A stretch of DNA of 64,000 nucleotides from Acanthochlamys bracteata. Lineage: Eukaryota > Streptophyta > Magnoliopsida > Pandanales > Velloziaceae. Positions 1 to 64,000 of this stretch are shown piece after piece. Each line of letters starts with the position of its first letter. Positions within the stretch are counted from its first letter, which is position 1. A model generated the notes under the pieces. The model made no database searches, was not told the DNA's origin, and saw only the letters and a list, made by a program, of their open reading frames with translations. Position numbers and translations under genes: made by a program. The stretch is from assembly GCA_019914995.1 (NCBI GenBank), contig CM034143.1, positions 3,288,501 to 3,352,500 of the forward strand, given 5' to 3'.

Positions 1-3000
1 TCCCGCCTCGATAGGACCAGCTTCCACTCTCCTCGCTATGCCCGGCTGGGCACCTGCCCCGCCTCTCGTAATCAACTTCTCTTCTCTTCCCTTCCTTTCT
101 TTCATTTCATTTCGTCGAATTCCGTTGAGTTTTCTAATCTAAAAAGAAAATTATCTTTTGTTTTCTTTGACTTGAATCAATTAACGTTGGCATCACCGTG
201 TTAATTCATCATAAAGAGAATGTTTACCATTCATTAGAGTTTAGAATAATAAGATAGATTACTAGCCTATTTGCTACAATTTTTAGTTTCTTACTTTTAA
301 TTATTTTGTTTGTGTTAAAAGCGTGTTGTATGACCACATTTTTTTTCTTTCTCTTTCTCTTCGAGGACCAGAATAGTTTGTATAGGATCACCACATGAGC
401 AATTCTTGAACAACAAGGGTGACGAGCCACTGTTAACAATAAGATGATTCTGAAAGGTTGATGGACCTATCTTGTTTTTTTTTTTTTTTTTTTTTTTTAA
501 GGGAAAGAAAAAAAAAGGTTAATTGGTGATCTAAAAGCAATAAATGAAGAAAGGCCCTCTTGCATGATGAAACTTCGGAAAATGAATTTGTAAGCACTAA
601 AGCTATAGTCTTCAATAAAACAGAGGGCATGCGTTGGATCCCTGGTAATGCAACACATTGCTTTAAGATCGAAGGATGACGAACTATTCCTCAAATGGAG
701 TAGTTATTTGTCTGTCTACCTTGTAGGTACAATCAATGATTATTCTACCATCCTTTGTGCAAGCTATTATGAATACTCGTGGGACTGGCTATCCTTAAAA
801 TGCAAATTAAAAACCTTGTTGGGCGACTCTATTTTAAGTGGAGAAGCGAATACCACAATAAACACAACTAAGCCTTATCTCATTAGGAAGAGTTGAGCAT
901 ATAGATTCTTTTATTGTGCTTTGTTTTAGCAAGTACTGTTGGTCAGACCACTAACAGGCAAGTCATTTTCAAAGTAAAACAAGTTTTTTAGGACTTCCTT
1001 TTCCCCTCTTATTAAGAGATCTATTCATCTATTCACATTTAGAATAAGCGAAGCCGTAGGTTTTCGCTTTACATGGTGGGGAAAAGGAGAGAATTGTACA
1101 TAATATGTTGCTTACAAGGAATACCTCCTTATGTAGGGTTACTAACTTGGAAAGCATTCCCCGGTCTGAAAGAGAATTGTTTGTTAAAGCCAATGCCTAG
1201 CAACATGAAGCATGTTATTTTTTTCTCTTGATGCAAGACATAGAGTGTGAAGAATATGAGCTTTACATATCCAATTTTTTGTCTTTCTTTGGGCATTTGA
1301 GCAAGTCTCTTATGAAATGGCATATATTCTTACAGCCTACCTTCACATGTGGGAGTTATTAGTAATTGTTGGATCACCTATAGTGGTCTGAAATAATTCC
1401 TTATTTTTCTCATTTGGCATAGGAAGGGATGGAGAGCTTCGCGAATGGAGATGTGCGTTTGGTGAAGCATGCACAGAGTATTGTGAGAGAGGATGACCTT
1501 GATCGCAGGTGGGAGCTTGCTTCTGGTGAACCCGTCCATGAAGTCATCTTCCTTAGTCGACACACTGCTGTCTCCAATCGACCTGCCCTTACAGTCCACC
1601 CCATAGGTCCTCTGCCTTTGGCATCTTCCTAATGGGCCTGGACCGGATATTGATATGACTTAGCGATACTGATATCCTTTTTGGTTACTGTTATGTGATG
1701 CAGGCGTTCCACATCTGAAGGAGGATGAAAAACCACCTCAAGGAGGACGGCCTGGGTGGGCAGGTCTGCCTAACCCTAGAATTGGGCCATGGCTTAGGTT
1801 GCTCAAGAGGACTGCTCAGGAGAATGGGCTTGTTCCGGAGTTTGAGGTTTCGGAACTTCTCTTTTCTTTACTAATATCATTTTAAATAGGTCTCTCTGAT
1901 TATAGTTTCTGGTAATTATTGCTGAAAAGAATTTTTGGAGTGGTGATTAAGCATGGTTAGAGGACTTATTAACAGGGAATGCATTTGTCGTTAGACTTCT
2001 CTTTAGATTAGTTTCATATTAGAAGATTAATAAGAAGGGTTCCTAAACGGTTTGTTAGATTAAATTTGGGATGTTGCAAGTTGTATGATACTGGGACCAG
2101 TTGTTTGAATGGAGTCGACTTCTCTGGAGTGGTTGATACTTTAAGCTCTAGCTTGAGTACATAGTAAATGCATCTCCTATAATTTTCATATACTTGTGCA
2201 GTAAATAAAGTACATGTTCTACAAGACATTATTATTACAACTCTACTGGGATGTATCTGATACTTGGTCATGCTTTGCATGCACCATTTCAACTTTGATA
2301 TGTTGACCCATAGTTAACTTCTTGAAGCTACTTTCCAGAAAGCTACATTTGTATGACTTACATTGAATGGTCATGCCAAAATCTTGCTAGAGGGTTGCTC
2401 TGCCTTGGTTCGACATGGCTTCTTCATACTTAGCTTACTAGAATTTGGAATCTAGGTACCAAATTTATGTTCAAAAGATGCACCCAGTTAAAGGAATATG
2501 TTCCTGGTTGTATGTATAGCATGTTGTAATAGCTATTGTGTAGTAGATCCCAGTTAGTGGGATGATCCGAGCTTATCATTATTTTATGCATTCTACTTGG
2601 ATACGACTTCAGATCATCAAGAATTGTCCACTGAAATCCCCTTCGTGATCATGTAGAGTTGAGAAATGTTTAGAGCTTATCATTCTTTCCTGTCACTGAG
2701 TCTAGAACCAACTGCTAATATCTCCATGTAAATTAATCTTCATATTGCATTGGTAAGATTGATGGTATTATATTCCATTTCTTGGAAATTAATAGATGAT
2801 GTGTCATATGTCACTTTCTTGTTGCAGATTACTTTGGAAGCAACCCATCATGGACCTGTTGTTAGTACACCAACAATGTTTGTTGAAATTGGTATAGCGT
2901 AAACCTTGCAAATGATATGTTTACCATTTAATAGTTTTCTTGGATACATTTGAGTTGATTGAATGTCTTGAAACCTAACAGTGCCTGTTTAAACAAGTCT

Positions 3001-6000
3001 GCAGGATTCTTTGTTCAATTGCTATAGTCCTGACAGACATGAAGCAGGCATGCAGTTAATTTAGAGTCTGTCTGATTTAATAATAATGAGAAGAAATATG
3101 TATGGGGTTAGATAAATTGATATTTAGGAAAACTGATTAGCTAGGGCCTTTTGGCTGTTCTTCTAAACCTTTCTGAAGATATTACAAAACCTGTATTGGA
3201 TATTTGCAATTTGACATTGTGAAATATTGGAGATGATCTTGGATATGTTCTTGAGGCGTTATCTTAAAAGTGGTTATAAATAGGGATGTTTTCCCTAAAC
3301 TACAATTGCTTCATGTGAGAGTCTTGTATTTTTTACATAGAATAACTTTCTAAATATGCAACATATAGATGATCCATTGGCTTTGCACATGGATGCCATT
3401 GTTACATACTTGGTGGGAGATATCAGAACCTCCAGAAGAGTTCTATCTTTGGTTTCTACAGATATCGTAGATGTTGTATAAGCTTGCTTTGTTGCAAGCA
3501 TTTTGAGGCTTTTTTGGAGTAAATGCGATGTAATATCCTTCTTAACCTCATTGTCAGTTTCTCCAGGATGCATAGGCCTCTTTGATAGTAATTTGGTTTA
3601 TGGAGCTCATATAGCTGGTTTTGTGTAGGTAGCACAGAGGAATATTGGAAGAGACAGGATGCAGCACATGTTGTTGCTTTGGTAAGTACAATACACATTA
3701 AATGTCTTCAAATGCTCTTGTAGAATGGTTATAGAATTGTTTTTTCTTATACTTGTACTACAAACTTTTAAATTTCTAGTAAGTAAATGCATATAAACAA
3801 TTCCAATAAAGAAGACTTTGTCTTTTAACTTTAAATCATATGGTTAAGATTATTACTGATCATGATCTCTCTTTAGCAATTACTTTTATTTGATTATGAG
3901 GTTCTGAGTTGATGGCATCTTTGTGATGCATAGTAAGGTGATTATGAGGTTTTGAGTTGATGGCATCTTTGTGATGCATAGTAAGATGATGCATATAAAG
4001 CAATCCAATGAAGAAGACTTTATCCTTTTACTTTAAATCATATGGTTAAGATGATTACTGATCATGATTTCTCTTTAGCAATTACGTCTAGTTAGTATCA
4101 GACTATGAGTTTATGAGCTGATGGCGTCTTTGTGGTGGCATATGCATCTAATGTCTACTTGATATATTTGTTTGTTTGCTTGAGTGCTAGTTGTTTGAGA
4201 TATTCAATGATTTCTATGAGATTGCTGTACTTCTATTGATTTGGAAAGTGACTGCCGTCCTTTTATAGAAAAATTCTTAGCTAGACTTGGTCTAACATTA
4301 GCAACTAAACCGTCATAACTATTAAAAGTGGTGTAAACTTATGGAGTTTATGGCGGTGTCAATCAAATGATTAGGACATGAATTTGTGGTAGTTCTGGAC
4401 TTAAACTTACTGCTTGTTTGGTTGTGCAAACAACTGCATGGTGTATGTGGTGATTGAGCAATATGGGTAACATATATAACTCTTGAGACTCATAAGTAGA
4501 ACGTCCTAAACATTTGCACAAATCAGCATATGTGATGGTGTTCTCGGTGCTAAGAACTTTTGTGATTGCATATGTATGGTTTCCCCTGGAAACTTCCAAA
4601 TTGGTATAAAATAGTCTAGCGAGGTTCTCATTATACTCAAGCCAACAAAGAAACATATCTTATTGAGCTTACAATCTTATGAAGTTGTTAGGGAGATTCA
4701 CCACCGAAGAAACTAACCTTAGTGATGGTGAGCTGGTCAGTTAAAGATGAGGGGAAGCTTTTTGATTGGTTGGATGTGGGATTTGATGGCTGGAGTCGAG
4801 AGATCAATGATAGTGGTAAGAGTTTGATTTGTTGGTCGAGAATTCGAATGCCAAGTGGTTGAAGAAGAAGGATGAAAAAGATAAGAAAGAGAACAGGATA
4901 AGATGCTTTTAAAGGTGTGGAAATTGTTTTTTGACTTAGCTAAGAAAATAACTTGATGAAAGGCACATCGTAGCTGTTTAATGTGGATAAATGAATTGTT
5001 TCATTTGAGTGGTAAAGAGTGTTGTTAATTTAGTTGAACAAAATCCTTTTGGTCAAGATAGAATCAGAATTAATCTTGTTTAGATGGCGAGCCAGTTGAA
5101 AGATGATTTTGGCGTCTCATAGAAAGCATTTGGTTTTATCAAATTAATTGATAGCCAAAGTCAGCAGATTTGTACTTTCCATTTTGGTCTACCAAGGTAT
5201 AATGACCAAAATTAGTAACCTGCCAAATTTTACTTCATTTTTTCTTTATCTTAATTGTTGATTCTGTTCCTAAAATACCATAAATGTTCTCTTTATTAAT
5301 ATTCAAAGAAATAAATAGAGAATAGAAAGAGGTTTCATTGGTTTCTTCTCTAAGTCTTCATTGCTTCCAAAGATTAGACTATGATTTGAAGAGAAAAGGT
5401 TGAAAATACAAGAAAGAAATAAAGCAGATAAAGATTTCGTAAAGATCCATTGGCTTCTTTTAGTTTTTTTTTGTTTCTCTGCAAGGTGTATCCTGTCCAA
5501 CTCGATTGTTATTCTATTTTGTAATATGTGCCCAAGGTTGAGTTTTTTCTTTACACTTTGTATTAGAAGTTGATAACACATTTTTATGTTGGTATAGCTG
5601 TCTTAGGTGCTTTGGTTGATTCATCAAGTTCTAGTTTCCTGGTGGTATGATGAGTGGTTTTTTGTGTAGTGGGTGGATAGAGCATAATCCAGAACCACCA
5701 CTACAACTCCCTTTTTCTTGCGATAGATTGTTGTTTTTTGTTTTACATGAGTATTGAGTTGTAGAATGGGTTTTTCTAGCAATAGATACAAGCATGCCAA
5801 AAAAAAAAAAACTATTTGTTTGGACCACCTTGAGAGATTTACAGCCAGAAAAGTTTTCTCAGATAAGCAAATAGTGGTCTTGCAGGATTGTGCGCTATCC
5901 AGTTTCATGATTTAGATAGGAGGGCGTCTAAACATGATTCAGTTCTTTAAATGAATGTTTTAACATGTCTAATACAAACCGATTACATTTGCCATTTGAT

Positions 6001-8137
6001 TGTTTATTCCATTAAAAAAGCCATGATTTTGCATCATATAATTTGCTCGTTTACTTTCCTCCTTTCAAATTTGTTTTAGGGGATTGGTTTCTAAAGTTAT
6101 ATAACTATTGTCCTATTTTCATGGTTTTTGGAGGTTCTATGGAGAGGGCTTGGGCTTGATGGTGACGGTGGAGTGGGACAATGGAACAGGTATGTCTAAC
6201 AAATATCGCTAAGGTGTTTTAACAAGAAGCGAAACTACCTTTTTGAGATTTGCAATTAGTTACCATGTTCCTTATGGTGTAATATTCTATTGTCTTGGTT
6301 TTTATTGTGAATGATTTGTATAGTTCCCTTCATGTCCTTTTGAATAGTTAGAGGCCAGACCTTTTTTAGTGGAAGTTCTTGTTGGATATTTCCAGGTAGT
6401 CATATGATCATAGAGTCCTAATGATAATAGTGCCATTTTGTAGCATTATATAACACAATTGTGCTAATTTTATGCCACTTTCACAGCTACAGAATTTTTC
6501 CCTGAATTAAGATAAATGGTTTTTTTCCGCTCTTGTGTCTTTTGCTGTCTTCAGTATTCAATTGTTACTCCTGATTGTTTTATGCTCTCAGGAACAATGG
6601 AAAACATAAAGTTCTTCTTGGAATAGGTGGTGGGCATTACGCCCCTCGTCACATGGATATTGTTTTGTAAGCAGTGCTCCTCTTTTCCATATTGATTACT
6701 TTATGAATGAGTGTACCTAGAGGAACCATTCAATTGAGAATGTAGTTTCTTCCTTGCTTCTACAAAAAGCATCAATCAACATAATATTTGAAGTTCTGAT
6801 ACGTTTAATGAAGATTTATTTCTGTAGTAGAGAACATTATGGTATGTTTCATATTAGTATGACTTGTTCTAGAAGATCAGGCTTTTATTATATATTTTCT
6901 TACTATTTTAGTTTGAATTTTAAAATTAACTTTTATTATCTCATATTTACTGCTACTAGGGAGATCCTTTTTGGTCCCATTTCTTTCATACTTTTAACCT
7001 ACTCGGTAATGCAATTTGGATTCGACCCTAACTGAAGTCAGGCTGAACTGGGACTATTTAGGTTATAAACCAATTAGTTTTGTCAGTGAACCGGATTGTT
7101 TATGTTTAGGTGGTTTAGAATTGTGAAGTACAGTTTGGGTTCAAGTTTGAACTGTGGGTTAGAACCACCAAACCAAACTATTCAGTTCGGGCGCTTCACC
7201 ACTTTAAACATGTAGGATATTGATCTGGTGACCTCTTTTCTTTTTTCCTGCTTCTTTTCTTCGTCCCTAGCAAAGGAGCTCTTCTCCTTCTATTAATCTC
7301 TCTTCTTCTTCCTTTCTTATGCTGTTTAATCTTTGATTTTGACATCGTCCGATCCTACTAACATAAATCTCTACTTAGGACCTCATGGAACAATTTTCTT
7401 TAAATCTTTTTCACATTTCTTCTTTTTCCTTTACTTTTTCTTCTTTATTTTAATTATGATTCTTTTGACATTCAGGAAAGGTGATGTATGGGTTGGCCAT
7501 CTGCTTTCTGGGTATTCTTTACCAATGGATGATCCTTCCAAGGAAAGTGGTTCAAGTTCTACTGAGATTGGAGGAACGTGGCAGCAATCTATTAAAGCTG
7601 CCTATGAGGCAACTAGATCAGCGTTTCCTGGAGGAGAGATCTTAGCCCACCTTGATCACAAGTATGCTCGTCTTCTGTGTTTGCTTTCTGGGTCTTCTGA
7701 CTGTTGTTTTTTTGTTTTTGGTTCTTTTCTTTCTTTTCTTTGTTGTCAATGAAATGATTTTCATGGTTACATGCTAGTACCTGATAATATTAGATATACG
7801 ATAACAGACTTGCACCAGAGGAAAGAAACATCTCCATTTCATTTTGAGTTCTATTTTGAATTCACTCCAAGCTGATAAGTTATCTTCAATATTTAATATG
7901 TCGACTGCAGTTATGGGAATGCTTGTTCTTGTTGTTGAACTACATCTGCATTCTAATGACATATAAATTCTTTGCAAAATTATTCTTTATGTAATAATTT
8001 TTTGACATTATTTTTATCGTATTTAGTTCTTTTGGCTTTTTTATTGCAGAAGCTTTAAGAGCTGGCAAAAAAATGCCATAACAAGTTTTCTGGCTGACCA
8101 AAATATCAAGGTGGGAAAGCCTGCCGATTTTCTTTAA
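1..8137 (+). CDS. GEK1: D-aminoacyl-tRNA deacylase, DTD2/GEK1 type (5' end outside window)
   Basis: This enzyme hydrolyses D-amino acids (and achiral or aldehyde-modified adducts) from tRNA; the Arabidopsis orthologue GEKO1 is needed for ethanol/acetaldehyde tolerance. Nine exons with GT-AG borders keep frame: 1-67, 1423-1606, 1704-1846, 2828-2891, 3629-3681, 6134-6189, 6592-6666, 7476-7661 and 8050-8137, with TAA at 8135-8137. They give about 304 residues against about 317 in Arabidopsis as I recall it, so only the first dozen or so residues lie upstream of the window. Conserved blocks seen are FLSRHTAVSNRPALTVHPIG (exon 2), GLVPEFE followed by TLEATHHGP (exons 3-4), EYWKRQDAA (exon 5), LLGIGGGHYAPRHMDI (exon 7) and WVGHLLSGYSLPM, then PGGEILAHLDHKSFKSW (exons 8-9). 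No stop or frameshift was found, so the gene is probably functional. Confidence 0.93.
475..498. repeat. poly-T tract in DTD2 intron 1
   Basis: An uninterrupted run of about 24 T lies in the first intron (68-1422) of the deacylase gene. The rest of that intron shows no second gene; the short frames in it are random. Confidence 0.9.
3787..4130 (+). repeat. local tandem duplication in DTD2 intron 5
   Basis: A segment of roughly 150-200 bp beginning ATGCATATAAA at 3787 recurs at 3989 with scattered changes. Between the copies a 48 bp unit (GATTATGAGGTT...) occurs twice back to back (3892-3939 and 3940-3987). Intron 5 (3682-6133) is the longest of this gene and otherwise shows only AT-rich sequence. 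Confidence 0.8.
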
Positions 8138-8901
8138 CTCTCTTGAGGAGCAGCACTTAATTTTGTGCATTTCAACAGCATAGTATACTTACTGGCCTTC
8201 CCAGTGAATCAATATTTCTACAACTTCAGTTTGTTACAATTGATCTTTTAAGTTTCTGACTCAGTCTTTTGTGGTATGGAGATTGCTGAAGGCAGTGTGA
8301 TGATTGTGCTGTTATGATGACGTAATCATTTCTACAGTGATTTTGACACGAATTGGCGAAATGCAATACTGGAAAGTTTAGGTGGTTAAGTGAGTAGAAA
8401 AGTGAAATGGGCAACTGAAATCAACCCAACAATCGACTTAGTAATTGCAGATTGTAGCTACTATTATACCCATTTTAGTCTATAAAGATATCTTGGGTTG
8501 TCATTTTCGTTCTCAACTTCCTTTAAACCATATAACTCTCTTCTACATCATGCCTTTCCCTGTTTTAGAGAAGTAGATTCCCATCAGGAGTACTTGAATA
8601 TTATACGGATAAGTATGGTAGGTATCCAAGTTGTATAACACTTGCTAGTATTACAGTAGCTCTCGGAATTTTACTATTTTCAATGGCTAAATTTCTGCTA
8701 GTGGCCTATAATACGAAGATCCTCAGCCCCTGTATCATTCAAGTGCCATGTGTACACACTTCATATAATGCAGTAAACATTTTTGGAAAAGCTATGCTTG
8801 CATACGTGATGAAAAATATTTTATGAAGATTTAGGTATTCATGTAGTACCGGCAGGTGGAAAAGCAAATTCCGTAGATCCTAGAGTGGTCTTCCCTTTTT
8901 T

Positions 8902-9162
8902 GAGTGCGTTTGGTTGAGCTTATCAAACGCTATTTTTTTATTTTTTTTTATTTTATATTTTTCAATACATATTTTATAAATATATAAAAAATTTATTTAA
9001 AAATTTAAAAAATATAAAAAGTATTTTACAGAATAAAATTTTTTTATTACATATTTTTATTATTTTTTTAAAAATAAAAAAATAAAATTTATTTTTAAAA
9101 AAAATAAAAATATTTTTTATTTTAAAAAAATTTTATTTTATAAGCATTTTCAAACGCTCTCT
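8902..9162. mobile_element. AT-rich MITE-like element between two convergent genes
   Basis: A very AT-rich block of A and T homopolymers is bounded by inverted ends, GAGTGCGTTTG on the left and the complement of GAGAGCGTTTG on the right. It has no coding capacity. The same terminal motif (CGTTTGGTTGAGC) ends a similar block at 16000-16216 in the opposite orientation, so it is a repeated family. The flanks 8138-8901 and 9163-9507 are the 3' regions of the deacylase and MPB2C genes and show nothing else. Confidence 0.6.
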
Positions 9163-9507
9163 TTATTGCTTCACCGCAGGGAACTAGGAGAACCTTTCAA
9201 CTAGGTAAGCAAGTCAACAATCATACCCGGTTCAAAAAATAAAAAATCACCCAATTATGTTAAAATCCATTTGACGAATTGAAGTAGATGAATTGCAATT
9301 TCAGAGAATTTAACGTGAAACTATGAACAGAAACACAACCCACTGAGAAGATTACAAAAATCAAGAAAGATAATGCTAAAGCTTGATGAGAATATCTTAA
9401 CATGGTAGGAAATTGTTAGTGAAACACTCAATGTAAATAACCCTTAAGACAATTCTACAAGTGCATACTGCAGGCAGCCTACCAACATCATCTACATGTT
9501 AAAGTTA

Positions 9508-12500
9508 CTAAAATACAAAAGCCTGAAGCATTCGTCTCGCCTCTGCTGCTGCGGCTATAAGTTCATCAGTGGGGTTCTGCTTTAGGGCAGCTACAGCAGC
9601 CATATAAGCTGCTCTTGCTTCTTCGATTCTTTCCATCTCATTTTCATTGATACTTTCCTGGATAAATTAAAACTATTCAGTACCTTATACAAAATAATTT
9701 CAGCAGCATTTTTAGAAATATTCAATAAGACACAAGTTTACTATGAACAATATGCGATAGCATTACATGAGAAAGAAATTCATTTTCTCCTGATGAAGAT
9801 AGTTCAAAAGGAGCATTACTGGCACTTTAAATCAAGGTTTCAAATCTCACCTATGCTCCTAGAGGGTCTCGAAATCAAGTTATTATTGGCCATGGGTTTA
9901 TCCTCTTATTTTCAAAGTGCTCCAAACAAGTTCACCAAACAAATCATTCTCAATGTGGAAGATCCTCAGACTAATCTTAGCCTTATTTTGATAATGCTTC
10001 AAACGAAGTTCACTGAATCTTTCTCGTGGAAAAGCTTCTCAGTCAAAGAATATGACTCAGTTTGGCTGTAAGATCTAGAGAGCTTATAATGAGTATGATC
10101 GGATAACTATTACCTAAGGGGCTTCAAATAAAGAAGAAACAGCGTAAACATCCAAGAGAGATGTAATAAAAGGATGTATTGTATCGCACTAAAAAATATT
10201 TCTAAGAAGTAACTTCACTTTGACTATACCTTCTACATCAGTTATACATAGAGCATATTCCAAGTACCTAAAAGCAGTCAGTGTTTTTTGGAAATACAGT
10301 TTTTGAAAAACTAATTTACAAGAGTTACAATTTTCATAGTCTTATTTCTGAAAGTACCATTCCTACATGCCGCATCAAAAACCATATCACCAAAACAGCA
10401 CTCAACTGCCTATCACTAAATTGAAAATACATTTACGATCTGATGTTTTAAATTCATTACTTTTAAAAATAAAAAAACTTCTATTGTTGTTTTGAACTGG
10501 CAACAATTTCAAAATGACTTTAAAAAGATGATTTAAAATTAGGAGTAACTTCAAATAAACTATGATAAAGTTATGTTTCAAGTTGATAACTTTTATATAA
10601 TTGTATTCTTCTTTGACTGGTAAATTCTTTCCTTTAATTTGCAGCCTCCATCTAGCTTTGCCTCATGGGTTTCAACGTCTCCGATTTGGATGCTTCCACT
10701 TTCGTACTAAATCCTTAGAATAGCCATCAGTCGGCTTCTAACCTACGAAGGGTAAGAGGATAATTGCCGAGTTTTAGAAAAGTGTTTTACCAGAATTATT
10801 GAAAAGACCCAATGTTGTTCGGTTCCATCTATCACAAATAGATGGAGGTTCTCATCTTCCTAACCTACTGCTGCATTGCCAACGTTAACTCTAAACAAAG
10901 ATTCTTCTATCTAAAGGAAATAAGAAAACAATAGTTACGTAGAAAGCAGGCCTACTCATTTCTTTCCTTCCCATCAAAATCAGTATTCTTTACATAACTT
11001 TACAGAACCAATTTTTAGAAGAACTTTAAGAAATCACACGAATTGATGTTTCTTCTCATCAAAAGGTTTAATTGCTACCAGTTGCAATGTCAACGATTCG
11101 GTCATCTCATGTCAAACATAATTAATATCAAGATGGAGAAGAACACATTCTCAGAGTCAATATGCAGGCCTACTTGGTTGATTTCTCATAACGGCAATCT
11201 CATATTTATATCAATCTCATCCTTACTTCAAGCCATCAAATAAGATTTTGTTGAACTTGTTTGAGCTTTATTTCATCAAACAAAACACACATAGCCAGTA
11301 GCCAATCCTGGTGCCTGATTACATTACTTCCATGAGAGAACAAGGGAGAACACATGGAGGACAAGGGAATTAGGTGCAGTCTCTCTACATGAACAAATTA
11401 AATTGGGATCCAAAAGGTAGAGTACGTGTGAATTAATAACAGATTACTGCATTGCTATCAACCCCAACTCTACTTCAACAGATCCGCACTCCAACTACAG
11501 TTGTTTAAGCTAATGTGCCAAGGTAATGGTTTTCCCATGCATGTAAGTGCCAACCCACTAACATGATACTTTCAGACGTCAATGCTAGTGCCCATCCAAA
11601 TAGTAAGTTGGCTGGCTTTCTTACTGCTTTTATAGTCTCACGATTTTATGACTTTGATATCTACATATCATTAGAACAATGTTAGTATGACCACATGATT
11701 GGAGGAAAGGCACTCAAACATCAAAGTTTTCTTCTACACCATTAATCCATAAGTGCAATACAGAGCATGTCCGTGTGATCCCTAACTTTATAGAATTAGT
11801 ACAGAGAATTATATTCCCTAATAAATCTTGAGTTCTATGCATAATATCTAAATTTTATTATTTTAACAAATCATTCCTAATTAATCTCTGATTTATGCTA
11901 TGATGAAATTAGGAAGCATAGGCTCTATATATCATCAAATTACATAAGATGAACTTTTCTCCTAGTGTTTTTTGAACTTATAAATTTGATGAAATTACCT
12001 AATTCAGGAACTTAATGAGTGATATAAAAAACTCCCGAATCTTGAACTTCTGACCAAAGGCGAAGCTATATAGAGATCCAAGGGGGCCATGGCCCTCCCT
12101 AGCATGATTGAGAAACCGCTTTATATAAATAACATCCAATGTTTTTACATAAAGTGGTCGTTCCTTTTTGGGATACCGAAATAGGAGGATAAAGAACAAT
12201 GTGATAAATTTGAAACAGAAATTTTGCAGGAAAAAGTATTCTTTTCTTGTAATAAGGATAAATTAGGATAGGGATAATGGGATATTTTTGGTTGTTCTTT
12301 TCAAAAACAATAGGATAAGGAGACAAGGAGATTATTTTTATTATAAAACGAGGATTAGAGAATAAGTTTGACAAATAGGGGAATAAGTTTTGAGGATAGG
12401 AGAATAAGGTTTAGGTATAGAAAGAGAAATGAAAAATAATCATTATAGGAAACAAAACATGTCACTCATCAGTAATCTTGTCGGTGTTGTTTTGATTTAT

Positions 12501-14029
12501 TTATTTTGATTTTCTGATATCCCTAAAAACGAACACATGTATATGCATATACATATGTATATGTATATGGGCACCCCACCCATAGGGGCACTATAAAGCA
12601 CAGCCACACTTACAATGCTCCAAATTTAATCTTCATTATTGGATATGAAAAATTAGTAATTAAAATCTACGTGAAAAAATCTTAACTCAATCGGATAACG
12701 AATCGACCTCCATCCGTTCACTTGATCAAGAGGCAATATATATGTTTTTAAGTTTTTTTCTTTTTCTGTCATATTTATCAAGTGAACGGATGGATGTCGA
12801 TTCGTTATCCGATTGAGCTAAATTTTGTCACATAAATTTTAGTTAATAAGTTTTCATATCTAGCAGTGGATATATATACATATACATATATATGTATATA
12901 TATACATATATACATACATATATATATATATACATCCTTCCTTACACTTCATGCGCACTCCCTAAGTATTTTGGCTAGGGAAACCTTCAAATATAATCGT
13001 CACCATTGGATATAAAAAATTATGAGTTGAAAACATGCTCACAAAATTTTAATTCAATCGGACCGCGATTCGACCTCTATCCAATCTTTTGAGTAAGATG
13101 ACACAAAAAAGAAATACATAGATTTTGTCAATTTTTACTATTTATGTCATCTTCATCAAGAAGTCTCATAAAAGTCGAATTGAGATCCGATTAGATTGAA
13201 ATTTTGTCAACATATTTTTAACTCATAGTCATTTATATCCAACAGTGACAATTACATTTAGAGGTCTTACGAACCAAAAATTGCTAGGGAGTGCGCATGG
13301 AGTGCATGCAACCTATTCCATATATAAACTGCCCATGGGTGCCCCCAAGGGTGAGGGGGTGCCATTATCCCTACCCTATTAGCGGTTACAAAGTACAGTC
13401 TTCAAAACGGTATTTGCGGAGTTTAACTCTTGACCACAATTTCCTTAATTATATTGTTTTATAATTACTTTTTCTGAAAACTTATTGTTTACTTGGCCTC
13501 CCCTAACTTTTAAGCTAGCTCTGTTCCTCCTGAGCCCTATGTTGCAAATTTTAACTCCGTAATTAACCTAAAAAACAATATAATTTCAATCCTTTATGAT
13601 ATCATATCTTCCACATTAAATTATATGGTTTTCTAGGATACTTGTTCTCGGAACACAAGGTTCTTTAAGGTTTCTTCTAAAAAATACAAGATTCTTGAGC
13701 CATGTAGCTCTTGCAGGTACAACTTCTAGGACAATAACTTTGCTAATAAAGTAAATTGAACCTGATTATAGAATTCTGACAAAAGTTTATTATATGGTTT
13801 AGGTTGGATTAAATATTCAAGTTTACTTGAGATCCAATGCTTAACGACAAGTTATAGTCAATAGAAAATTTATCACACCCAACTTAAAAGCCATTTGTTG
13901 CTTTAGTAACTTCTAAGCAATAGGCAGACAACAATGGATGCATCAGCTTGTTTGCATATGACCTAACAGTCATCTTTTGTTTGTAAAAGGTAGAAAGTGT
14001 GAACCTTTTATATAAAACTACGCAAGCTG

Positions 14030-14073
<44 letters not shown>

Positions 14074-15913
14074 AATCTTTGGAAGGTTGTCAAGGTTGGG
14101 AAAGTATGTTACATTCTCCTCCGAGTAATTACTAGCATCAGACTTTGAAAGTTCTTCAAATATCCGCATCAAGGAGCTAACTTCAAAGTTCATAGAATCC
14201 ACATATTCTTTAAGTTCCTCTACTTTTGAATTTGAGGTTTTTGCTTCCCATTCTAGCTTCTCGAGTGCAGCTTGCTTGTCTGCGAGCTTAATCTATGGCA
14301 TTGGAAAGAAAACAAAAAATGTCAATAAGAATATTGGATCAATTCTGAGCAACCCTTGTCATGTTACTCCAATTAGAATACACAAACTAAAGTATATATA
14401 AATTTCCATAACAGAATGATGTGGTAAACAAGAGAATATCAAGGCGAAAGGTAGATATATACCTTTTCATTAGATAAGTGAGAGTTAAAGGACCTAATCA
14501 TAGCATCTTTATTGGCTATCTGCCGTTTCAATTCCTCAATGGTTGCTCGGACCGCTGTTAATTGATTCGCTGCTTCCTCGGCAGATTTTATAGCTTTGTC
14601 TTTCTCCATTAGCTTCTTATTCATGTCATCCATCTGTTCACGGAGACTGGAGAGTTCCTCGTTGTCCTTCCCAATGGTCTCCGTTGCCAACAGGTTAGAT
14701 GTGATAACAGAGAACTCCTCGCCATTGTCTACATGTTTGTTTTCAGAAAGATCCCTTCTTTTCTTAGCTGAGACAGTTTGAGATGCTTTCCTTCCTCTCT
14801 GGTCAATAAGCTACATTAACAAGTATAGGAGTCAATACCAGATTATGCCATTCATTTCTGGATGAACATTTGAGCAACTTTTAAGCAAGAAGATGAGATA
14901 ATCCAAAATTGGAAAAAAGAGGAATCTTTAAACAGTAACTTAACAGTTCTTTTTTATAAAATAGATTCTACTGGCCACTATCAGGATTACATTTCTAGAA
15001 AATATCAATCAGCTGAAAACGGATAATAAAGATATTTCTTGAAGAAGAGGAAACAAATTCTAAGATAGTGAGCATTAATCAATCCAACAAAACTTTCAGA
15101 ACGCGTTAATCATATCTTGCACGAGAATATTTGAGTTATAGGTTCTACCTATCCTCTTGCAACTCAGCTCATCCTTTTTGTCCCCTCAAAGAATGTCTTT
15201 ATCCAAGGAAATTTCTTTCTTTCTTTTTTTTCTTCTTTTGTGTGTGTGTGGAATAAAGAGCAGTGCCCAGTTTGAAACACTTGTTATTAAAAACTAGAAC
15301 CACTTCTTGGTAAATCTTTGCTTTGTGCTCAGTAAATTATGCCACGGACTGGAAGTTCACTACAAATAAAGTAAGACAAACAAACATCTATAACCATTTA
15401 CTAATTGCTATATAAGCGACTGTAGATTCCCAGCAAAGAATACAAAATGTAATAAAATGGACCAAGATACTGTACCAGGTGTTTTTCAATAAAAGAATAA
15501 AAATAAAAACAAGTCGCCTTTTCTTTTCCCCAAAAAAAAGAAAAAAATGGAAACTGTACCTTGTGGTGATTGGAAGGCATGGGAGTGTAGATCATGGAAG
15601 CCCTCCGTGTGAACGAGGAGGAATCGGCTCTTCTGTCTTGCTATGTAAGCATGCAAGCAAAGAAAAATTACAGATCATAAATGATTAAAACCCAATCCAA
15701 ATAAAATAAAATTAAAGGTTCTAGGGGGTAGCGAACCATGAGGGACTCGACAAGAGGGACCATCTCGACGAGGTTCTTGAAGAGTACGGTGTCGACATTA
15801 CCCCCATTCCCAGGGGAATTTCCGGAAGAACAAGGTGGCCGAGAATGCTCCCCCGCCGCCGGATCGCGGAACCAACGATGCGCCTGCTGCTGGCGCTGCG
15901 GCCTCTCAACCAT
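9508..15913 (-). CDS. MPB2C: MPB2C-like microtubule-associated coiled-coil protein
   Basis: MPB2C (movement protein binding protein 2C) is a plant protein that decorates microtubules and binds viral movement proteins and KNOTTED1-class homeodomain proteins, restricting their cell-to-cell movement. Five exons keep phase 0 throughout: 15737-15913, 15560-15640, 14463-14810, 14074-14292 and 9508-9657 (TAG at 9508-9510), giving 324 residues. The first in-frame ATG (15913) is taken as start; upstream in frame there is only a TTG. Landmarks are VLFKNLVEMVPLVESLM (end of exon 1), SSFTRRASMIYTPMPS (exon 2), a long heptad-rich coiled coil with EELSSLREQMDDMNKKLMEK (exon 3), IKLADKQAALEKLEWEA (exon 4) and a C-terminal EARAAYMAAVAAL segment ending LQAFVF. 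No breaks were seen. Identity rests on remembered similarity to tobacco and Arabidopsis MPB2C. Confidence 0.88.
12565..13363. mobile_element. nested foldback (inverted-repeat) transposon cluster
   Basis: The outer ends are inverted copies: GGGCACCCCACCCATAGGGG at the left and, read from the other strand, GGCACCCCCTCACCCTTGG at the right. Inside are two hairpins. The first has arms at about 12635-12734 and 12776-12872. The second has arms at about 12994-13100 and 13145-13262, enclosed by its own ends carrying CATGCGCACTCCCTA. The four arms share the motif AATCGGAT..CG.TTCGACCT, so they descend from one foldback unit. No protein is encoded. It looks like a non-autonomous foldback or Mutator-like MITE complex. 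Confidence 0.7.
12871..12936. repeat. (TA)/(CATA) microsatellite
   Basis: A run of TATATA/CATATA lies between the two hairpins of the foldback cluster; a related ATATAC run lies at 12538-12568, just outside its left end. Confidence 0.85.
14032..14068. repeat. (GA)n microsatellite beside a splice donor
   Basis: About 18 GA units are present. On the gene strand this is a CT tract starting about five bases inside MPB2C intron 4, directly after the donor GTAAG. Confidence 0.95.
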
Positions 15914-15999
15914 CTCTTCAGCCTTGCTTGCCAAAATCTGGATATCTACCTATACAGAAAGAGTGAGAGAGAGAGATATCTGGTGGCGTGATTATGAAA

Positions 16000-16216
16000 T
16001 GGAATTTTTTAAAATAAAAAATATTTGAAGGTTTTTTAAAAAATAAGTTTTATTTTTTATTTTTAAAAAAATAATAATAATATATAATAAAAAGATCGTA
16101 AAATTTTTTTATATTTTTTAAATTTTTAAATAAAATTTTTAAATATTTATAAAATATATATTAAAAAATATAAAATAAAAAAATACTGTTGGTGAAACGC
16201 TCAACCAAACGGGCTC
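16000..16216. mobile_element. AT-rich MITE-like element upstream of MPB2C
   Basis: The block is AT-rich like 8902-9162 and ends GAAACGCTCAACCAAACGGG, the inverted form of the left end of that element. The left terminus is not clear, so it may be truncated. It lies within about 90-300 bp of the MPB2C start codon and so occupies the probable promoter or 5' UTR region. Confidence 0.55.
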
Positions 16217-16479
16217 AGAGACGGTTGGACTAATTTATTCTGTTGAATTGATTTCGTTTTCTGGCCTCCGAGATTTGAAACTTAGCGCAATGCAACGAGC
16301 CGGTCGGGTTGGAAGATAGATGCCAACAGTATTGAAACCGTTCCGTGATCCAGAAAGGGTTTAAAAAAACTGGTTCAGCTAACGACTCGACTTAATGCGG
16401 TAAAATTCAGACGAGTTTTTTTTTATTCGGCGATCTCTAGTTCTGACTGACCAAAAATTTAAAAAACAAAAAAGAAAAG

Positions 16480-16905
16480 TAATTTGAAACCAATCCACGG
16501 GCCACGATGAACCAGAGCAAACCATGCACATCCCGAACTCTATGAACCTTTCATAACCCTTCTCACAAAGATGAAGAGTCAAAGAAAATGTGTATGCATT
16601 CAAGTTCAACCCTTCCTCTTTCATCTGAATCAAAAAGCTTCAACATTCCTCTAACCCCGAAATTCAAGCATTATCATGTTTCAAGAAGCAAACACTCTTC
16701 ACAGGCATTTCATCAAACACCATCTGTGCACAGCAAAATTCACTATTTTTCAAATACAACCTCATTGCAGAATTGTATAACACATAATATGAAGACAACC
16801 CAAGTTTCATAATCATATGTGAATCATTTTATCGATTGTTTATTGCCAAGCTAGGTCACAGCTTCGGTGACAATTGATAGGGTAAAAGTATGGTAAAATA
16901 TAAGC
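16480..16905 (-). pseudogene. pentatricopeptide repeat (PPR) gene remnant, 3' part
   Basis: PPR proteins bind organellar RNA for editing, splicing or stability. Read on the minus strand from about 16816 the frame shows IMKLGLSSYYVLYNSAMRLY, then VFDEMPVKSV, then MKEEGLNLNAYTFSLTL, the usual helix-turn-helix spacing of PPR motifs. Two in-frame stops (near VCFLKHDNA and after GLEEC) break it. Element A inserted immediately upstream, and the matching 5' part lies beyond that element at 28313-28690. 16217-16480 shows no gene. Confidence 0.72.
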
Positions 16906-17229
16906 TCTTATGTTTCCTCAGGAAAATCACGAGGCAACCAAGAAGAGTTCACGTTAAAGAACAAGCAGCATAAAGCATACGCTAAAACAAAGGAAGAATA
17001 TACTAAGCTATTCTAGTAAAAGGAAAATTAGATTCAACTCTCCATGCCTCATTACAATTAAAGGGTATAGATTTATAGACACGACAAGAAGACAACACCT
17101 AACACAAGATTGCAATATCTGATGGTAATCATTCTTTTGGAGATACGCTGCTCCCATAATCAGGGTGCCATTAAGTTTACAAGGCATGGAGCCACTTGAC
17201 GGTTGGTAGATGCCTCTAGGTGAGTATCA
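16906..17229 (-). repeat. element A 3' LTR
   Basis: This matches 27992-28312 along its length; shared blocks include CAAGAAGAGTTCACG and ACAACACCTAACACAAGATT. On the minus strand it begins TGATACTCACC. Its outer terminus (TCTTATG in + orientation) differs by one base from TGTTATG in the other LTR. Confidence 0.85.
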
Positions 17230-17242
17230 TTCTCACCCTCTT
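17230..17242 (-). other. polypurine tract of element A
   Basis: The minus strand reads AAGAGGGTGAGAA directly against the start of the 3' LTR, the expected plus-strand priming site. Confidence 0.75.
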
Positions 17243-17519
17243 GAGACACTACTTCATTCTCAAAATCAAAACACGGTCATAGAGGCAAAATCCTCGTAAA
17301 TTGCTTTTGCTACTAGAGATTCGCAGCCAGTAGAGCCTCTAGATAGAAGAGACTAATTAACAATAGCCTATGGTCTCCTATTAAGCATGATGACATCCAA
17401 AATAAACACCTCAGCCCTGGTGGATGTGGTGTATGGATGCCTTGGGAAGAGTACTCGGTCAAATGTAGACATTCTTCATATGAGTAGAATATGTTATTGG
17501 GTTTTACAAGAAACTGTTC

Positions 17520-18305
17520 ACCTCAGTTGGTGTTTTCTTAAACAGCCCCTCAAATACTGAGCAAGCCTATGTTAGGCAATGATCAATATGACAAGGAAAA
17601 TAATAAAGAGTGACTTTTTGGTGCTTGCTTCTCAGGAAGATCTCTAAAGACTAATCCTCTGTAAGGTGAGGTTTGAGAATCTGTATATTGCACTTTGTAC
17701 CACGAGTACTAGACTTCAATAGTGAGTTTTCGAAGTACCACCACCGCATGTCCATATTGCCAAGTGCGTTGACAACAAGATTTGAACTCTCCCAAAATGC
17801 ATCAAGAAGGACATGCTCAGGCTCAGGGTTAGCACGATATTGGAAAGCTTCAATGAGAGAGCAGAATTAAGTAAACTGGTAACAAAAGCAGTTTCATTTG
17901 ATTTAGTATTGCTCATATTTCAATCACAGAAGAAAACTTGCCAGCTAAGATTACTCTTCTCAATCACATCATCATCCTTAATAGTACTCTTGCGCTTCCG
18001 GCTGCAAGAAACTCCCTTAAGCGCTAAGTTCTTCAAGAACTCGCATCTAAGAGCACCAGATCCAACAATAAAAACTGTAGTCTTCCAGTATCCTTCGAAG
18101 CTTGGAACTAAATATAGAAATTTGAGCGTCATAGGGGCAATTCAACAGTTTGAAATCACTAGGCTCTATTGGTTATGTTGGTAGGGAATTTAGTGAATCA
18201 AAATAGATGAGATGAAAGAGTGGATTGAACTTTCCTGAGCAAGCATTCACAACCTCCTGCCTCACTACGCCACTAAACATTGCGGCTATAGGATTCAACA
18301 CACCC
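17520..18305 (-). pseudogene. ubiquitin-activating enzyme E1 (UBA1-like) fragment, C-terminal half of the captured piece
   Basis: E1 adenylates ubiquitin and passes it through a thioester cysteine to E2 enzymes. Minus-strand blocks, in changing frames, are [96 protein letters not shown] and HIDHCLT..FEGL. These run in the order of plant UBA1, roughly its middle third. Stops and frameshifts are frequent. The catalytic-cysteine segment that should follow PEKQAP is altered and the Cys is gone. No intron-like interruption is visible. Homology fades after VNSFL near 17520; 17243-17519 is probably element A sequence. The gypsy element separates it from its N-terminal half at 23748-24770. Confidence 0.85.
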
Positions 18306-18310
18306 TAGAG
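18306..18310. repeat. target-site duplication TAGAG (left)
   Basis: TAGAG precedes the left gypsy LTR and recurs at 23743-23747 just after the right LTR, proving a single integration into the E1 pseudogene. Confidence 0.92.
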
Positions 18311-18638
18311 TGATATGCTTCGCCAAAGATCGACACCAAAGAATTGAAACAATGCAAATACAAAAAAACAGAGTAAGTTAATATAAGAAAATCAACTAAT
18401 TAATATTCATCTTTCCCCCCTTCTCCTGCATAATTCTAAATCTTTTATAGTAGGCACTAAACGTTTGGCAGACAGCAAGGTAGTTGGACACAAGTTGCTA
18501 AGAATATTTGGAGTAACTACATGCATATTGCATGCATGCCGGTGGTTGGTAGAAAGGAGTGGAAGCTAGCCGTTGGAATGCAGACTCCTGGTTCGTGGGC
18601 TGCGAAGTATTTGGGTCCAGTCAGGCTGTAGCATATCA
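18311..18638 (-). repeat. gypsy element 3' LTR
   Basis: 328 bp, starting TGATATGC and ending GCATATCA. It is followed in + orientation by TTCCCTCCCCCTTGAAAC, which on the minus strand is a G-rich polypurine tract (AAGGGGGAGGGAA) at 18639-18651. Confidence 0.93.
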
Positions 18639-18705
18639 TTCCCTCCCCCTTGAAACAAAACTTTGTCCTCAAGGTTATACTGACGCTAATAGTAAATGAG
18701 TCTTC

Positions 18706-18850
18706 CTAGATGGCGTTAGAGTTGGGCATGCCCTCCCAAGCCACTAAAACTTCTTGGTGTGAAGTGCCGCCATGAGATATAGTCCGACGATTCACTAAAA
18801 CTTTTTGGTGAGGAAGCTCATGGTAACAAATAACGTCCGTCCTTAAGCTG
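18706..18850 (-). pseudogene. chromodomain-like C-terminal tail of integrase
   Basis: The minus strand shows VLVNRR...EVLVAWEGMPNSNAIWED, the pattern of the plant chromovirus chromodomain (conserved W and a final WED). It is shifted by a frame from the integrase frame that ends QLKDGRYLLP, so a frameshift near 18820-18840 separates them. In intact elements this domain steers integration towards particular chromatin. Confidence 0.65.
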
Positions 18851-19960
18851 ACAAATATGAAATACTGGATGAACGCGAGAGTCTGGAGGAAGATCAAGTT
18901 TATATGCCACTGGTCCAATGCATTCCAAAATGAGAAATGGCCCATAGAAGTGGTGGTGGAGTTTATAATGATGACGGTTTGAGATAGATGCCTGACGGTA
19001 TGGTTGGAGTTTAAGATAGACATGATCACTTGGTTCGAAGTGTTTGTCACACCGATGACGATCCGCAATTTGCTTCATTCTATTTTGAGCCTTCTGCAGG
19101 TGAAATTTTAAATCACGAAGAATTGCATCACGATCCCTGAGTTGTTGGCCTATGGTATCGGATATGTTAGACCCTGCAGTAAAGGACACTAGCGGAGGAG
19201 GAGGCCTTCCGTAGAAACCTTCAAAAGGGGTGGCATGTGTACCATAATGAGTGCTAGTATTGTGATAGTATTTTGCCCAATGCAACCAACGCATCCAATC
19301 GCGTGGATGTTCCCCCGCAAAGCACCGTAAATAAGCTTCAAGCTCTCGATTGACTACCTCCGTTTGGCCATCCGTTTGCGGATGGTAGGCGATGCTCATA
19401 TGTAATGCTGTGCACTGCAATTTGTTTAATTCTTATCACAATTTACTAAGAAAAATAGGGTCACTTACTATAGTGGTTGGCTTGCCATGTAGTTTCAGAA
19501 TTTCCTTAGCAAATACATCAGCAACTGAATGGGCAGTATATGGGTGACGCAGAGGAATGAAGCAGGCAAATTACGAAAGACGATCAACCACAACAATAAT
19601 GACATTTTTCCCATCAAATACGGGTAGGCCATTGATGAAGTCCATAGATAGATCTGTCCAAATAAGCCGTGGAATAGATAACGGTTGTAGAAGTCCAGCC
19701 GGTGAAGTAGACTCTGACTTCGCACGCATGCAAGTGTCACAAGCAGCAATATGATGTTGAACATCTCTGCTCATGCCGGGCCAATAGAAGGTGTGGGATA
19801 AACGCTTGTAAGTGCGAAATTGGCCACCATGTCCGTCGATAGCCAAGTTATGGGCATCAAAAAGCAGCTGCTGACATAAAGCAGCATGGTTAGGTACCCA
19901 AGTGCGCTTGTTATGAAGGAGGAAGCCATTACTTAGTGTGAGAGTAGGGTCATTATTTGT
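18818..19960 (-). pseudogene. gypsy integrase (broken)
   Basis: A HHCC zinc-binding segment has GHGGQFRTYKRLSHTFYWPG and CDTCMRAK near 19720-19840. The core begins WTDLSMDFINGLP (first Asp), continues with a VSDPIFLSK block (second Asp, two residues shorter than usual) near 19455, and AYHPQTDGQTEVVNRELEAY (Glu) near 19350. A stop and frame changes lie between 19420 and 19570, so no single frame spans the catalytic triad. Confidence 0.85.
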
Positions 19961-20459
19961 GCGTGCCTTTTGTAATAAGGGCGCAGCAATTGGATCTTTC
20001 TGCAAGGCTGTTCGCAAGCCAAAATATAGAATGAATAGTAGAAATGACCATAAGAGTGGATGGAGAGCAGCGTAATAAGGCATCGGCGACGGTGTTATCT
20101 TTTCCTGCTCTGTATTCAATAGTATAATCATAACCCAATAACTTAACTAACCATTTATGTTGCTCCGACGTGGATAAACGCTGCTCGAGAAGGTACTTAC
20201 GGCTAATATGGTCAGTCTTGATGATGAATCGCCTGCCTAACAAATATGGCCTCCAACGTCGAACTGCCAAGACTAATGCCATTAGTTCTTTTTCATAGGT
20301 AGATTTTGCTAATGTCTTACCAGTTAGTGTCTGGCTGAAAAAAGCAATGGGTCGTCCTTGTTGTGAGAGTACTGTGCCAATGCCTGTGCCCGATGCGTCT
20401 GTTTCCACGGTGAATGTTTGAGAAAAATCAGGGGCAGCTAAGATAGGTGTGGTTGTCAT
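19953..20459 (-). pseudogene. gypsy RNase H domain
   Basis: Seen are FTVETDASGTGIGTVLSQQG (first catalytic Asp), YEKELMALVLAVRRWRPYL (Glu), FIIKTDHISRKYLLEQR (Asp) and YRAGKDNTVADAL. The domain is complete in one frame from about 20459 to 20070; the frame then runs out of register with the integrase. Confidence 0.9.
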
Positions 20460-20467
20460 GACGGACT

Positions 20468-21300
20468 TCAGTTTCTGAAAAGGAATGTCTGCAGTTGGTG
20501 ACCACTGAAAGAGTCTTTCTTTAGGAGAGCCGTCAGAGGGGCGGCGATGTTACCGTAGTCTTTTACGAAACGACGATAGTAACCAGTTAAATCCAGAAAA
20601 CCCCGCAGTGCAGTCGAAGAGCGAGGTAGTGGCCAATCTGTCATGGCTTGCACTTTGATTGGATCTGCTGCAACACCATCTGTAGAGACGATATGTCCCA
20701 AATATTCTACACTTGTACATCCCAGAAGGCACTTGGAGAGTTGACATGTAGATACTCTTTGTCCAGGATGGAGATGACTGATTCCAAGTGTTGAAGGTGT
20801 TCCTGCCAAGAAGAACTGTAAACCAGAATATCGTCGAAGAAAACCAAGACGAATTTGTGCAGAAATGGACGAAAAATATTATTCATAATGGACTGGAATG
20901 TAGCCGGCGTATTTGTGAGGCCAAAAAGCATCACAAGGAACTCGTAGTGGCCATCATGAGTTCTAAACACCGTCTTATGTGTATCGGACTCCTTTACTAT
21001 GATCTGGTGGTAGCCGGTCTTAAGATCTAGCTTAGAGAAATATCATGTTCCATGCAACTCGTCGAGGAGTTCATCGATCACCGGGATAGGATATTTGTCT
21101 TTAATATTGATGGCATTTAAGGCCCGGTAATCAACACAAAAGCGCCACGAGCCATTTTTTTTTTTGACCAATGGAACTGGAGAGGAGAAGGCTGAAGAAC
21201 TTGGTCGGATAATGCCTTGGTCCAGCATTTCCTACACCATGCTTTCGAGTTCGGCCTTCTGAATGTGAGCATACCTGTATGGTCTAACATTCGCTGGGGT
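20468..21300 (-). pseudogene. gypsy reverse transcriptase (broken)
   Basis: The fingers/palm region has [20 protein letters not shown] and [20 protein letters not shown] stop follows HGT near 21041; the sequence then continues [29 protein letters not shown] and the catalytic [13 protein letters not shown] (FFDD in the YxDD position). A second frame change near 20750-20800 leads into the connection segment [13 protein letters not shown]. Confidence 0.9.
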
Positions 21301-21539
21301 GGAACCTGGAAGTAGGAAAATGTGGTGATCGGGTAGAGCGGACCAGAGGAAGACCAACAGGAGGCTGAAATACAGACAAGTGCCGAGCAAGGAGTTGCTT
21401 GATGTCCTCTGGAATCGGTTCAGTGTAATGGGTGGTATCCGGAGCTGCAATAATACGAATGAAACATAGTGTACCGATGTCAGATATGCTGTGCAGACGT
21501 GACACTCCTCCTTCCCTAATCCATTGAAGCACAAGTTCC

Positions 21540-22053
21540 TGACCGTGCAAAAAAATCTCATATCAGAGCGTTTCCAGTTGCAAGTAACGTCGCCCAGACT
21601 CTCCAACCATTGGATTTCTAGAACGATATCCATACCCCCGAGAGGAAAAGGGTATGCATCCACTAATGAAGTTGTGCCTTGCACCGGTTTTGGAACACGT
21701 CGATAAATAACCTCGATAGAATGAGGCCTGCCATCTGCTAGCTCAACCTTAAATGGTTTCACTGTCGCTGGGCACAAGTGTAGGTGTTTGGCTAAGCGCT
21801 CAGTGATAAAATTGTGAGTGCCTCCAGAATCAATAAGAATGAAAACATCGTGCTGCTTGATTAGTCCGACAACACGGATGGTCTGAGGTCCTACTAGTCC
21901 ATGGATAGCACTTAAAGAAAGAGTTGCAGCAGATTCATCAAGTGGGGTGTCTTCATCAGAATTATCGTCTTCAAATCCAGCTAGTGCATATAATCTAGCA
22001 GCACAATGATGGTTACGATCGTACTTGTCATCGCAACAAAGGCATAAACCCAA
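21540..22053 (-). pseudogene. gypsy zinc knuckle and aspartic protease
   Basis: A CLCCDDKYDRNHHC knuckle begins near 22045. It is followed by LSLSAIHGLVGPQTIRVVG and the protease motif VFILIDSGGTHNFI, then HLHLCPATVKPFKVELADG and LGGMDIVLEIQWLESLGDV. The usual DSGST is DSGGT here. The frame stays open past the protease into an unrelated reading; the true frame of the linker to RT lies in another register at 21284-21550. Confidence 0.88.
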
Positions 22054-22119
22054 GTCACGTCGATGATTGATTTCTGATGGCGTTAACCCAGTAGTCTTGG
22101 CCGGCCAACATGAGAGACT

Positions 22120-23411
22120 GTCAAAGTTGCTTGTGGGACAGGTGAAGTGCTACCTTGCATGATAGTAGAGCTTGTTGAGGCAGCAGAACTAGAGGTACTT
22201 GAACAAAAGTGCGATGATCGCCACTGTTGTGTAGCAGTAGAATCGAATGTTTGTTTCTATTCATAGAGTTTAGCAAGCATATATGCTTGCTGCAAATCTG
22301 GAGGTTGTCGAGATATAACTTCAAGTGCTATCTTTCGATGTAATCCACCAGAAAATTGCCCGACTAGGTCCTACTCTGTTGCATAAGGAAGTCGAGCGTG
22401 CAGGTCTTCGAATTCCTTCTGGTAATCAGCAATTGAACCAGTTTGGGATAGCTGTTGCAATGCAACAGAAGGATTGCCAAAAGCTGTTGGACAAAACGAC
22501 ATAAGATGGCGTCTGCCAATTCCTCCCAAAAATGCCACAAATTGTCTCTTTAAAATTCTGGTACCAACAATTTGCTTGGCCGTTGAAATACATAGCAGCA
22601 ATAGATACTCGATCAGACGGTGATGTGTGAAAATATCGAAAATATTTTTCTGCCGAGTATAGCCATTCTTGCGGGCCGGTACAATCAAACGAAGAAAATT
22701 TGTGTCTGTCACGCGGAGCAACAATGTTATGCTGTTGATAGGTTTGACAATGTCCTATCACGTAGGAAATGGAGATTGGAAAGTGGAAAATTGGTTAAGC
22801 AGTTCGTGGGATGATGGTACGTAGGAAAATGAGTGTGAAGGTGGCATATGGAGAGGAGTATGTGGTGGTAGCATATGGAGAGGGGCATGTGGCAGTGGAT
22901 GTGATAGTGAAAGGTAAGAATGTGGATGTGGTGGGGGTACGTGGACAGTTGTAGTGGGTGGTGGCAGGTAGGGTGGTGGGGGTGAGTGGATAGTGTTATG
23001 AAAAGAAGTCACGGGTGGTGTGAAGGTGGTGGGAATGGGTAGAAAAGAAGTAGAGGAAAGGGTGTGGGTGGGTAAGGTAGAGGAAATTACTTGTGGCATT
23101 ATTGGCGTAGTGGATGGGGACTGATTCGTCGTCGGAGGTGCAGGATCCCGTATAGAGTTTGCTAATTCATTCATCAAGCATTGTGTTTTAGCTTGACCTA
23201 CGAATTTACGTGCCAAAGCAGCAATAAAGTGTGCTGCCAACCAGTGTATTTGTTCTTGCCAGTTTACCTCACGTCTGGAGAGGGCGGCAGAATTTGGAGG
23301 TCGGAGAAAGGGAGATTCTGGAGGCTGTAGAAATTCTTCAGATGGGGAGGGTGGTGTGTGGGGCAAATTTGGCGTTGCTGGAGACGCGCTGGTCCCTAGA
23401 TCACCGCTCAT
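22120..23411 (-). pseudogene. gypsy gag (broken)
   Basis: Translation would start at the ATG at 23411, which lies inside the primer-binding site. A Pro/Ser/His-rich N-terminal part (MSGDLGTSASPATPNLPHTP...) runs to about 22760. The core gag domain is then split over two frames: EWLYSAEKYFRYF and AAMYFNGQANCWYQNFK (22426-22761 frame), then SQTGSIADYQKEFEDLHARL ending in a stop at 22371. Confidence 0.85.
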
Positions 23412-23418
23412 GATACCA
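23406..23418 (-). other. gypsy primer-binding site overlapping the gag start
   Basis: The minus strand reads TGGTATCATGAGC two bases after the 5' LTR. It fits the initiator-Met tRNA 3' end except for one extra T, and that T creates the gag ATG. Confidence 0.8.
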
Positions 23419-23420
23419 AA

Positions 23421-23742
23421 TGATATGCTTCGCCAAAGAATGGCACTGGAGAATTGAAACAATGCAAATACAAAAAAAGCATACCAAGTTAATTTAAGAA
23501 AATCAGCTAATTAATGTTCATCTTTCCCTCCTTCTCTTGCATAATTCTAAATCTTTTTTAGTAGGCACTAAACGCCTGGTAGACAGCAAGGTAGTTGGAT
23601 GCAAGTTGCTAAGAATATTTGGAGTAACTACATGCATCCATGCCGGTGGTTGGTAGAAAGGAGTGGAAGCTAGCCGTTGGCATACAGACGCCTGGTTCGT
23701 GGGCGGCGAGGTATTTGGGTCCAGTCAGGCTGTAGCATATCA
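23421..23742 (-). repeat. gypsy element 5' LTR
   Basis: 322 bp, paired with 18311-18638; several indels (for example in the ACTACATGCAT region) and point changes separate the two copies, showing considerable age. Confidence 0.93.
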
Positions 23743-23747
23743 TAGAG

Positions 23748-24770
23748 CCTAATGCAAAATGGTGTAGGAGTATCTTGTCAAACTGGCCAAGCTCTGTAAT
23801 GCCTTCGCTAAGTTCATAGCCAAACAATTTCTCAGTATCCACTTCTGCTCCAGCAAGAGTTGATAGATCTCAGAGAAATCACTCAACAAGAAATCGCCTG
23901 CATCTATAAAAGCATCTCTTAAAAACTTGAAGTTCAAAAATTTTGGTTCTTGCACCTGGGCTGCTATCCCTCCTCTCACATACTTACTAAATTTGGTTGT
24001 ATCCTCAACACCAGTAAAAGAATACGGCATAGCATTTTTGACTTAGCTAGGCTGCCCACCATTCAGTTCTATCTTGCCCTAGATTGCAAACAATATCACA
24101 AGATCCTAATCCTGAAACTCGAATTTCTCATCATTAATACAAGAAAAAAGCGCAGGATTGTCATTACTGATTGACACAATGACGCCTATCTGTGGTACCT
24201 TTCTATTTGCATTAACCATAGTGAGTGCTGGATCAAAGTCGTAAAAGGCATTGCTAACAAGGCCCTGAATTTCTGACTTAATGAATGGAGAATCGTGACT
24301 TCTATAGTAATCATCATATTTTTGAGAGCTTTTTTTGTGCTGATATTAGTAAACACAATAGCTTTGAAATCTACGAGCTAATTCGCTGATCGAGGCCCAA
24401 TTAGTGTGCTAATAATAAAGCTATTGTGCAGCTCCTGCATTTTCTGAACACATGTAAGTGCCATGTTCTTACGGATGTCATCCTCTACGAAGAAGAAATT
24501 ACTGGATAGATTCCAGAGCTTCATTGTTAATTCATCGTGCAAGTTGCAGACTTAACCCCAGCTAGCATAAGGTTGTAGGCTGTCTCAGAGTCAAGGTCAC
24601 AAAGATCAGAGATAGCAGCTGTAGCAGGTCAGTATAATGGGTTAATGTCGGGACGAGATCGATAAGATTGCTGCCTACCGTTGATGTCTTCTTCCCTACT
24701 TGTCAATTGCCATCTTAAGTGGTTTTCTAACAGATCCCTTTGGATCAACAAGTGAGGGCAACATCGGCGG
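23748..24770 (-). pseudogene. ubiquitin-activating enzyme E1 (UBA1-like) fragment, N-terminal half of the captured piece
   Basis: From 24600 downward the minus strand shows NLMLAGVKSAT, LWNLSSNFFFVEDDIRKN, VQKMQELHNS, then [37 protein letters not shown] and [18 protein letters not shown], ending [11 protein letters not shown] at the gypsy insertion. This matches the order of plant UBA1 from its first adenylation half. The expected continuation is exactly the VLNPIAAMF block at 18305, on the far side of the TAGAG duplication. Frames shift repeatedly. The 5' limit is vague, about 24600-24770. Confidence 0.82.
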
Positions 24771-24871
24771 TTCGATTTGTCGCGAAACTGACCAATATAC
24801 TGGGCTTATGAAAAACTATGATGCTTACTGACAGCGAGGGTTTTTGGAATCAAGCGAACAATTGATTCAAT

Positions 24872-25589
24872 CCATAGTTGTAAGAACTGGACCGGACGTC
24901 GAACCGAAAAACTGTTCAAGTCACGGTTCTCGAGTTGACCCGCCGGGCCGGGTCAACTGGTCGAACCGTCGGGTCAATAATATTAAAGCATTTTCGACCA
25001 ATAATAACAATAATTACAGTGAAAAATCTACTGTTTCATGGCACTACAAATAATAATAGCAGCAACAATCATAGAAAAAATTAGAGTATTTTTACTATAA
25101 AATTACTATCAACAACAAGCAACAACAATCACAGCGAAAATTGAAGTATTGCCAACATGGCATTACCACCACCAACAACAATAATAACAGCAAAAACTTA
25201 TAATGAAAAATAGATAAATCATAAAAGAGACATAACTAATTTTTTTGAGTATACATATTTGAGTCTTAATTTTACAATATAAAAATTAAAAAATCACTAA
25301 TAATTGATATTTACAAATAAGATATAATCAATTATATTTTTGCATTATCACATCCAAATACAAAATCTAAACTACATATTATTTTTCAACATAGGGCTTT
25401 TAATAATTATTTTTGTATTAAATATATCATCAATTTAAATTTTTTAAATTAATTTTTTAAAAAATTTTATTGAACCTTGTTTGACCCGGCCGGACGGGTC
25501 GATTGCATAAACGGTCTTTTTGCAAACCCGGACCGGTTAACGGTTTTCGGGTCGACCTGGACAGTTCGGTCCGGGTCTGAAAACTATGG
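24872..25589. mobile_element. MITE with GC-rich inverted ends
   Basis: The left end CATAGTTGTAAGAACTGGAC and the right end ACCGGGTCTGAAAACTATG (degenerate inverted copies) bound about 120 bp GC-rich arms full of GGGTCGA/GACCCG words around a very AT-rich centre. No coding capacity is visible. It resembles the widespread plant hAT-like non-autonomous elements starting CATAGTT (inference). No convincing target duplication was found. Confidence 0.7.
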
Positions 25590-26640
25590 TCTGGACACCG
25601 AGTGCTGACGGAGATATTAGATTGCAGATTAGATTCTGTTTAAATAGCCTGATTTCTTTACTGTTGAATTTTTATCTTTGATTATGATTTGTTAAACTAT
25701 TTTATTAGCAAAGTATTTTGATTATCAATAAATTATATTTTTAATTGTATTGACATTAATGTTTAGTTACTAAGTACTTATCTATTGTTATTATTTTATT
25801 TATTTATCTTTTTAACTTATGATTTTATATTTTTAATGAAACATTTATTCATTAACTACTTGAAGTATTCAAGGAATTATTTATTCATCATAACTTTGTT
25901 TTTGTTCACTATTTTTGTTACTAAGTTTACTTTTTAAGGTATATGCTTTCTTTAAAGATATGTTATATTACTTAATTAATTGTGAATTAACTTAATTGCA
26001 TAATATAATTATTTAATACTGCATGTTGCATTGCATGTAACCGTATCTCTCTATTTAAAAATTGGATCAGTATGGGATGGTTTAGAACTTAGTAAGACTG
26101 ATGCAATCTATCTTTGCTTTTTTGTTTCATATAGATTGATAGAAATAAAATAAATACTTAAGAAATGAATTAGTGACCTAAACTGATGCACTATTGCTTT
26201 TCACTTCACAGAGATTGGGCTCACTGTTTCTCTTTCTTTAGACTCTTTCAAATATGATAAAGACGAGTTGAGGGACCCTTTAGCGTGACACTTGCCATCG
26301 GTGAGTTGAGAGTATAGTTTGTATGATTCTTTATTTCACATAGTTGGCTATGTAACTTTGAGAAATTTGTTTATGTAAAACGTTGTATAATTGAGAGTTA
26401 TAGTATGGTGGTTTATGTGTTTGGTTTGAAGGCCATTACCATTATATTTGTCTATTTGAAGGTGAATGACTATCATTATTATTGGGTGTTCTAATAGTAA
26501 TCAGTTACAGCTATTTTGTAAATTGTTTAAAATTTTCCATCGAGTTTTTTTAGAGAAGGTTCTGTCGAAAATTTAAAAAATTTCTGCACGTGCATAATGA
26601 AAGTGGTGTTTTAGGTAAAGCTGATTAGACTAGGCTAAGT
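25590..26640. other. AT-rich interior of element A
   Basis: No gene, domain or repeat that I can name; part of element A between the MITE and the gag-like region. Confidence 0.6.
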
Positions 26641-26657
26641 CCAGATATGATCTGGAT

Positions 26658-27092
26658 TCAGTTTGGAGTAGTACTTGTTACGGTCTGGGAGCGGGGTGTG
26701 ATAGGGTCTGGGCTAAGTAATGTTATTAGGTTTGATGGTGAGCTTTCCATAGTGGACTGTGGTTTTAATAGTGGTAGGCAAGGAAACGGGGCAGCAGAGA
26801 AGAGAGGAGGAAAACCTAAAGGCGAAGAATATGGCTTCGGCAAAAGGGAAGCCCAAACTGGAGTAGGTTTCGGAGCGAAAGAGAAGGAGGAAGACAAAGC
26901 CGACGGCGGTGGAGAAAGCTTTGGCAAGGAAGAAGCCAAAGTCGGAGGAACAGATTTTGTTGTAAGAGGGAAGGAATGCATGGTGAGTGGTATGTTGCTG
27001 GAGAAATCAGTATGGGATGAAAACAAGATTGAGGTTGTAGCTAAAGATGACAATTGGTTGATGCTAATTTGAGATGGAGGCGAATGCTCCAA
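26658..27092 (-). pseudogene. Ser/Pro-rich gag-like frame of element A
   Basis: A 144-codon frame rich in Pro and Ser (for example PPTLASSLPKLSPPPSAL) lies downstream of the gag start of element A. It resembles the low-complexity N-terminal part of some gypsy gag proteins but has no conserved core. It may be a remnant of gag or simply non-coding. Confidence 0.35.
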
Positions 27093-27559
27093 GTAGCAGT
27101 AGAAAGTAGATGCAGCTTGTGCTCATGTGAGGCATATAGATCCCTAAAAGTAGGAAGGGAAGTTGTGAGTGTGAATCATGAAACCAATGCCCTATTGGAG
27201 GAGTTAGGTGAGGAGAATGAGAGGTAGTTGTTGCGGTTGGAATGGGCAATGGTGCAGAAATACTTGAAATGGCTAATAGGTATGGAAGGTAGGGCTGAGT
27301 GAATTTCCGGCAGTGAAGGATGAGTTGCGAAACAAAGTGGGTTTCGAAAATCGAGGGGTTGTAAAGTATTGAGAATAGATTACTGGTTGAGGCTATTAGT
27401 GGCGGAAAACGGGATTGGCAAACCTTGTTGGGCTTGTTGTAGCTGTTGACAGTCGAAAATTTGTGGAGGCAGAATCGATAATGGACTACAGAGTAATGGT
27501 GGAGTAACGTTTGTGAAAGAGTAGGAAAAACTTTTGAACTGTGAGAAACAAAATGGCTA

Positions 27560-27982
27560 TTATTCTAAAGGTGTGAAATTGTGTTTGCAGTGGGCAAGTG
27601 GTGTAGACGAGGGAAGCAGAAGCGAATTGGTTGTAATGAAAGTGGTATGAAAATAAGCATGATGGGTTGGGAGAAGAATTTTTTGTGTGATTGTTGAATT
27701 TTCTCGGTTGTTTGGTGAAATAGGGATGCCATTACAACGAGCTTGTATGATTTTGACCATCTTTCTATCTGTCTTCTCCTGCTGATCTTCTAGTCGTGCT
27801 AAGGTCTTTGGAATTTGTGTTATCAATAGATTCAATTTGGTCCTGTGAATTGGACTCGATTCTAAGCATAGTTGTGGACGAGGCTGTCTAAAATTCGTCG
27901 TTGTTGCCAGCGACGTTTCTTCAGCCAAACGCAATCCATCACCTTCTAGAGGAAACACATTTGTCTGAGGACCATGGCTCAT
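27560..27982 (-). CDS. element A gag N-terminal-like ORF
   Basis: A 140-codon frame starts at the ATG (27982) embedded in the primer-binding site, as in the nested gypsy element. It includes a short heptad-like stretch, TLARLEDQQEKTDRKMVKII, such as found near the gag N-terminus of gypsy elements. No capsid core or zinc knuckle follows in any frame. Probably a truncated gag. Confidence 0.45.
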   Translation of the reverse strand: MSHGPQTNVFPLEGDGLRLAEETSLATTTNFRQPRPQLCLESSPIHRTKLNLLITQIPKTLARLEDQQEKTDRKMVKIIQARCNGIPISPNNRENSTITQKILLPTHHAYFHTTFITTNSLLLPSSTPLAHCKHNFTPLE

Positions 27983-27990
27983 GATACCAA
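27976..27990 (-). other. element A primer-binding site
   Basis: TTGGTATCATGAGCC on the minus strand, one base after the 5' LTR. Same arrangement and same extra T as the nested gypsy element at 23406-23418. Confidence 0.75.
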
Positions 27991-27991
27991 T

Positions 27992-28312
27992 TGTTATGAT
28001 TCCTCAAGGAATCACAAGGCAATCAAGAAGAGTTCACGGTAAAGAACAAGCAGCAAAAAACATATAGTAAACAAAGGAAGAAAACAAGAAGCTATTCTAA
28101 TAAAAGGTAAATTAGATTCAGCTGTTCATGCCTCATTACAATTTAAGAATATAGATTTATAAGCATGATGAGGAGACAACACCTAACACAAGATTGCAAT
28201 ATCTCATGGTAATCATTCTTTGGGGATACAATGCTCCCAAAATCATGCTGCCATTAAGTTTACAAGGGATGGAGCCACTTGGCGGTTGATAGGTGCCTCT
28301 AGGAGTGTATCA
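27992..28312 (-). repeat. element A 5' LTR
   Basis: 321 bp; on the minus strand it begins TGATACACTCC and ends ATAACA. Homologous to 16906-17229. Confidence 0.85.
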
Positions 28313-28690
28313 CAAGCATGCGTGGATGTTTGAAAAGAAATCCAGGTTCACAATCCCGTTAAGAAGGTATGCGACAAGGATTGCATTCCATAGCATAAGA
28401 TTTGAGAGATTTTGTAAATTTGAGTCGAAGACAAGTCAATGAAAGGATGGCTGAGGCGTGAGTAGGTGGAGACGAGCTCCCATCAAGAATGGTTCACGAT
28501 GGAGTTTGTGAATATGTAACTCGCTGTGAATGTTGTGGGCAAGCCTGAGAGAACCACTAGCGACGATGCCGGATGGCTACCGTTGTAGATTTCTAGCTGG
28601 CTTGCTAACATTCTACTGCACTGATGCCTTATTGTCGAATTTGAAACTTGTCATCCGTAGCCCGTAGATCTCTACTGACTAAAGCACATG
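28313..28690 (-). pseudogene. PPR gene remnant, 5' part
   Basis: The minus strand reads SNLQNLSNLMLWNAILVAYL, a typical PPR boundary, then FFSNIHACL, after which element A interrupts. The continuing PPR motifs are at 16480-16905. Upstream parts are frameshifted and weaker. Confidence 0.55.
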
Positions 28691-30971
28691 ATCGACATCT
28701 ATAGCAACCTATTATCTAAAAAAGCAAGCATGCAATTAGCAATGGCACAAACAGATCTCCGAGTTTAGAATGTTTAGCGAAAGAAGCAACTTGTTTATCT
28801 CGAGATGTTAGTAAGAGATTAGGTCAATTTGGAATTCGTGAAAAATTAATTGTATTAGTAAGTTGATCCTAAAGTATTGGGTCTTTTAATGAATCATAGC
28901 TACATGGGTTGTGTAGCGTGTTTGTAAAAATAGATAAATAAATATACCTTATGAATTTACGCTTGACAGACCTAACTCTTGGGTTGACTCGACGACAAGG
29001 CTGGTCAACCAGCGACCCGTCGATCAGGAGAGTTTTTTGGGTTGACAAGCGGATCGGGTCTACCAATCTTTCATGTGAATGTATTACGCATCCTCCTTCC
29101 TTATGCTTATTAAGTCCCAATAAACTCTCCATAGTGATAAAGTGCGTTTATGGGAACTTATAAATAAGCTTGATAAGCATGAAGCTTATCAGTAAAATCA
29201 ATCCCTCCCTTATATCGAAATAACTGTTTAAACATAAGCAAGATCTAAAGGTAGATAATGATATTACCTGAAAATAAATTATCAATTTTACCCTAAATGG
29301 AAATATTCATGAAATCATCCCATATTTCACTCATTCCCAACTATATATTCTACTAGTTCCCGATATGATCCAAGATTTTTTGGTTAAATAACTTAACAAA
29401 ACTATGTTTGTAATCTGATATTTCAAATTAATTTTGTATGGCAAATACATCAATTATTTTCTTCTTTTCTCTAATCAACAGCCAGTCTTGCAACGCATTT
29501 CTGAGAGCTATGTAAAAATCTAGTGCAAGTAATAGATTAGATAAATACCACAGCTTTCTATTTTACATGTATGAAGAAAAATCGGTATCAAACCACAAAA
29601 GATCTTCAAAACGATGAAAAAATAGGCATTTCCTCAAAACCTTCCTGTGAGCGCTCTTCGACAAACTTCGCAACAATTCTTCAACCACCTACTGAAAAAG
29701 CAGCTATATTACATAATGTTGCTTTTGCTTATTTCCTTGATATGTTTAAAGCCTTTTGAAGTATTCTAGTGCTTAGTATTGATTCTCAGTGCCAATGCCA
29801 TTACTATTATTCATAAATTATTAGTCATTTAAATATTTAATAATTTTAATTATAAGAGAAACATTCACAAATTAAAATTAATGCCAAATATTAACTTTTA
29901 CTAAGATAATTTTAAATTTATATTTAAAAATAAAGTTAACAAATTAAGTTATACGTAAAAGATAAAAAAATATTTCAATCATTCGTACTCTCATTTAATT
30001 TATAAACATTCTTTTATCAAAAGTTATTTTCAATTTACTTTTAAAATATTTATTTAATATATTTACGAAATAAGCTGCTTATTTTAGCAATAACTTTGAA
30101 TTGCTTATTTCAAATAAGCTAATTATTTGAACAAACACTTATATCAGCTCAACTAATCGGGCTCTAAAAGTATATAGTGTTGATGCAAACTTTTATCTCA
30201 ACAACTGTTTTGCAAAAGTCACACATTCGTCATGATCACTATTTTCTTATTCAAGGTTATTTCTAAAGACACCGGTTTGGAAATTCCGTTACGGTATGAA
30301 AATATATCCTATTTTATACCTCATTGGTTTAGGAATTAAAATATATCCTAATTATATCTCATTGCGTTAGGGACTAAAATATATCGTTTTTTACCTCATT
30401 TTCTCTCTGCTTCTCAAATAATCACTTTTTCTTTCTTTCTTTCGCTTCTTTTATAAAAATTTATTTTATTAAATTCTCTCTGCTACAAAGTACAAACTTC
30501 ATATAAATAAAGTTAATCAACTCTTGAAAATAAACTTGATCTAATTTTAAATGGCTAACAAGTATCTTTTCTTCTATTATTTGTATATGTAAATACTTAT
30601 GCTCAATAAATATTAAAATTTAAATTTTAATCTTTTTAATTATCTTTTCATTAGAAATATTGATTCATTCAATTCATACTGACGTTGTTTGCAAACTAAA
30701 TATTACAACGACTGCTTTCACCAATATAATGCATCATGTTTCACAACAACTAAATATTCTTTTAAAATGTTTAGCTAAGCATACAAGACTAAGTATGAGT
30801 ATAGAATTAAGGCGAAATAGTAAAAGATACTCTAGATTTTCATAATAATATAATTTGAAGGAACGAGTGAGATTTATGCCCTATATTATGCCTTCTATCA
30901 TGCTTCTCAGATGAGTCATAAGGATTTCCTTGCTATAATGCTTAGAACAAGTCATGATTAAAGCCACTGCA
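28691..30971. other. AT-rich intergenic DNA
   Basis: No convincing gene. 28950-29070 is a GC-richer scrap with GGGTTGAC words like the arms of the MITE at 24872-25589. 29780-30170 is very AT-rich and ends in CAAACACTTATATCAGCTC..CGGGCTCT, which resembles the terminus of another MITE; its partner end is not clear. Confidence 0.5.
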
Positions 30972-30976
30972 AAATA
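30972..30976. repeat. target-site duplication AAATA (left)
   Basis: AAATA precedes the left LTR and is repeated exactly at 42190-42194 after the right LTR. Confidence 0.88.
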
Positions 30977-31092
30977 TGTGCAAATACATTGAATATACGA
31001 TTATTTGTCAATCCTTACAATTCACAGTACGAGTACATATATAATATACTAGATACATATGGGTATAATCAACATCTCAACTCACACCAACA
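30977..31092 (-). repeat. copia 3' LTR
   Basis: 116 bp, minus-strand start TGTTGGTGTGAGTTGAGATG; paired with 42081-42189. Confidence 0.88.
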
Positions 31093-31440
31093 CTCTAAGC
31101 CCAACTTGTCAAGTGAGTTGTAAAATATCTTACTAGACACAGCCTTCGTGAGTACTGCTAACTAATCTTTAGATTTTACGAATAGAAATTGAATTCTCTT
31201 GTCGTCTAGCTTTTGTTTGATAAAATGACAATCAACCTCAACATGTTTTGTCCGATAATATTGAACTGCATTATGAACAATATTAATGGCTACCTTATTA
31301 TCGCAAAATAACTTCAGTGCAGTAATCGATATGTAACCAAGTTTTGTAAGTAACTTTTTTAACCAAAAAAGTTCAAATAACCCTTTGCTCGTACCTTTAA
31401 ACTCGGCTTATGTACTTGATAATGCAACTACCTTTTGTTT
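31093..31440 (-). pseudogene. copia RNase H C-terminal remnant
   Basis: The minus strand shows YYRTKHVEVDCHFI, KLDDKRIQFLFVKSKD and KIFYNSLDKLGL, the conserved end of copia RNase H (TKHIEVD.HF type). Stops and frame changes are present. It lies directly upstream of the 3' LTR, as expected for the pol terminus. Confidence 0.8.
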
Positions 31441-31539
31441 CTTACTCCTCCGAGTGATAAGATTGCCACCTACAAAACTAAAGTATCTTGATGTAGATCT
31501 TCTCTCAGAAATACTTTCGGCCCTGTCAACATCTGGAGA

Positions 31540-31955
31540 TTATTCTTTCGGTACTAGAGAATGATGGGGGTTTTCTTTGATAATTTCATCTGCTGTTGAT
31601 GAGAGAGGTATGCCAGGTATCTCAGGTGTTGATTCAGCAATAAAGCCAACTATCTCTTCCGGCTTTGTTTCCCTTATTATTCTTATTTTGTGAATTCTAC
31701 TCCTCGCCTTGTGTCTCACCCTAAAGAGGGGACGTGGATATTGTGAAAGAGAAGAACATGTCAGACTATAAAAATGTGACATCCAGTGTGACATAGTGCG
31801 TTTAGTGGTAGGATACTAACACCGATATCCCTTCCTTTGTGTACCATAATAACTCAAAAAGTTACAACGAACAACACATTGGTCAAAGCTTAGTCCGGCA
31901 ATTTTTGTGACACATCCAAATATCACCGGGGGGGGGGGTTGGGGAAGACAACAAC
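31540..31955 (-). pseudogene. copia post-integrase linker
   Basis: VIFGCVTKIAGLSFDQCV and YYGTQRKGYRC near 31816-31930 are a decayed form of the copia motif FGC...LD.RA.KC.F.GYS..QKGYKC that follows integrase. A frame rich in Pro, Glu and Ser (SRIHKIRIIRETKPEEIVGF) follows. This is the single-copy boundary of the amplified array. An 11-base G run lies at 31928-31938. Confidence 0.7.
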
Positions 31956-32403
31956 GAAACATAAGTAAATAAAACCTAGAATGGAGTTTGAAAGTTGAGT
32001 ACCTTGGAAGGCATCCTATTAAGGAAGTAGACAGCGAATAATATTGCATCTGCCCAATAACTTTGAGGTACATTTGCTTGGATCATATGAGCTCTACTTG
32101 TTTCCAAACTGCGTCTACTTTTCCTTTTTCTCTCTCAATAATACTCACTGCTATGGTGTATAAGCACATGCGGTTTCATGAATAATACAATAAGCATGAA
32201 AGTAATCAATAAACTCAAAACTAATGTACCCGCCACCATTGTCTTAATGAAGATTCGAACTTTAGTTGAAAACTGAGTCTGAATCATATTATGGAAGTAG
32301 AGAAAAGTGCAAAACACTTCATGTTTATTCTTCAATAAAAAAGCCAAGTCATGTGGGGTGGGTGGGTAGTCATGTGGGGTGGGTGGGTGGGGAAGGCGGC
32401 AAC

Positions 32404-33597
32404 GAAACATAAGTAAATAATACTTAGAATGGAGTTTGAAAGTTGTGTACCTTGGAAGGCATCCTATTAAGGAAGTAGACAGCGAATAATATTGCATCTG
32501 CCCAATTACTTTGAGGTACATTTACTTGGATCATAAGAGCTCTATTTGTTTCCAAACTGCGTCTACTTTTCCTTTCCTCTCGGCAATACCACTCTGCTAT
32601 GGTGTATAAGCACATGCGGTTTCATGGATAATACAATGAGCATGAAAGTAATCAATAAACCCATAACTAACGTACCACCACCATTGTCTTAACAAAGATT
32701 CAAACTTTATTTGAAAACTGAGTCTTAATCATATTATGGAAGTAGAGAAAAATGCAAAACAGTTCATGTTTATTCTTCAATAAAAAGAGCCAAGTCCTGT
32801 GTGTACAATCATCAACAAATATGACAAACCAACAAATGCTAGACGAGTTGGGCACAGTGAAAGTCCCCAAACATCAGAATGAATCAATGGGAAATGAGTT
32901 TGACCTCTGCTAGAACTAATAGGATAGTAAGCACGGTGACTTTTAGTAATAATACACACATCATATTTAAAGTCTGAAACATTCGAACCACAAAACAAAT
33001 CTGGTAAAAGAAACTCTAAATAGCTGAATGAAGGATGCCCCAAAACTGACGATGCCATAGCCAAATCTGACTCTGCTTGCCTTCAGATGATTGATGAATA
33101 TGATTTGCTCTGCCAAGACTGAAGTAATGAATATATATAACCACGCTCTTTTAGTACCACAACCAATTATCTTCTTGCTGACAATATCCTGAAGAAGACA
33201 AAATTGAGGATACATTAGTACACAACAATTCAACTCCTTGGTAGCTTGTGTCACAGATATATCAATTTACTTGAAAGAGATGGAACAAGTAAAGTGTTTG
33301 ATAACGAGAGAGAGGGTGATAGGTCCATGGTTCCTGCCCCTATGACTTGATAGATAACTCCATTTGCATTTGCAATAGACGTTTGTCTTGGTGTGGACCA
33401 GTGTTGAGGTCACTCGAGTCACATCTCATGTGAGAAATTGCCCCTAAGTCAATTATCTAGTCCTGGCATTTCTGTAAAAAGACTTGGATAAAAGTTGCTT
33501 ATTACCTGAGTTGCTAGTGGTGGAGGCATTTTTCTGTTTGCAAGCAAGGTTGTAAAGATCAAAGTCATCCTATTAAGGAAGGCGGGAAAGCGGCAAC
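32404..33597 (-). repeat. long module, copy 2
   Basis: 1194 bp. On the minus strand it has a protease remnant, then the pre-integrase block with KIIGCGTKRAWLY, then LGHPSFSYLEFLLPDLFCGS, SHRAYYPISSSRGQTHFPLI (integrase zinc region and HSDVWG), and the integrase core up to NRMPSKV. Nearly identical to 38687-39880. Confidence 0.85.
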
Positions 33598-34803
33598 GAA
33601 ACATAAGTAAATAATACCTAGAATGGAGTTTGAAAGTTGAGTACCTTGGAAGGCATCCTATTAAGGAAGTAGACAGCGAATAATATTGCATCTGCCCAAT
33701 AACTTTGAGGTACATTTGCTTGGATCATATGAGCTCTACTTGTTTCCAAACTGCGTCTTTTTCCTTTTTCCTCTCGGCAATAACACTCTGCTATGGTGTA
33801 TAAGCACATGCGGTTTCATGGATAATACAATGAGCATGAAAGTAATCAATAAACCCAAAACTAATGTACCCGCCACCATTGTCTTAACAAAGATTCGAAC
33901 TTTATTTGAAAACTGAGTCTTAATCATATTATGGAAGTAGAAAAATGCAAAACAGTTCATGTTTATTCTTCAATAAAAAGAGCCAAGTCATGTGGGTGGG
34001 TGGGTCATCAACAAATATGACAAACCAACAAATGCTAAATAATACCTAGAATGGAGTTTGAAACATCAGAATGAATCAATGGGAAATGAGTTTGATCCTA
34101 TTAGAACTAATAGGATAGTAAGCAATACTTTTAGTAATAATACACACATCATTTTAAAGTCTGAAGGTACATTTAACCACAAAACAAATCTGGTAAAAGA
34201 AACTCTAAATAGCTGAATGAAGGATGCCCCAAAACCTTTCCATAGCCAAACCACTCTGCTTGGATGGTGATAATATACATTGCTTTCATGGATAAGACTG
34301 AAGTAATGAATATAATATAACCACCCTCTTTTAGTACCACAACCAATTGTCTTAACTTCTTTATTTTCAATATCCTTAAGAAGACAAAATTGAGGATACA
34401 AAGTACAAAACAATTCAACTTTATTCTTCAATAAAAGCTCCTGTGTCACAATCATCATCAAATATGACAAACCATGGAACAAGTAAAGTGTTTGATAACG
34501 AGAAACATCAGAATGAATCAATGGGAAATGAGTTTGACCTGCCCTATGACTTGATAGATAACTCCATTTGCATTTGCAATAGACGTTTGTCTTGGTGTGG
34601 ACCAGTGTTGAGGTCACAAAACAAATCTCATAAAGAAATTGCCCTAAATCAATTAATCTAGTCCTGGCATTTCTGTAAAAAGACTTGGATAAAAGTTGCT
34701 TATTACCTGAGTTGCTAGTGGTTGGAGGCATTTTCATTTTGCAAGCAAGGTTGTAAAGATCAAAACCATCCCACATTAAGGAAGGGCGGGAAGGCGACAA
34801 AAT
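33598..34803 (-). repeat. long module, copy 3, scrambled
   Basis: The first 390 bp match the other modules. From about 34000 the sequence becomes a patchwork: an anchor fragment recurs at 34030 and joins directly to pre-integrase sequence, and short words from distant parts of the module interrupt one another (for example ACTCTGCTTGGATGGTG at 34251, mixing integrase and anchor words). Confidence 0.75.
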
Positions 34804-36946
34804 TGAACATAAGTACATAATACCTAGAATGGAGTTTGAAATCAGTTGAGTACCTTGGAAGGCATCCTATTAAGGAAGTAGACAGCAAATAATGTTGCAT
34901 CTGCCCAATAACTTTGAGGTACATTTGCTTGGATCATAAGAACTCTACTTGTTTCCAAACTGTGTGATACTTTTCCATTTGCATTTGCAAATACCACGTT
35001 TGTCTGTGGTGTATAAGAACATTTGAGGTTGCATGAGTAATACAATCTCATGAAAAATAATCAATAAACTCAAAACTAATCTACCATTGTCATTTCCGAA
35101 GAAAAAGACTTTAGATAAAACTTGAATCATATTACCTGAGAAAAGTGCAAAACACTTCATGGCATTCTTCAATAAAAAAGCAAGTCATGTAAAGATCAAA
35201 GTCATCCTATTAAGGGAAGGCGACAACGAAACATAAGTAAATAATACCTAGAATGGAGTTTGAAAGTTGAGTACCTTGGAAGGCATCCTATTAAGGAAGT
35301 AGACAGCGAATAATATTGCATCTGCCCAATAACTTTGAGGTACATTTGCTTGGATCATATGAGCTCTACTTGTTTCAAAAAAGCTACGTCTACTTTTCCT
35401 TTCCTCTCTCGCAAACAACACTCTGCTATGGTGTATAGGCACATGCGGTTTCATGAATAATACAATGAGCATGAAAGTAATCAATAAACTCAAAACTAAT
35501 GTACCCGCCACCATTGTCTTAACTTCAACTTTGATCTATTTGAATTTAATTGAAACTATAGTCTGAATCATATTAAACTAAGAGAAAAGTGCAAAACACT
35601 TCATGTTTATTCTTCAATAAAAAAGCCAAGTCATGTGGGGTGGGTGGGTAGGGAAGGCGGCAACGAAACATAAGTAAATAATACCTAGAATGGAGTTTGA
35701 AAGTTGTGTACCTTGGAAGGCATCCTATTAAGGAAGTAGACAGCGAATAATATTGCATCTGCCCAATAACTTTGAGGTACATTTGCTTGGATCATATGAG
35801 CTCTACTTGTTTCCAAACTGCGTCTACTTTTCCTTTCCTCTCGGCAATAACACTCTGCTATGGTGTATAGGCACATGCGGTTTCATGAATAATACAATGA
35901 GCATGAAAGTAATCAATAAACTCAAAACTAATGTACCCGCCACCATTGTCTTAACGAAGATTCGAACTTTAGTTGAAAACTGAGTCTGAATCATATTATG
36001 GAAGTAGAGAAAAGTGCAAAACACTTCATGTTTATTCTTCAATAAAAAAGCCAAGTCATGTGGGGTGGGTGGGTAGGGAAGGCGGCAACGAAACATAAGT
36101 AAATAATACCTAGAATGGAGTTTGAAAGTTGTGTACCTTGGAAGGCATCCTATTAAGGAAGTAGACAGCGAATAATATTGCATCTGCCCAATAACTTTGA
36201 GGTACATTTGCTTGGATCATATGAGCTCTACTTGTTTCCAAACTGCGTCTACTTTTCCTTTCCTCTCGGCAATAACACTTGCTTGGTGTATAAGCACATG
36301 CGGTTTCATGAATAATACAATGAGCATGAAAGTAATCAATAAACCCAAAACTAATGTACCCTACCATTTCTTAACAAAGATTCGAACTTTAGTTGAAAAC
36401 TGAGTCTTAATCATATTATGGAAGTAGAGAAAAATGCAAAACACTTCATGTTTATTCTTCAATAAAAAAAGCCAAGTCATGTGTGTGGGTGGGTAGGGAA
36501 AGCATCAAACATAAGTAAATAATACCTAGAATGGAGTTTGAAAGTTGTGTACCTTGGAAGGCATCCTATTAAAGTAGACAAACATAATATTGAATCTGCC
36601 CAATTCAATTGAAATACATTTGCTTGGATCATAAGAGCTCTATTTGTTTCAAACTAGTAAGCGTCTACTTTTCTTTCCTTTAGTAATAATACACACTGCT
36701 ATGGTGTATAAGCACATGCGGTTTTCATGAATAATACAATGAGCATGAAAGTAATCAATAAACCCAAAACTAATGAATACCCGCCACCATTGTCTTAACG
36801 AAGATTCGAACTTTAGTTGAAAATGATTGAATCATATTATGGAAGTAAGAAAAGTGCAAAACACTTCATGTTTATTCTTCAATAAAAAAAAAATCTTCAT
36901 GTGGGGTGGGTGGGTAGGGAAGAAGACAAAATTGAGGATACATTAG
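34804..36946 (-). repeat. run of five consecutive short modules
   Basis: Starts are at 34804, 35228, 35665, 36090 and 36504. Each encodes on the minus strand a decayed integrase core segment (LLKNKHEVFCTFLYFHNMI.. to SYWADAILFAVYFLNRMPSK). Copies at 35665 and 36090 are almost identical; those at 34804 and 36504 carry many small substitutions and insertions. Confidence 0.88.
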
Positions 36947-38266
36947 TAAACATAAGTAAATAATACCTAGAATGGAGTTTGAAAGTTGTGTACCTTGGAA
37001 GGCATCCTATTAAGGAAGTAGACAGCGAATAATATTGCATCTGCCCAATTACTTTGAGGTACATTTACTTGGATCATAAGAGCTTGTATTTGTTTCAAAA
37101 GTTGCGTCTACTTTTCCTTTCCTCTTGCCCTAAATACCACTCTTCTCTATGGTGTATAAAAAAGACATAAATGTTTCATGGATAATACAATGAGCATGAA
37201 AGTAATCAATAAACCCATAACTAACGTAACGTAACCACACCATTGTCTTAACAAAGATTCGAACTTTATTTGAAAACTGAGTCTTAATCATATTATGGAA
37301 GTAGAGAAAAATGCAAAACAGTTCATGTTTATTCTTTATTCTTCAAAAAAAAGAGCCAAGTCCTGTGTACAATCATCAACAAATATGACAAACCAACAAA
37401 TGCTAGACGAGTTTGGGCAATTAGGTGAAAGTCCCCAAACATCAGAATGAATCAATGGGAAATGAGTTTGACCTCTGCTAGAACTAATAGGATAGTAAGC
37501 ACGGTGACTTTTAGTAATAATACACACATCATATTTGAAGTCTGAAGCATTTATGAACCACAAAACAAATCTGGTAAAAGAAACTCTAAATAGCTGAATG
37601 AAGGATGCCCCAAAACATAAGTAATGCCATAGCCAAAGTCTGACTTGCTTGCCTTCAGATGATTGATGAATATGATTTGCTCTGCCAAGACTGAAGTAAT
37701 GAATATATATAACCACGCTCTTTTCTCGGCAATAACACTCTGCTATGGTGTATAGGCACATGCGGTTTCATGAATAATACAATGAGCATGAAAGTCACGC
37801 TTTTTTTGTACCACAACCAATTATCTTGTTGCTGACAATATCCTGAAGAAGACAAAATTGAGGATACATTAGTACACAACAATTCAACTCCTTGGTAGCT
37901 TGTGCCACAGATATCAATTTACTTGAAAGAGATGGAACAAGTAAAGTGTTTGATAACAATAAAAAAGAGAGAGGGGGTGATAGGTCCATGGTTCCTGCCC
38001 CCTAGATGACTTGATAGATAACTCCATTTGCATTTGCAATAGACGTTTGTCTTGGTGTGGACCAGTGTTGAGGTCACTTGGAGTCACATCTCATGTGAGA
38101 AATTGCCCCCTAAGTCAATTATCTAGTCCTGGCATTTCTGTAAAAAGACTTGGATAAAAACTGCTTATTACCTGAGTTGCTAGTGGTGGAGGCATTTTTG
38201 GAAGTTGCAAAACAAGGTTGTAAAGATCAAAGTCATCCTATTAAGGAAGGCGGGGAAGGCGGCAAC
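36947..38266 (-). repeat. long module, copy 9, scrambled
   Basis: 1320 bp, the longest module, because short out-of-place words are inserted. One example is a second TCTCGGCAATAACACTCTGC block at 37722-37790 in the middle of the pre-integrase region. Otherwise it has the same content as 38687-39880. Confidence 0.78.
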
Positions 38267-38686
38267 GAAACATAAGTACATAATACCTAGAATGGAGTTT
38301 GAAGTTGAGTACCTTGGAAGGCATCCTATTAAGGAAGTAGACAGCTAATAATATTGCATCTGCCCAATAACTTTGAGGTACATTTGCTTGGATCATAAGA
38401 ACTCTACTTGTTTCCAAACTGTGTCTACTTTTCCATTCGGCAAATACCACTTTGCTGTGGTGTATAAGAACATTCGGTTTCATGAGTAATACAATGAGCA
38501 TGAAAGTAATCAATAAACTCAAAACTAATGTACCCGCCACCATTGTCTTAACGAAGATTCGAACTTTAGTTGAAAACTGAGTCTGAATCATATTATGGAA
38601 GTAGAGAAAAGTGCAAAACACTTCATGTTTATTCTTCAATAAAAAAGCCAAGTCATGTGGGGTGGGTGGGTAGGGAAGGCGGCAAC

Positions 38687-39880
38687 GAAACATAAGTAAA
38701 TAATACCTAGAATGGAGTTTGAAAGTTGTGTACCTTGGAAGGCATCCTATTAAGGAAGTAGACAGCGAATAATATTGCATCTGCCCAATTACTTTGAGGT
38801 ACATTTACTTGGATCATAAGAGCTCTATTTGTTTCCAAACTGCGTCTACTTTTCCTTTCCTCTCGGCAATACCACTCTGCTATGGTGTATAAGCACATGC
38901 GGTTTCATGGATAATACAATGAGCATGAAAGTAATCAATAAACCCATAACTAACGTACCCGCCACCATTGTCTTAACAAAGATTCGAACTTTATTTGAAA
39001 ACTGAGTCTTAATCATATTATGGAAGTAGAGAAAAATGCAAAACAGTTCATGTTTATTCTTCAATAAAAAGAGCCAAGTCCTGTGTGTACAATCATCAAC
39101 AAATATGACAAACCAACAAATGCTAGACGAGTTGGGCACAGGTGAAAGTCCCCAAACATCAGAATGAATCAATGGGAAATGAGTTTGACCTCTGCTAGAA
39201 CTAATAGGATAGTAAGCACGGTGACTTTTAGTAATAATACACACATCATATTTAAAGTCTGAAGCATTCGAACCACAAAACAAATCTGGTAAAAGAAACT
39301 CTAAATAGCTGAATGAAGGATGCCCCAAAACTGACGATGCCATAGCCAAATCTGACTCTGCTTGCCTTCAGATGATTGATGAATATGATTTGCTCTGCCA
39401 AGACTGAAGTAATGAATATATATAACCACGCTCTTTTAGTACCACAACCAATTATCTTCTTGCTGACAATATCCTGAAGAAGACAAAATTGAGGATACAT
39501 TAGTACACAACAATTCAACTCCTTGGTAGCTTGTGTCACAGATATCAATTTACTTGAAAGAGATGGAACAAGTAAAGTGTTTGATAACGAGAGAGAGGGT
39601 GATAGGTCCATGGTTCCTGCCCCTATGACTTGATAGATAACTCCATTTGCATTTGCAATAGACGTTTGTCTTGGTGTGGACCAGTGTTGAGGTCACTCGA
39701 GTCACATCTCATGTGAGAAATTGCCCCTAAGTCAATTATCTAGTCCTGGCATTTCTGTAAAAAGACTTGGATAAAAGTTGCTTATTACCTGAGTTGCTAG
39801 TGGTGGAGGCATTTTTCGGTTGCAAGCAAGGTTGTAAAGATCAAAGTCATCCTATTAAGGAAGGCGGGGAAGGCGGCAAC
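38687..39880 (-). repeat. long module, copy 11, cleanest
   Basis: 1194 bp, best reference for the long class. On the minus strand it shows a decayed protease active-site region (WII.DLGAISHM near 39740), then SKLISVTQATKELNCCVL, IIGCGTKRAWLY, LGHPSFSYLEFLLPDLFCGS, GQTHFPLIHSDVWGLSPVPN and FVDDCTHRTWLFLLKNKHEL, and the integrase end. Confidence 0.85.
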
Positions 39881-40259
39881 GAAACATAAGTAAATAATAC
39901 CTAGAATGGAGTTTGAAAGTTGAGTACCTTGGAAGGCATCCTATTAAGGAAGTAGACAGCGAATAATATTGCATCTGCCCAATAACTTTGAGGTACATTT
40001 GCTTGGATCATAAGAACTCTACTTGTTTCCAAACTGTGTCTACTTTTCCATTCGGCAAATACCACTCTGCTGTGGTGTATAAGAACATTCGGTTTCATGA
40101 GTAATACAATGAGCATGAAAGTAATCAATAAACTCACAACGAACGTACCCGCCACCATTGTCTTAACGAAGATTCAAACTTTAGTTGAAAACTGAGCCTG
40201 AATCATATTATGGAAGTAGAATCCCAGAATGAATCAATAGGAAAGAGTTTGACCTCTAC

Positions 40260-41397
40260 TATAAAATAAACATATTTTGGTAAAAATATTTTAAAATTTT
40301 AAATCGGGTGAGATTTTACTCAAAAAAGATTTAAAATCTGGATCATTTTAGTGAAGTAAAATCATAAAATCATATGATTTTAAAATTTAAATCGGAATTT
40401 TGATAAGCTTGGTTGCGTGATGCTGGAATGGTCAGTATATGACATAAAAGATAGTTGGGTTCTGAGTTTACCACTGTAGCTCGATTGGTACCTCTACCAG
40501 CAGCAGTATCACGTTGTTTCTTTGCCTTAAATTCGTTCCACCAACTTGGATATCCGTGTAATTTGACACATGTATCACTGGTATGTTTCGTCTTCCCACA
40601 ATGTGTGCAGCCTCCTACTTCCAGCTATATCTTTGTCTACAAAGATACATTTGACTTTCCTGCATTGGCACACTTTTGATCATAGGTACCACATGAAGTG
40701 TAGGTGTCTTGGTTCCACCTTTAGAACATAACTGTGCCATTTGGAACTTCTGTTCCCATTAACATAATAGCTTATCTTGAGTCTTCTCTTCTAACGTGGG
40801 CATATTCCTCCTCCACTGTCAGAAATGATTTGATTTGAAGTACGTCGCTCCGTACTTATCCAGGTGATCATCAAGTCCATCTAGAGTTGTACCTTTGTAT
40901 ATCTATCTCACACTCCATTGGGTTTGACTACCGAAAGTTAATTTCTCTCAATAAACTTTGTAGAGTATTGTAGTAAGTCTCAATAGATCCCCCGGCCTGT
41001 CTTGTTCTGCTTACTCGGCTTTTAAGATAATAGGTTTGAGAAGTGTTGGTGCCATCAAAAAGGTAGTAGCAGCAGTATCCCATACTACTTTTGCTGTTGG
41101 GAACCGAATGAAATTACCTATCAAGCTTGGGTCCATCGAGTTGATCAACCACCTCTTCACAGTTGAATTTAATTCTCCATTTTTTGAAAGTGGGATTAGT
41201 CGGTCAGGTCTGTGGAAGCTCTCCATTAATATAGCCCAACTTGTCTTGGAGGAGATGTATATTTTTACAACTTGAGACCACAAAGCATTGTTGGTACCAT
41301 CTAACTTGATACTGATTTGTGAAGCAGATGATTCATCAATTGGTTGTTGATTTTGAGTTTGTGTCTGGGTCAATACTTGTGTCATTCGGGTTGTCAA
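40260..41397 (-). pseudogene. copia gag (broken)
   Basis: It starts at the ATG at 41397: MTTRMTQVLTQTQTQNQQP, then SQISIKLDGTNNALWSQVVK, WLINSMDPSLIGNFIRF and TAKVVWDTAATTF, the typical copia gag. Downstream frames are broken, with degenerate zinc-knuckle-region traces (SNYTDIQVGGTNLRQRNN) near 40530. An AT-rich tract at 40255-40400 separates it from the amplified array. Confidence 0.8.
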
Positions 41398-42068
41398 AGT
41401 CTTCTAATATAGAAGTTATGGAGTACTCTTGATATGATTACTCCATTCTGTGGTTTCTAAAAATATCCTTCTAAATCTAAGCTCAATCTGTTTTTTGTGC
41501 AGTCTCATGGTCCAGCCCACTAGTCTAGCTGCACCAAATGTTGCAGCCAAGCCTAGGACAACAGTTGGTTCAGCCAGAATAGTATTAGGCTCGGTTCAGC
41601 CAGATCACTACTTGGTTTAGTTCACACAGAACAGCGTTCGATTTGGGTCAGTAACAATCAGTGTTTGGTTCGGTTGCTTGGTTCAGCGCTGCAATGGGAG
41701 GGGCAGCCGTAGTGGCTTGCTGCTTATGTTCAGCGGTGACGGCCAAGCGAAATTGAAGTTGGCGTACGGACTCCAGCAAGTTGTAGCAGTGCAGTGGTTG
41801 TGCTCCGATCGTGTTATTGTTATGATCGGCCTATGAAATCGGCGGCTCAATTTCCAGCGATGATGGACGAAGTCTAACCGATGGTGGATGGAAAAAAAGA
41901 GGACGGCGACAGAGGAGGAGCAGCAGAAGCAGCTTCGAGAATGCCGGTGAAGCTCTAGTTCGGTGTTGACTCCAATTTGATCTGGTAGAGGCCCGCCAAG
42001 TCGGGTCTAGTGGTTGTCGAAATTCGGTAAGGGTCGGTGGCGCGGAAGTAAATCTAGGATATTTTTCT

Positions 42069-42080
42069 GCTCTGATACCA
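42069..42080 (-). other. copia primer-binding site
   Basis: TGGTATCAGAGC directly after the 5' LTR on the minus strand, complementary to the initiator-Met tRNA 3' end. Confidence 0.9.
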
Positions 42081-42189
42081 TGTTCAAAAACATTCAATAC
42101 ACGATTATTTTCAACTCTTTACAATAAACACTAGAGTACATATATACGGACCCATAAGGGTATACTCGACATCTCAATTCACACCAACA
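42081..42189 (-). repeat. copia 5' LTR
   Basis: 109 bp, minus-strand start TGTTGGTGTGAATTGAGATG and end TTTTTGAACA; flanked on the right by AAATA. Confidence 0.9.
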
Positions 42190-42194
42190 AAATA

Positions 42195-43707
42195 GACGAT
42201 ATAGGTGAGTGATCTTTTATATTAGAAGAATGAGAAACTTGAAAATAGTATTCCTTATTCAAACCCACAAATAATTATTATAGAAACTCAAACTGTATAT
42301 CCTCTTAGTTTTTAACTGAAAGCAGACTAACAAATTTAAGTGGATTTAAGCTGCCATTAACCTCACAACTTCAATTAATTATAGATAGCATTAGTAGTAA
42401 AAGTTGATGCAAATGAACTATCAATATAGGGTGATAAAAGATTTACGACCGCCATGCTTCCAAGCTACCTACAAGACATGGACACTGAATTTATAGAATC
42501 AGAAGGAAACATGAAAACTGTTTCATTGGTTCTGAAAGCATTCGGCTTTTCAGATGAGCTTTCTAGTTGTCTTCATGCTTGCTTCACCCTGAAAGTTAGC
42601 CACACATATGAACCTAAAAGTACTCTTACACAAAATTTGATCGTCAAAAGACAAAGGGGCTGGTTGAAATCCATGCCAGTTAGTAGGAAGGAGAGAAATA
42701 ATGCCAATGTTTTCTTTGATCACTCTCTTTTTCAATTCACGATTTTTCCAAAAGTAAGCCTAGCAAAGTTTCTTTTTCTTGTTGCTAGGAAACACTAAGC
42801 CTCTTAAGCCACCAGATATTCGCATAAAATTTGAAGTTAAAAGAGTCACTAGACCATACCCGCTTTGCTAACTCTTTAAACAATTTTACAGCAATGCGCT
42901 TTCCACATTGATTCATAGTAGAGTATTTCCTTGAATGTCGTGCAACGTAACACTTGCTTTTAGTAGGTAATAATAGATATAACGAACATTAGTACATTGA
43001 ATGAAAAGTGTGAGAAGGAAGCCTTTTCCATTAGTTCCGTTGCCTACAAAGCCTTTGGCACTCGTATTTGATCGAGTATAACCAACATGATATCCATTTG
43101 CCTATTAAACTCTCAATTTAATATAGAAACCATGTCCGAAACTCTCAACTGTTCCAATCAACTTCATTTAATAAATGAACTACTCATACTTTTATTTACA
43201 GTCACAGCAACATTCGTTATACAGACAAGATGTTGGGCCTCCAAATTACGCTAAGCCCATGTTAGTAGCGGAGGGGCATAGGGAAGGTCTCTAAGTGAAA
43301 AACGGATTAGCCAATTTGAAAGTGAACCAGCAATTTGCCTTGGATTGACCAAAATGGATCAGAACTTAGCGAGTGTAACAGCCCGCGCCATTTATCAGTC
43401 CCTATCAGGGAGATATAACATCGAAGAGGTTAACCAAAATAAGACACACAAAAAGTCTTGTCCATATATTAGAAAAAGCTCAATCTAATCCAAAAACTTA
43501 ACCAAATGGGTTATAAAACTCTCTAGTATATTCAGTCAATTCTCATGTTATTTTTATTCAATTTGGGACTAATCTACTCACTCTTTGAACACATCAATCA
43601 CCCCTTCAAGAGTTAATCACATATTTCTCTTTATTCGAGCGCACCCTATCACGCACAAAGTACATCGACCAGTTCGAATCCTTGCTCGCCATGCGAAAAA
43701 CTTTTGA
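42195..43707. other. unassigned DNA
   Basis: A 114-codon + frame at 42454-42798 (MLPSYLQDMDTEFIESEGNM...) is open but I do not recognise it. 43241-43400 contains TGTTGGGCCTCCAAATTACG and TGTAACAGCCCGCGCC, words of the sort that start LTRs. A related TGTTAGGCCTCCAAGTTAGG lies at 45229 in the same orientation, but I could not define an LTR pair. Confidence 0.4.
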
Positions 43708-43852
43708 GCCACTCTAACCTGCTCATTGCTATACTAGTTAGAGTTATAATATGCGCTGGTTGTCTTGTCTACCCACCGTAACTAAAAAGGGATAACTAAA
43801 AAGGATAACTAAAAATCTGAATTAGGGATGTTTAGGTTTTATTTTAGATTTT
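43708..43852. repeat. shuffled inverted repeat, left modules
   Basis: 43708-43779 is an inverted copy of 45272-45343, and 43814-43852 is an inverted copy of 45407-45441. The two modules keep their order but each is flipped, so this is not a simple palindrome. Confidence 0.75.
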
Positions 43853-45271
43853 CCTACTTCAAAGAGAAGGATACTAAAAAGGGATGAGACCTTATATAGG
43901 CAAAACAGCTGAAATAGACTAAGGTACTTTCAGCTTGAATTCACCAAAGATAAATATTGAAGGAACGAAAACAAAATTTGATCATTATCTCATAATATAC
44001 ACAAATTCTCAAAGGACTAAAATTACCACTTTGACTACCCTTTTACTCACGTCTTTAACAATGATTTATTTAGCCTAAAATTAATAATTTTTGAAAACCA
44101 GTAAGCTTCGCTAGAAATGAAGAGTATATTCCACAATAAGAAAAGCAATTCCCATTATATAAATCTCTAGGTGCAACTCATCTTTGCACATTTTTCCAAC
44201 AACCTATCCAGTGTGCTCCTGCTCTGCAGAGGAAATATCTTCTGCTCATGGCTTGCCGGTGTGCTCATGGCTCTAACGAAGTTGTCCCAGCAGGTCGACC
44301 AAATGACCTGCTGGATAAACTGGTGATCCGTCAGTCTTTTCGGGTCGAATCCGTATTGGTTCCCAACTGCTATGTGCCAAAGAGATCAAAAGTATATTAA
44401 AAAGTTAACATTCTAAGCCATTCTTTCCTCAAAAGTTATATTAAGACCGTGAAATTTATCAAAACATATAAATAAAAAGTGATAACCATCTTATTGATAA
44501 AGAATCCTTAGAAAAGAAAAACTAGCAGTGTTTCTAGCTATTATTTTAGAGTTGTCAAGCCTAGACAATAGTATGGTATAGTGAAAAAACCTTGTCATGA
44601 TATAAATATCTGAATTTGGTCGATACGTACATTATAAATGCTTCTCTTGTCTTTGAGCTCTCTCAGCTCTTTGCTCTTAGATCAAGATGTTAGAAGCAAC
44701 ACAATCTGTAAACAGCATTAAATAAGACGCATAGATGCTAGTTAGTATGTTCTTCATATAAATACAATCTTTGGCGAAATTTCAACCACTACCTCTATAA
44801 CTTTATAATAGATTACAATCGCCATAAGAGCTACAACAAAGTGGGGTACAAAAGCCAACTTGTAAATCAAATCCTGTAAACATAACTTCTAATTTTAATT
44901 TGAAATATGACATACAAAAAATTTTGTATAAGCAATATATATATGAAGGAGTACTGTAATGGAATATTTGCGTTGTTTAATTTTCCTCAGAGTATTGAAA
45001 CTCTCGATTCATAAATTTGTTTCCTTTTCCTGATATTAGTTAATAAAAACTAATAGTAACCAAATATTAATCGAAGCTAACGCGTAAGAAAAACAAAAAT
45101 AGAAACCTATCTAGAAAAGAAACAAATCCCATTATCGTGTCTTTCTCTCTCATTTTCTTCCAGATAGCTCTTCGTAATTTCTTCGTAAAACAGAGCTAGC
45201 AAGCGTATTGCAAGGAGAGATTGTTAGGCCTCCAAGTTAGGCTCATATGGCTGCCTCTTGATTGCACAGGA
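43853..45271. other. AT-rich DNA between the shuffled repeats
   Basis: I see no gene. 44280-44370 is slightly GC-richer but has no recognisable frame. Confidence 0.5.
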
Positions 45272-45441
45272 ACGGTGGGTAGACAAGACAACCAGCACAT
45301 ATTATAACTCTAGCTAGTATAGCAATGAGCAGGTTAGAGTAGCAAATACCGCCTTTAAAATTGCCCGCAGAATCTGATTATCTTCTTATTGAAACAGATG
45401 GTTCTCAAATCTAAAATAAAACCTAAACATCCCTAATTCAG
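45272..45441. repeat. shuffled inverted repeat, right modules, with a pararetrovirus scrap
   Basis: The two right-hand modules (45272-45343 and 45407-45441) flank 45345-45402. That piece is an inverted near-copy of 47548-47607, the stretch encoding the first RNase H catalytic motif of the pararetrovirus remnant. Confidence 0.7.
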
Positions 45442-46828
45442 GAGAAAAGTAAAAGTCATACTACAAACCATTTTATGTTTAGATATACGGAATCATGAGA
45501 GAAATTAAACTGAAATCCCAACGGCAGATATACTTAACCTGAGATCTCAACCCGTCAATAAGATTGCAAATATACTTAACGGACCACAAAATAGTTTTGA
45601 TGATAGAAATTGTTTTAACCATTTATGCTGTTCGAAAGACTACATAAAACCTATCATTAGTGATACTATCGTAGTGCTTGATTTCTTTAAAAAGAAGAGC
45701 ATAGAAGATTAGAATTTCTTTTATGCAATAAAAGAATAATGAAGCAAGGACAATCAATTTTTTTCTGGGTGGTTGGTGGATCACGTATCTAGTATCAGTA
45801 TTGTTTATGTAGTTAACGTCTATCCATTTTAGGAGTAGTACAGATGGAAATGAAGCTGTGTTGCTGTATTGACCTAAGCATTACTTGGAAATCCTATAGG
45901 TATGATTTCTCCTAAAATTGAGAATGAGCATAACTGTTTAGGTGATTCAGATTTCTCTTTCTTAAGTTTCTTTTTTTAATATTTTAGAAAGAATGATGCC
46001 AATAGGGAATAAAGATGTAAGCATTTCTGTTATAAGTCTACCTGTTTCTAGATAAAAATATAATCTGCTCACGATTGAAGGAAACTGTCTTATTGTCTTT
46101 TCCAACTATTTCTTCTCCGAGTTCAGCAAAAGCTAATTTTTCTAAGAAAATGAAAGATATTATACTAGACAATGCTGAGAGGTATATGAAGTATTTAAAA
46201 CGAAAAGAACAAAGCATTTTCTTTGATGCTCTGTTATTGTTGTGGTAGTGCTTATGTTTGGCTATTCTTGCACGTCATTTCATATTGGAAAGATCACTTG
46301 ATTGTCGAACCATAGTATTTTGCTTTTTTTTTTGGCAATCAGGTACGAGTTTAACACCATCATTGCAAGAACATGTATACATTTTCTAACTATTTTATGA
46401 GTATTGTTATACCTGATCTGAGTGTTGTCGTAATATACCTGAACAATGACAATCATTTAGGGTTTTTGAGTGATTTTATTACGACCACTTTTTTTGATAT
46501 TTAACTGTATTATGAGAGTGACACCAATTTTCTGAGATAGGCTATTGTGTCGTTGAGCTTTTTTAATAGTCTGCTAGGGTGGTAAAATGATCACTGAAGA
46601 TGATATTTTGTGAAGTGTCCTTGGCAATCTTGTAAGAAATTTGTGGATCTATATTTGCAGTTCACAATGATGGAGATAAATAAATATTTATGCCAAGGCG
46701 TTCTTTTGCACAATCTAATGCTTCTATGAAATGATTGAACACTTTGTATGATGCATTAGGAAAATCTTTTATGCTATCTAAAACTTCTACCCATGTATGA
46801 AATACACCTGGGAGACAACCACTAAATA
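45442..46828. other. AT-rich unassigned DNA
   Basis: No gene or repeat recognised, although the neighbouring pararetrovirus remnants suggest decayed viral or host filler sequence. Confidence 0.4.
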
Positions 46829-47750
46829 CTACATAAAATGAAAAGTTCTTTTCTCATGCACAAAATGATATGTAAGTGCATTCATGCTTGCTAAAAAATA
46901 TTTCTGGTCATGTTTCTGGTAGGCTTGCCATAAATCATATAATAAACATCTCTGTTCTTTGGTTAAACTCATCTCTTGTCTGTCTAAGGGTCTAAAAAAA
47001 AAATTGCTAGGAGGGTAACTTATTAACTCATGCTTACCGAAATGAATCTTTTCTAAATCATTATTTGGAGTAAAATTGTGAAGGTTAGGTCTTGGTACTG
47101 CATTACTGGAGTTCTGGAGACTTGTTCTTGCTACTTGCAATGGCGGAATTTTTTGTGGGCATCTGTAGAAAGATATGGAGTTAGAAATCTACCAAGAATA
47201 TTTGCTAATCTATTATCTTTACCTTTAATATGTTCTAGTTCTATACGCAAACCATCAATAGTAATTCTATCTATAAAATTAAGCCATCTTCTTTGATTTG
47301 ATCTTTTCTCATTCATCTTACTGTAGAACTCGACTATAGGTTTGCAATCAGTTCTAAGATTTATCTCAAGATTTGATAAGATAAATAATCTAAATGCATC
47401 TAATGCATAATTAATGGCTAATAACTCTGACTCAATACTAGTTCTATTTCCTTTTTCTTGATATTGACCACTACTATATCTAACTACTTTCTTAGTGTCT
47501 TTGGGGAAATATTTATTGGGCTTGGATAATAAAATGGCTCCCCATCCTAAATGAGAACCATCTGTTTCAATAAGAAGATAATCAAATTTTGCGGGCAATT
47601 TTAAAGGCGGTATGTGTCCTTTTTCCTTAATTTGCTGAACTAGCTTTATGTCTTCAGAATTGAAAGCTCTTTGTCCTTTTAAACTAGTCTTAGCATATAA
47701 TGGACCTGCAAGTTTTCCTTAAGTCTTTAATGAATGGTCTAGCGCCATAT
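46829..47750 (-). pseudogene. endogenous pararetrovirus (Caulimoviridae) RT end and RNase H remnant
   Basis: Plant pararetroviruses encode a polyprotein with RT and RNase H. The minus strand at 47720-47600 carries a decayed RT connection segment. 47598-47131 is one open frame of 155 codons with the RNase H signature: ETDGSHLGWG (first Asp), SIESELLAINYAL (Glu), LRTDCKPIVEF (Asp) and a final KGKDNRLA. A second frame, 47140-46829, would be the C-terminal polyprotein tail. The viral genus is uncertain (petuvirus or florendovirus-like suspected). Upstream parts near 47750-47940 are broken by stops. Confidence 0.78.
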
Positions 47751-48060
47751 TTTCCAATATATCAATGTTGGTCTTATCCACCTCTGTACTCTCTTGGGAG
47801 ATAATGGGTCTAAGGACAATGTTTCTCCGAATTAGTTTCTTGGCATCTTTTCAACACTAAAGAGAGGTGATCTATCTAAAATAATCATCAAATCAGACCC
47901 ATAGAAAAAAGGAAGTTGAATCATGAAGGGTTTGCGTTCAAAATTTTGAGTAGTTATGTCAGGTAATCTAATGCAAGACTGTGTGGCATTGGTTTGGGCA
48001 AGGGAATAGGATCTGAAAGATCTATGCTCACTCCTATTTCTCCTAATAGTTCTCTCAAGT

Positions 48061-48292
48061 ACAAGATCAAACTTGAGATGATCGACTTCAAGAGCGGGTT
48101 ATCATGCACTAATGCAAGACTTAAAAGTGAAATGCAAATGCTAATATGCTCTAAATGGAAAACAAAAACAAAAAAACGTGTAAATCTCAAGCAAAACCTA
48201 AATGATCTAATAGAGACTAGAATAAATCAAAGTTAAGAAAAAAAATAGTCCCCGGCAACCCGCTCTTGAAGTCGATCATCTCGAGTTTGATC
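48061..48292. repeat. short inverted repeat
   Basis: About 38 bp at 48061-48100 (GATCAAACTTGAGATGATCG..) is repeated in inverted orientation at 48256-48292 with few changes. The right arm follows AGTCCCCGGCAACC, a word common beside plant LTR elements. Confidence 0.7.
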
Positions 48293-48549
48293 TTTATAAG
48301 CAAATGATCCTGAGTCTTATGTTTAATTTCAGAATGATTGGATACGATGCTTTTATGATCTCACCTAATAAGCAAATGATTTACATTTTGTGATCTTTAT
48401 AAGTTTTAACTAAATTGTAATTGATGAATTGTGGATTTTGTAATATTTGTATACACAAGTTTTTAACACTGCAGCTGCCAAGGACAACAAAAGTTCTAAT
48501 CTAGCAGTGGTTAATGAATTTCTGCCTTTGGGTTCGAGAGATACTACTT

Positions 48550-48870
48550 TAAGCAAAACAAATTCTTTTTGATGCACACAATTAGTCCAGCGGAGGTCAT
48601 TGCGGTCAGATTAGAACTTAGAAAAGAATTTCTCAACAAATTTATTGGCCTGGATTGACTCAAGTACAGAATATATACATGATTGCAGTACCTGTTCAAA
48701 GGCCAATACTCAATATTTGAAACCAGCAGGACTGTTGCAGCCATTACCAATTACAGATAAGGTCTGGTCTGATCTGTTGATGGACTTCACTGAAAGTTGA
48801 CCTATCTCTAAGGGTCGAGATGTCATCTTAGTAGTAGCAGATCGATTGACAAAATAGTTAGAATTCAACA
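48550..48870 (+). pseudogene. Ty3/gypsy integrase scrap
   Basis: The plus strand reads DCSTCSKANTQYLKPAGLLQ, then WSDLLMDFTES and ISKGRDVILVVADRLTK. These are the zinc-finger end and the first catalytic Asp block of a gypsy integrase. It has an internal stop and is cut off at about 48865, where a second pararetrovirus fragment begins on the other strand. Confidence 0.75.
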
Positions 48871-49165
48871 TAGAAATCTACTAAACGTTTACTTTTACTC
48901 TTAATATGTTCTGCTTATATTTCAATTCCTGAATTTATGATTCTATCTAAGAAATATAATCATCATCTCTGGTTAGATCTTTTTTTTTTTCTGATAGCTT
49001 CTTATAAAAAGCTACCATACTTCATAAACTGTTCTAAGAGCTATTTTTTTCTTAGGAAGTATAAATAATCTGAACGAATCTAATGCATAATTAACTGCTA
49101 AAAATTTTGAATCTATACTAGATCTATTATATTTTACTTTATATTCTGAACAACTGGCGGCAAGA
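48865..49165 (-). pseudogene. second pararetrovirus RNase H remnant
   Basis: This matches 47180-47470 at the nucleotide level in the same orientation (shared words include TAATGCATAATTAA and CTTAATATGTTCT) but is more decayed and has no open frame. Confidence 0.7.
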
Positions 49166-49839
49166 TTCAAAATTCTACAGCGCATTTAATGCTACGAAAT
49201 CTTGCATTAACACAGCCGAAAGAAACTTGGAAGAAATTGATTAACCGCTGGACAGTAACGCCTCTTCTCTGACTTGAAGAACCACCAATAGAAAAGAGCG
49301 CCAACGGCAACATTCCTCAACGGCTCCTGCACAGAAAAGAAACTCTATAAGAAGGAAGCCACAGCAACAAGGAAACTGAGTAGAGAAAGAGAGAACATAA
49401 GAAAACAGAAGTAGAGAGAACCTAAGCAAAACAGAGATATACAAGAACTCTACCACTCTACACAAAAATTTCTACTGCTGGTCACGAACTCTACTACTCT
49501 ACATAAATAACTCTTGCTGCCAAACATACTGAAGAAATCTCTCTCAGCAACCTCTCCGATCATCTCGTCTGAATCACATCAGGAACACTAAACATTTATG
49601 AGATAGATCCTGTGCTCAATCTTGGTTTATTTTCTTGTAACCTCTTACTGACATTTTAAAGGTGGTGCTGCAGGCATCGGTAAAGGAAGCTCAGGTGGAG
49701 CTTGGTGTAAGTTCTTAGACCTTGTAATAAAGCTAGCAAATCAGCCAGGGGGATAGGTGTGTCCAGTAGGCTGCTAGGGGTTGTCTTGACGAAAAAACCC
49801 GGTAGAGTAAGTGTGCTTGGTGAAGCACTTTGCTCTAGG
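49166..49839. other. unassigned, probably retrotransposon LTR or leader
   Basis: No gene recognised. 49650-49840 (GCTTGGTGTAAGTTCTTAGA..) reads like the upstream part of the copia LTR ending at 50111. Confidence 0.4.
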
Positions 49840-50111
49840 TGCATTTGTAGCTTATTAAAGGTTTAGTGAAGCTTTGACTCTGGTGATAGAGCAACCGTGG
49901 ATGTAGGCAAAGGGATTTTGCCGAACCACATTAAATCTCCTGAGTACTGTCCTTTTCACATATGTCAGTAAACACTCTAACTCTCTCTGTCTGCAGGTTA
50001 CACCATTGACACAGGTGACTGTAAGCTCGCTGCCAGTAGGATAACAAAATTTGATAAAATTTTTTATAGATTAACTCAATTCACCCCTCCCCTCTTGAGT
50101 TAATCTTACAG
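49840..50111 (+). repeat. 3' portion of a copia-type LTR
   Basis: It contains AGCAACCGTGGATGTAGGCA, CCGAACCACATTAAATCTCC and, at the end, CAATTCACCCCTCCCCTCTT. This order is characteristic of the LTR end of some plant copia elements as I recall them. No clear PBS follows, so it may be a solo or truncated LTR. Confidence 0.5.
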
Positions 50112-50221
50112 GAAAAACTTAACAAATTGCATTATCAAGTTATCATCAGTGAACATGCAGTACACAGAACAAAGAACGAACTACAGAAGATTATATTGGG
50201 ACACAAAACAGTCCTAAGAAC

Positions 50222-50545
50222 TTGAACTCAGAACTTGACTCAGAACGTGATAGACATAGCATACAGATCATTCCATCACATCCGTATAATGTTAGACCCA
50301 GAAGAACTTTATTACGAAAAAGAGAATTCAAAAAACTTCTAGAAGAAACTATTAAAGACCTTTCTATCTTTAAAAAGGTTACTAATCCTATGGACTGCGA
50401 AGAAGAATACAAACCTACAAGCTCAGAATCTACGGCTGACAGCCCTATACCCTATTCAGCTATGGATGAGAGATGTGCAGACATAGACAACCTTTCACAT
50501 CGAGACAGCGATAGAGGGTTAGGACCAGAACATGCTGGTATGTAG
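50222..50545 (+). CDS. unrecognised 107-codon ORF, possibly viral
   Basis: It starts MNSELDSERDRHSIQIIPSH and is rich in Arg, Lys, Asp and Glu. Function unknown. It precedes a promoter-like region (50640-50760), an arrangement like the end of a pararetrovirus polyprotein before the intergenic region, but no diagnostic motif is present. Confidence 0.3.
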   Translation: MNSELDSERDRHSIQIIPSHPYNVRPRRTLLRKREFKKLLEETIKDLSIFKKVTNPMDCEEEYKPTSSESTADSPIPYSAMDERCADIDNLSHRDSDRGLGPEHAGM

Positions 50546-50639
50546 AAAAGATCAAGATCCAGATGGTAACAGGCTACCAAGAGACAGGGACATCAACGGT
50601 TAATTAACCATACTACGGTTAGTTAACTCTAGTTTATTA

Positions 50640-50760
50640 ACTATAGTTTGTAAACCCTAGTTAAGTTTTAACTATAGTTAAGTTTAGTTCTTTTCTATAT
50701 ATATGTACAAAGTGTAATGCTTTGGGGCATCGGTCTTTTGAGATCTGAAGTGCTCCCGTG
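50640..50760 (+). promoter_or_regulatory. promoter-like region with TATA box
   Basis: Repeats of TTAACTATAGTT precede TCTATATATATGTAC (50695-50710), followed about 30 bp on by a TC-rich start region. It could be a pararetrovirus or LTR promoter. This is sequence appearance only. Confidence 0.3.
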
Positions 50761-50960
50761 TGCTTTCTCAGCTTTCCTTGTAAGTTCTTTCCCTTTTAAT
50801 GAAAGTTCTCGGGATTTCCTGAAAGGGAAACTCCCGAACTCTTTTCTTTATGTCTTCTCTCCATTAAAAATGTTTTGTTCTTTTTGTTCATACTCTGTTC
50901 TTTTTGTTCATAGTTTGCATGTAATATGCTATCGTAAACGGAGAAGGTTTTGACAGCAAT

Positions 50961-53786
50961 ATCATTGCATACTGCATATATTTGAATTTCCTTTTGTATC
51001 ATAAATCTCTACATACATATGTATTCTAAGATTTCCCTGAACCTTAGGATCAAAAGGCCTTCATAAATATTAAATGGTTTGTTAATCCTTGTCCGGTAAT
51101 CCTCTGAGTCACCCTTGTAAGTCCTGTTAAAGCCAGTACTAGGCGTCTTAAGGCAATATTGGGATTGAACATGATGAAAAAAAAGGTATAACAAATTCAT
51201 TTGCTATTTTAGCCTAATCTATCCTTGTAGTAGGGATTAATACTTAGATACAACCATTAATTAGCAGAGCTGAAGAAGATACCCCTTTGCTTAACTTGTG
51301 GCCAAGAGCTCATCTGGTGGTAACAGGTTTAAGTGAATATACCTGAAAAGCTTTTGTTAATTAATACCTAAAAGTTATAAATAAATAAAAAGAAAAAAAA
51401 AGGAGAGAGCATAAGGAAAGTTAGTAGGGAAAAGTACCGAGTAAGGATCATTACAACTATAAGAAATTTTCTTTTTACCTCTCAATCTGACTTTCTTAAT
51501 CATCTTATTCTACATCTGCGAACTCTTCTTAGCTATACTTAGTTTATTTCTAACCTATAATATGTTTCTACTAAATCCTTTACTCTTCTCTCTAAAATAC
51601 TTATGTTTATTTCTAATTTTCTTGAAGTTCTTTATCTACACTAGATCCTATATCTATACACTTAATACACGCCTCTATTAAACAATATCTACATTTTAAT
51701 ATTCTAAATCTATATAGATATCATTCACAGATGAAGTAAGAAATACTATCATTTCTTGTAAATTTTTCCAATTATGTATGCGTTGGGTATTATATTATAT
51801 AGTCTAAATTTTCTTTGCTATCTGGCTTTGAATCAAATGTTATCCATGCAATCTGTTCTAGAAAATCTTCTTATTCGTTATTTCTAATTTTTTCTTCTAC
51901 ACTTTCTATACTACCTATTCATTCTGAATCTGATAATTATGAGTCCAATTCTATTAAGGTTTCTTTTATGCAATCTAATAAACTTGTCTTTCTATTATGT
52001 ATGTTCCTTTTCCTAGGGCATATATTGTTATGATGTTCTTCACTTCCAAATGCAAAATATTTGAACTTTTTGTTGTAATTTCTTCCAAAGAGAGAACATA
52101 TTTCTTTTGGGTCTAAGGATGTTCTCCTAGTCAAATTATTCTTCCTAGATATCTTGCAGGTATATGTTCTTCAAAAGGATGTTCTTCTAGTACTACTGGG
52201 TCTATTTTTATAGTTACAATCTGACTATGTTTATAAACTGAAATTTTAAAGTAGTTTTCAAAAATTTGCAGTTTAAAACAGTTTTAAGGATGCTTACTCT
52301 AATACCAATCGAAGGGGAGTGCCTAAAAACTTTGCAGGCTTTTGAAAGTTTATATTTAACAAAAAAAAATTGTAAGTAGTACTATTCTTAATTGGTACAA
52401 TTCTTACTTCACTTATTACTTGTTCTCCCTGTCACTTTTTTTTGTGTTTTGAGTTTCAGTTTTTGGAGAACCTAGGCGGTCTTAAGAGAATTCAGGCTAC
52501 GATCCTTTGTTTCACCGAGGTTCATCTCATGGGTGTATCTTACAAATAACTTGAGATAAGTTAGACCTTGTAAAACATCTTTGCATAAGCTTAAAAACTA
52601 TCATCATTTTCGTGCAATAGAGGCTTGACTCACAAGTCCCTCACAGACATTACTATAGGCATGACTTGCAGAGTTAGTGGATTACCCATGCAAAAGCTTA
52701 CAGATATATACAGTAAATGGAATTTTGATGCCATTTGAACCTGCTGACACTAGAAGAAATTAAATGATATGATACATTCTGATTTGAACCTACCCGTTGA
52801 AACTAGAGAACTAAACGATACAAAATAAAAGTAAATTAAGAGAGGCAACATGACAAATATTTCAGGAGGTCCTTTTAACAAAACCCCTTTAACTCTTTAT
52901 TAAGAAAAAAATTACACAAAAAAAAAGTACTTCACTATTTATGTGCAAATTACATCAGACTTACATTCTTGAGATCACTGGTTTTTCTGAGGATTCAGAG
53001 ATTCTCAAGAGATCAATGATCACTAATATACATACAAGTCTCTATTTATTGAAACTAAAACAGCAACATATCATTTACATTCTTACAAGATATTTTGCTT
53101 GGTAAAGAACATAAGAGTCTCCTAAATAATTAATGGATATCATATAATAAGAACCAAAAAGACCAAAAAAGCTTTTTAGCAATATGAAGGCCCTAGCATA
53201 TCATTTTAGTTTAGAACACCAAAAACTTTAACATTTATATAGTTTACCTAAGTAACTTTCTTGGTGTGTTCCACACTTGGATAGATGTTTTAGGTAGCAT
53301 CAAAAATTTAAAGATTCGGATATAGAAGTTTTAATTCATTTTCGGAAGCATTATATAGTGCTAGGAGAATTTTAGGTATTAGTTTCTTCATAACACCCTC
53401 TTGGAATTGCAAATTTAGAACCATCTGAATCATATGACATTGCCAGAGATTCCCATAAGATACTTTGTTGTGATCAATGTGATACATTAACCAAACTATA
53501 AAGAGAATAGATGAGCATAAATACTCTTCAGAAAAATAGTTCTTTGTTACATAAGATAGCAGATCTCGAAAATGAATTTATTGAAGTGATTAACTAATAT
53601 TTTCCAGAACAGTCCGTACAGCCAGAACAAGACCAACCAGAGTAACTTAAACCTATTGTAACCAAGCCAGCAAAGTCAAAATAGTATCAAATTAGCTACA
53701 ACAGCACTAATACTATCTGATCGGCTGCTGGAGAACTTAACGGCCTCTAGAAAATCCAAGATATGATTCTCTGTTATAGCGAGCTT
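50961..53786. other. AT-rich unassigned DNA
   Basis: No gene that I can name. A minus-strand frame at 51937-52134 (LDPKEICSLFGRNYNKKFKY..) has a His/Cys cluster and might be a viral or gag scrap. The remainder is low-complexity AT-rich sequence. Confidence 0.35.
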
Positions 53787-54300
53787 TGTTAGGAAATTTT
53801 CTTAATTCTATGTGTATCCAACTTACATTGGTCATAGTTCCAAGATCTAGAAACACAATGATTTTCAATAAATTTAAATAGGAGAGAAAAACATACCTTG
53901 ATCCATAGCATTTTCTTGAAGAAATTATTTGTCTTTGGAATGCTTGATTTCTCTATCTTATCTCTTCGTAATTCTAAAGAAGAAAGCTTTAGATAATGGA
54001 AGATTTCTTTATATCTCGTTAGAGAAGAGAGAGAGAGCCAAGATCCACATTTTACAAAGATCACATTAATTACCCATTAACCATCATAATAGATATAACA
54101 TGTGACTTCTTGAATTCCAAAACATATTCTCCACTATCTATATGTGGGAGAACATGTGACTCTTTAACTTCACAAAAATTCGTTACTCACTATCTTCAAT
54201 AATGAATAATATATGTGCCTCTTAAGATTCAGCAATAACATTTAGCAAAGTTAATTTATTAACCAATTAAAACTTTAGCATATGACCCACATCCAACATT
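53787..54300 (-). repeat. probable 3' LTR of a second copia element
   Basis: On the minus strand it begins TGTTGGATGTGGGTCATATG, immediately after the PPT-like CCAAGTGGGAGAA (54301-54313), and can end at CCTAACA (53787). The partner LTR is not in the window, so the distal border is a guess. Confidence 0.5.
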
Positions 54301-54651
54301 CTCCCACTTGGCTCCATGTGTTAAAGTTAACTTCATGGTTTAATAAAACATAATGCATAAAGTATAAAAGCTAAATCCTTTTGTTTGTTGGTTATATCAT
54401 CATTAAGTAAAGATTAAAATGAGTCATGGCTGTTCTATATCATTATCTCGACATTGTTCCTTCCATGCACCACAAGTTAATCTTAAACTTAACATGACTA
54501 ATAGTGGAAAACAATAATGGTCCACGTAATATCTTTGTAAAAGACAAGTACTATTAAGTTCATATAATCAGTCATGTGTATACCAAGATAAGAAATATGA
54601 TATATATGATAGACAATACATAAATGAGCTCGAGTGCCAATTACATAAACA

Positions 54652-55545
54652 TCAAAAATTTTCTATAATGCCTATTCTTTTGACATGCTCATTAAATATC
54701 TTTGGGGGCAATCCTCTTGTTAATGGATCCGCAATCATAAGATTAGTGCTAATATGCTCAATTGACACTTTTTGTTTTTGAACTTTTTCTTTAACGGCAA
54801 GATATTTCATTCCTATATGTTTCGCACCTTTAAAATACTTGTTTTTTTCAGAGAAAAAGACTGCTGCAGAATTATCATAATAAATTTTCAGTGACTTAGG
54901 TATCGACAATGCCAAGTCCAGAAATAAAGTTTTTGCAGCCAATTAGTTTGAATTGTGGCCTCAAAGTATGCAACAAATTCGCAATGACATTATGCTTCGC
55001 ACTTCTCCATTATACTACTTGTCCAGCCAAAAAGAACACATATCCGAATGTGGATTTTCTACTATCAACACATCCAGCAACATCTAAGGTGTTAGATTTT
55101 CGATAAGTGAGCATATGATCTTCCGTTCCTTCAAAATATCTTAATACTTTCTTTGGTGCTTTCCAGTGATCATGTCCTAAATTACTTTGATATCGGCCTA
55201 GTATTACGGCAAAACTAATGTTGGGACTAGTACAAGTCTAAGCATACATTAGTCTCCCAAGAAGAGATGCATAAGGAATTTCAGTCATTTGTTTACGTTC
55301 CAATTCGTCTATGGACATTAAATAAGACTGAATTTGTCACCCTTTTGACTTAGAACGACACTTACAGAGCAAGTTTTCATTCCAAATCTCTCTAAAACTT
55401 TATTAATATGTGCTTTCAGAGACAATCCTAACAATCCTTGTGATCGATCTCGAGAAATTTCAATCCCGGCCACATAAGTTGATATTTCAAGAAACATACA
55501 TTGGATGCTTAAATTGATCAATCTACATTGCTGGGCCAAAAACAT
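54652..55545 (-). pseudogene. copia (Tork/TNT1-like) RT end and RNase H remnant
   Basis: Minus-strand order: YVAGIEISRDRSQGLLGLS and INKVLERFGMKTCS (end of RT, 55545-55318), then decayed KVLRYFEGTEDHMLTYR and CVDSRKSTFGYVF. An open frame (54942-54652) follows with IYYDNSAAVFFSEKNKYFKG, VSIEHISTNLMIADPLTRGL and HVKRIGI. Several stops occur between 54950 and 55320. The element is truncated upstream at about 55550. 54314-54651 is its 3' untranslated part. Confidence 0.85.
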
Positions 55546-55556
55546 TGGACCTAGCT

Positions 55557-56849
55557 TTATTGGATTAAGCTAATCAAAAGGGAAGATGAAACCAAGTGAA
55601 CTTCTTTCCCATAAAATATGCGATGAAATCTTGTGTCTTTCTTCTCAATCATGGAGGCTTCTCTTTCATTTCGAGTCCTCCGCAACAAAAAGAGTTTTAT
55701 TTCTTTTCTTTCCTTCAATCTTGAGGAGTGAAATTCTATATAATTGGGGGAGAATAGAGAGGATGGGTGGGAAGATCCAAAGTAGCGTAGGGCACCAAGA
55801 CGAGAAACCCAAATCAGAAGAGAGATAAGTGGTTCAGACGAGGAACAAGTGGGGAAGAGCATCGCAACCGCCTCACCAGTAGCACGACCATGACCACGAC
55901 ATAAGTGGTTCCGATTGGAGCTCACTTCATAGAACAATAGAGAGCAGAGAGATGCAGCATTGAGTAGTTACAGACACAAAGACGGAAGACGTACATGACT
56001 GCAGCAGAGTGTGAGTATTGTTGTTTTACAGATTAGATTCTTATTGTTCGTACAATTTCGTTGTGAATAATATGAACATGATCTGTGCACTGAAATTAGC
56101 ATTAATCTGGATAAATTTAATTTAATATTTTAATATATATTATATATGCATTGTTGATTTGATTTTGAGTTACAAATCTTTGTATGGAAAGTTGTTTGGA
56201 TCTTGAATTTATGTGCATGATCAAAATTAGTTTTGATTTCTAAATTTTATAATTAATGATGTTTGCAAGGATCAATCGAAGTATGAGTTATGAATAACAT
56301 AATTTACAATTTTAATTAGTATTTACTGAACCAAAGTTGATATAATTATATGATTTATGATTAATTAGGATTTATTGTATCCCTAGTTGATTTCCGAAAT
56401 AAAAAGTTAGAACCAAATTATAGGTAGGTGATTCTAAATAGGACAAAGATTGGACTCATAGCTAGAAATCGTGCATAAGAACAGGAACAAGATGTTAGAT
56501 ACAAATATCTTTACAACAATCATAATCCACTTTATACTTATTTAAGGATTAAATAAAGATATTAATGGTGAATTCTGAAAATCCAGTCGTTAGAATTTCT
56601 ATTTTCACAATATATACTTTAATTTGTTTTCTTAGCTTTGATACACTTTTGATTAGTTATAAAAAACAATTTTTTATAGTTTATTATGGATTAAAATTAG
56701 CAACAATCTTTATGGAATAAACTCTTTATCTTCTATAATCTCTAACTTTTTATTATGATATTTTTCCTTCCATAAGTCTACCCCTCACTCAGTACAAGAT
56801 TTACAATGAGTTGGACTTTTAGAGAGGTTTTTTCTACTCAACTTCAGCT
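55557..56849. other. unassigned DNA
   Basis: A 126-codon minus frame (55937-55557, starting MFYEVSSNRNHLCRGHGRAT) is not recognised and has no supporting context. 56000-56800 is AT-rich with no features. Confidence 0.4.
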
Positions 56850-57385
56850 AAAGATCAAGGTGGCTTCGAACTGTAAGTTCATCAACTTACCATTTTCCAC
56901 AATATTAAAGGCAAATAGCATAATACCTTCTTGCAATTTAAGCTACCATCATGTTAGGTAAACCAAAAAATACAAAAGGAAGGAAATCTTACCGACACTG
57001 CCAAACTTCGGAGCTCCTTGCACCAAAGCTATGATAGCAGATTGTTATTTACAGCTAGAACTAAAGAAGTAAAGGGAAAAAGTATGATCACAACGAGAGC
57101 GCAAGAGGATGTAAGGAAAGGTTTCGTTTATTTAGGTTGAGGGTGATCCCCAAGTGAGGAGAATGCCTTCTTAAATATAGAGTTACAACGGAACACTACA
57201 GCGTTCCTGATAAGACTCCACTAACTAGAGGCAGACATATACGTAGTGGCCAGGTACAATAATGTAAAAAAATCTTATCACTTTACTATTACATGATTAC
57301 AATAACAATAAGAGAAGATGTCTTTTCAAGCCCATTGTGACATACATATGAATAAGGAATCCTTCAGCAGTGCTCTAAGCTAATT
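56850..57385 (-). repeat. pararetrovirus-like promoter/leader module, inverted copy
   Basis: Inverted homologue of 60065-60610. Read on the minus strand it has a TATA box (TATATTTAAG, 57168-57177) followed by AGGCATTCTCCTCACTTGGG, a degenerate primer site TGCTATCATAGC near 57030, and leader sequence GGAGCTCCGAAGTTTGGC. The TATA, leader and primer layout fits an endogenous pararetrovirus; an LTR is the alternative. Confidence 0.6.
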
Positions 57386-58135
57386 GTGCAGGGATAACCA
57401 AAGAAGGAAGGTCTATCAAAAGCAATATCAGGGTCAAACTTACAAAAAGAATACCTATGAACAGTGATGTTCATAGGTCCTCATAGGAAAGCAGAAGAAG
57501 TCTCCATAGAGACTAAATCTTCATTTAATTACTAAGCCTAGATAACTTATGGCAAAGTATACTGAGAATACAACATATGATTCTTCTAAATAGAAGAATA
57601 AAATAAAAACAATCATATTCACTATGATTACTTCCTTTCCCACAGGAAAGAAACTCTTTCCCAACTGGAAGAGAGATTACTTAGAGAAATCGAAGTTCAC
57701 AAGTGTCTACTCATAATGAGAAACATCCTGTTGACATCTGACTCTGGTGACTGAAAAGGCCTACCGTAGTCATCAAACCAATCATCTTTCGATCTATGTC
57801 AACATGATGTTTATCATTATGAGTAGACACTTGTGAACTTCGATTGCTCTAAGTAATCTCTCTTCCAGTTGGGAAGAAGTTTCTTTCCAATGTGAAAGGA
57901 GGTAATCGTAGCAAATACGATTAGTAATGTTTTATTCTTCTGTTTAGAAGAATGATATGTTGTATTCCCAATATCCTTTGCCATGAGTTATTTAGGTTTA
58001 GTAATCGGATGTAGATTTAGTCTCTGTGGAGACTTCTGCATTCTTGGTGAGAAAATATGAACATCCCTTTTCATAGGTATTCTTTTGTAAGTTTGACCCA
58101 ATATTGCTTTTGACAGACCTTCCTTCTCAGCATCA
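57386..58135. repeat. palindromic body repeat
   Basis: The left arm, about 57386-57735, and right arm, about 57785-58135, are inverted copies around a centre near 57760. Shared blocks include CACAAGTGTCTACTCATAAT and GTTTGACCC..AT.GCTTTTG. A third, forward copy is at 58925-59165. Frames in it are broken. Confidence 0.75.
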
Positions 58136-58640
58136 CATCAAGCACTGCAGAAGGAAAAGGGCAGCTACTCGAACTAGTTCCCCACTGAGGGCCGAGGCTT
58201 CTAGCTCTACTCACGGATATGGTCCCAGCACGTTTCACTATGGATTGTGCTGCTATGGTGCTGTCGTGATGGACAAGATAAACATGAGAATAGTGCCAGA
58301 ATACAGGTACGTTGCCCATGAATAGGATGGAAGAAAATTACATTGAGGGAGAGACAAAGATAACTCAGAGAGGTGATAGGTGGAAAGCTTTCAGTTTATT
58401 CACAAGTGGTAAGAGTGGTGTCCAAGATGTGATGTATGGTCTCACCATGCTTTGCTGTGGATTGTGCTGCTATGGTTCTGTCGTGGTGGGGCTTCCCATT
58501 TTGGTTGAGGTCACCTTCATACCACTTGTGAATAAACTTAAAGCTTTTGACATATCACCTCCCTGAGTTAGCTTCATCTCTTCCTTCGTGTAATTTTCTT
58601 TCATCCTTTCGGCTACGTGCCTTCTTCCGTCTTTCTCTCT
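58136..58640. other. unassigned spacer with short palindromic words
   Basis: GGATTGTGCTGCTATGGT occurs twice on + (58243 and 58459), and its complement occurs at 60015-60035. No gene recognised. Confidence 0.5.
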
Positions 58641-58650
58641 ACTTGCAATT

Positions 58651-58663
58651 TGGTATCAGAGCC
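58651..58663 (+). other. initiator-Met tRNA primer-binding-site match
   Basis: TGGTATCAGAGCC, an exact match to the plant retroelement PBS, followed by the leader copy at 58692-58930. Confidence 0.7.
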
Positions 58664-58691
58664 ATTATATCATTCACGTCCATCTCCTTCG

Positions 58692-58935
58692 TGTAAGTTG
58701 AGGAACTTACAGTTCAAAAGCACCTTCGTCAATCTTGAGCTACTACGCCAAGAAGTAGAAAACGAACCATGGCTGTAGTTGGTACTTCTGGAGCAGGGGT
58801 ATAGACTGCGGTGCTCTGTTTAGTCGGAGTATTTCGGTCAAACCTAACGAGAGGTTGAAGAAGAAGATCATAGAACTATTCATTTTGATCTTTATCAATA
58901 TTTTTCATTATTATGGCAAATAAGCCGAATATACG
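58692..58935 (+). repeat. pararetrovirus-like leader, direct copy 1
   Basis: GAGCTACTACGCCAAGAAGT, AAAACGAACCATGGCTGT and TGTTTAGTCGGA match 60556-60870 in the same orientation. Confidence 0.7.
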
Positions 58936-59972
58936 CTCTAAGCTAACTATGCAGGGATAACCAAAGAAGGAAGGTTTGCCAAAGAGCAATATCGGGTCAA
59001 ACTTACAAAAAGAATACCTATGAAGAGTGATGTTCATATCTTCTCACCAGGAAAGTAGAAGTCTCCAAAGAGACTAAATCTGCATCCAATAGCCTACACA
59101 ACTCATGGCAAAGTATACTGGGAATACAACATACCATTCTTCTAAACAGAAGAACAAAAGGTGATGAAGATTTATCCTCCTTTTAAGTAAAAGGAAAATA
59201 GAAAAACTTTGGCACAAATACCCAAGAATGAAATACATACATATCAAACTAATACAGCTCAAAATCACGGCTCTCTTTAGATCCGAGATTGATACACCAA
59301 TAGCATCATGGTATGTTAACAACCCTCTAAATCGCATCATTGGCGAAGCAAAATCCAATTAACCGTCTATTTGATGTCAACATACATCTGACTTTTGTAT
59401 AAGTCTTGAGGAAACACAGATAAATCCAACACTTTATCTATAAAACTCCAAGGGATAAAGCTCTTAGCTAGCTCAAAAATACTTGTAATAGAATGGGAAC
59501 ACTGTTTAGCTTTGAATGATATATCTACATTTAAGTCAGTAACTCCTAAAGAATTTGTCAAACTGTTTGAAGTTGGAATAGGAAAAACTATTCAAGCAAG
59601 ATTGGTTGACGTAAGACACTTAAAACTTGATAATGACATGCAATTATTTCTGGAGACCCTAGAACGAAACCCCTGATGCCAATTGAATATTTCACAGCCT
59701 CAGGAAATACAATTTCTTATGTAATCAATAATACCAATCCTAACGAAGCATCCACCTCTACACATGTGACTCTGCAACAGGCGATAACAAGGTCTGTTTC
59801 ATCATTATCATCCCACAGATAGGTAGATGTAGAACTCACTTCAGAGGCCCAACAAGACATACATCATTTGGGCTTCAAAACAGAAGATCCAATTGAAGGA
59901 AAGATTATAAAACTACTCGAACGACAACGGGCTAATAAGGCGGTCATCAAGGTACCACTATCCAATATAAAC
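58925..59972 (+). pseudogene. pararetrovirus-like coding remnant, possible movement-protein segment
   Basis: After the leader, broken plus-strand frames read SNIGSNLQKEYL (58990), then a segment near 59228-59340 with YIHIKLIQLKITALF and IDTPIASWYVN. Its pattern resembles the 30K-type movement protein core of plant pararetroviruses. LTPKEFVKLFEVGIGKTIQA (59545) and LERQRANKAVIKVPLSNI (59920) follow. Stops and frame changes are many. Family assignment is inference. Confidence 0.4.
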
Positions 59973-60064
59973 ACACACGAATAGTACCAGAAGACAAATA
60001 CATCCACCACGACAGAACCATAGCAGCACAATCAACAAAAACGTGGTGGGATTATACATCACAT

Positions 60065-60610
60065 CAGCGTCACATCAAGCACTGCTGAAGGATTCCTTAT
60101 TCACATGGGCGTCACATGGGCTTGAAAAGATATCTTGTGTTATTGCTTTGATGTAACCATGTAATAGTAAAGTGATAAAATTCCTTTACATTATTGTACC
60201 TGACCACTATGTATATGTCGGCGCCTAGTTAGTGGACTCTTATCAAGAATGCTATAGCATTCTTTTGTAACTCTGTAAATAGAAGGCATTCTCCTCACTT
60301 AGGGATCACCCTCAACCTAAATAAATAAAAGCTTTCCTTAGATCCTCTGGAGCTCTCGTATTGTTCTAAGTTCTCCTTTATTTCAGTTCTATCTGTAACT
60401 AACATTCTGGTATCAGAGCCTTGGTGTGAGGAGCTCCGATGCTTGGCGGTGTCGATAAGTTTACTTTCCTTTTTGTATTTTTTGGTTTACCTAACATCAT
60501 GGTTGCTTAAATTGCAGGAAGATGTTATGCTATTCGCCTTTAGTGTTGTGGAAAATGGTAAATTGATGAACTTATAGTTCAAAGGCATCTTCTATGATCT
60601 CGAGCTACTA
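60065..60610 (+). repeat. pararetrovirus-like promoter/leader module, forward copy
   Basis: Contains a weakened TATA region (CTGTAAATAGAAGGCATTCT near 60272), TAAATAAATAAAAGC (a possible poly(A) signal), and at 60408-60420 an exact TGGTATCAGAGCC followed by GGAGCTCCGATGCTTGGC. The inverted copy is 56850-57385. Confidence 0.62.
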
Positions 60611-61087
60611 TCCCACGAAGTAGAAAACGAACCATGGCTGTGCTCGATACTTCTGAAGCGGGGTATAGGCTAGGGGTTCAAGATGCTTCCTAGAGAGGAG
60701 TTGAGATTGATGCCGAGCTCTGACATGAAAGCCACTGTCAGAAGTGCCCTGTTTAGCCGGATATAGTTGGGTCAAACCTTGTAAGAGATCGAACAAAAAA
60801 TGCCTGAGAACTGTTAGTTTTGATTTTTGTCAACTTTTTGCAATATTATGGCAATAGCTAAACATCTCCTCCAAGCTACTACTTGCAGGTACAACCATAA
60901 AATGGATGGCGCTACTATAGCCGTCGTTGAAGACACTTATAGGTGTCAATTTGATCTAGAAAAGATCATTATGAACATACAGTTCATATTCCGACAAACA
61001 GTGATTGGCTCAATAGAGACAAAAGTTGAAGTCTACAACTACATTGTACACATGCTCCAGGAAATAAAAACGATATCAAGTCCATAA
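60556..61087 (+). pseudogene. leader copy 2 and small ORF
   Basis: Leader matching 58692-58935, then an 80-codon frame starting at the ATG near 60848 (MAIAKHLLQATTCRYNHKMD.., ending 61087). Position just after the leader suggests a first viral ORF, but I recognise no domain. Confidence 0.35.
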
Positions 61088-61450
61088 AAACCTTATGGAC
61101 CCCAGTTGCTAAGAAAAGGGAAACCACGGTTAAATTGCACTGAAGAAACAATATGGTTAGATATTCTTCTAAAGAGAAGAATAAACTCCATATTGATGAA
61201 GTTCATCACATATACTACGATTGTTTCCCTTCGCTATAGGAAAAGGAATTGGCTGGAGAAATTGAATCTGTAGATGTTCATTCATAATACGAAAAACATT
61301 CTGCTGCAATAAATTTCTTCAGATATAACAACTCTTCACAGGAAAAAAGTGAGTCTGAATAAAACTTGCAATTTTCCGATGAGTCCGACACATCGGACGT
61401 ATTTCAATACAAATTGCTCATGAATGAACAAGGTGAATCTAGTGGGTCAG
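61088..61450. other. decayed continuation of the same cluster
   Basis: 61130-61320 shares short words (TATTCTTCTAAAGAGAAGAAT, GAAAAACATTCTGCTG) with the body repeat at 57560-57760; no frame is open. Confidence 0.45.
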
Positions 61451-61932
61451 TGTTATGAATGGTAATCACGGCCCATTGCTTCGTTCAAAGAGGTTGCATC
61501 AGAAGGCAACAAGAGGACATGACAATTGTATAGGTTGCAACTAATGGCTCATTGGAAATACTTGTTGCATAGTCTTCTACGAATTGTTTTGATATCTAAT
61601 AAGTGTTAACATGTGACACCATGGAGATTGTCCAGAGAGTGGCATTTGTATTAGAGTTTGTTTAGGAGTTGAAGTATTAGAGTTTGTTTAGGAATAGAAG
61701 TATTAGAGTTTGTTTAGAAGTTGAATTTCTTTCTCAATTAGTTTCTTAGTTACCGATGGCAGTCAATAATGTAAAGACTCTTGTTGCTTCAGTATAGCTA
61801 CAAGGTCTATATAAGTGCACCAATTGCATATAGTGAGGCAGGAAGTTATTGAGTTCTTCTTCTCATCTTGTTCTATCTATTTTCTCGTCCTGTTTGATCT
61901 ATTTTCTCGTCTTGTTCACTTCATTCACATCA
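61451..61932 (+). repeat. probable 5' LTR of the right-edge gypsy element
   Basis: Starts TGTTATGAATGG and ends TTCACATCA; contains a TATA box (CTATATAAGTGCACC near 61808). A PBS-like GTAGTATCAGAGAC follows directly. The 3' LTR is outside the window, so the left border is not confirmed. Confidence 0.55.
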
Positions 61933-61956
61933 GTAGTATCAGAGACACCTAAATCC

Positions 61957-63028
61957 ATGGAGAATTTAAATGCCTTTGTGCCTAGATCGCTGAATTCTTC
62001 AATGTCTCCGCAAACAACGAATGCTGGCAAATTCTTGAGAGTTCCACATACCTCTACCCACCCTCCCATTACACTAAACCAACTTCCCATAACCCAGAGG
62101 ATAACCTACATTATCGGAACAACCTCCACTAAGCACTATCAATCTCAATCCCATTAAACAAGTGAAAAATTTTCCCTCACAGCAACCACCTCTTTTAACT
62201 GCACCAGCATGCCAACCCTCCGTACTGGAGACTACTAGTGAAGCTAAGAACAACCAAAGCAACCAACTTCGTACATCAACCAACCCACAAATTATGCTAC
62301 ATAAATCATTTGCTTCAGTCTAGAGACCGACACCAACCACTTACACTACAACAGGAGCATTAGATTATCATCATCATTTTCCTAGAGAGCGTCATAAGTT
62401 TTCCACATTAGATCGTACTAAAGTCAATGAGTGGATTTATTCGGTGGACAAGTATTTCAAATACTACCGAACTTCTCTAGAGGGTCGTCTCTCTATAGCT
62501 CCGATGTACTTTCAAGATGAGGCAAATCGATGGTACCAAAACTTCAAGATTGATCGACAACACCATTCTTGGGAGGAGTTGAAAGAAGAACTCATACAAT
62601 GGTTTGGAAGTACTGTTTTTAGTTGTCAAAACTTCGCCCTTAAACAACTTGTGCAGAATGTTACCGTTGCGGAGTACCAAACAGCCTTTGAAGACCTTCG
62701 TGCAATATTACCGCATGCAGCAGAAGTAGACCTCATAGGGAACCTATGTGGTGGACTTTCAAAGAGGATAGCTTTGGATGTTATGGCCAGCTGGCCCGCA
62801 AACCTGCAGGAGGCTTACAAGTTAGCCAGAATCTTTGAGCAGAAGACTAACTTGAACCAATTTGCAGCAAGATCAGGGCGTACTCAGTTCAACAGGATGG
62901 TTGGCCACTACACAATGCAATGTCATCCTCTATGCCACCAACTCATGCCAACACCTCACATAATTTGGGTTCAAATTCAACGGCTAACAATATTGTGCGT
63001 AATAAGCCTACGGGACTTACTGTGGTAG
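61957..63028 (+). pseudogene. gypsy gag (frameshifted)
   Basis: A start ATG at 61957 (MENLNAFVPRSLNSSM) gives a frame closing near 62155. The gag core lies in another frame from about 62350: VDKYFKYYRTSLEGRL, PMYFQDEANRWYQNFK, VTVAEYQTAFEDLRAILPHA and LQEAYKLARIFEQKT. It shifts again near 62890 before the zinc knuckle. Confidence 0.8.
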
Positions 63029-63260
63029 AAATTAATGCTCGCAGGGCGAACAGGTTATGTTTTTATTGTGATGCAAAGTATGAAAGGGGACACCATTGCC
63101 GGACCAAACTTTATGCAATAGCTAGACAAGAAGATGCCAATGATGAGGATACCTTTTTCTCTGGGGAGGAAACAGATGAATTGGTTGAAGATGCTACACT
63201 CTCCTTGAGTGCTATCCATGGTCTGGTCGGTCCTCAAACTATTAGTAGTTGGCAAGATAA
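62890..63260 (+). pseudogene. gypsy zinc knuckle and linker
   Basis: CFYCDAKYERGHHC near 63057 is the CCHC knuckle; VEDATLSLSAIHGLVGPQTI follows. The latter is nearly the same as in the 18311-23742 element, so the two belong to the same clade. A frameshift near 63245 separates it from the protease frame. Confidence 0.8.
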
Positions 63261-63261
63261 A

Positions 63262-64000
63262 AACACAAGAGGTTTTTATTCTTATTGACTCAGGAAGTAC
63301 TCATAATTTTATTTCCGATCGTCTTGCCAAACAGTTACACCTCCAATGCAATGCAATGAGAACACTTAAAGTGGAGCTTGCGGATGGTAGTCCACACTCC
63401 ATTGAGGTAATATACAAATATATTCCAATTCCTATTCAAGGAATTCATCTGCAGGTCGACGCACACCCATTTTCCCTTGGCGGCATGGACTTAGTTTTGG
63501 GCATCCAGTGGCTTGAAGACTTAGGCAAGGTTACTCGTGATCGGAAGACTTCAGAGATGAGTTTCAATTTATCAGGACAGGAGGTGATATTAAAAGGGAT
63601 TAGAGAAGGAGGTGTTGCACAATTAACAAGCCTTAGTCGTTGCTCAACACTCTACTCGGTTTGCCTTATTCCACGAACCGAGCCACCTACAAGCAGCAAC
63701 ACATTGCCAATTGAACTACAAACACTACTGGACCATCATAGCTCCATCTTCCGACCAATTTTGGGTCTTCCTCCACAACGTCTTTTGGATCATGGCATGC
63801 CACTGATCTCTGGTTCATTACCTGCGAATGTACGGCCATACCATTACCCGTACATTCAAAAGGCAGAAATCGAGTGCACCGTGAAAGAAATGCTCGAACA
63901 AGGTATCATTCAACCGAGCACCTCCACTTTTTCCTCTCTAGTGCTACTTGTTAAAAAGAAGGATGGTACATTGAAAATTTGTGTGGATTATAGAGCTTTG
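63262..64000 (+). CDS. gypsy protease and RT start, open to the window edge
   Basis: A single stop-free frame of about 246 codons: protease VFILIDSGSTHNFISDRLA (intact DSGST), LGGMDLVLGIQWLEDLGKV, then the RT entry with PANVRPYHYPYIQKAEIE, EMLEQGIIQPSTSTFSSLVL and LVKKKDGTLKICVDYRAL at the very end. It continues outside the window. This is the best-preserved retroelement coding stretch here. Confidence 0.85.

Follow-up and report, generated by a model that had tools for sequence, protein, structure and literature searches.

How does part of a gene for ubiquitin-activating enzyme E1 come to lie between the two LTRs of a plant retrotransposon? The question is raised by element A, which occupies positions 16906-28312 of the window (the whole 64,000-nucleotide stretch of DNA analyzed) on the minus strand and of which a second copy lies on contig C7; the copy in the window is referred to as C18. 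The answer we favor, with a probability of about 0.88, is that an LTR retrotransposon, probably of Ty3/gypsy type, took up part of the UBA1 gene of its host by way of RNA.

Structure of element A and of the element nested within it

Element A is an LTR retrotransposon with paired LTRs, PBS-like and PPT-like tracts and a target duplication (Table 1), as a preliminary description had proposed. The two LTRs are 86.6% identical (43 differences over 320 aligned sites, K2P 0.149), with the 3′ LTR ending in AAGA instead of AACA, and the target duplication is imperfect, its two sides agreeing at 4 of 5 bases. We take the two short tracts to be the PBS, presumably of the tRNA-Met type, and the PPT.

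Table 1. Features of element A and of the nested element B, in window coordinates
Feature	Position	Strand	Basis or remark
Target duplication, left side, TAAGC (+ strand)	16901-16905	.	Sequence
3′ LTR, element A	16906-17229	-	Aligned as 16907-17229
PPT-like AAGAGGGTGAGAA	Immediately upstream of the 3′ LTR of element A	-	Spotted by eye
Element 3′ end with PPT-like tract, not E1	17230-17469	-	Common to C18 and C7
Captured UBA1 exon 4, 5′ part	17470-18211	-	Alignment to C15 UBA1
Captured UBA1 exon 3, remainder	18212-18310	-	Alignment to C15 UBA1
Element B duplication TAGAG	18306-18310 and 23743-23747	.	Sequence
Ty3/gypsy element B (5.4 kb, broken pol), inside captured exon 3	18311-23742	-	Ty3-type pol domains
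Captured UBA1 exon 3, first part	23743-24362	-	Alignment to C15 UBA1
Captured UBA1 exon 2	24363-24579	-	Alignment to C15 UBA1
Captured end of UBA1 exon 1	24580-24694	-	In-register comparison
DNA with no C7 counterpart, including AT-rich and repeat DNA	24695-26704	.	Comparison of C18 with C7
Proline-rich N-terminal gag-like region	26705-27982	-	tblastn of gag start and DNA match to C7
PBS-like TTGGTATCATGAGCC	27976-27990	-	Sequence, spotted by eye; 1 nt past the 5′ LTR
5′ LTR, element A	27992-28312	-	TGATACACTCC...CATAACA; compared with the 3′ LTR
Target duplication, right side, CAAGC (+ strand)	28313-28317	.	Sequence

The interior of element A is interrupted by element B, whose LTRs are ~91.1% identical (K2P 0.096) and which inserted into element A later, splitting the E1 piece. 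The pol within 16906-28312 is the broken pol of element B; element A had been described as having no pol of its own, and no RT was found in it. Nor did a search for Pfam gag domains return any in element A or in the C7 copy, and the gag-like region shows no match to the gag core. The start of gag (27563-28003 by tblastn) does match the C7 copy and 11 related loci. Downstream of this start, 10 of the 11 related loci have a match to the element B gag core and 9 to its protease, and the E1 sequence of element A occupies the position held by gag core and pol in these relatives. We identified no helper element.

At the opposite end, the preliminary description placed an LTR/E1 junction in 17230-17560, which we revise: 17230-17469 is not E1 sequence and forms the 3′ end of the element, probably a remnant of the end of pol. 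A 52-bp stretch within it also occurs in a relative on C17, and its C7 counterpart reads FDLEDEVVSQEGGN, which we take to be a pol-end motif.

The captured UBA1 segment and its route into the element

The E1 sequence runs in the orientation of the element, as first described, and consists of two blocks (~24694-23743 and 18310-17470) on either side of element B. It begins near codon 64, if not before, and ends near codon 711 of the 1071 codons of UBA1 (some 600 codons). Domain PF16190 is matched at 23749-24042 on the minus strand (E 3.8e-6) with 27.3 bits, under the curated cut-off of 29.5; the C7 copy exceeds that cut-off at 64.3 bits. DNA identity to the UBA1 gene on C15 is 78-85% by piece and 72.8-81% by stretch. 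Alignment to that gene shows exons 2/3 and 3/4 fused, the C15 introns of 2544 and 131 nt being absent, and in both copies exon 1 is fused to exon 2 without the 425-nt C15 intron 1. The E1 sequence had been described as lacking intron-like interruptions and as possibly derived from an mRNA; the loss of introns 1-3 bears this out, but the sequence is not a single block because of element B. A length difference between the two copies near window position 23860 was considered as a retained intron and rejected: it comes from 64 nt of exon 3 that are missing in C18.

The evidence for exon 1 comes from comparison in register with the parental gene. Over the last 35 nt of the exon, 23 positions match in C18 and 21 in C7, where 19 slid registers per copy give 5 to 13 of 35 and none of 2000 shuffles reaches the match. 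C18 matches exon 1 again, at 20 of 25 positions, in the stretch 90-115 nt upstream of exon 2, and no match was found in C7 farther upstream than ~35-50 nt. Exon 1 is thus traceable over roughly its last 35-50 nt in C7 and ~115 nt in C18, upstream of which the copies differ. Identity over the last 35 nt is 60-66%, compared with ~80% in exons 2-4. An earlier local test had been weak (C18 score 13.5, reached by 7 of 300 shuffles; C7, 62 of 300), and its best alignment for C18 already had the register expected of the exon 1 end.

These matches place the 5′ joint of the E1 piece either within exon 1 or upstream of it; a search for this joint in related elements gave no convincing match. On the 5′ LTR side, 24580-24629, at the end of exon 1, is shared with C7, and 24695-26704 is not, a correction to the preliminary description. 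The 3′ joint falls within exon 4, and C18 and C7 share the element sequence that adjoins it (score 99.4, 0 of 300 shuffles). The prediction that another copy would have the same E1 boundaries holds for this element sequence; on the 5′ side both copies include the end of exon 1, but the boundary differs at base level, C18 carrying sequence that is lacking in C7.

The donor is the C15 UBA1 gene, one of a pair on C15 and C10. In a tree of five sequences the C18 and C7 copies group with C15 with support of 100. Deletions of 6, 6 and 18 nt are common to both copies and absent from C15 and C10, and therefore both copies descend from one capture.

The most probable sequence of events would begin with packaging of a fully spliced C15 UBA1 mRNA together with element RNA. 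At the end of pol, reverse transcription would jump from the element RNA to exon 4 of the UBA1 mRNA; the polymerase would then run through exons 3 and 2 into exon 1 and return to the element RNA in the gag linker. The resulting chimera, with the gag N-terminus, the E1 segment, the end of pol and the LTRs, would be propagated by Gag and Pol acting in trans, giving insertions on C18 and C7 at the least, after which the E1 part would drift without constraint. Co-packaging, template switching and help in trans are what we infer from the structure of the two copies.

A variant that overlaps with this scheme, possible though clearly less probable, is transduction of the retrovirus type: a read-through transcript of an element in or upstream of UBA1 would have spanned both, lost the introns by splicing and regained its 3′ end by a template switch within exon 4. 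It needs a single switch, follows a route described in plants (PMC13317346) and would fit the open frame of 467 aa in the C7 copy, which spans the gag-like linker and continues into E1. A 5′ joint placed in or upstream of exon 1 nevertheless says nothing directly in its favor, and the version in which E1 opens exactly with exon 2, spliced beside 49 bp of element sequence, was dropped once exon 1 was matched in register.

Sequence decay and the second insertion

Is the captured sequence maintained for a function? Nonsynonymous and synonymous substitutions number 62:17 on the shared branch, 76:21 on the C7 branch and 100:21 on the C18 branch (526 of 592 codons, dropping codons gapped in any of four sequences and sites that differ between C15 and C10). 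With all of exon 1 and positions after 1779 of exons 2-4 left out, here as in the counts, dN/dS is ~1 on each branch and nowhere below the neutral expectation. The catalytic-cysteine codon 646 is altered in both copies, codons after ~711 are missing, and the parental frame is broken by an 8-nt deletion and one stop in C7 and by eight stops in C18. The piece is thus a passenger in neutral drift and no working E1 enzyme, and the suggestion that copies could express E1 finds no support in these sequence data. It is very unlikely that it was kept as a dominant-negative E1 or as a source of small RNA against UBA1, although the three shared deletions are in frame and substitutions to stop are fewer on the shared and C7 branches (3/176) than on the C18 branch (7/121), a difference that is not significant (Fisher p 0.097).

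Among the best-scoring candidates, two copies carry E1, those on C18 and C7. The C7 copy has gag, E1 and the 3′ end in the same order and a perfect target duplication of its own (AATGT, 5/5), and a comparison of the 5-kb flanks of C18 with C7 flanking stretches of 2.3 and 1.7 kb showed no similarity. Capture therefore preceded transposition, as the preliminary description anticipated, and nothing that it listed as contrary evidence (no second copy, E1 beyond the LTRs, parental introns kept) was encountered.

The C7 LTRs, which fall with a nested element in C7:8096303-8110797, are 99.7% identical, in conflict with the 5.4% divergence of the LTRs of the element nested inside that copy, and we dropped the dating of the C7 copy by its LTRs because of the latter. 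Between C7 and C18 the LTRs are only 64-67% identical, with a good match confined to about the last 130 bp; U3 differs, which requires that LTR types were exchanged to some extent as well. One could imagine, with little expectation of being right, that the E1 element was long mobile as a gag-E1 fusion whose frame stayed open regardless of its amino acids, swapped the promoter region in U3 and reached C7 in the very recent past, possibly with a 10-kb antisense element already nested in it, and that E1 RNA or truncated protein served it, for instance by weakening ubiquitylation in the host or by supplying small RNA directed at UBA1.

Still harder to credit is the duplication of a single insertion with its chromosome segment. 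The genome does contain duplicated segments, in that LTRs on C9 and C17 share flanks and the UBA1 genes are themselves paired, but C18 and C7 are unlike in the flanking stretches compared, in target duplications and in U3. Least probable is a processed UBA1 pseudogene around or beside which LTR elements inserted with no capture: the piece is intronless and nested insertions are common here, but two loci with unlike flanks and different target duplications agree in the order of parts and in the 3′ joint, E1 was not found beyond the LTRs, and the 3′ part of the mRNA is absent. This reading would survive only if both copies came from one duplicated locus.

Comparison with known systems

Acute transforming retroviruses carry gag-oncogene fusions, in which spliced host exons replace pol and part of gag and a helper is needed; element A seems to be built likewise. 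It differs from them as a plant retrotransposon with no envelope and no sign of selected cargo.

A literature search that reached few subscription journals found no description joining gene capture by an LTR retrotransposon with a ubiquitin-activating enzyme. Closest is maize Bs1, reported as an LTR element with segments of plasma-membrane ATPase, xylan endohydrolase and beta-1,3-glucanase genes (PMC13317346). In both, host gene pieces lie between the LTRs, and element A joins Bs1 as a gene-transducing element in that its donor is identified, introns are missing and more than one insertion has the same 3′ joint. Compared with that account of Bs1, element A has one known donor gene and a decaying piece, and is known from its DNA alone. 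On a genomic scale, 672 LTR-captured genes were reported in rice, 1,343 in sorghum and 424 in maize, most of those in rice under non-purifying selection (PMC3726574). These too are host gene copies within LTR pairs; the words 'ubiquitin' and 'intron' do not appear in the main text of that report, which offers genome-wide lists, whereas element A is a single case with donor, 3′ joint and second insertion worked out.

The captured coding sequence decays neutrally while still being moved, and the two LTR types and conflicting C7 LTR ages raise the question of whether a gene-carrying element that holds another element can still move. That plant LTR retrotransposons take up host genes was already known; what element A adds is a clean study case in which the donor gene, the missing introns and two independent insertions are found together.

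Element A and its counterpart on C7

The captured UBA1 (E1) piece lies in an LTR retrotransposon, element A (the C18 copy), whose parts are listed in the table. The LTR pair of element A is 86.6% identical (K2P 0.149, 320 sites), and the lower LTR divergence of element B, a nested Ty3/gypsy element retaining fragments of protease, RT, RNase H and integrase, fits its insertion after element A.

Features of element A and of the nested element B
Feature	Position	Strand	Remarks
5' LTR	28312-27992	minus	
PBS-like site	between 5' LTR and gag-like region	minus	
Proline-rich gag-like region	down to 26705	minus	
Stretch without C7 counterpart	26704-24695		
UBA1 exon 1 end	about 24694-24580	minus	
UBA1 exon 2	24579-24363	minus	
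UBA1 exon 3, two blocks	24362-23743 + 18310-18212	minus	
Element B, within captured exon 3	18311-23742		duplication TAGAG; LTRs about 91.1%, K2P 0.096
UBA1 exon 4, partial	18211-17470	minus	
3' end, 240 bp	between exon 4 piece and 3' LTR	minus	
3' LTR	17229-16906	minus	

Two local features of element A were also seen: an AT-rich stretch (24880-25600), absent from C7, whose ends by eye resemble imperfect inverted repeats (CATAGTT...), and about 100 bp (26600-26704) with matches at 14 other genome places (73–84%). Elsewhere in the window, 31872-40258 holds 11–12 related units at irregular spacing (about 420–2600), with a segment pair of 290–300 nt that is 98–100% identical and about 6.28 kb apart. 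Inverted arms occur at 8943-9129 and 16005-16183 (87–95% complementary, about 7 kb apart) and as several pairs, some nested, in 56857-60591 (85–91%), including a pair with 242-nt arms (57496-57737 and 57796-58037).

Searches of the assembly (195.5 Mb, 557 contigs; window, C18:3288501-3352500) with E1-piece DNA, scoring the best candidates only, matched C7 in addition to the window, as well as the UBA1 genes of C15 and C10; one of the pieces also matched C8. The locus C7:8096303-8110797 carries, in turn, an LTR, a PBS, the gag-like region, E1, the 3' end and a second LTR, flanked on both sides by AATGT; the 3' end hosts an antisense Ty3/gypsy-like element of 10.2 kb (duplication TTTCG). The 5 kb to either side of the window copy showed no similarity to 2.3 + 1.7 kb of C7 flank. 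The copies are two separate insertions, and E1 capture thus preceded their transposition, as the preliminary description had proposed; the shared part order and the C7 copy's own duplication bear this out.

The U3 regions of the two copies differ. The outer LTRs of the C7 copy (extracted stretches L046, 2303-2693, and L047, 6906-7297) show one substitution and one indel in 391 sites, in conflict with the LTRs of the element nested in it, which are 5.4% diverged (122 transitions and 13 transversions in 2500 sites); at the latter's rates the outer pair should have gained about 20 transitions, and none is observed. Gene conversion may have homogenised the outer LTRs, the composite of outer and nested element may have transposed recently as a whole, divergence of the nested pair may have been unusually rapid, or the region may be misassembled.

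Boundaries of the E1 piece and the missing introns

The donor gene, UBA1 on C15, whose exons were delimited by eye, encodes a protein of 1071 aa; among the best 120 of 2461 listed proteins the nearest is from oil palm (82%), with pineapple, Canna and others, including a poppy relative, at about 80%, which suggests a monocot host. Exons 2 and 3, and exons 3 and 4, are directly joined in both copies, whereas in the donor they are separated by introns of 2544 and 131 nt. Directly 5' of exon 2, C7 and C18 are alike at 37 of 49 nt (score 25.0, 0/300 shuffles), and the next base is also identical. The last 35 nt of exon 1 match C15 in register at 23 (C18) and 21 (C7) positions; 19 slid registers gave 5–13, and 0/2000 shuffles reached the in-register match. 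The common 49-nt stretch is the end of exon 1, and intron 1 (425 nt) is thus also absent. Exon 1 resembles C15 less (60–66% over these 35 nt) than exons 2–4 do (about 80%). The E1 piece thus lacks parental introns 1, 2 and 3, as its uninterrupted appearance had led us to expect.

In C7, gag-like sequence ends and exon 1 begins about 50 nt upstream of exon 2, whereas C18 has a longer exon 1 part, preceded by DNA that has no counterpart in C7. At 90–115 nt before exon 2, C18 has a further match to C15 exon 1 (20/25, 3 nt off register), equalled by 2/500 shuffles over a narrower span and 8/500 over a wider one; the figures for the same place against C10 are 85/500 and 273/500, and C7 gives no exon 1 match there (495/500 and 301/500). 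On this comparison the 5' joint, on the gag side, lies within exon 1 or upstream of it. At the other end, E1 in C7 reaches about position 3087 of the extracted stretch L048, within exon 4 (score 24.1, 0/300 shuffles), and sequence in common with C18 begins beyond (score 99.4, 0/300); C18 has lost the final part of E1 relative to C7 (169/300). The expectation of identical E1 boundaries therefore holds for the element side of the 3' joint, but upstream of the exon 1 end the copies differ. Between them, the two copies represent E1 codons from about 64 (C18) to 711 (C7) of 1071; the C-terminal third is absent. Pfam domains in C7 comprise FCCH, the four-helix bundle and two ThiF stretches, one under its cut-off.

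Descent and reading frame

With C8 as outgroup, the C7 and C18 copies join first, then C15, then its paired gene on C10 (support 100 at both nodes); dS is 0.40 for C15–C10, 0.18 for C7–C18 and 0.23 from C15 to either copy. Nonsynonymous to synonymous counts stand at 62:17 for the shared branch, 76:21 for C7 and 100:21 for C18, where neutrality predicts 2.6 to 3.6 : 1. No constraint was detected on these branches (p 0.52, 0.48 and 0.058), the C18 value leaning towards more changes. Parental-frame stops number one in C7 and eight in C18, and codon 646, that of the catalytic cysteine, is changed in both, in C18 close to an indel. All three deletions common to the copies are multiples of three (chance 1/27 if lengths are free), and changes to stop are fewer on the shared and C7 branches than on C18 (p 0.097, not significant); together this is only a hint that a frame was kept open during mobility. 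An open frame of 467 aa in C7 runs from the gag-like linker into E1; an active E1 enzyme is not supported.

Relatives and the route of capture

The gag start detected 11 related loci (each cut at about 3.3 kb; six translated), 10 of which have a downstream match to element B's gag core and nine to its protease; in the stretches searched, the E1 copies match neither. Their pol trace is the end of pol only, which in C7 reads EHFASVRSCFDLEDEVVSQEGGN ahead of the PPT and which we take to be of Ty3/gypsy type. Gag and Pol would have to come from elsewhere. At C17:4594201-4600500 a relative whose LTRs are 92.6% alike (74–78% to the C7 LTR) gave no match to E1, but it is itself decayed. Nor did E1 match the LTR places on C9, C17, C6 and C19 (9.5 kb per place). 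On C17 and C19 these seem to be solo LTRs, and their duplications are CTGAG and GATAA. Same-family LTRs on C9 (L051) and C17 (L052) have common flanks (78–82%), so that their insertion seems to predate a segment or genome duplication. Two LTR pairs distantly related to the C7 type, with spacings of about 10.7–11 kb, lie at C19:2618761-2629450 and C16:2951852-2962920.

Routes for retrotransposons named in the review PMC13317346 are read-through transduction and abnormal template switching. Given the absent introns and a 3' joint within an exon, two template switches involving spliced UBA1 mRNA fit best; a read-through transcript with a single template switch may also have served. E1 capture by an LTR element is well supported as a real event of a known kind: element A and the C7 copy represent the same kind of event as maize Bs1 (PMC13317346, PMC7264820, PMC3726574).
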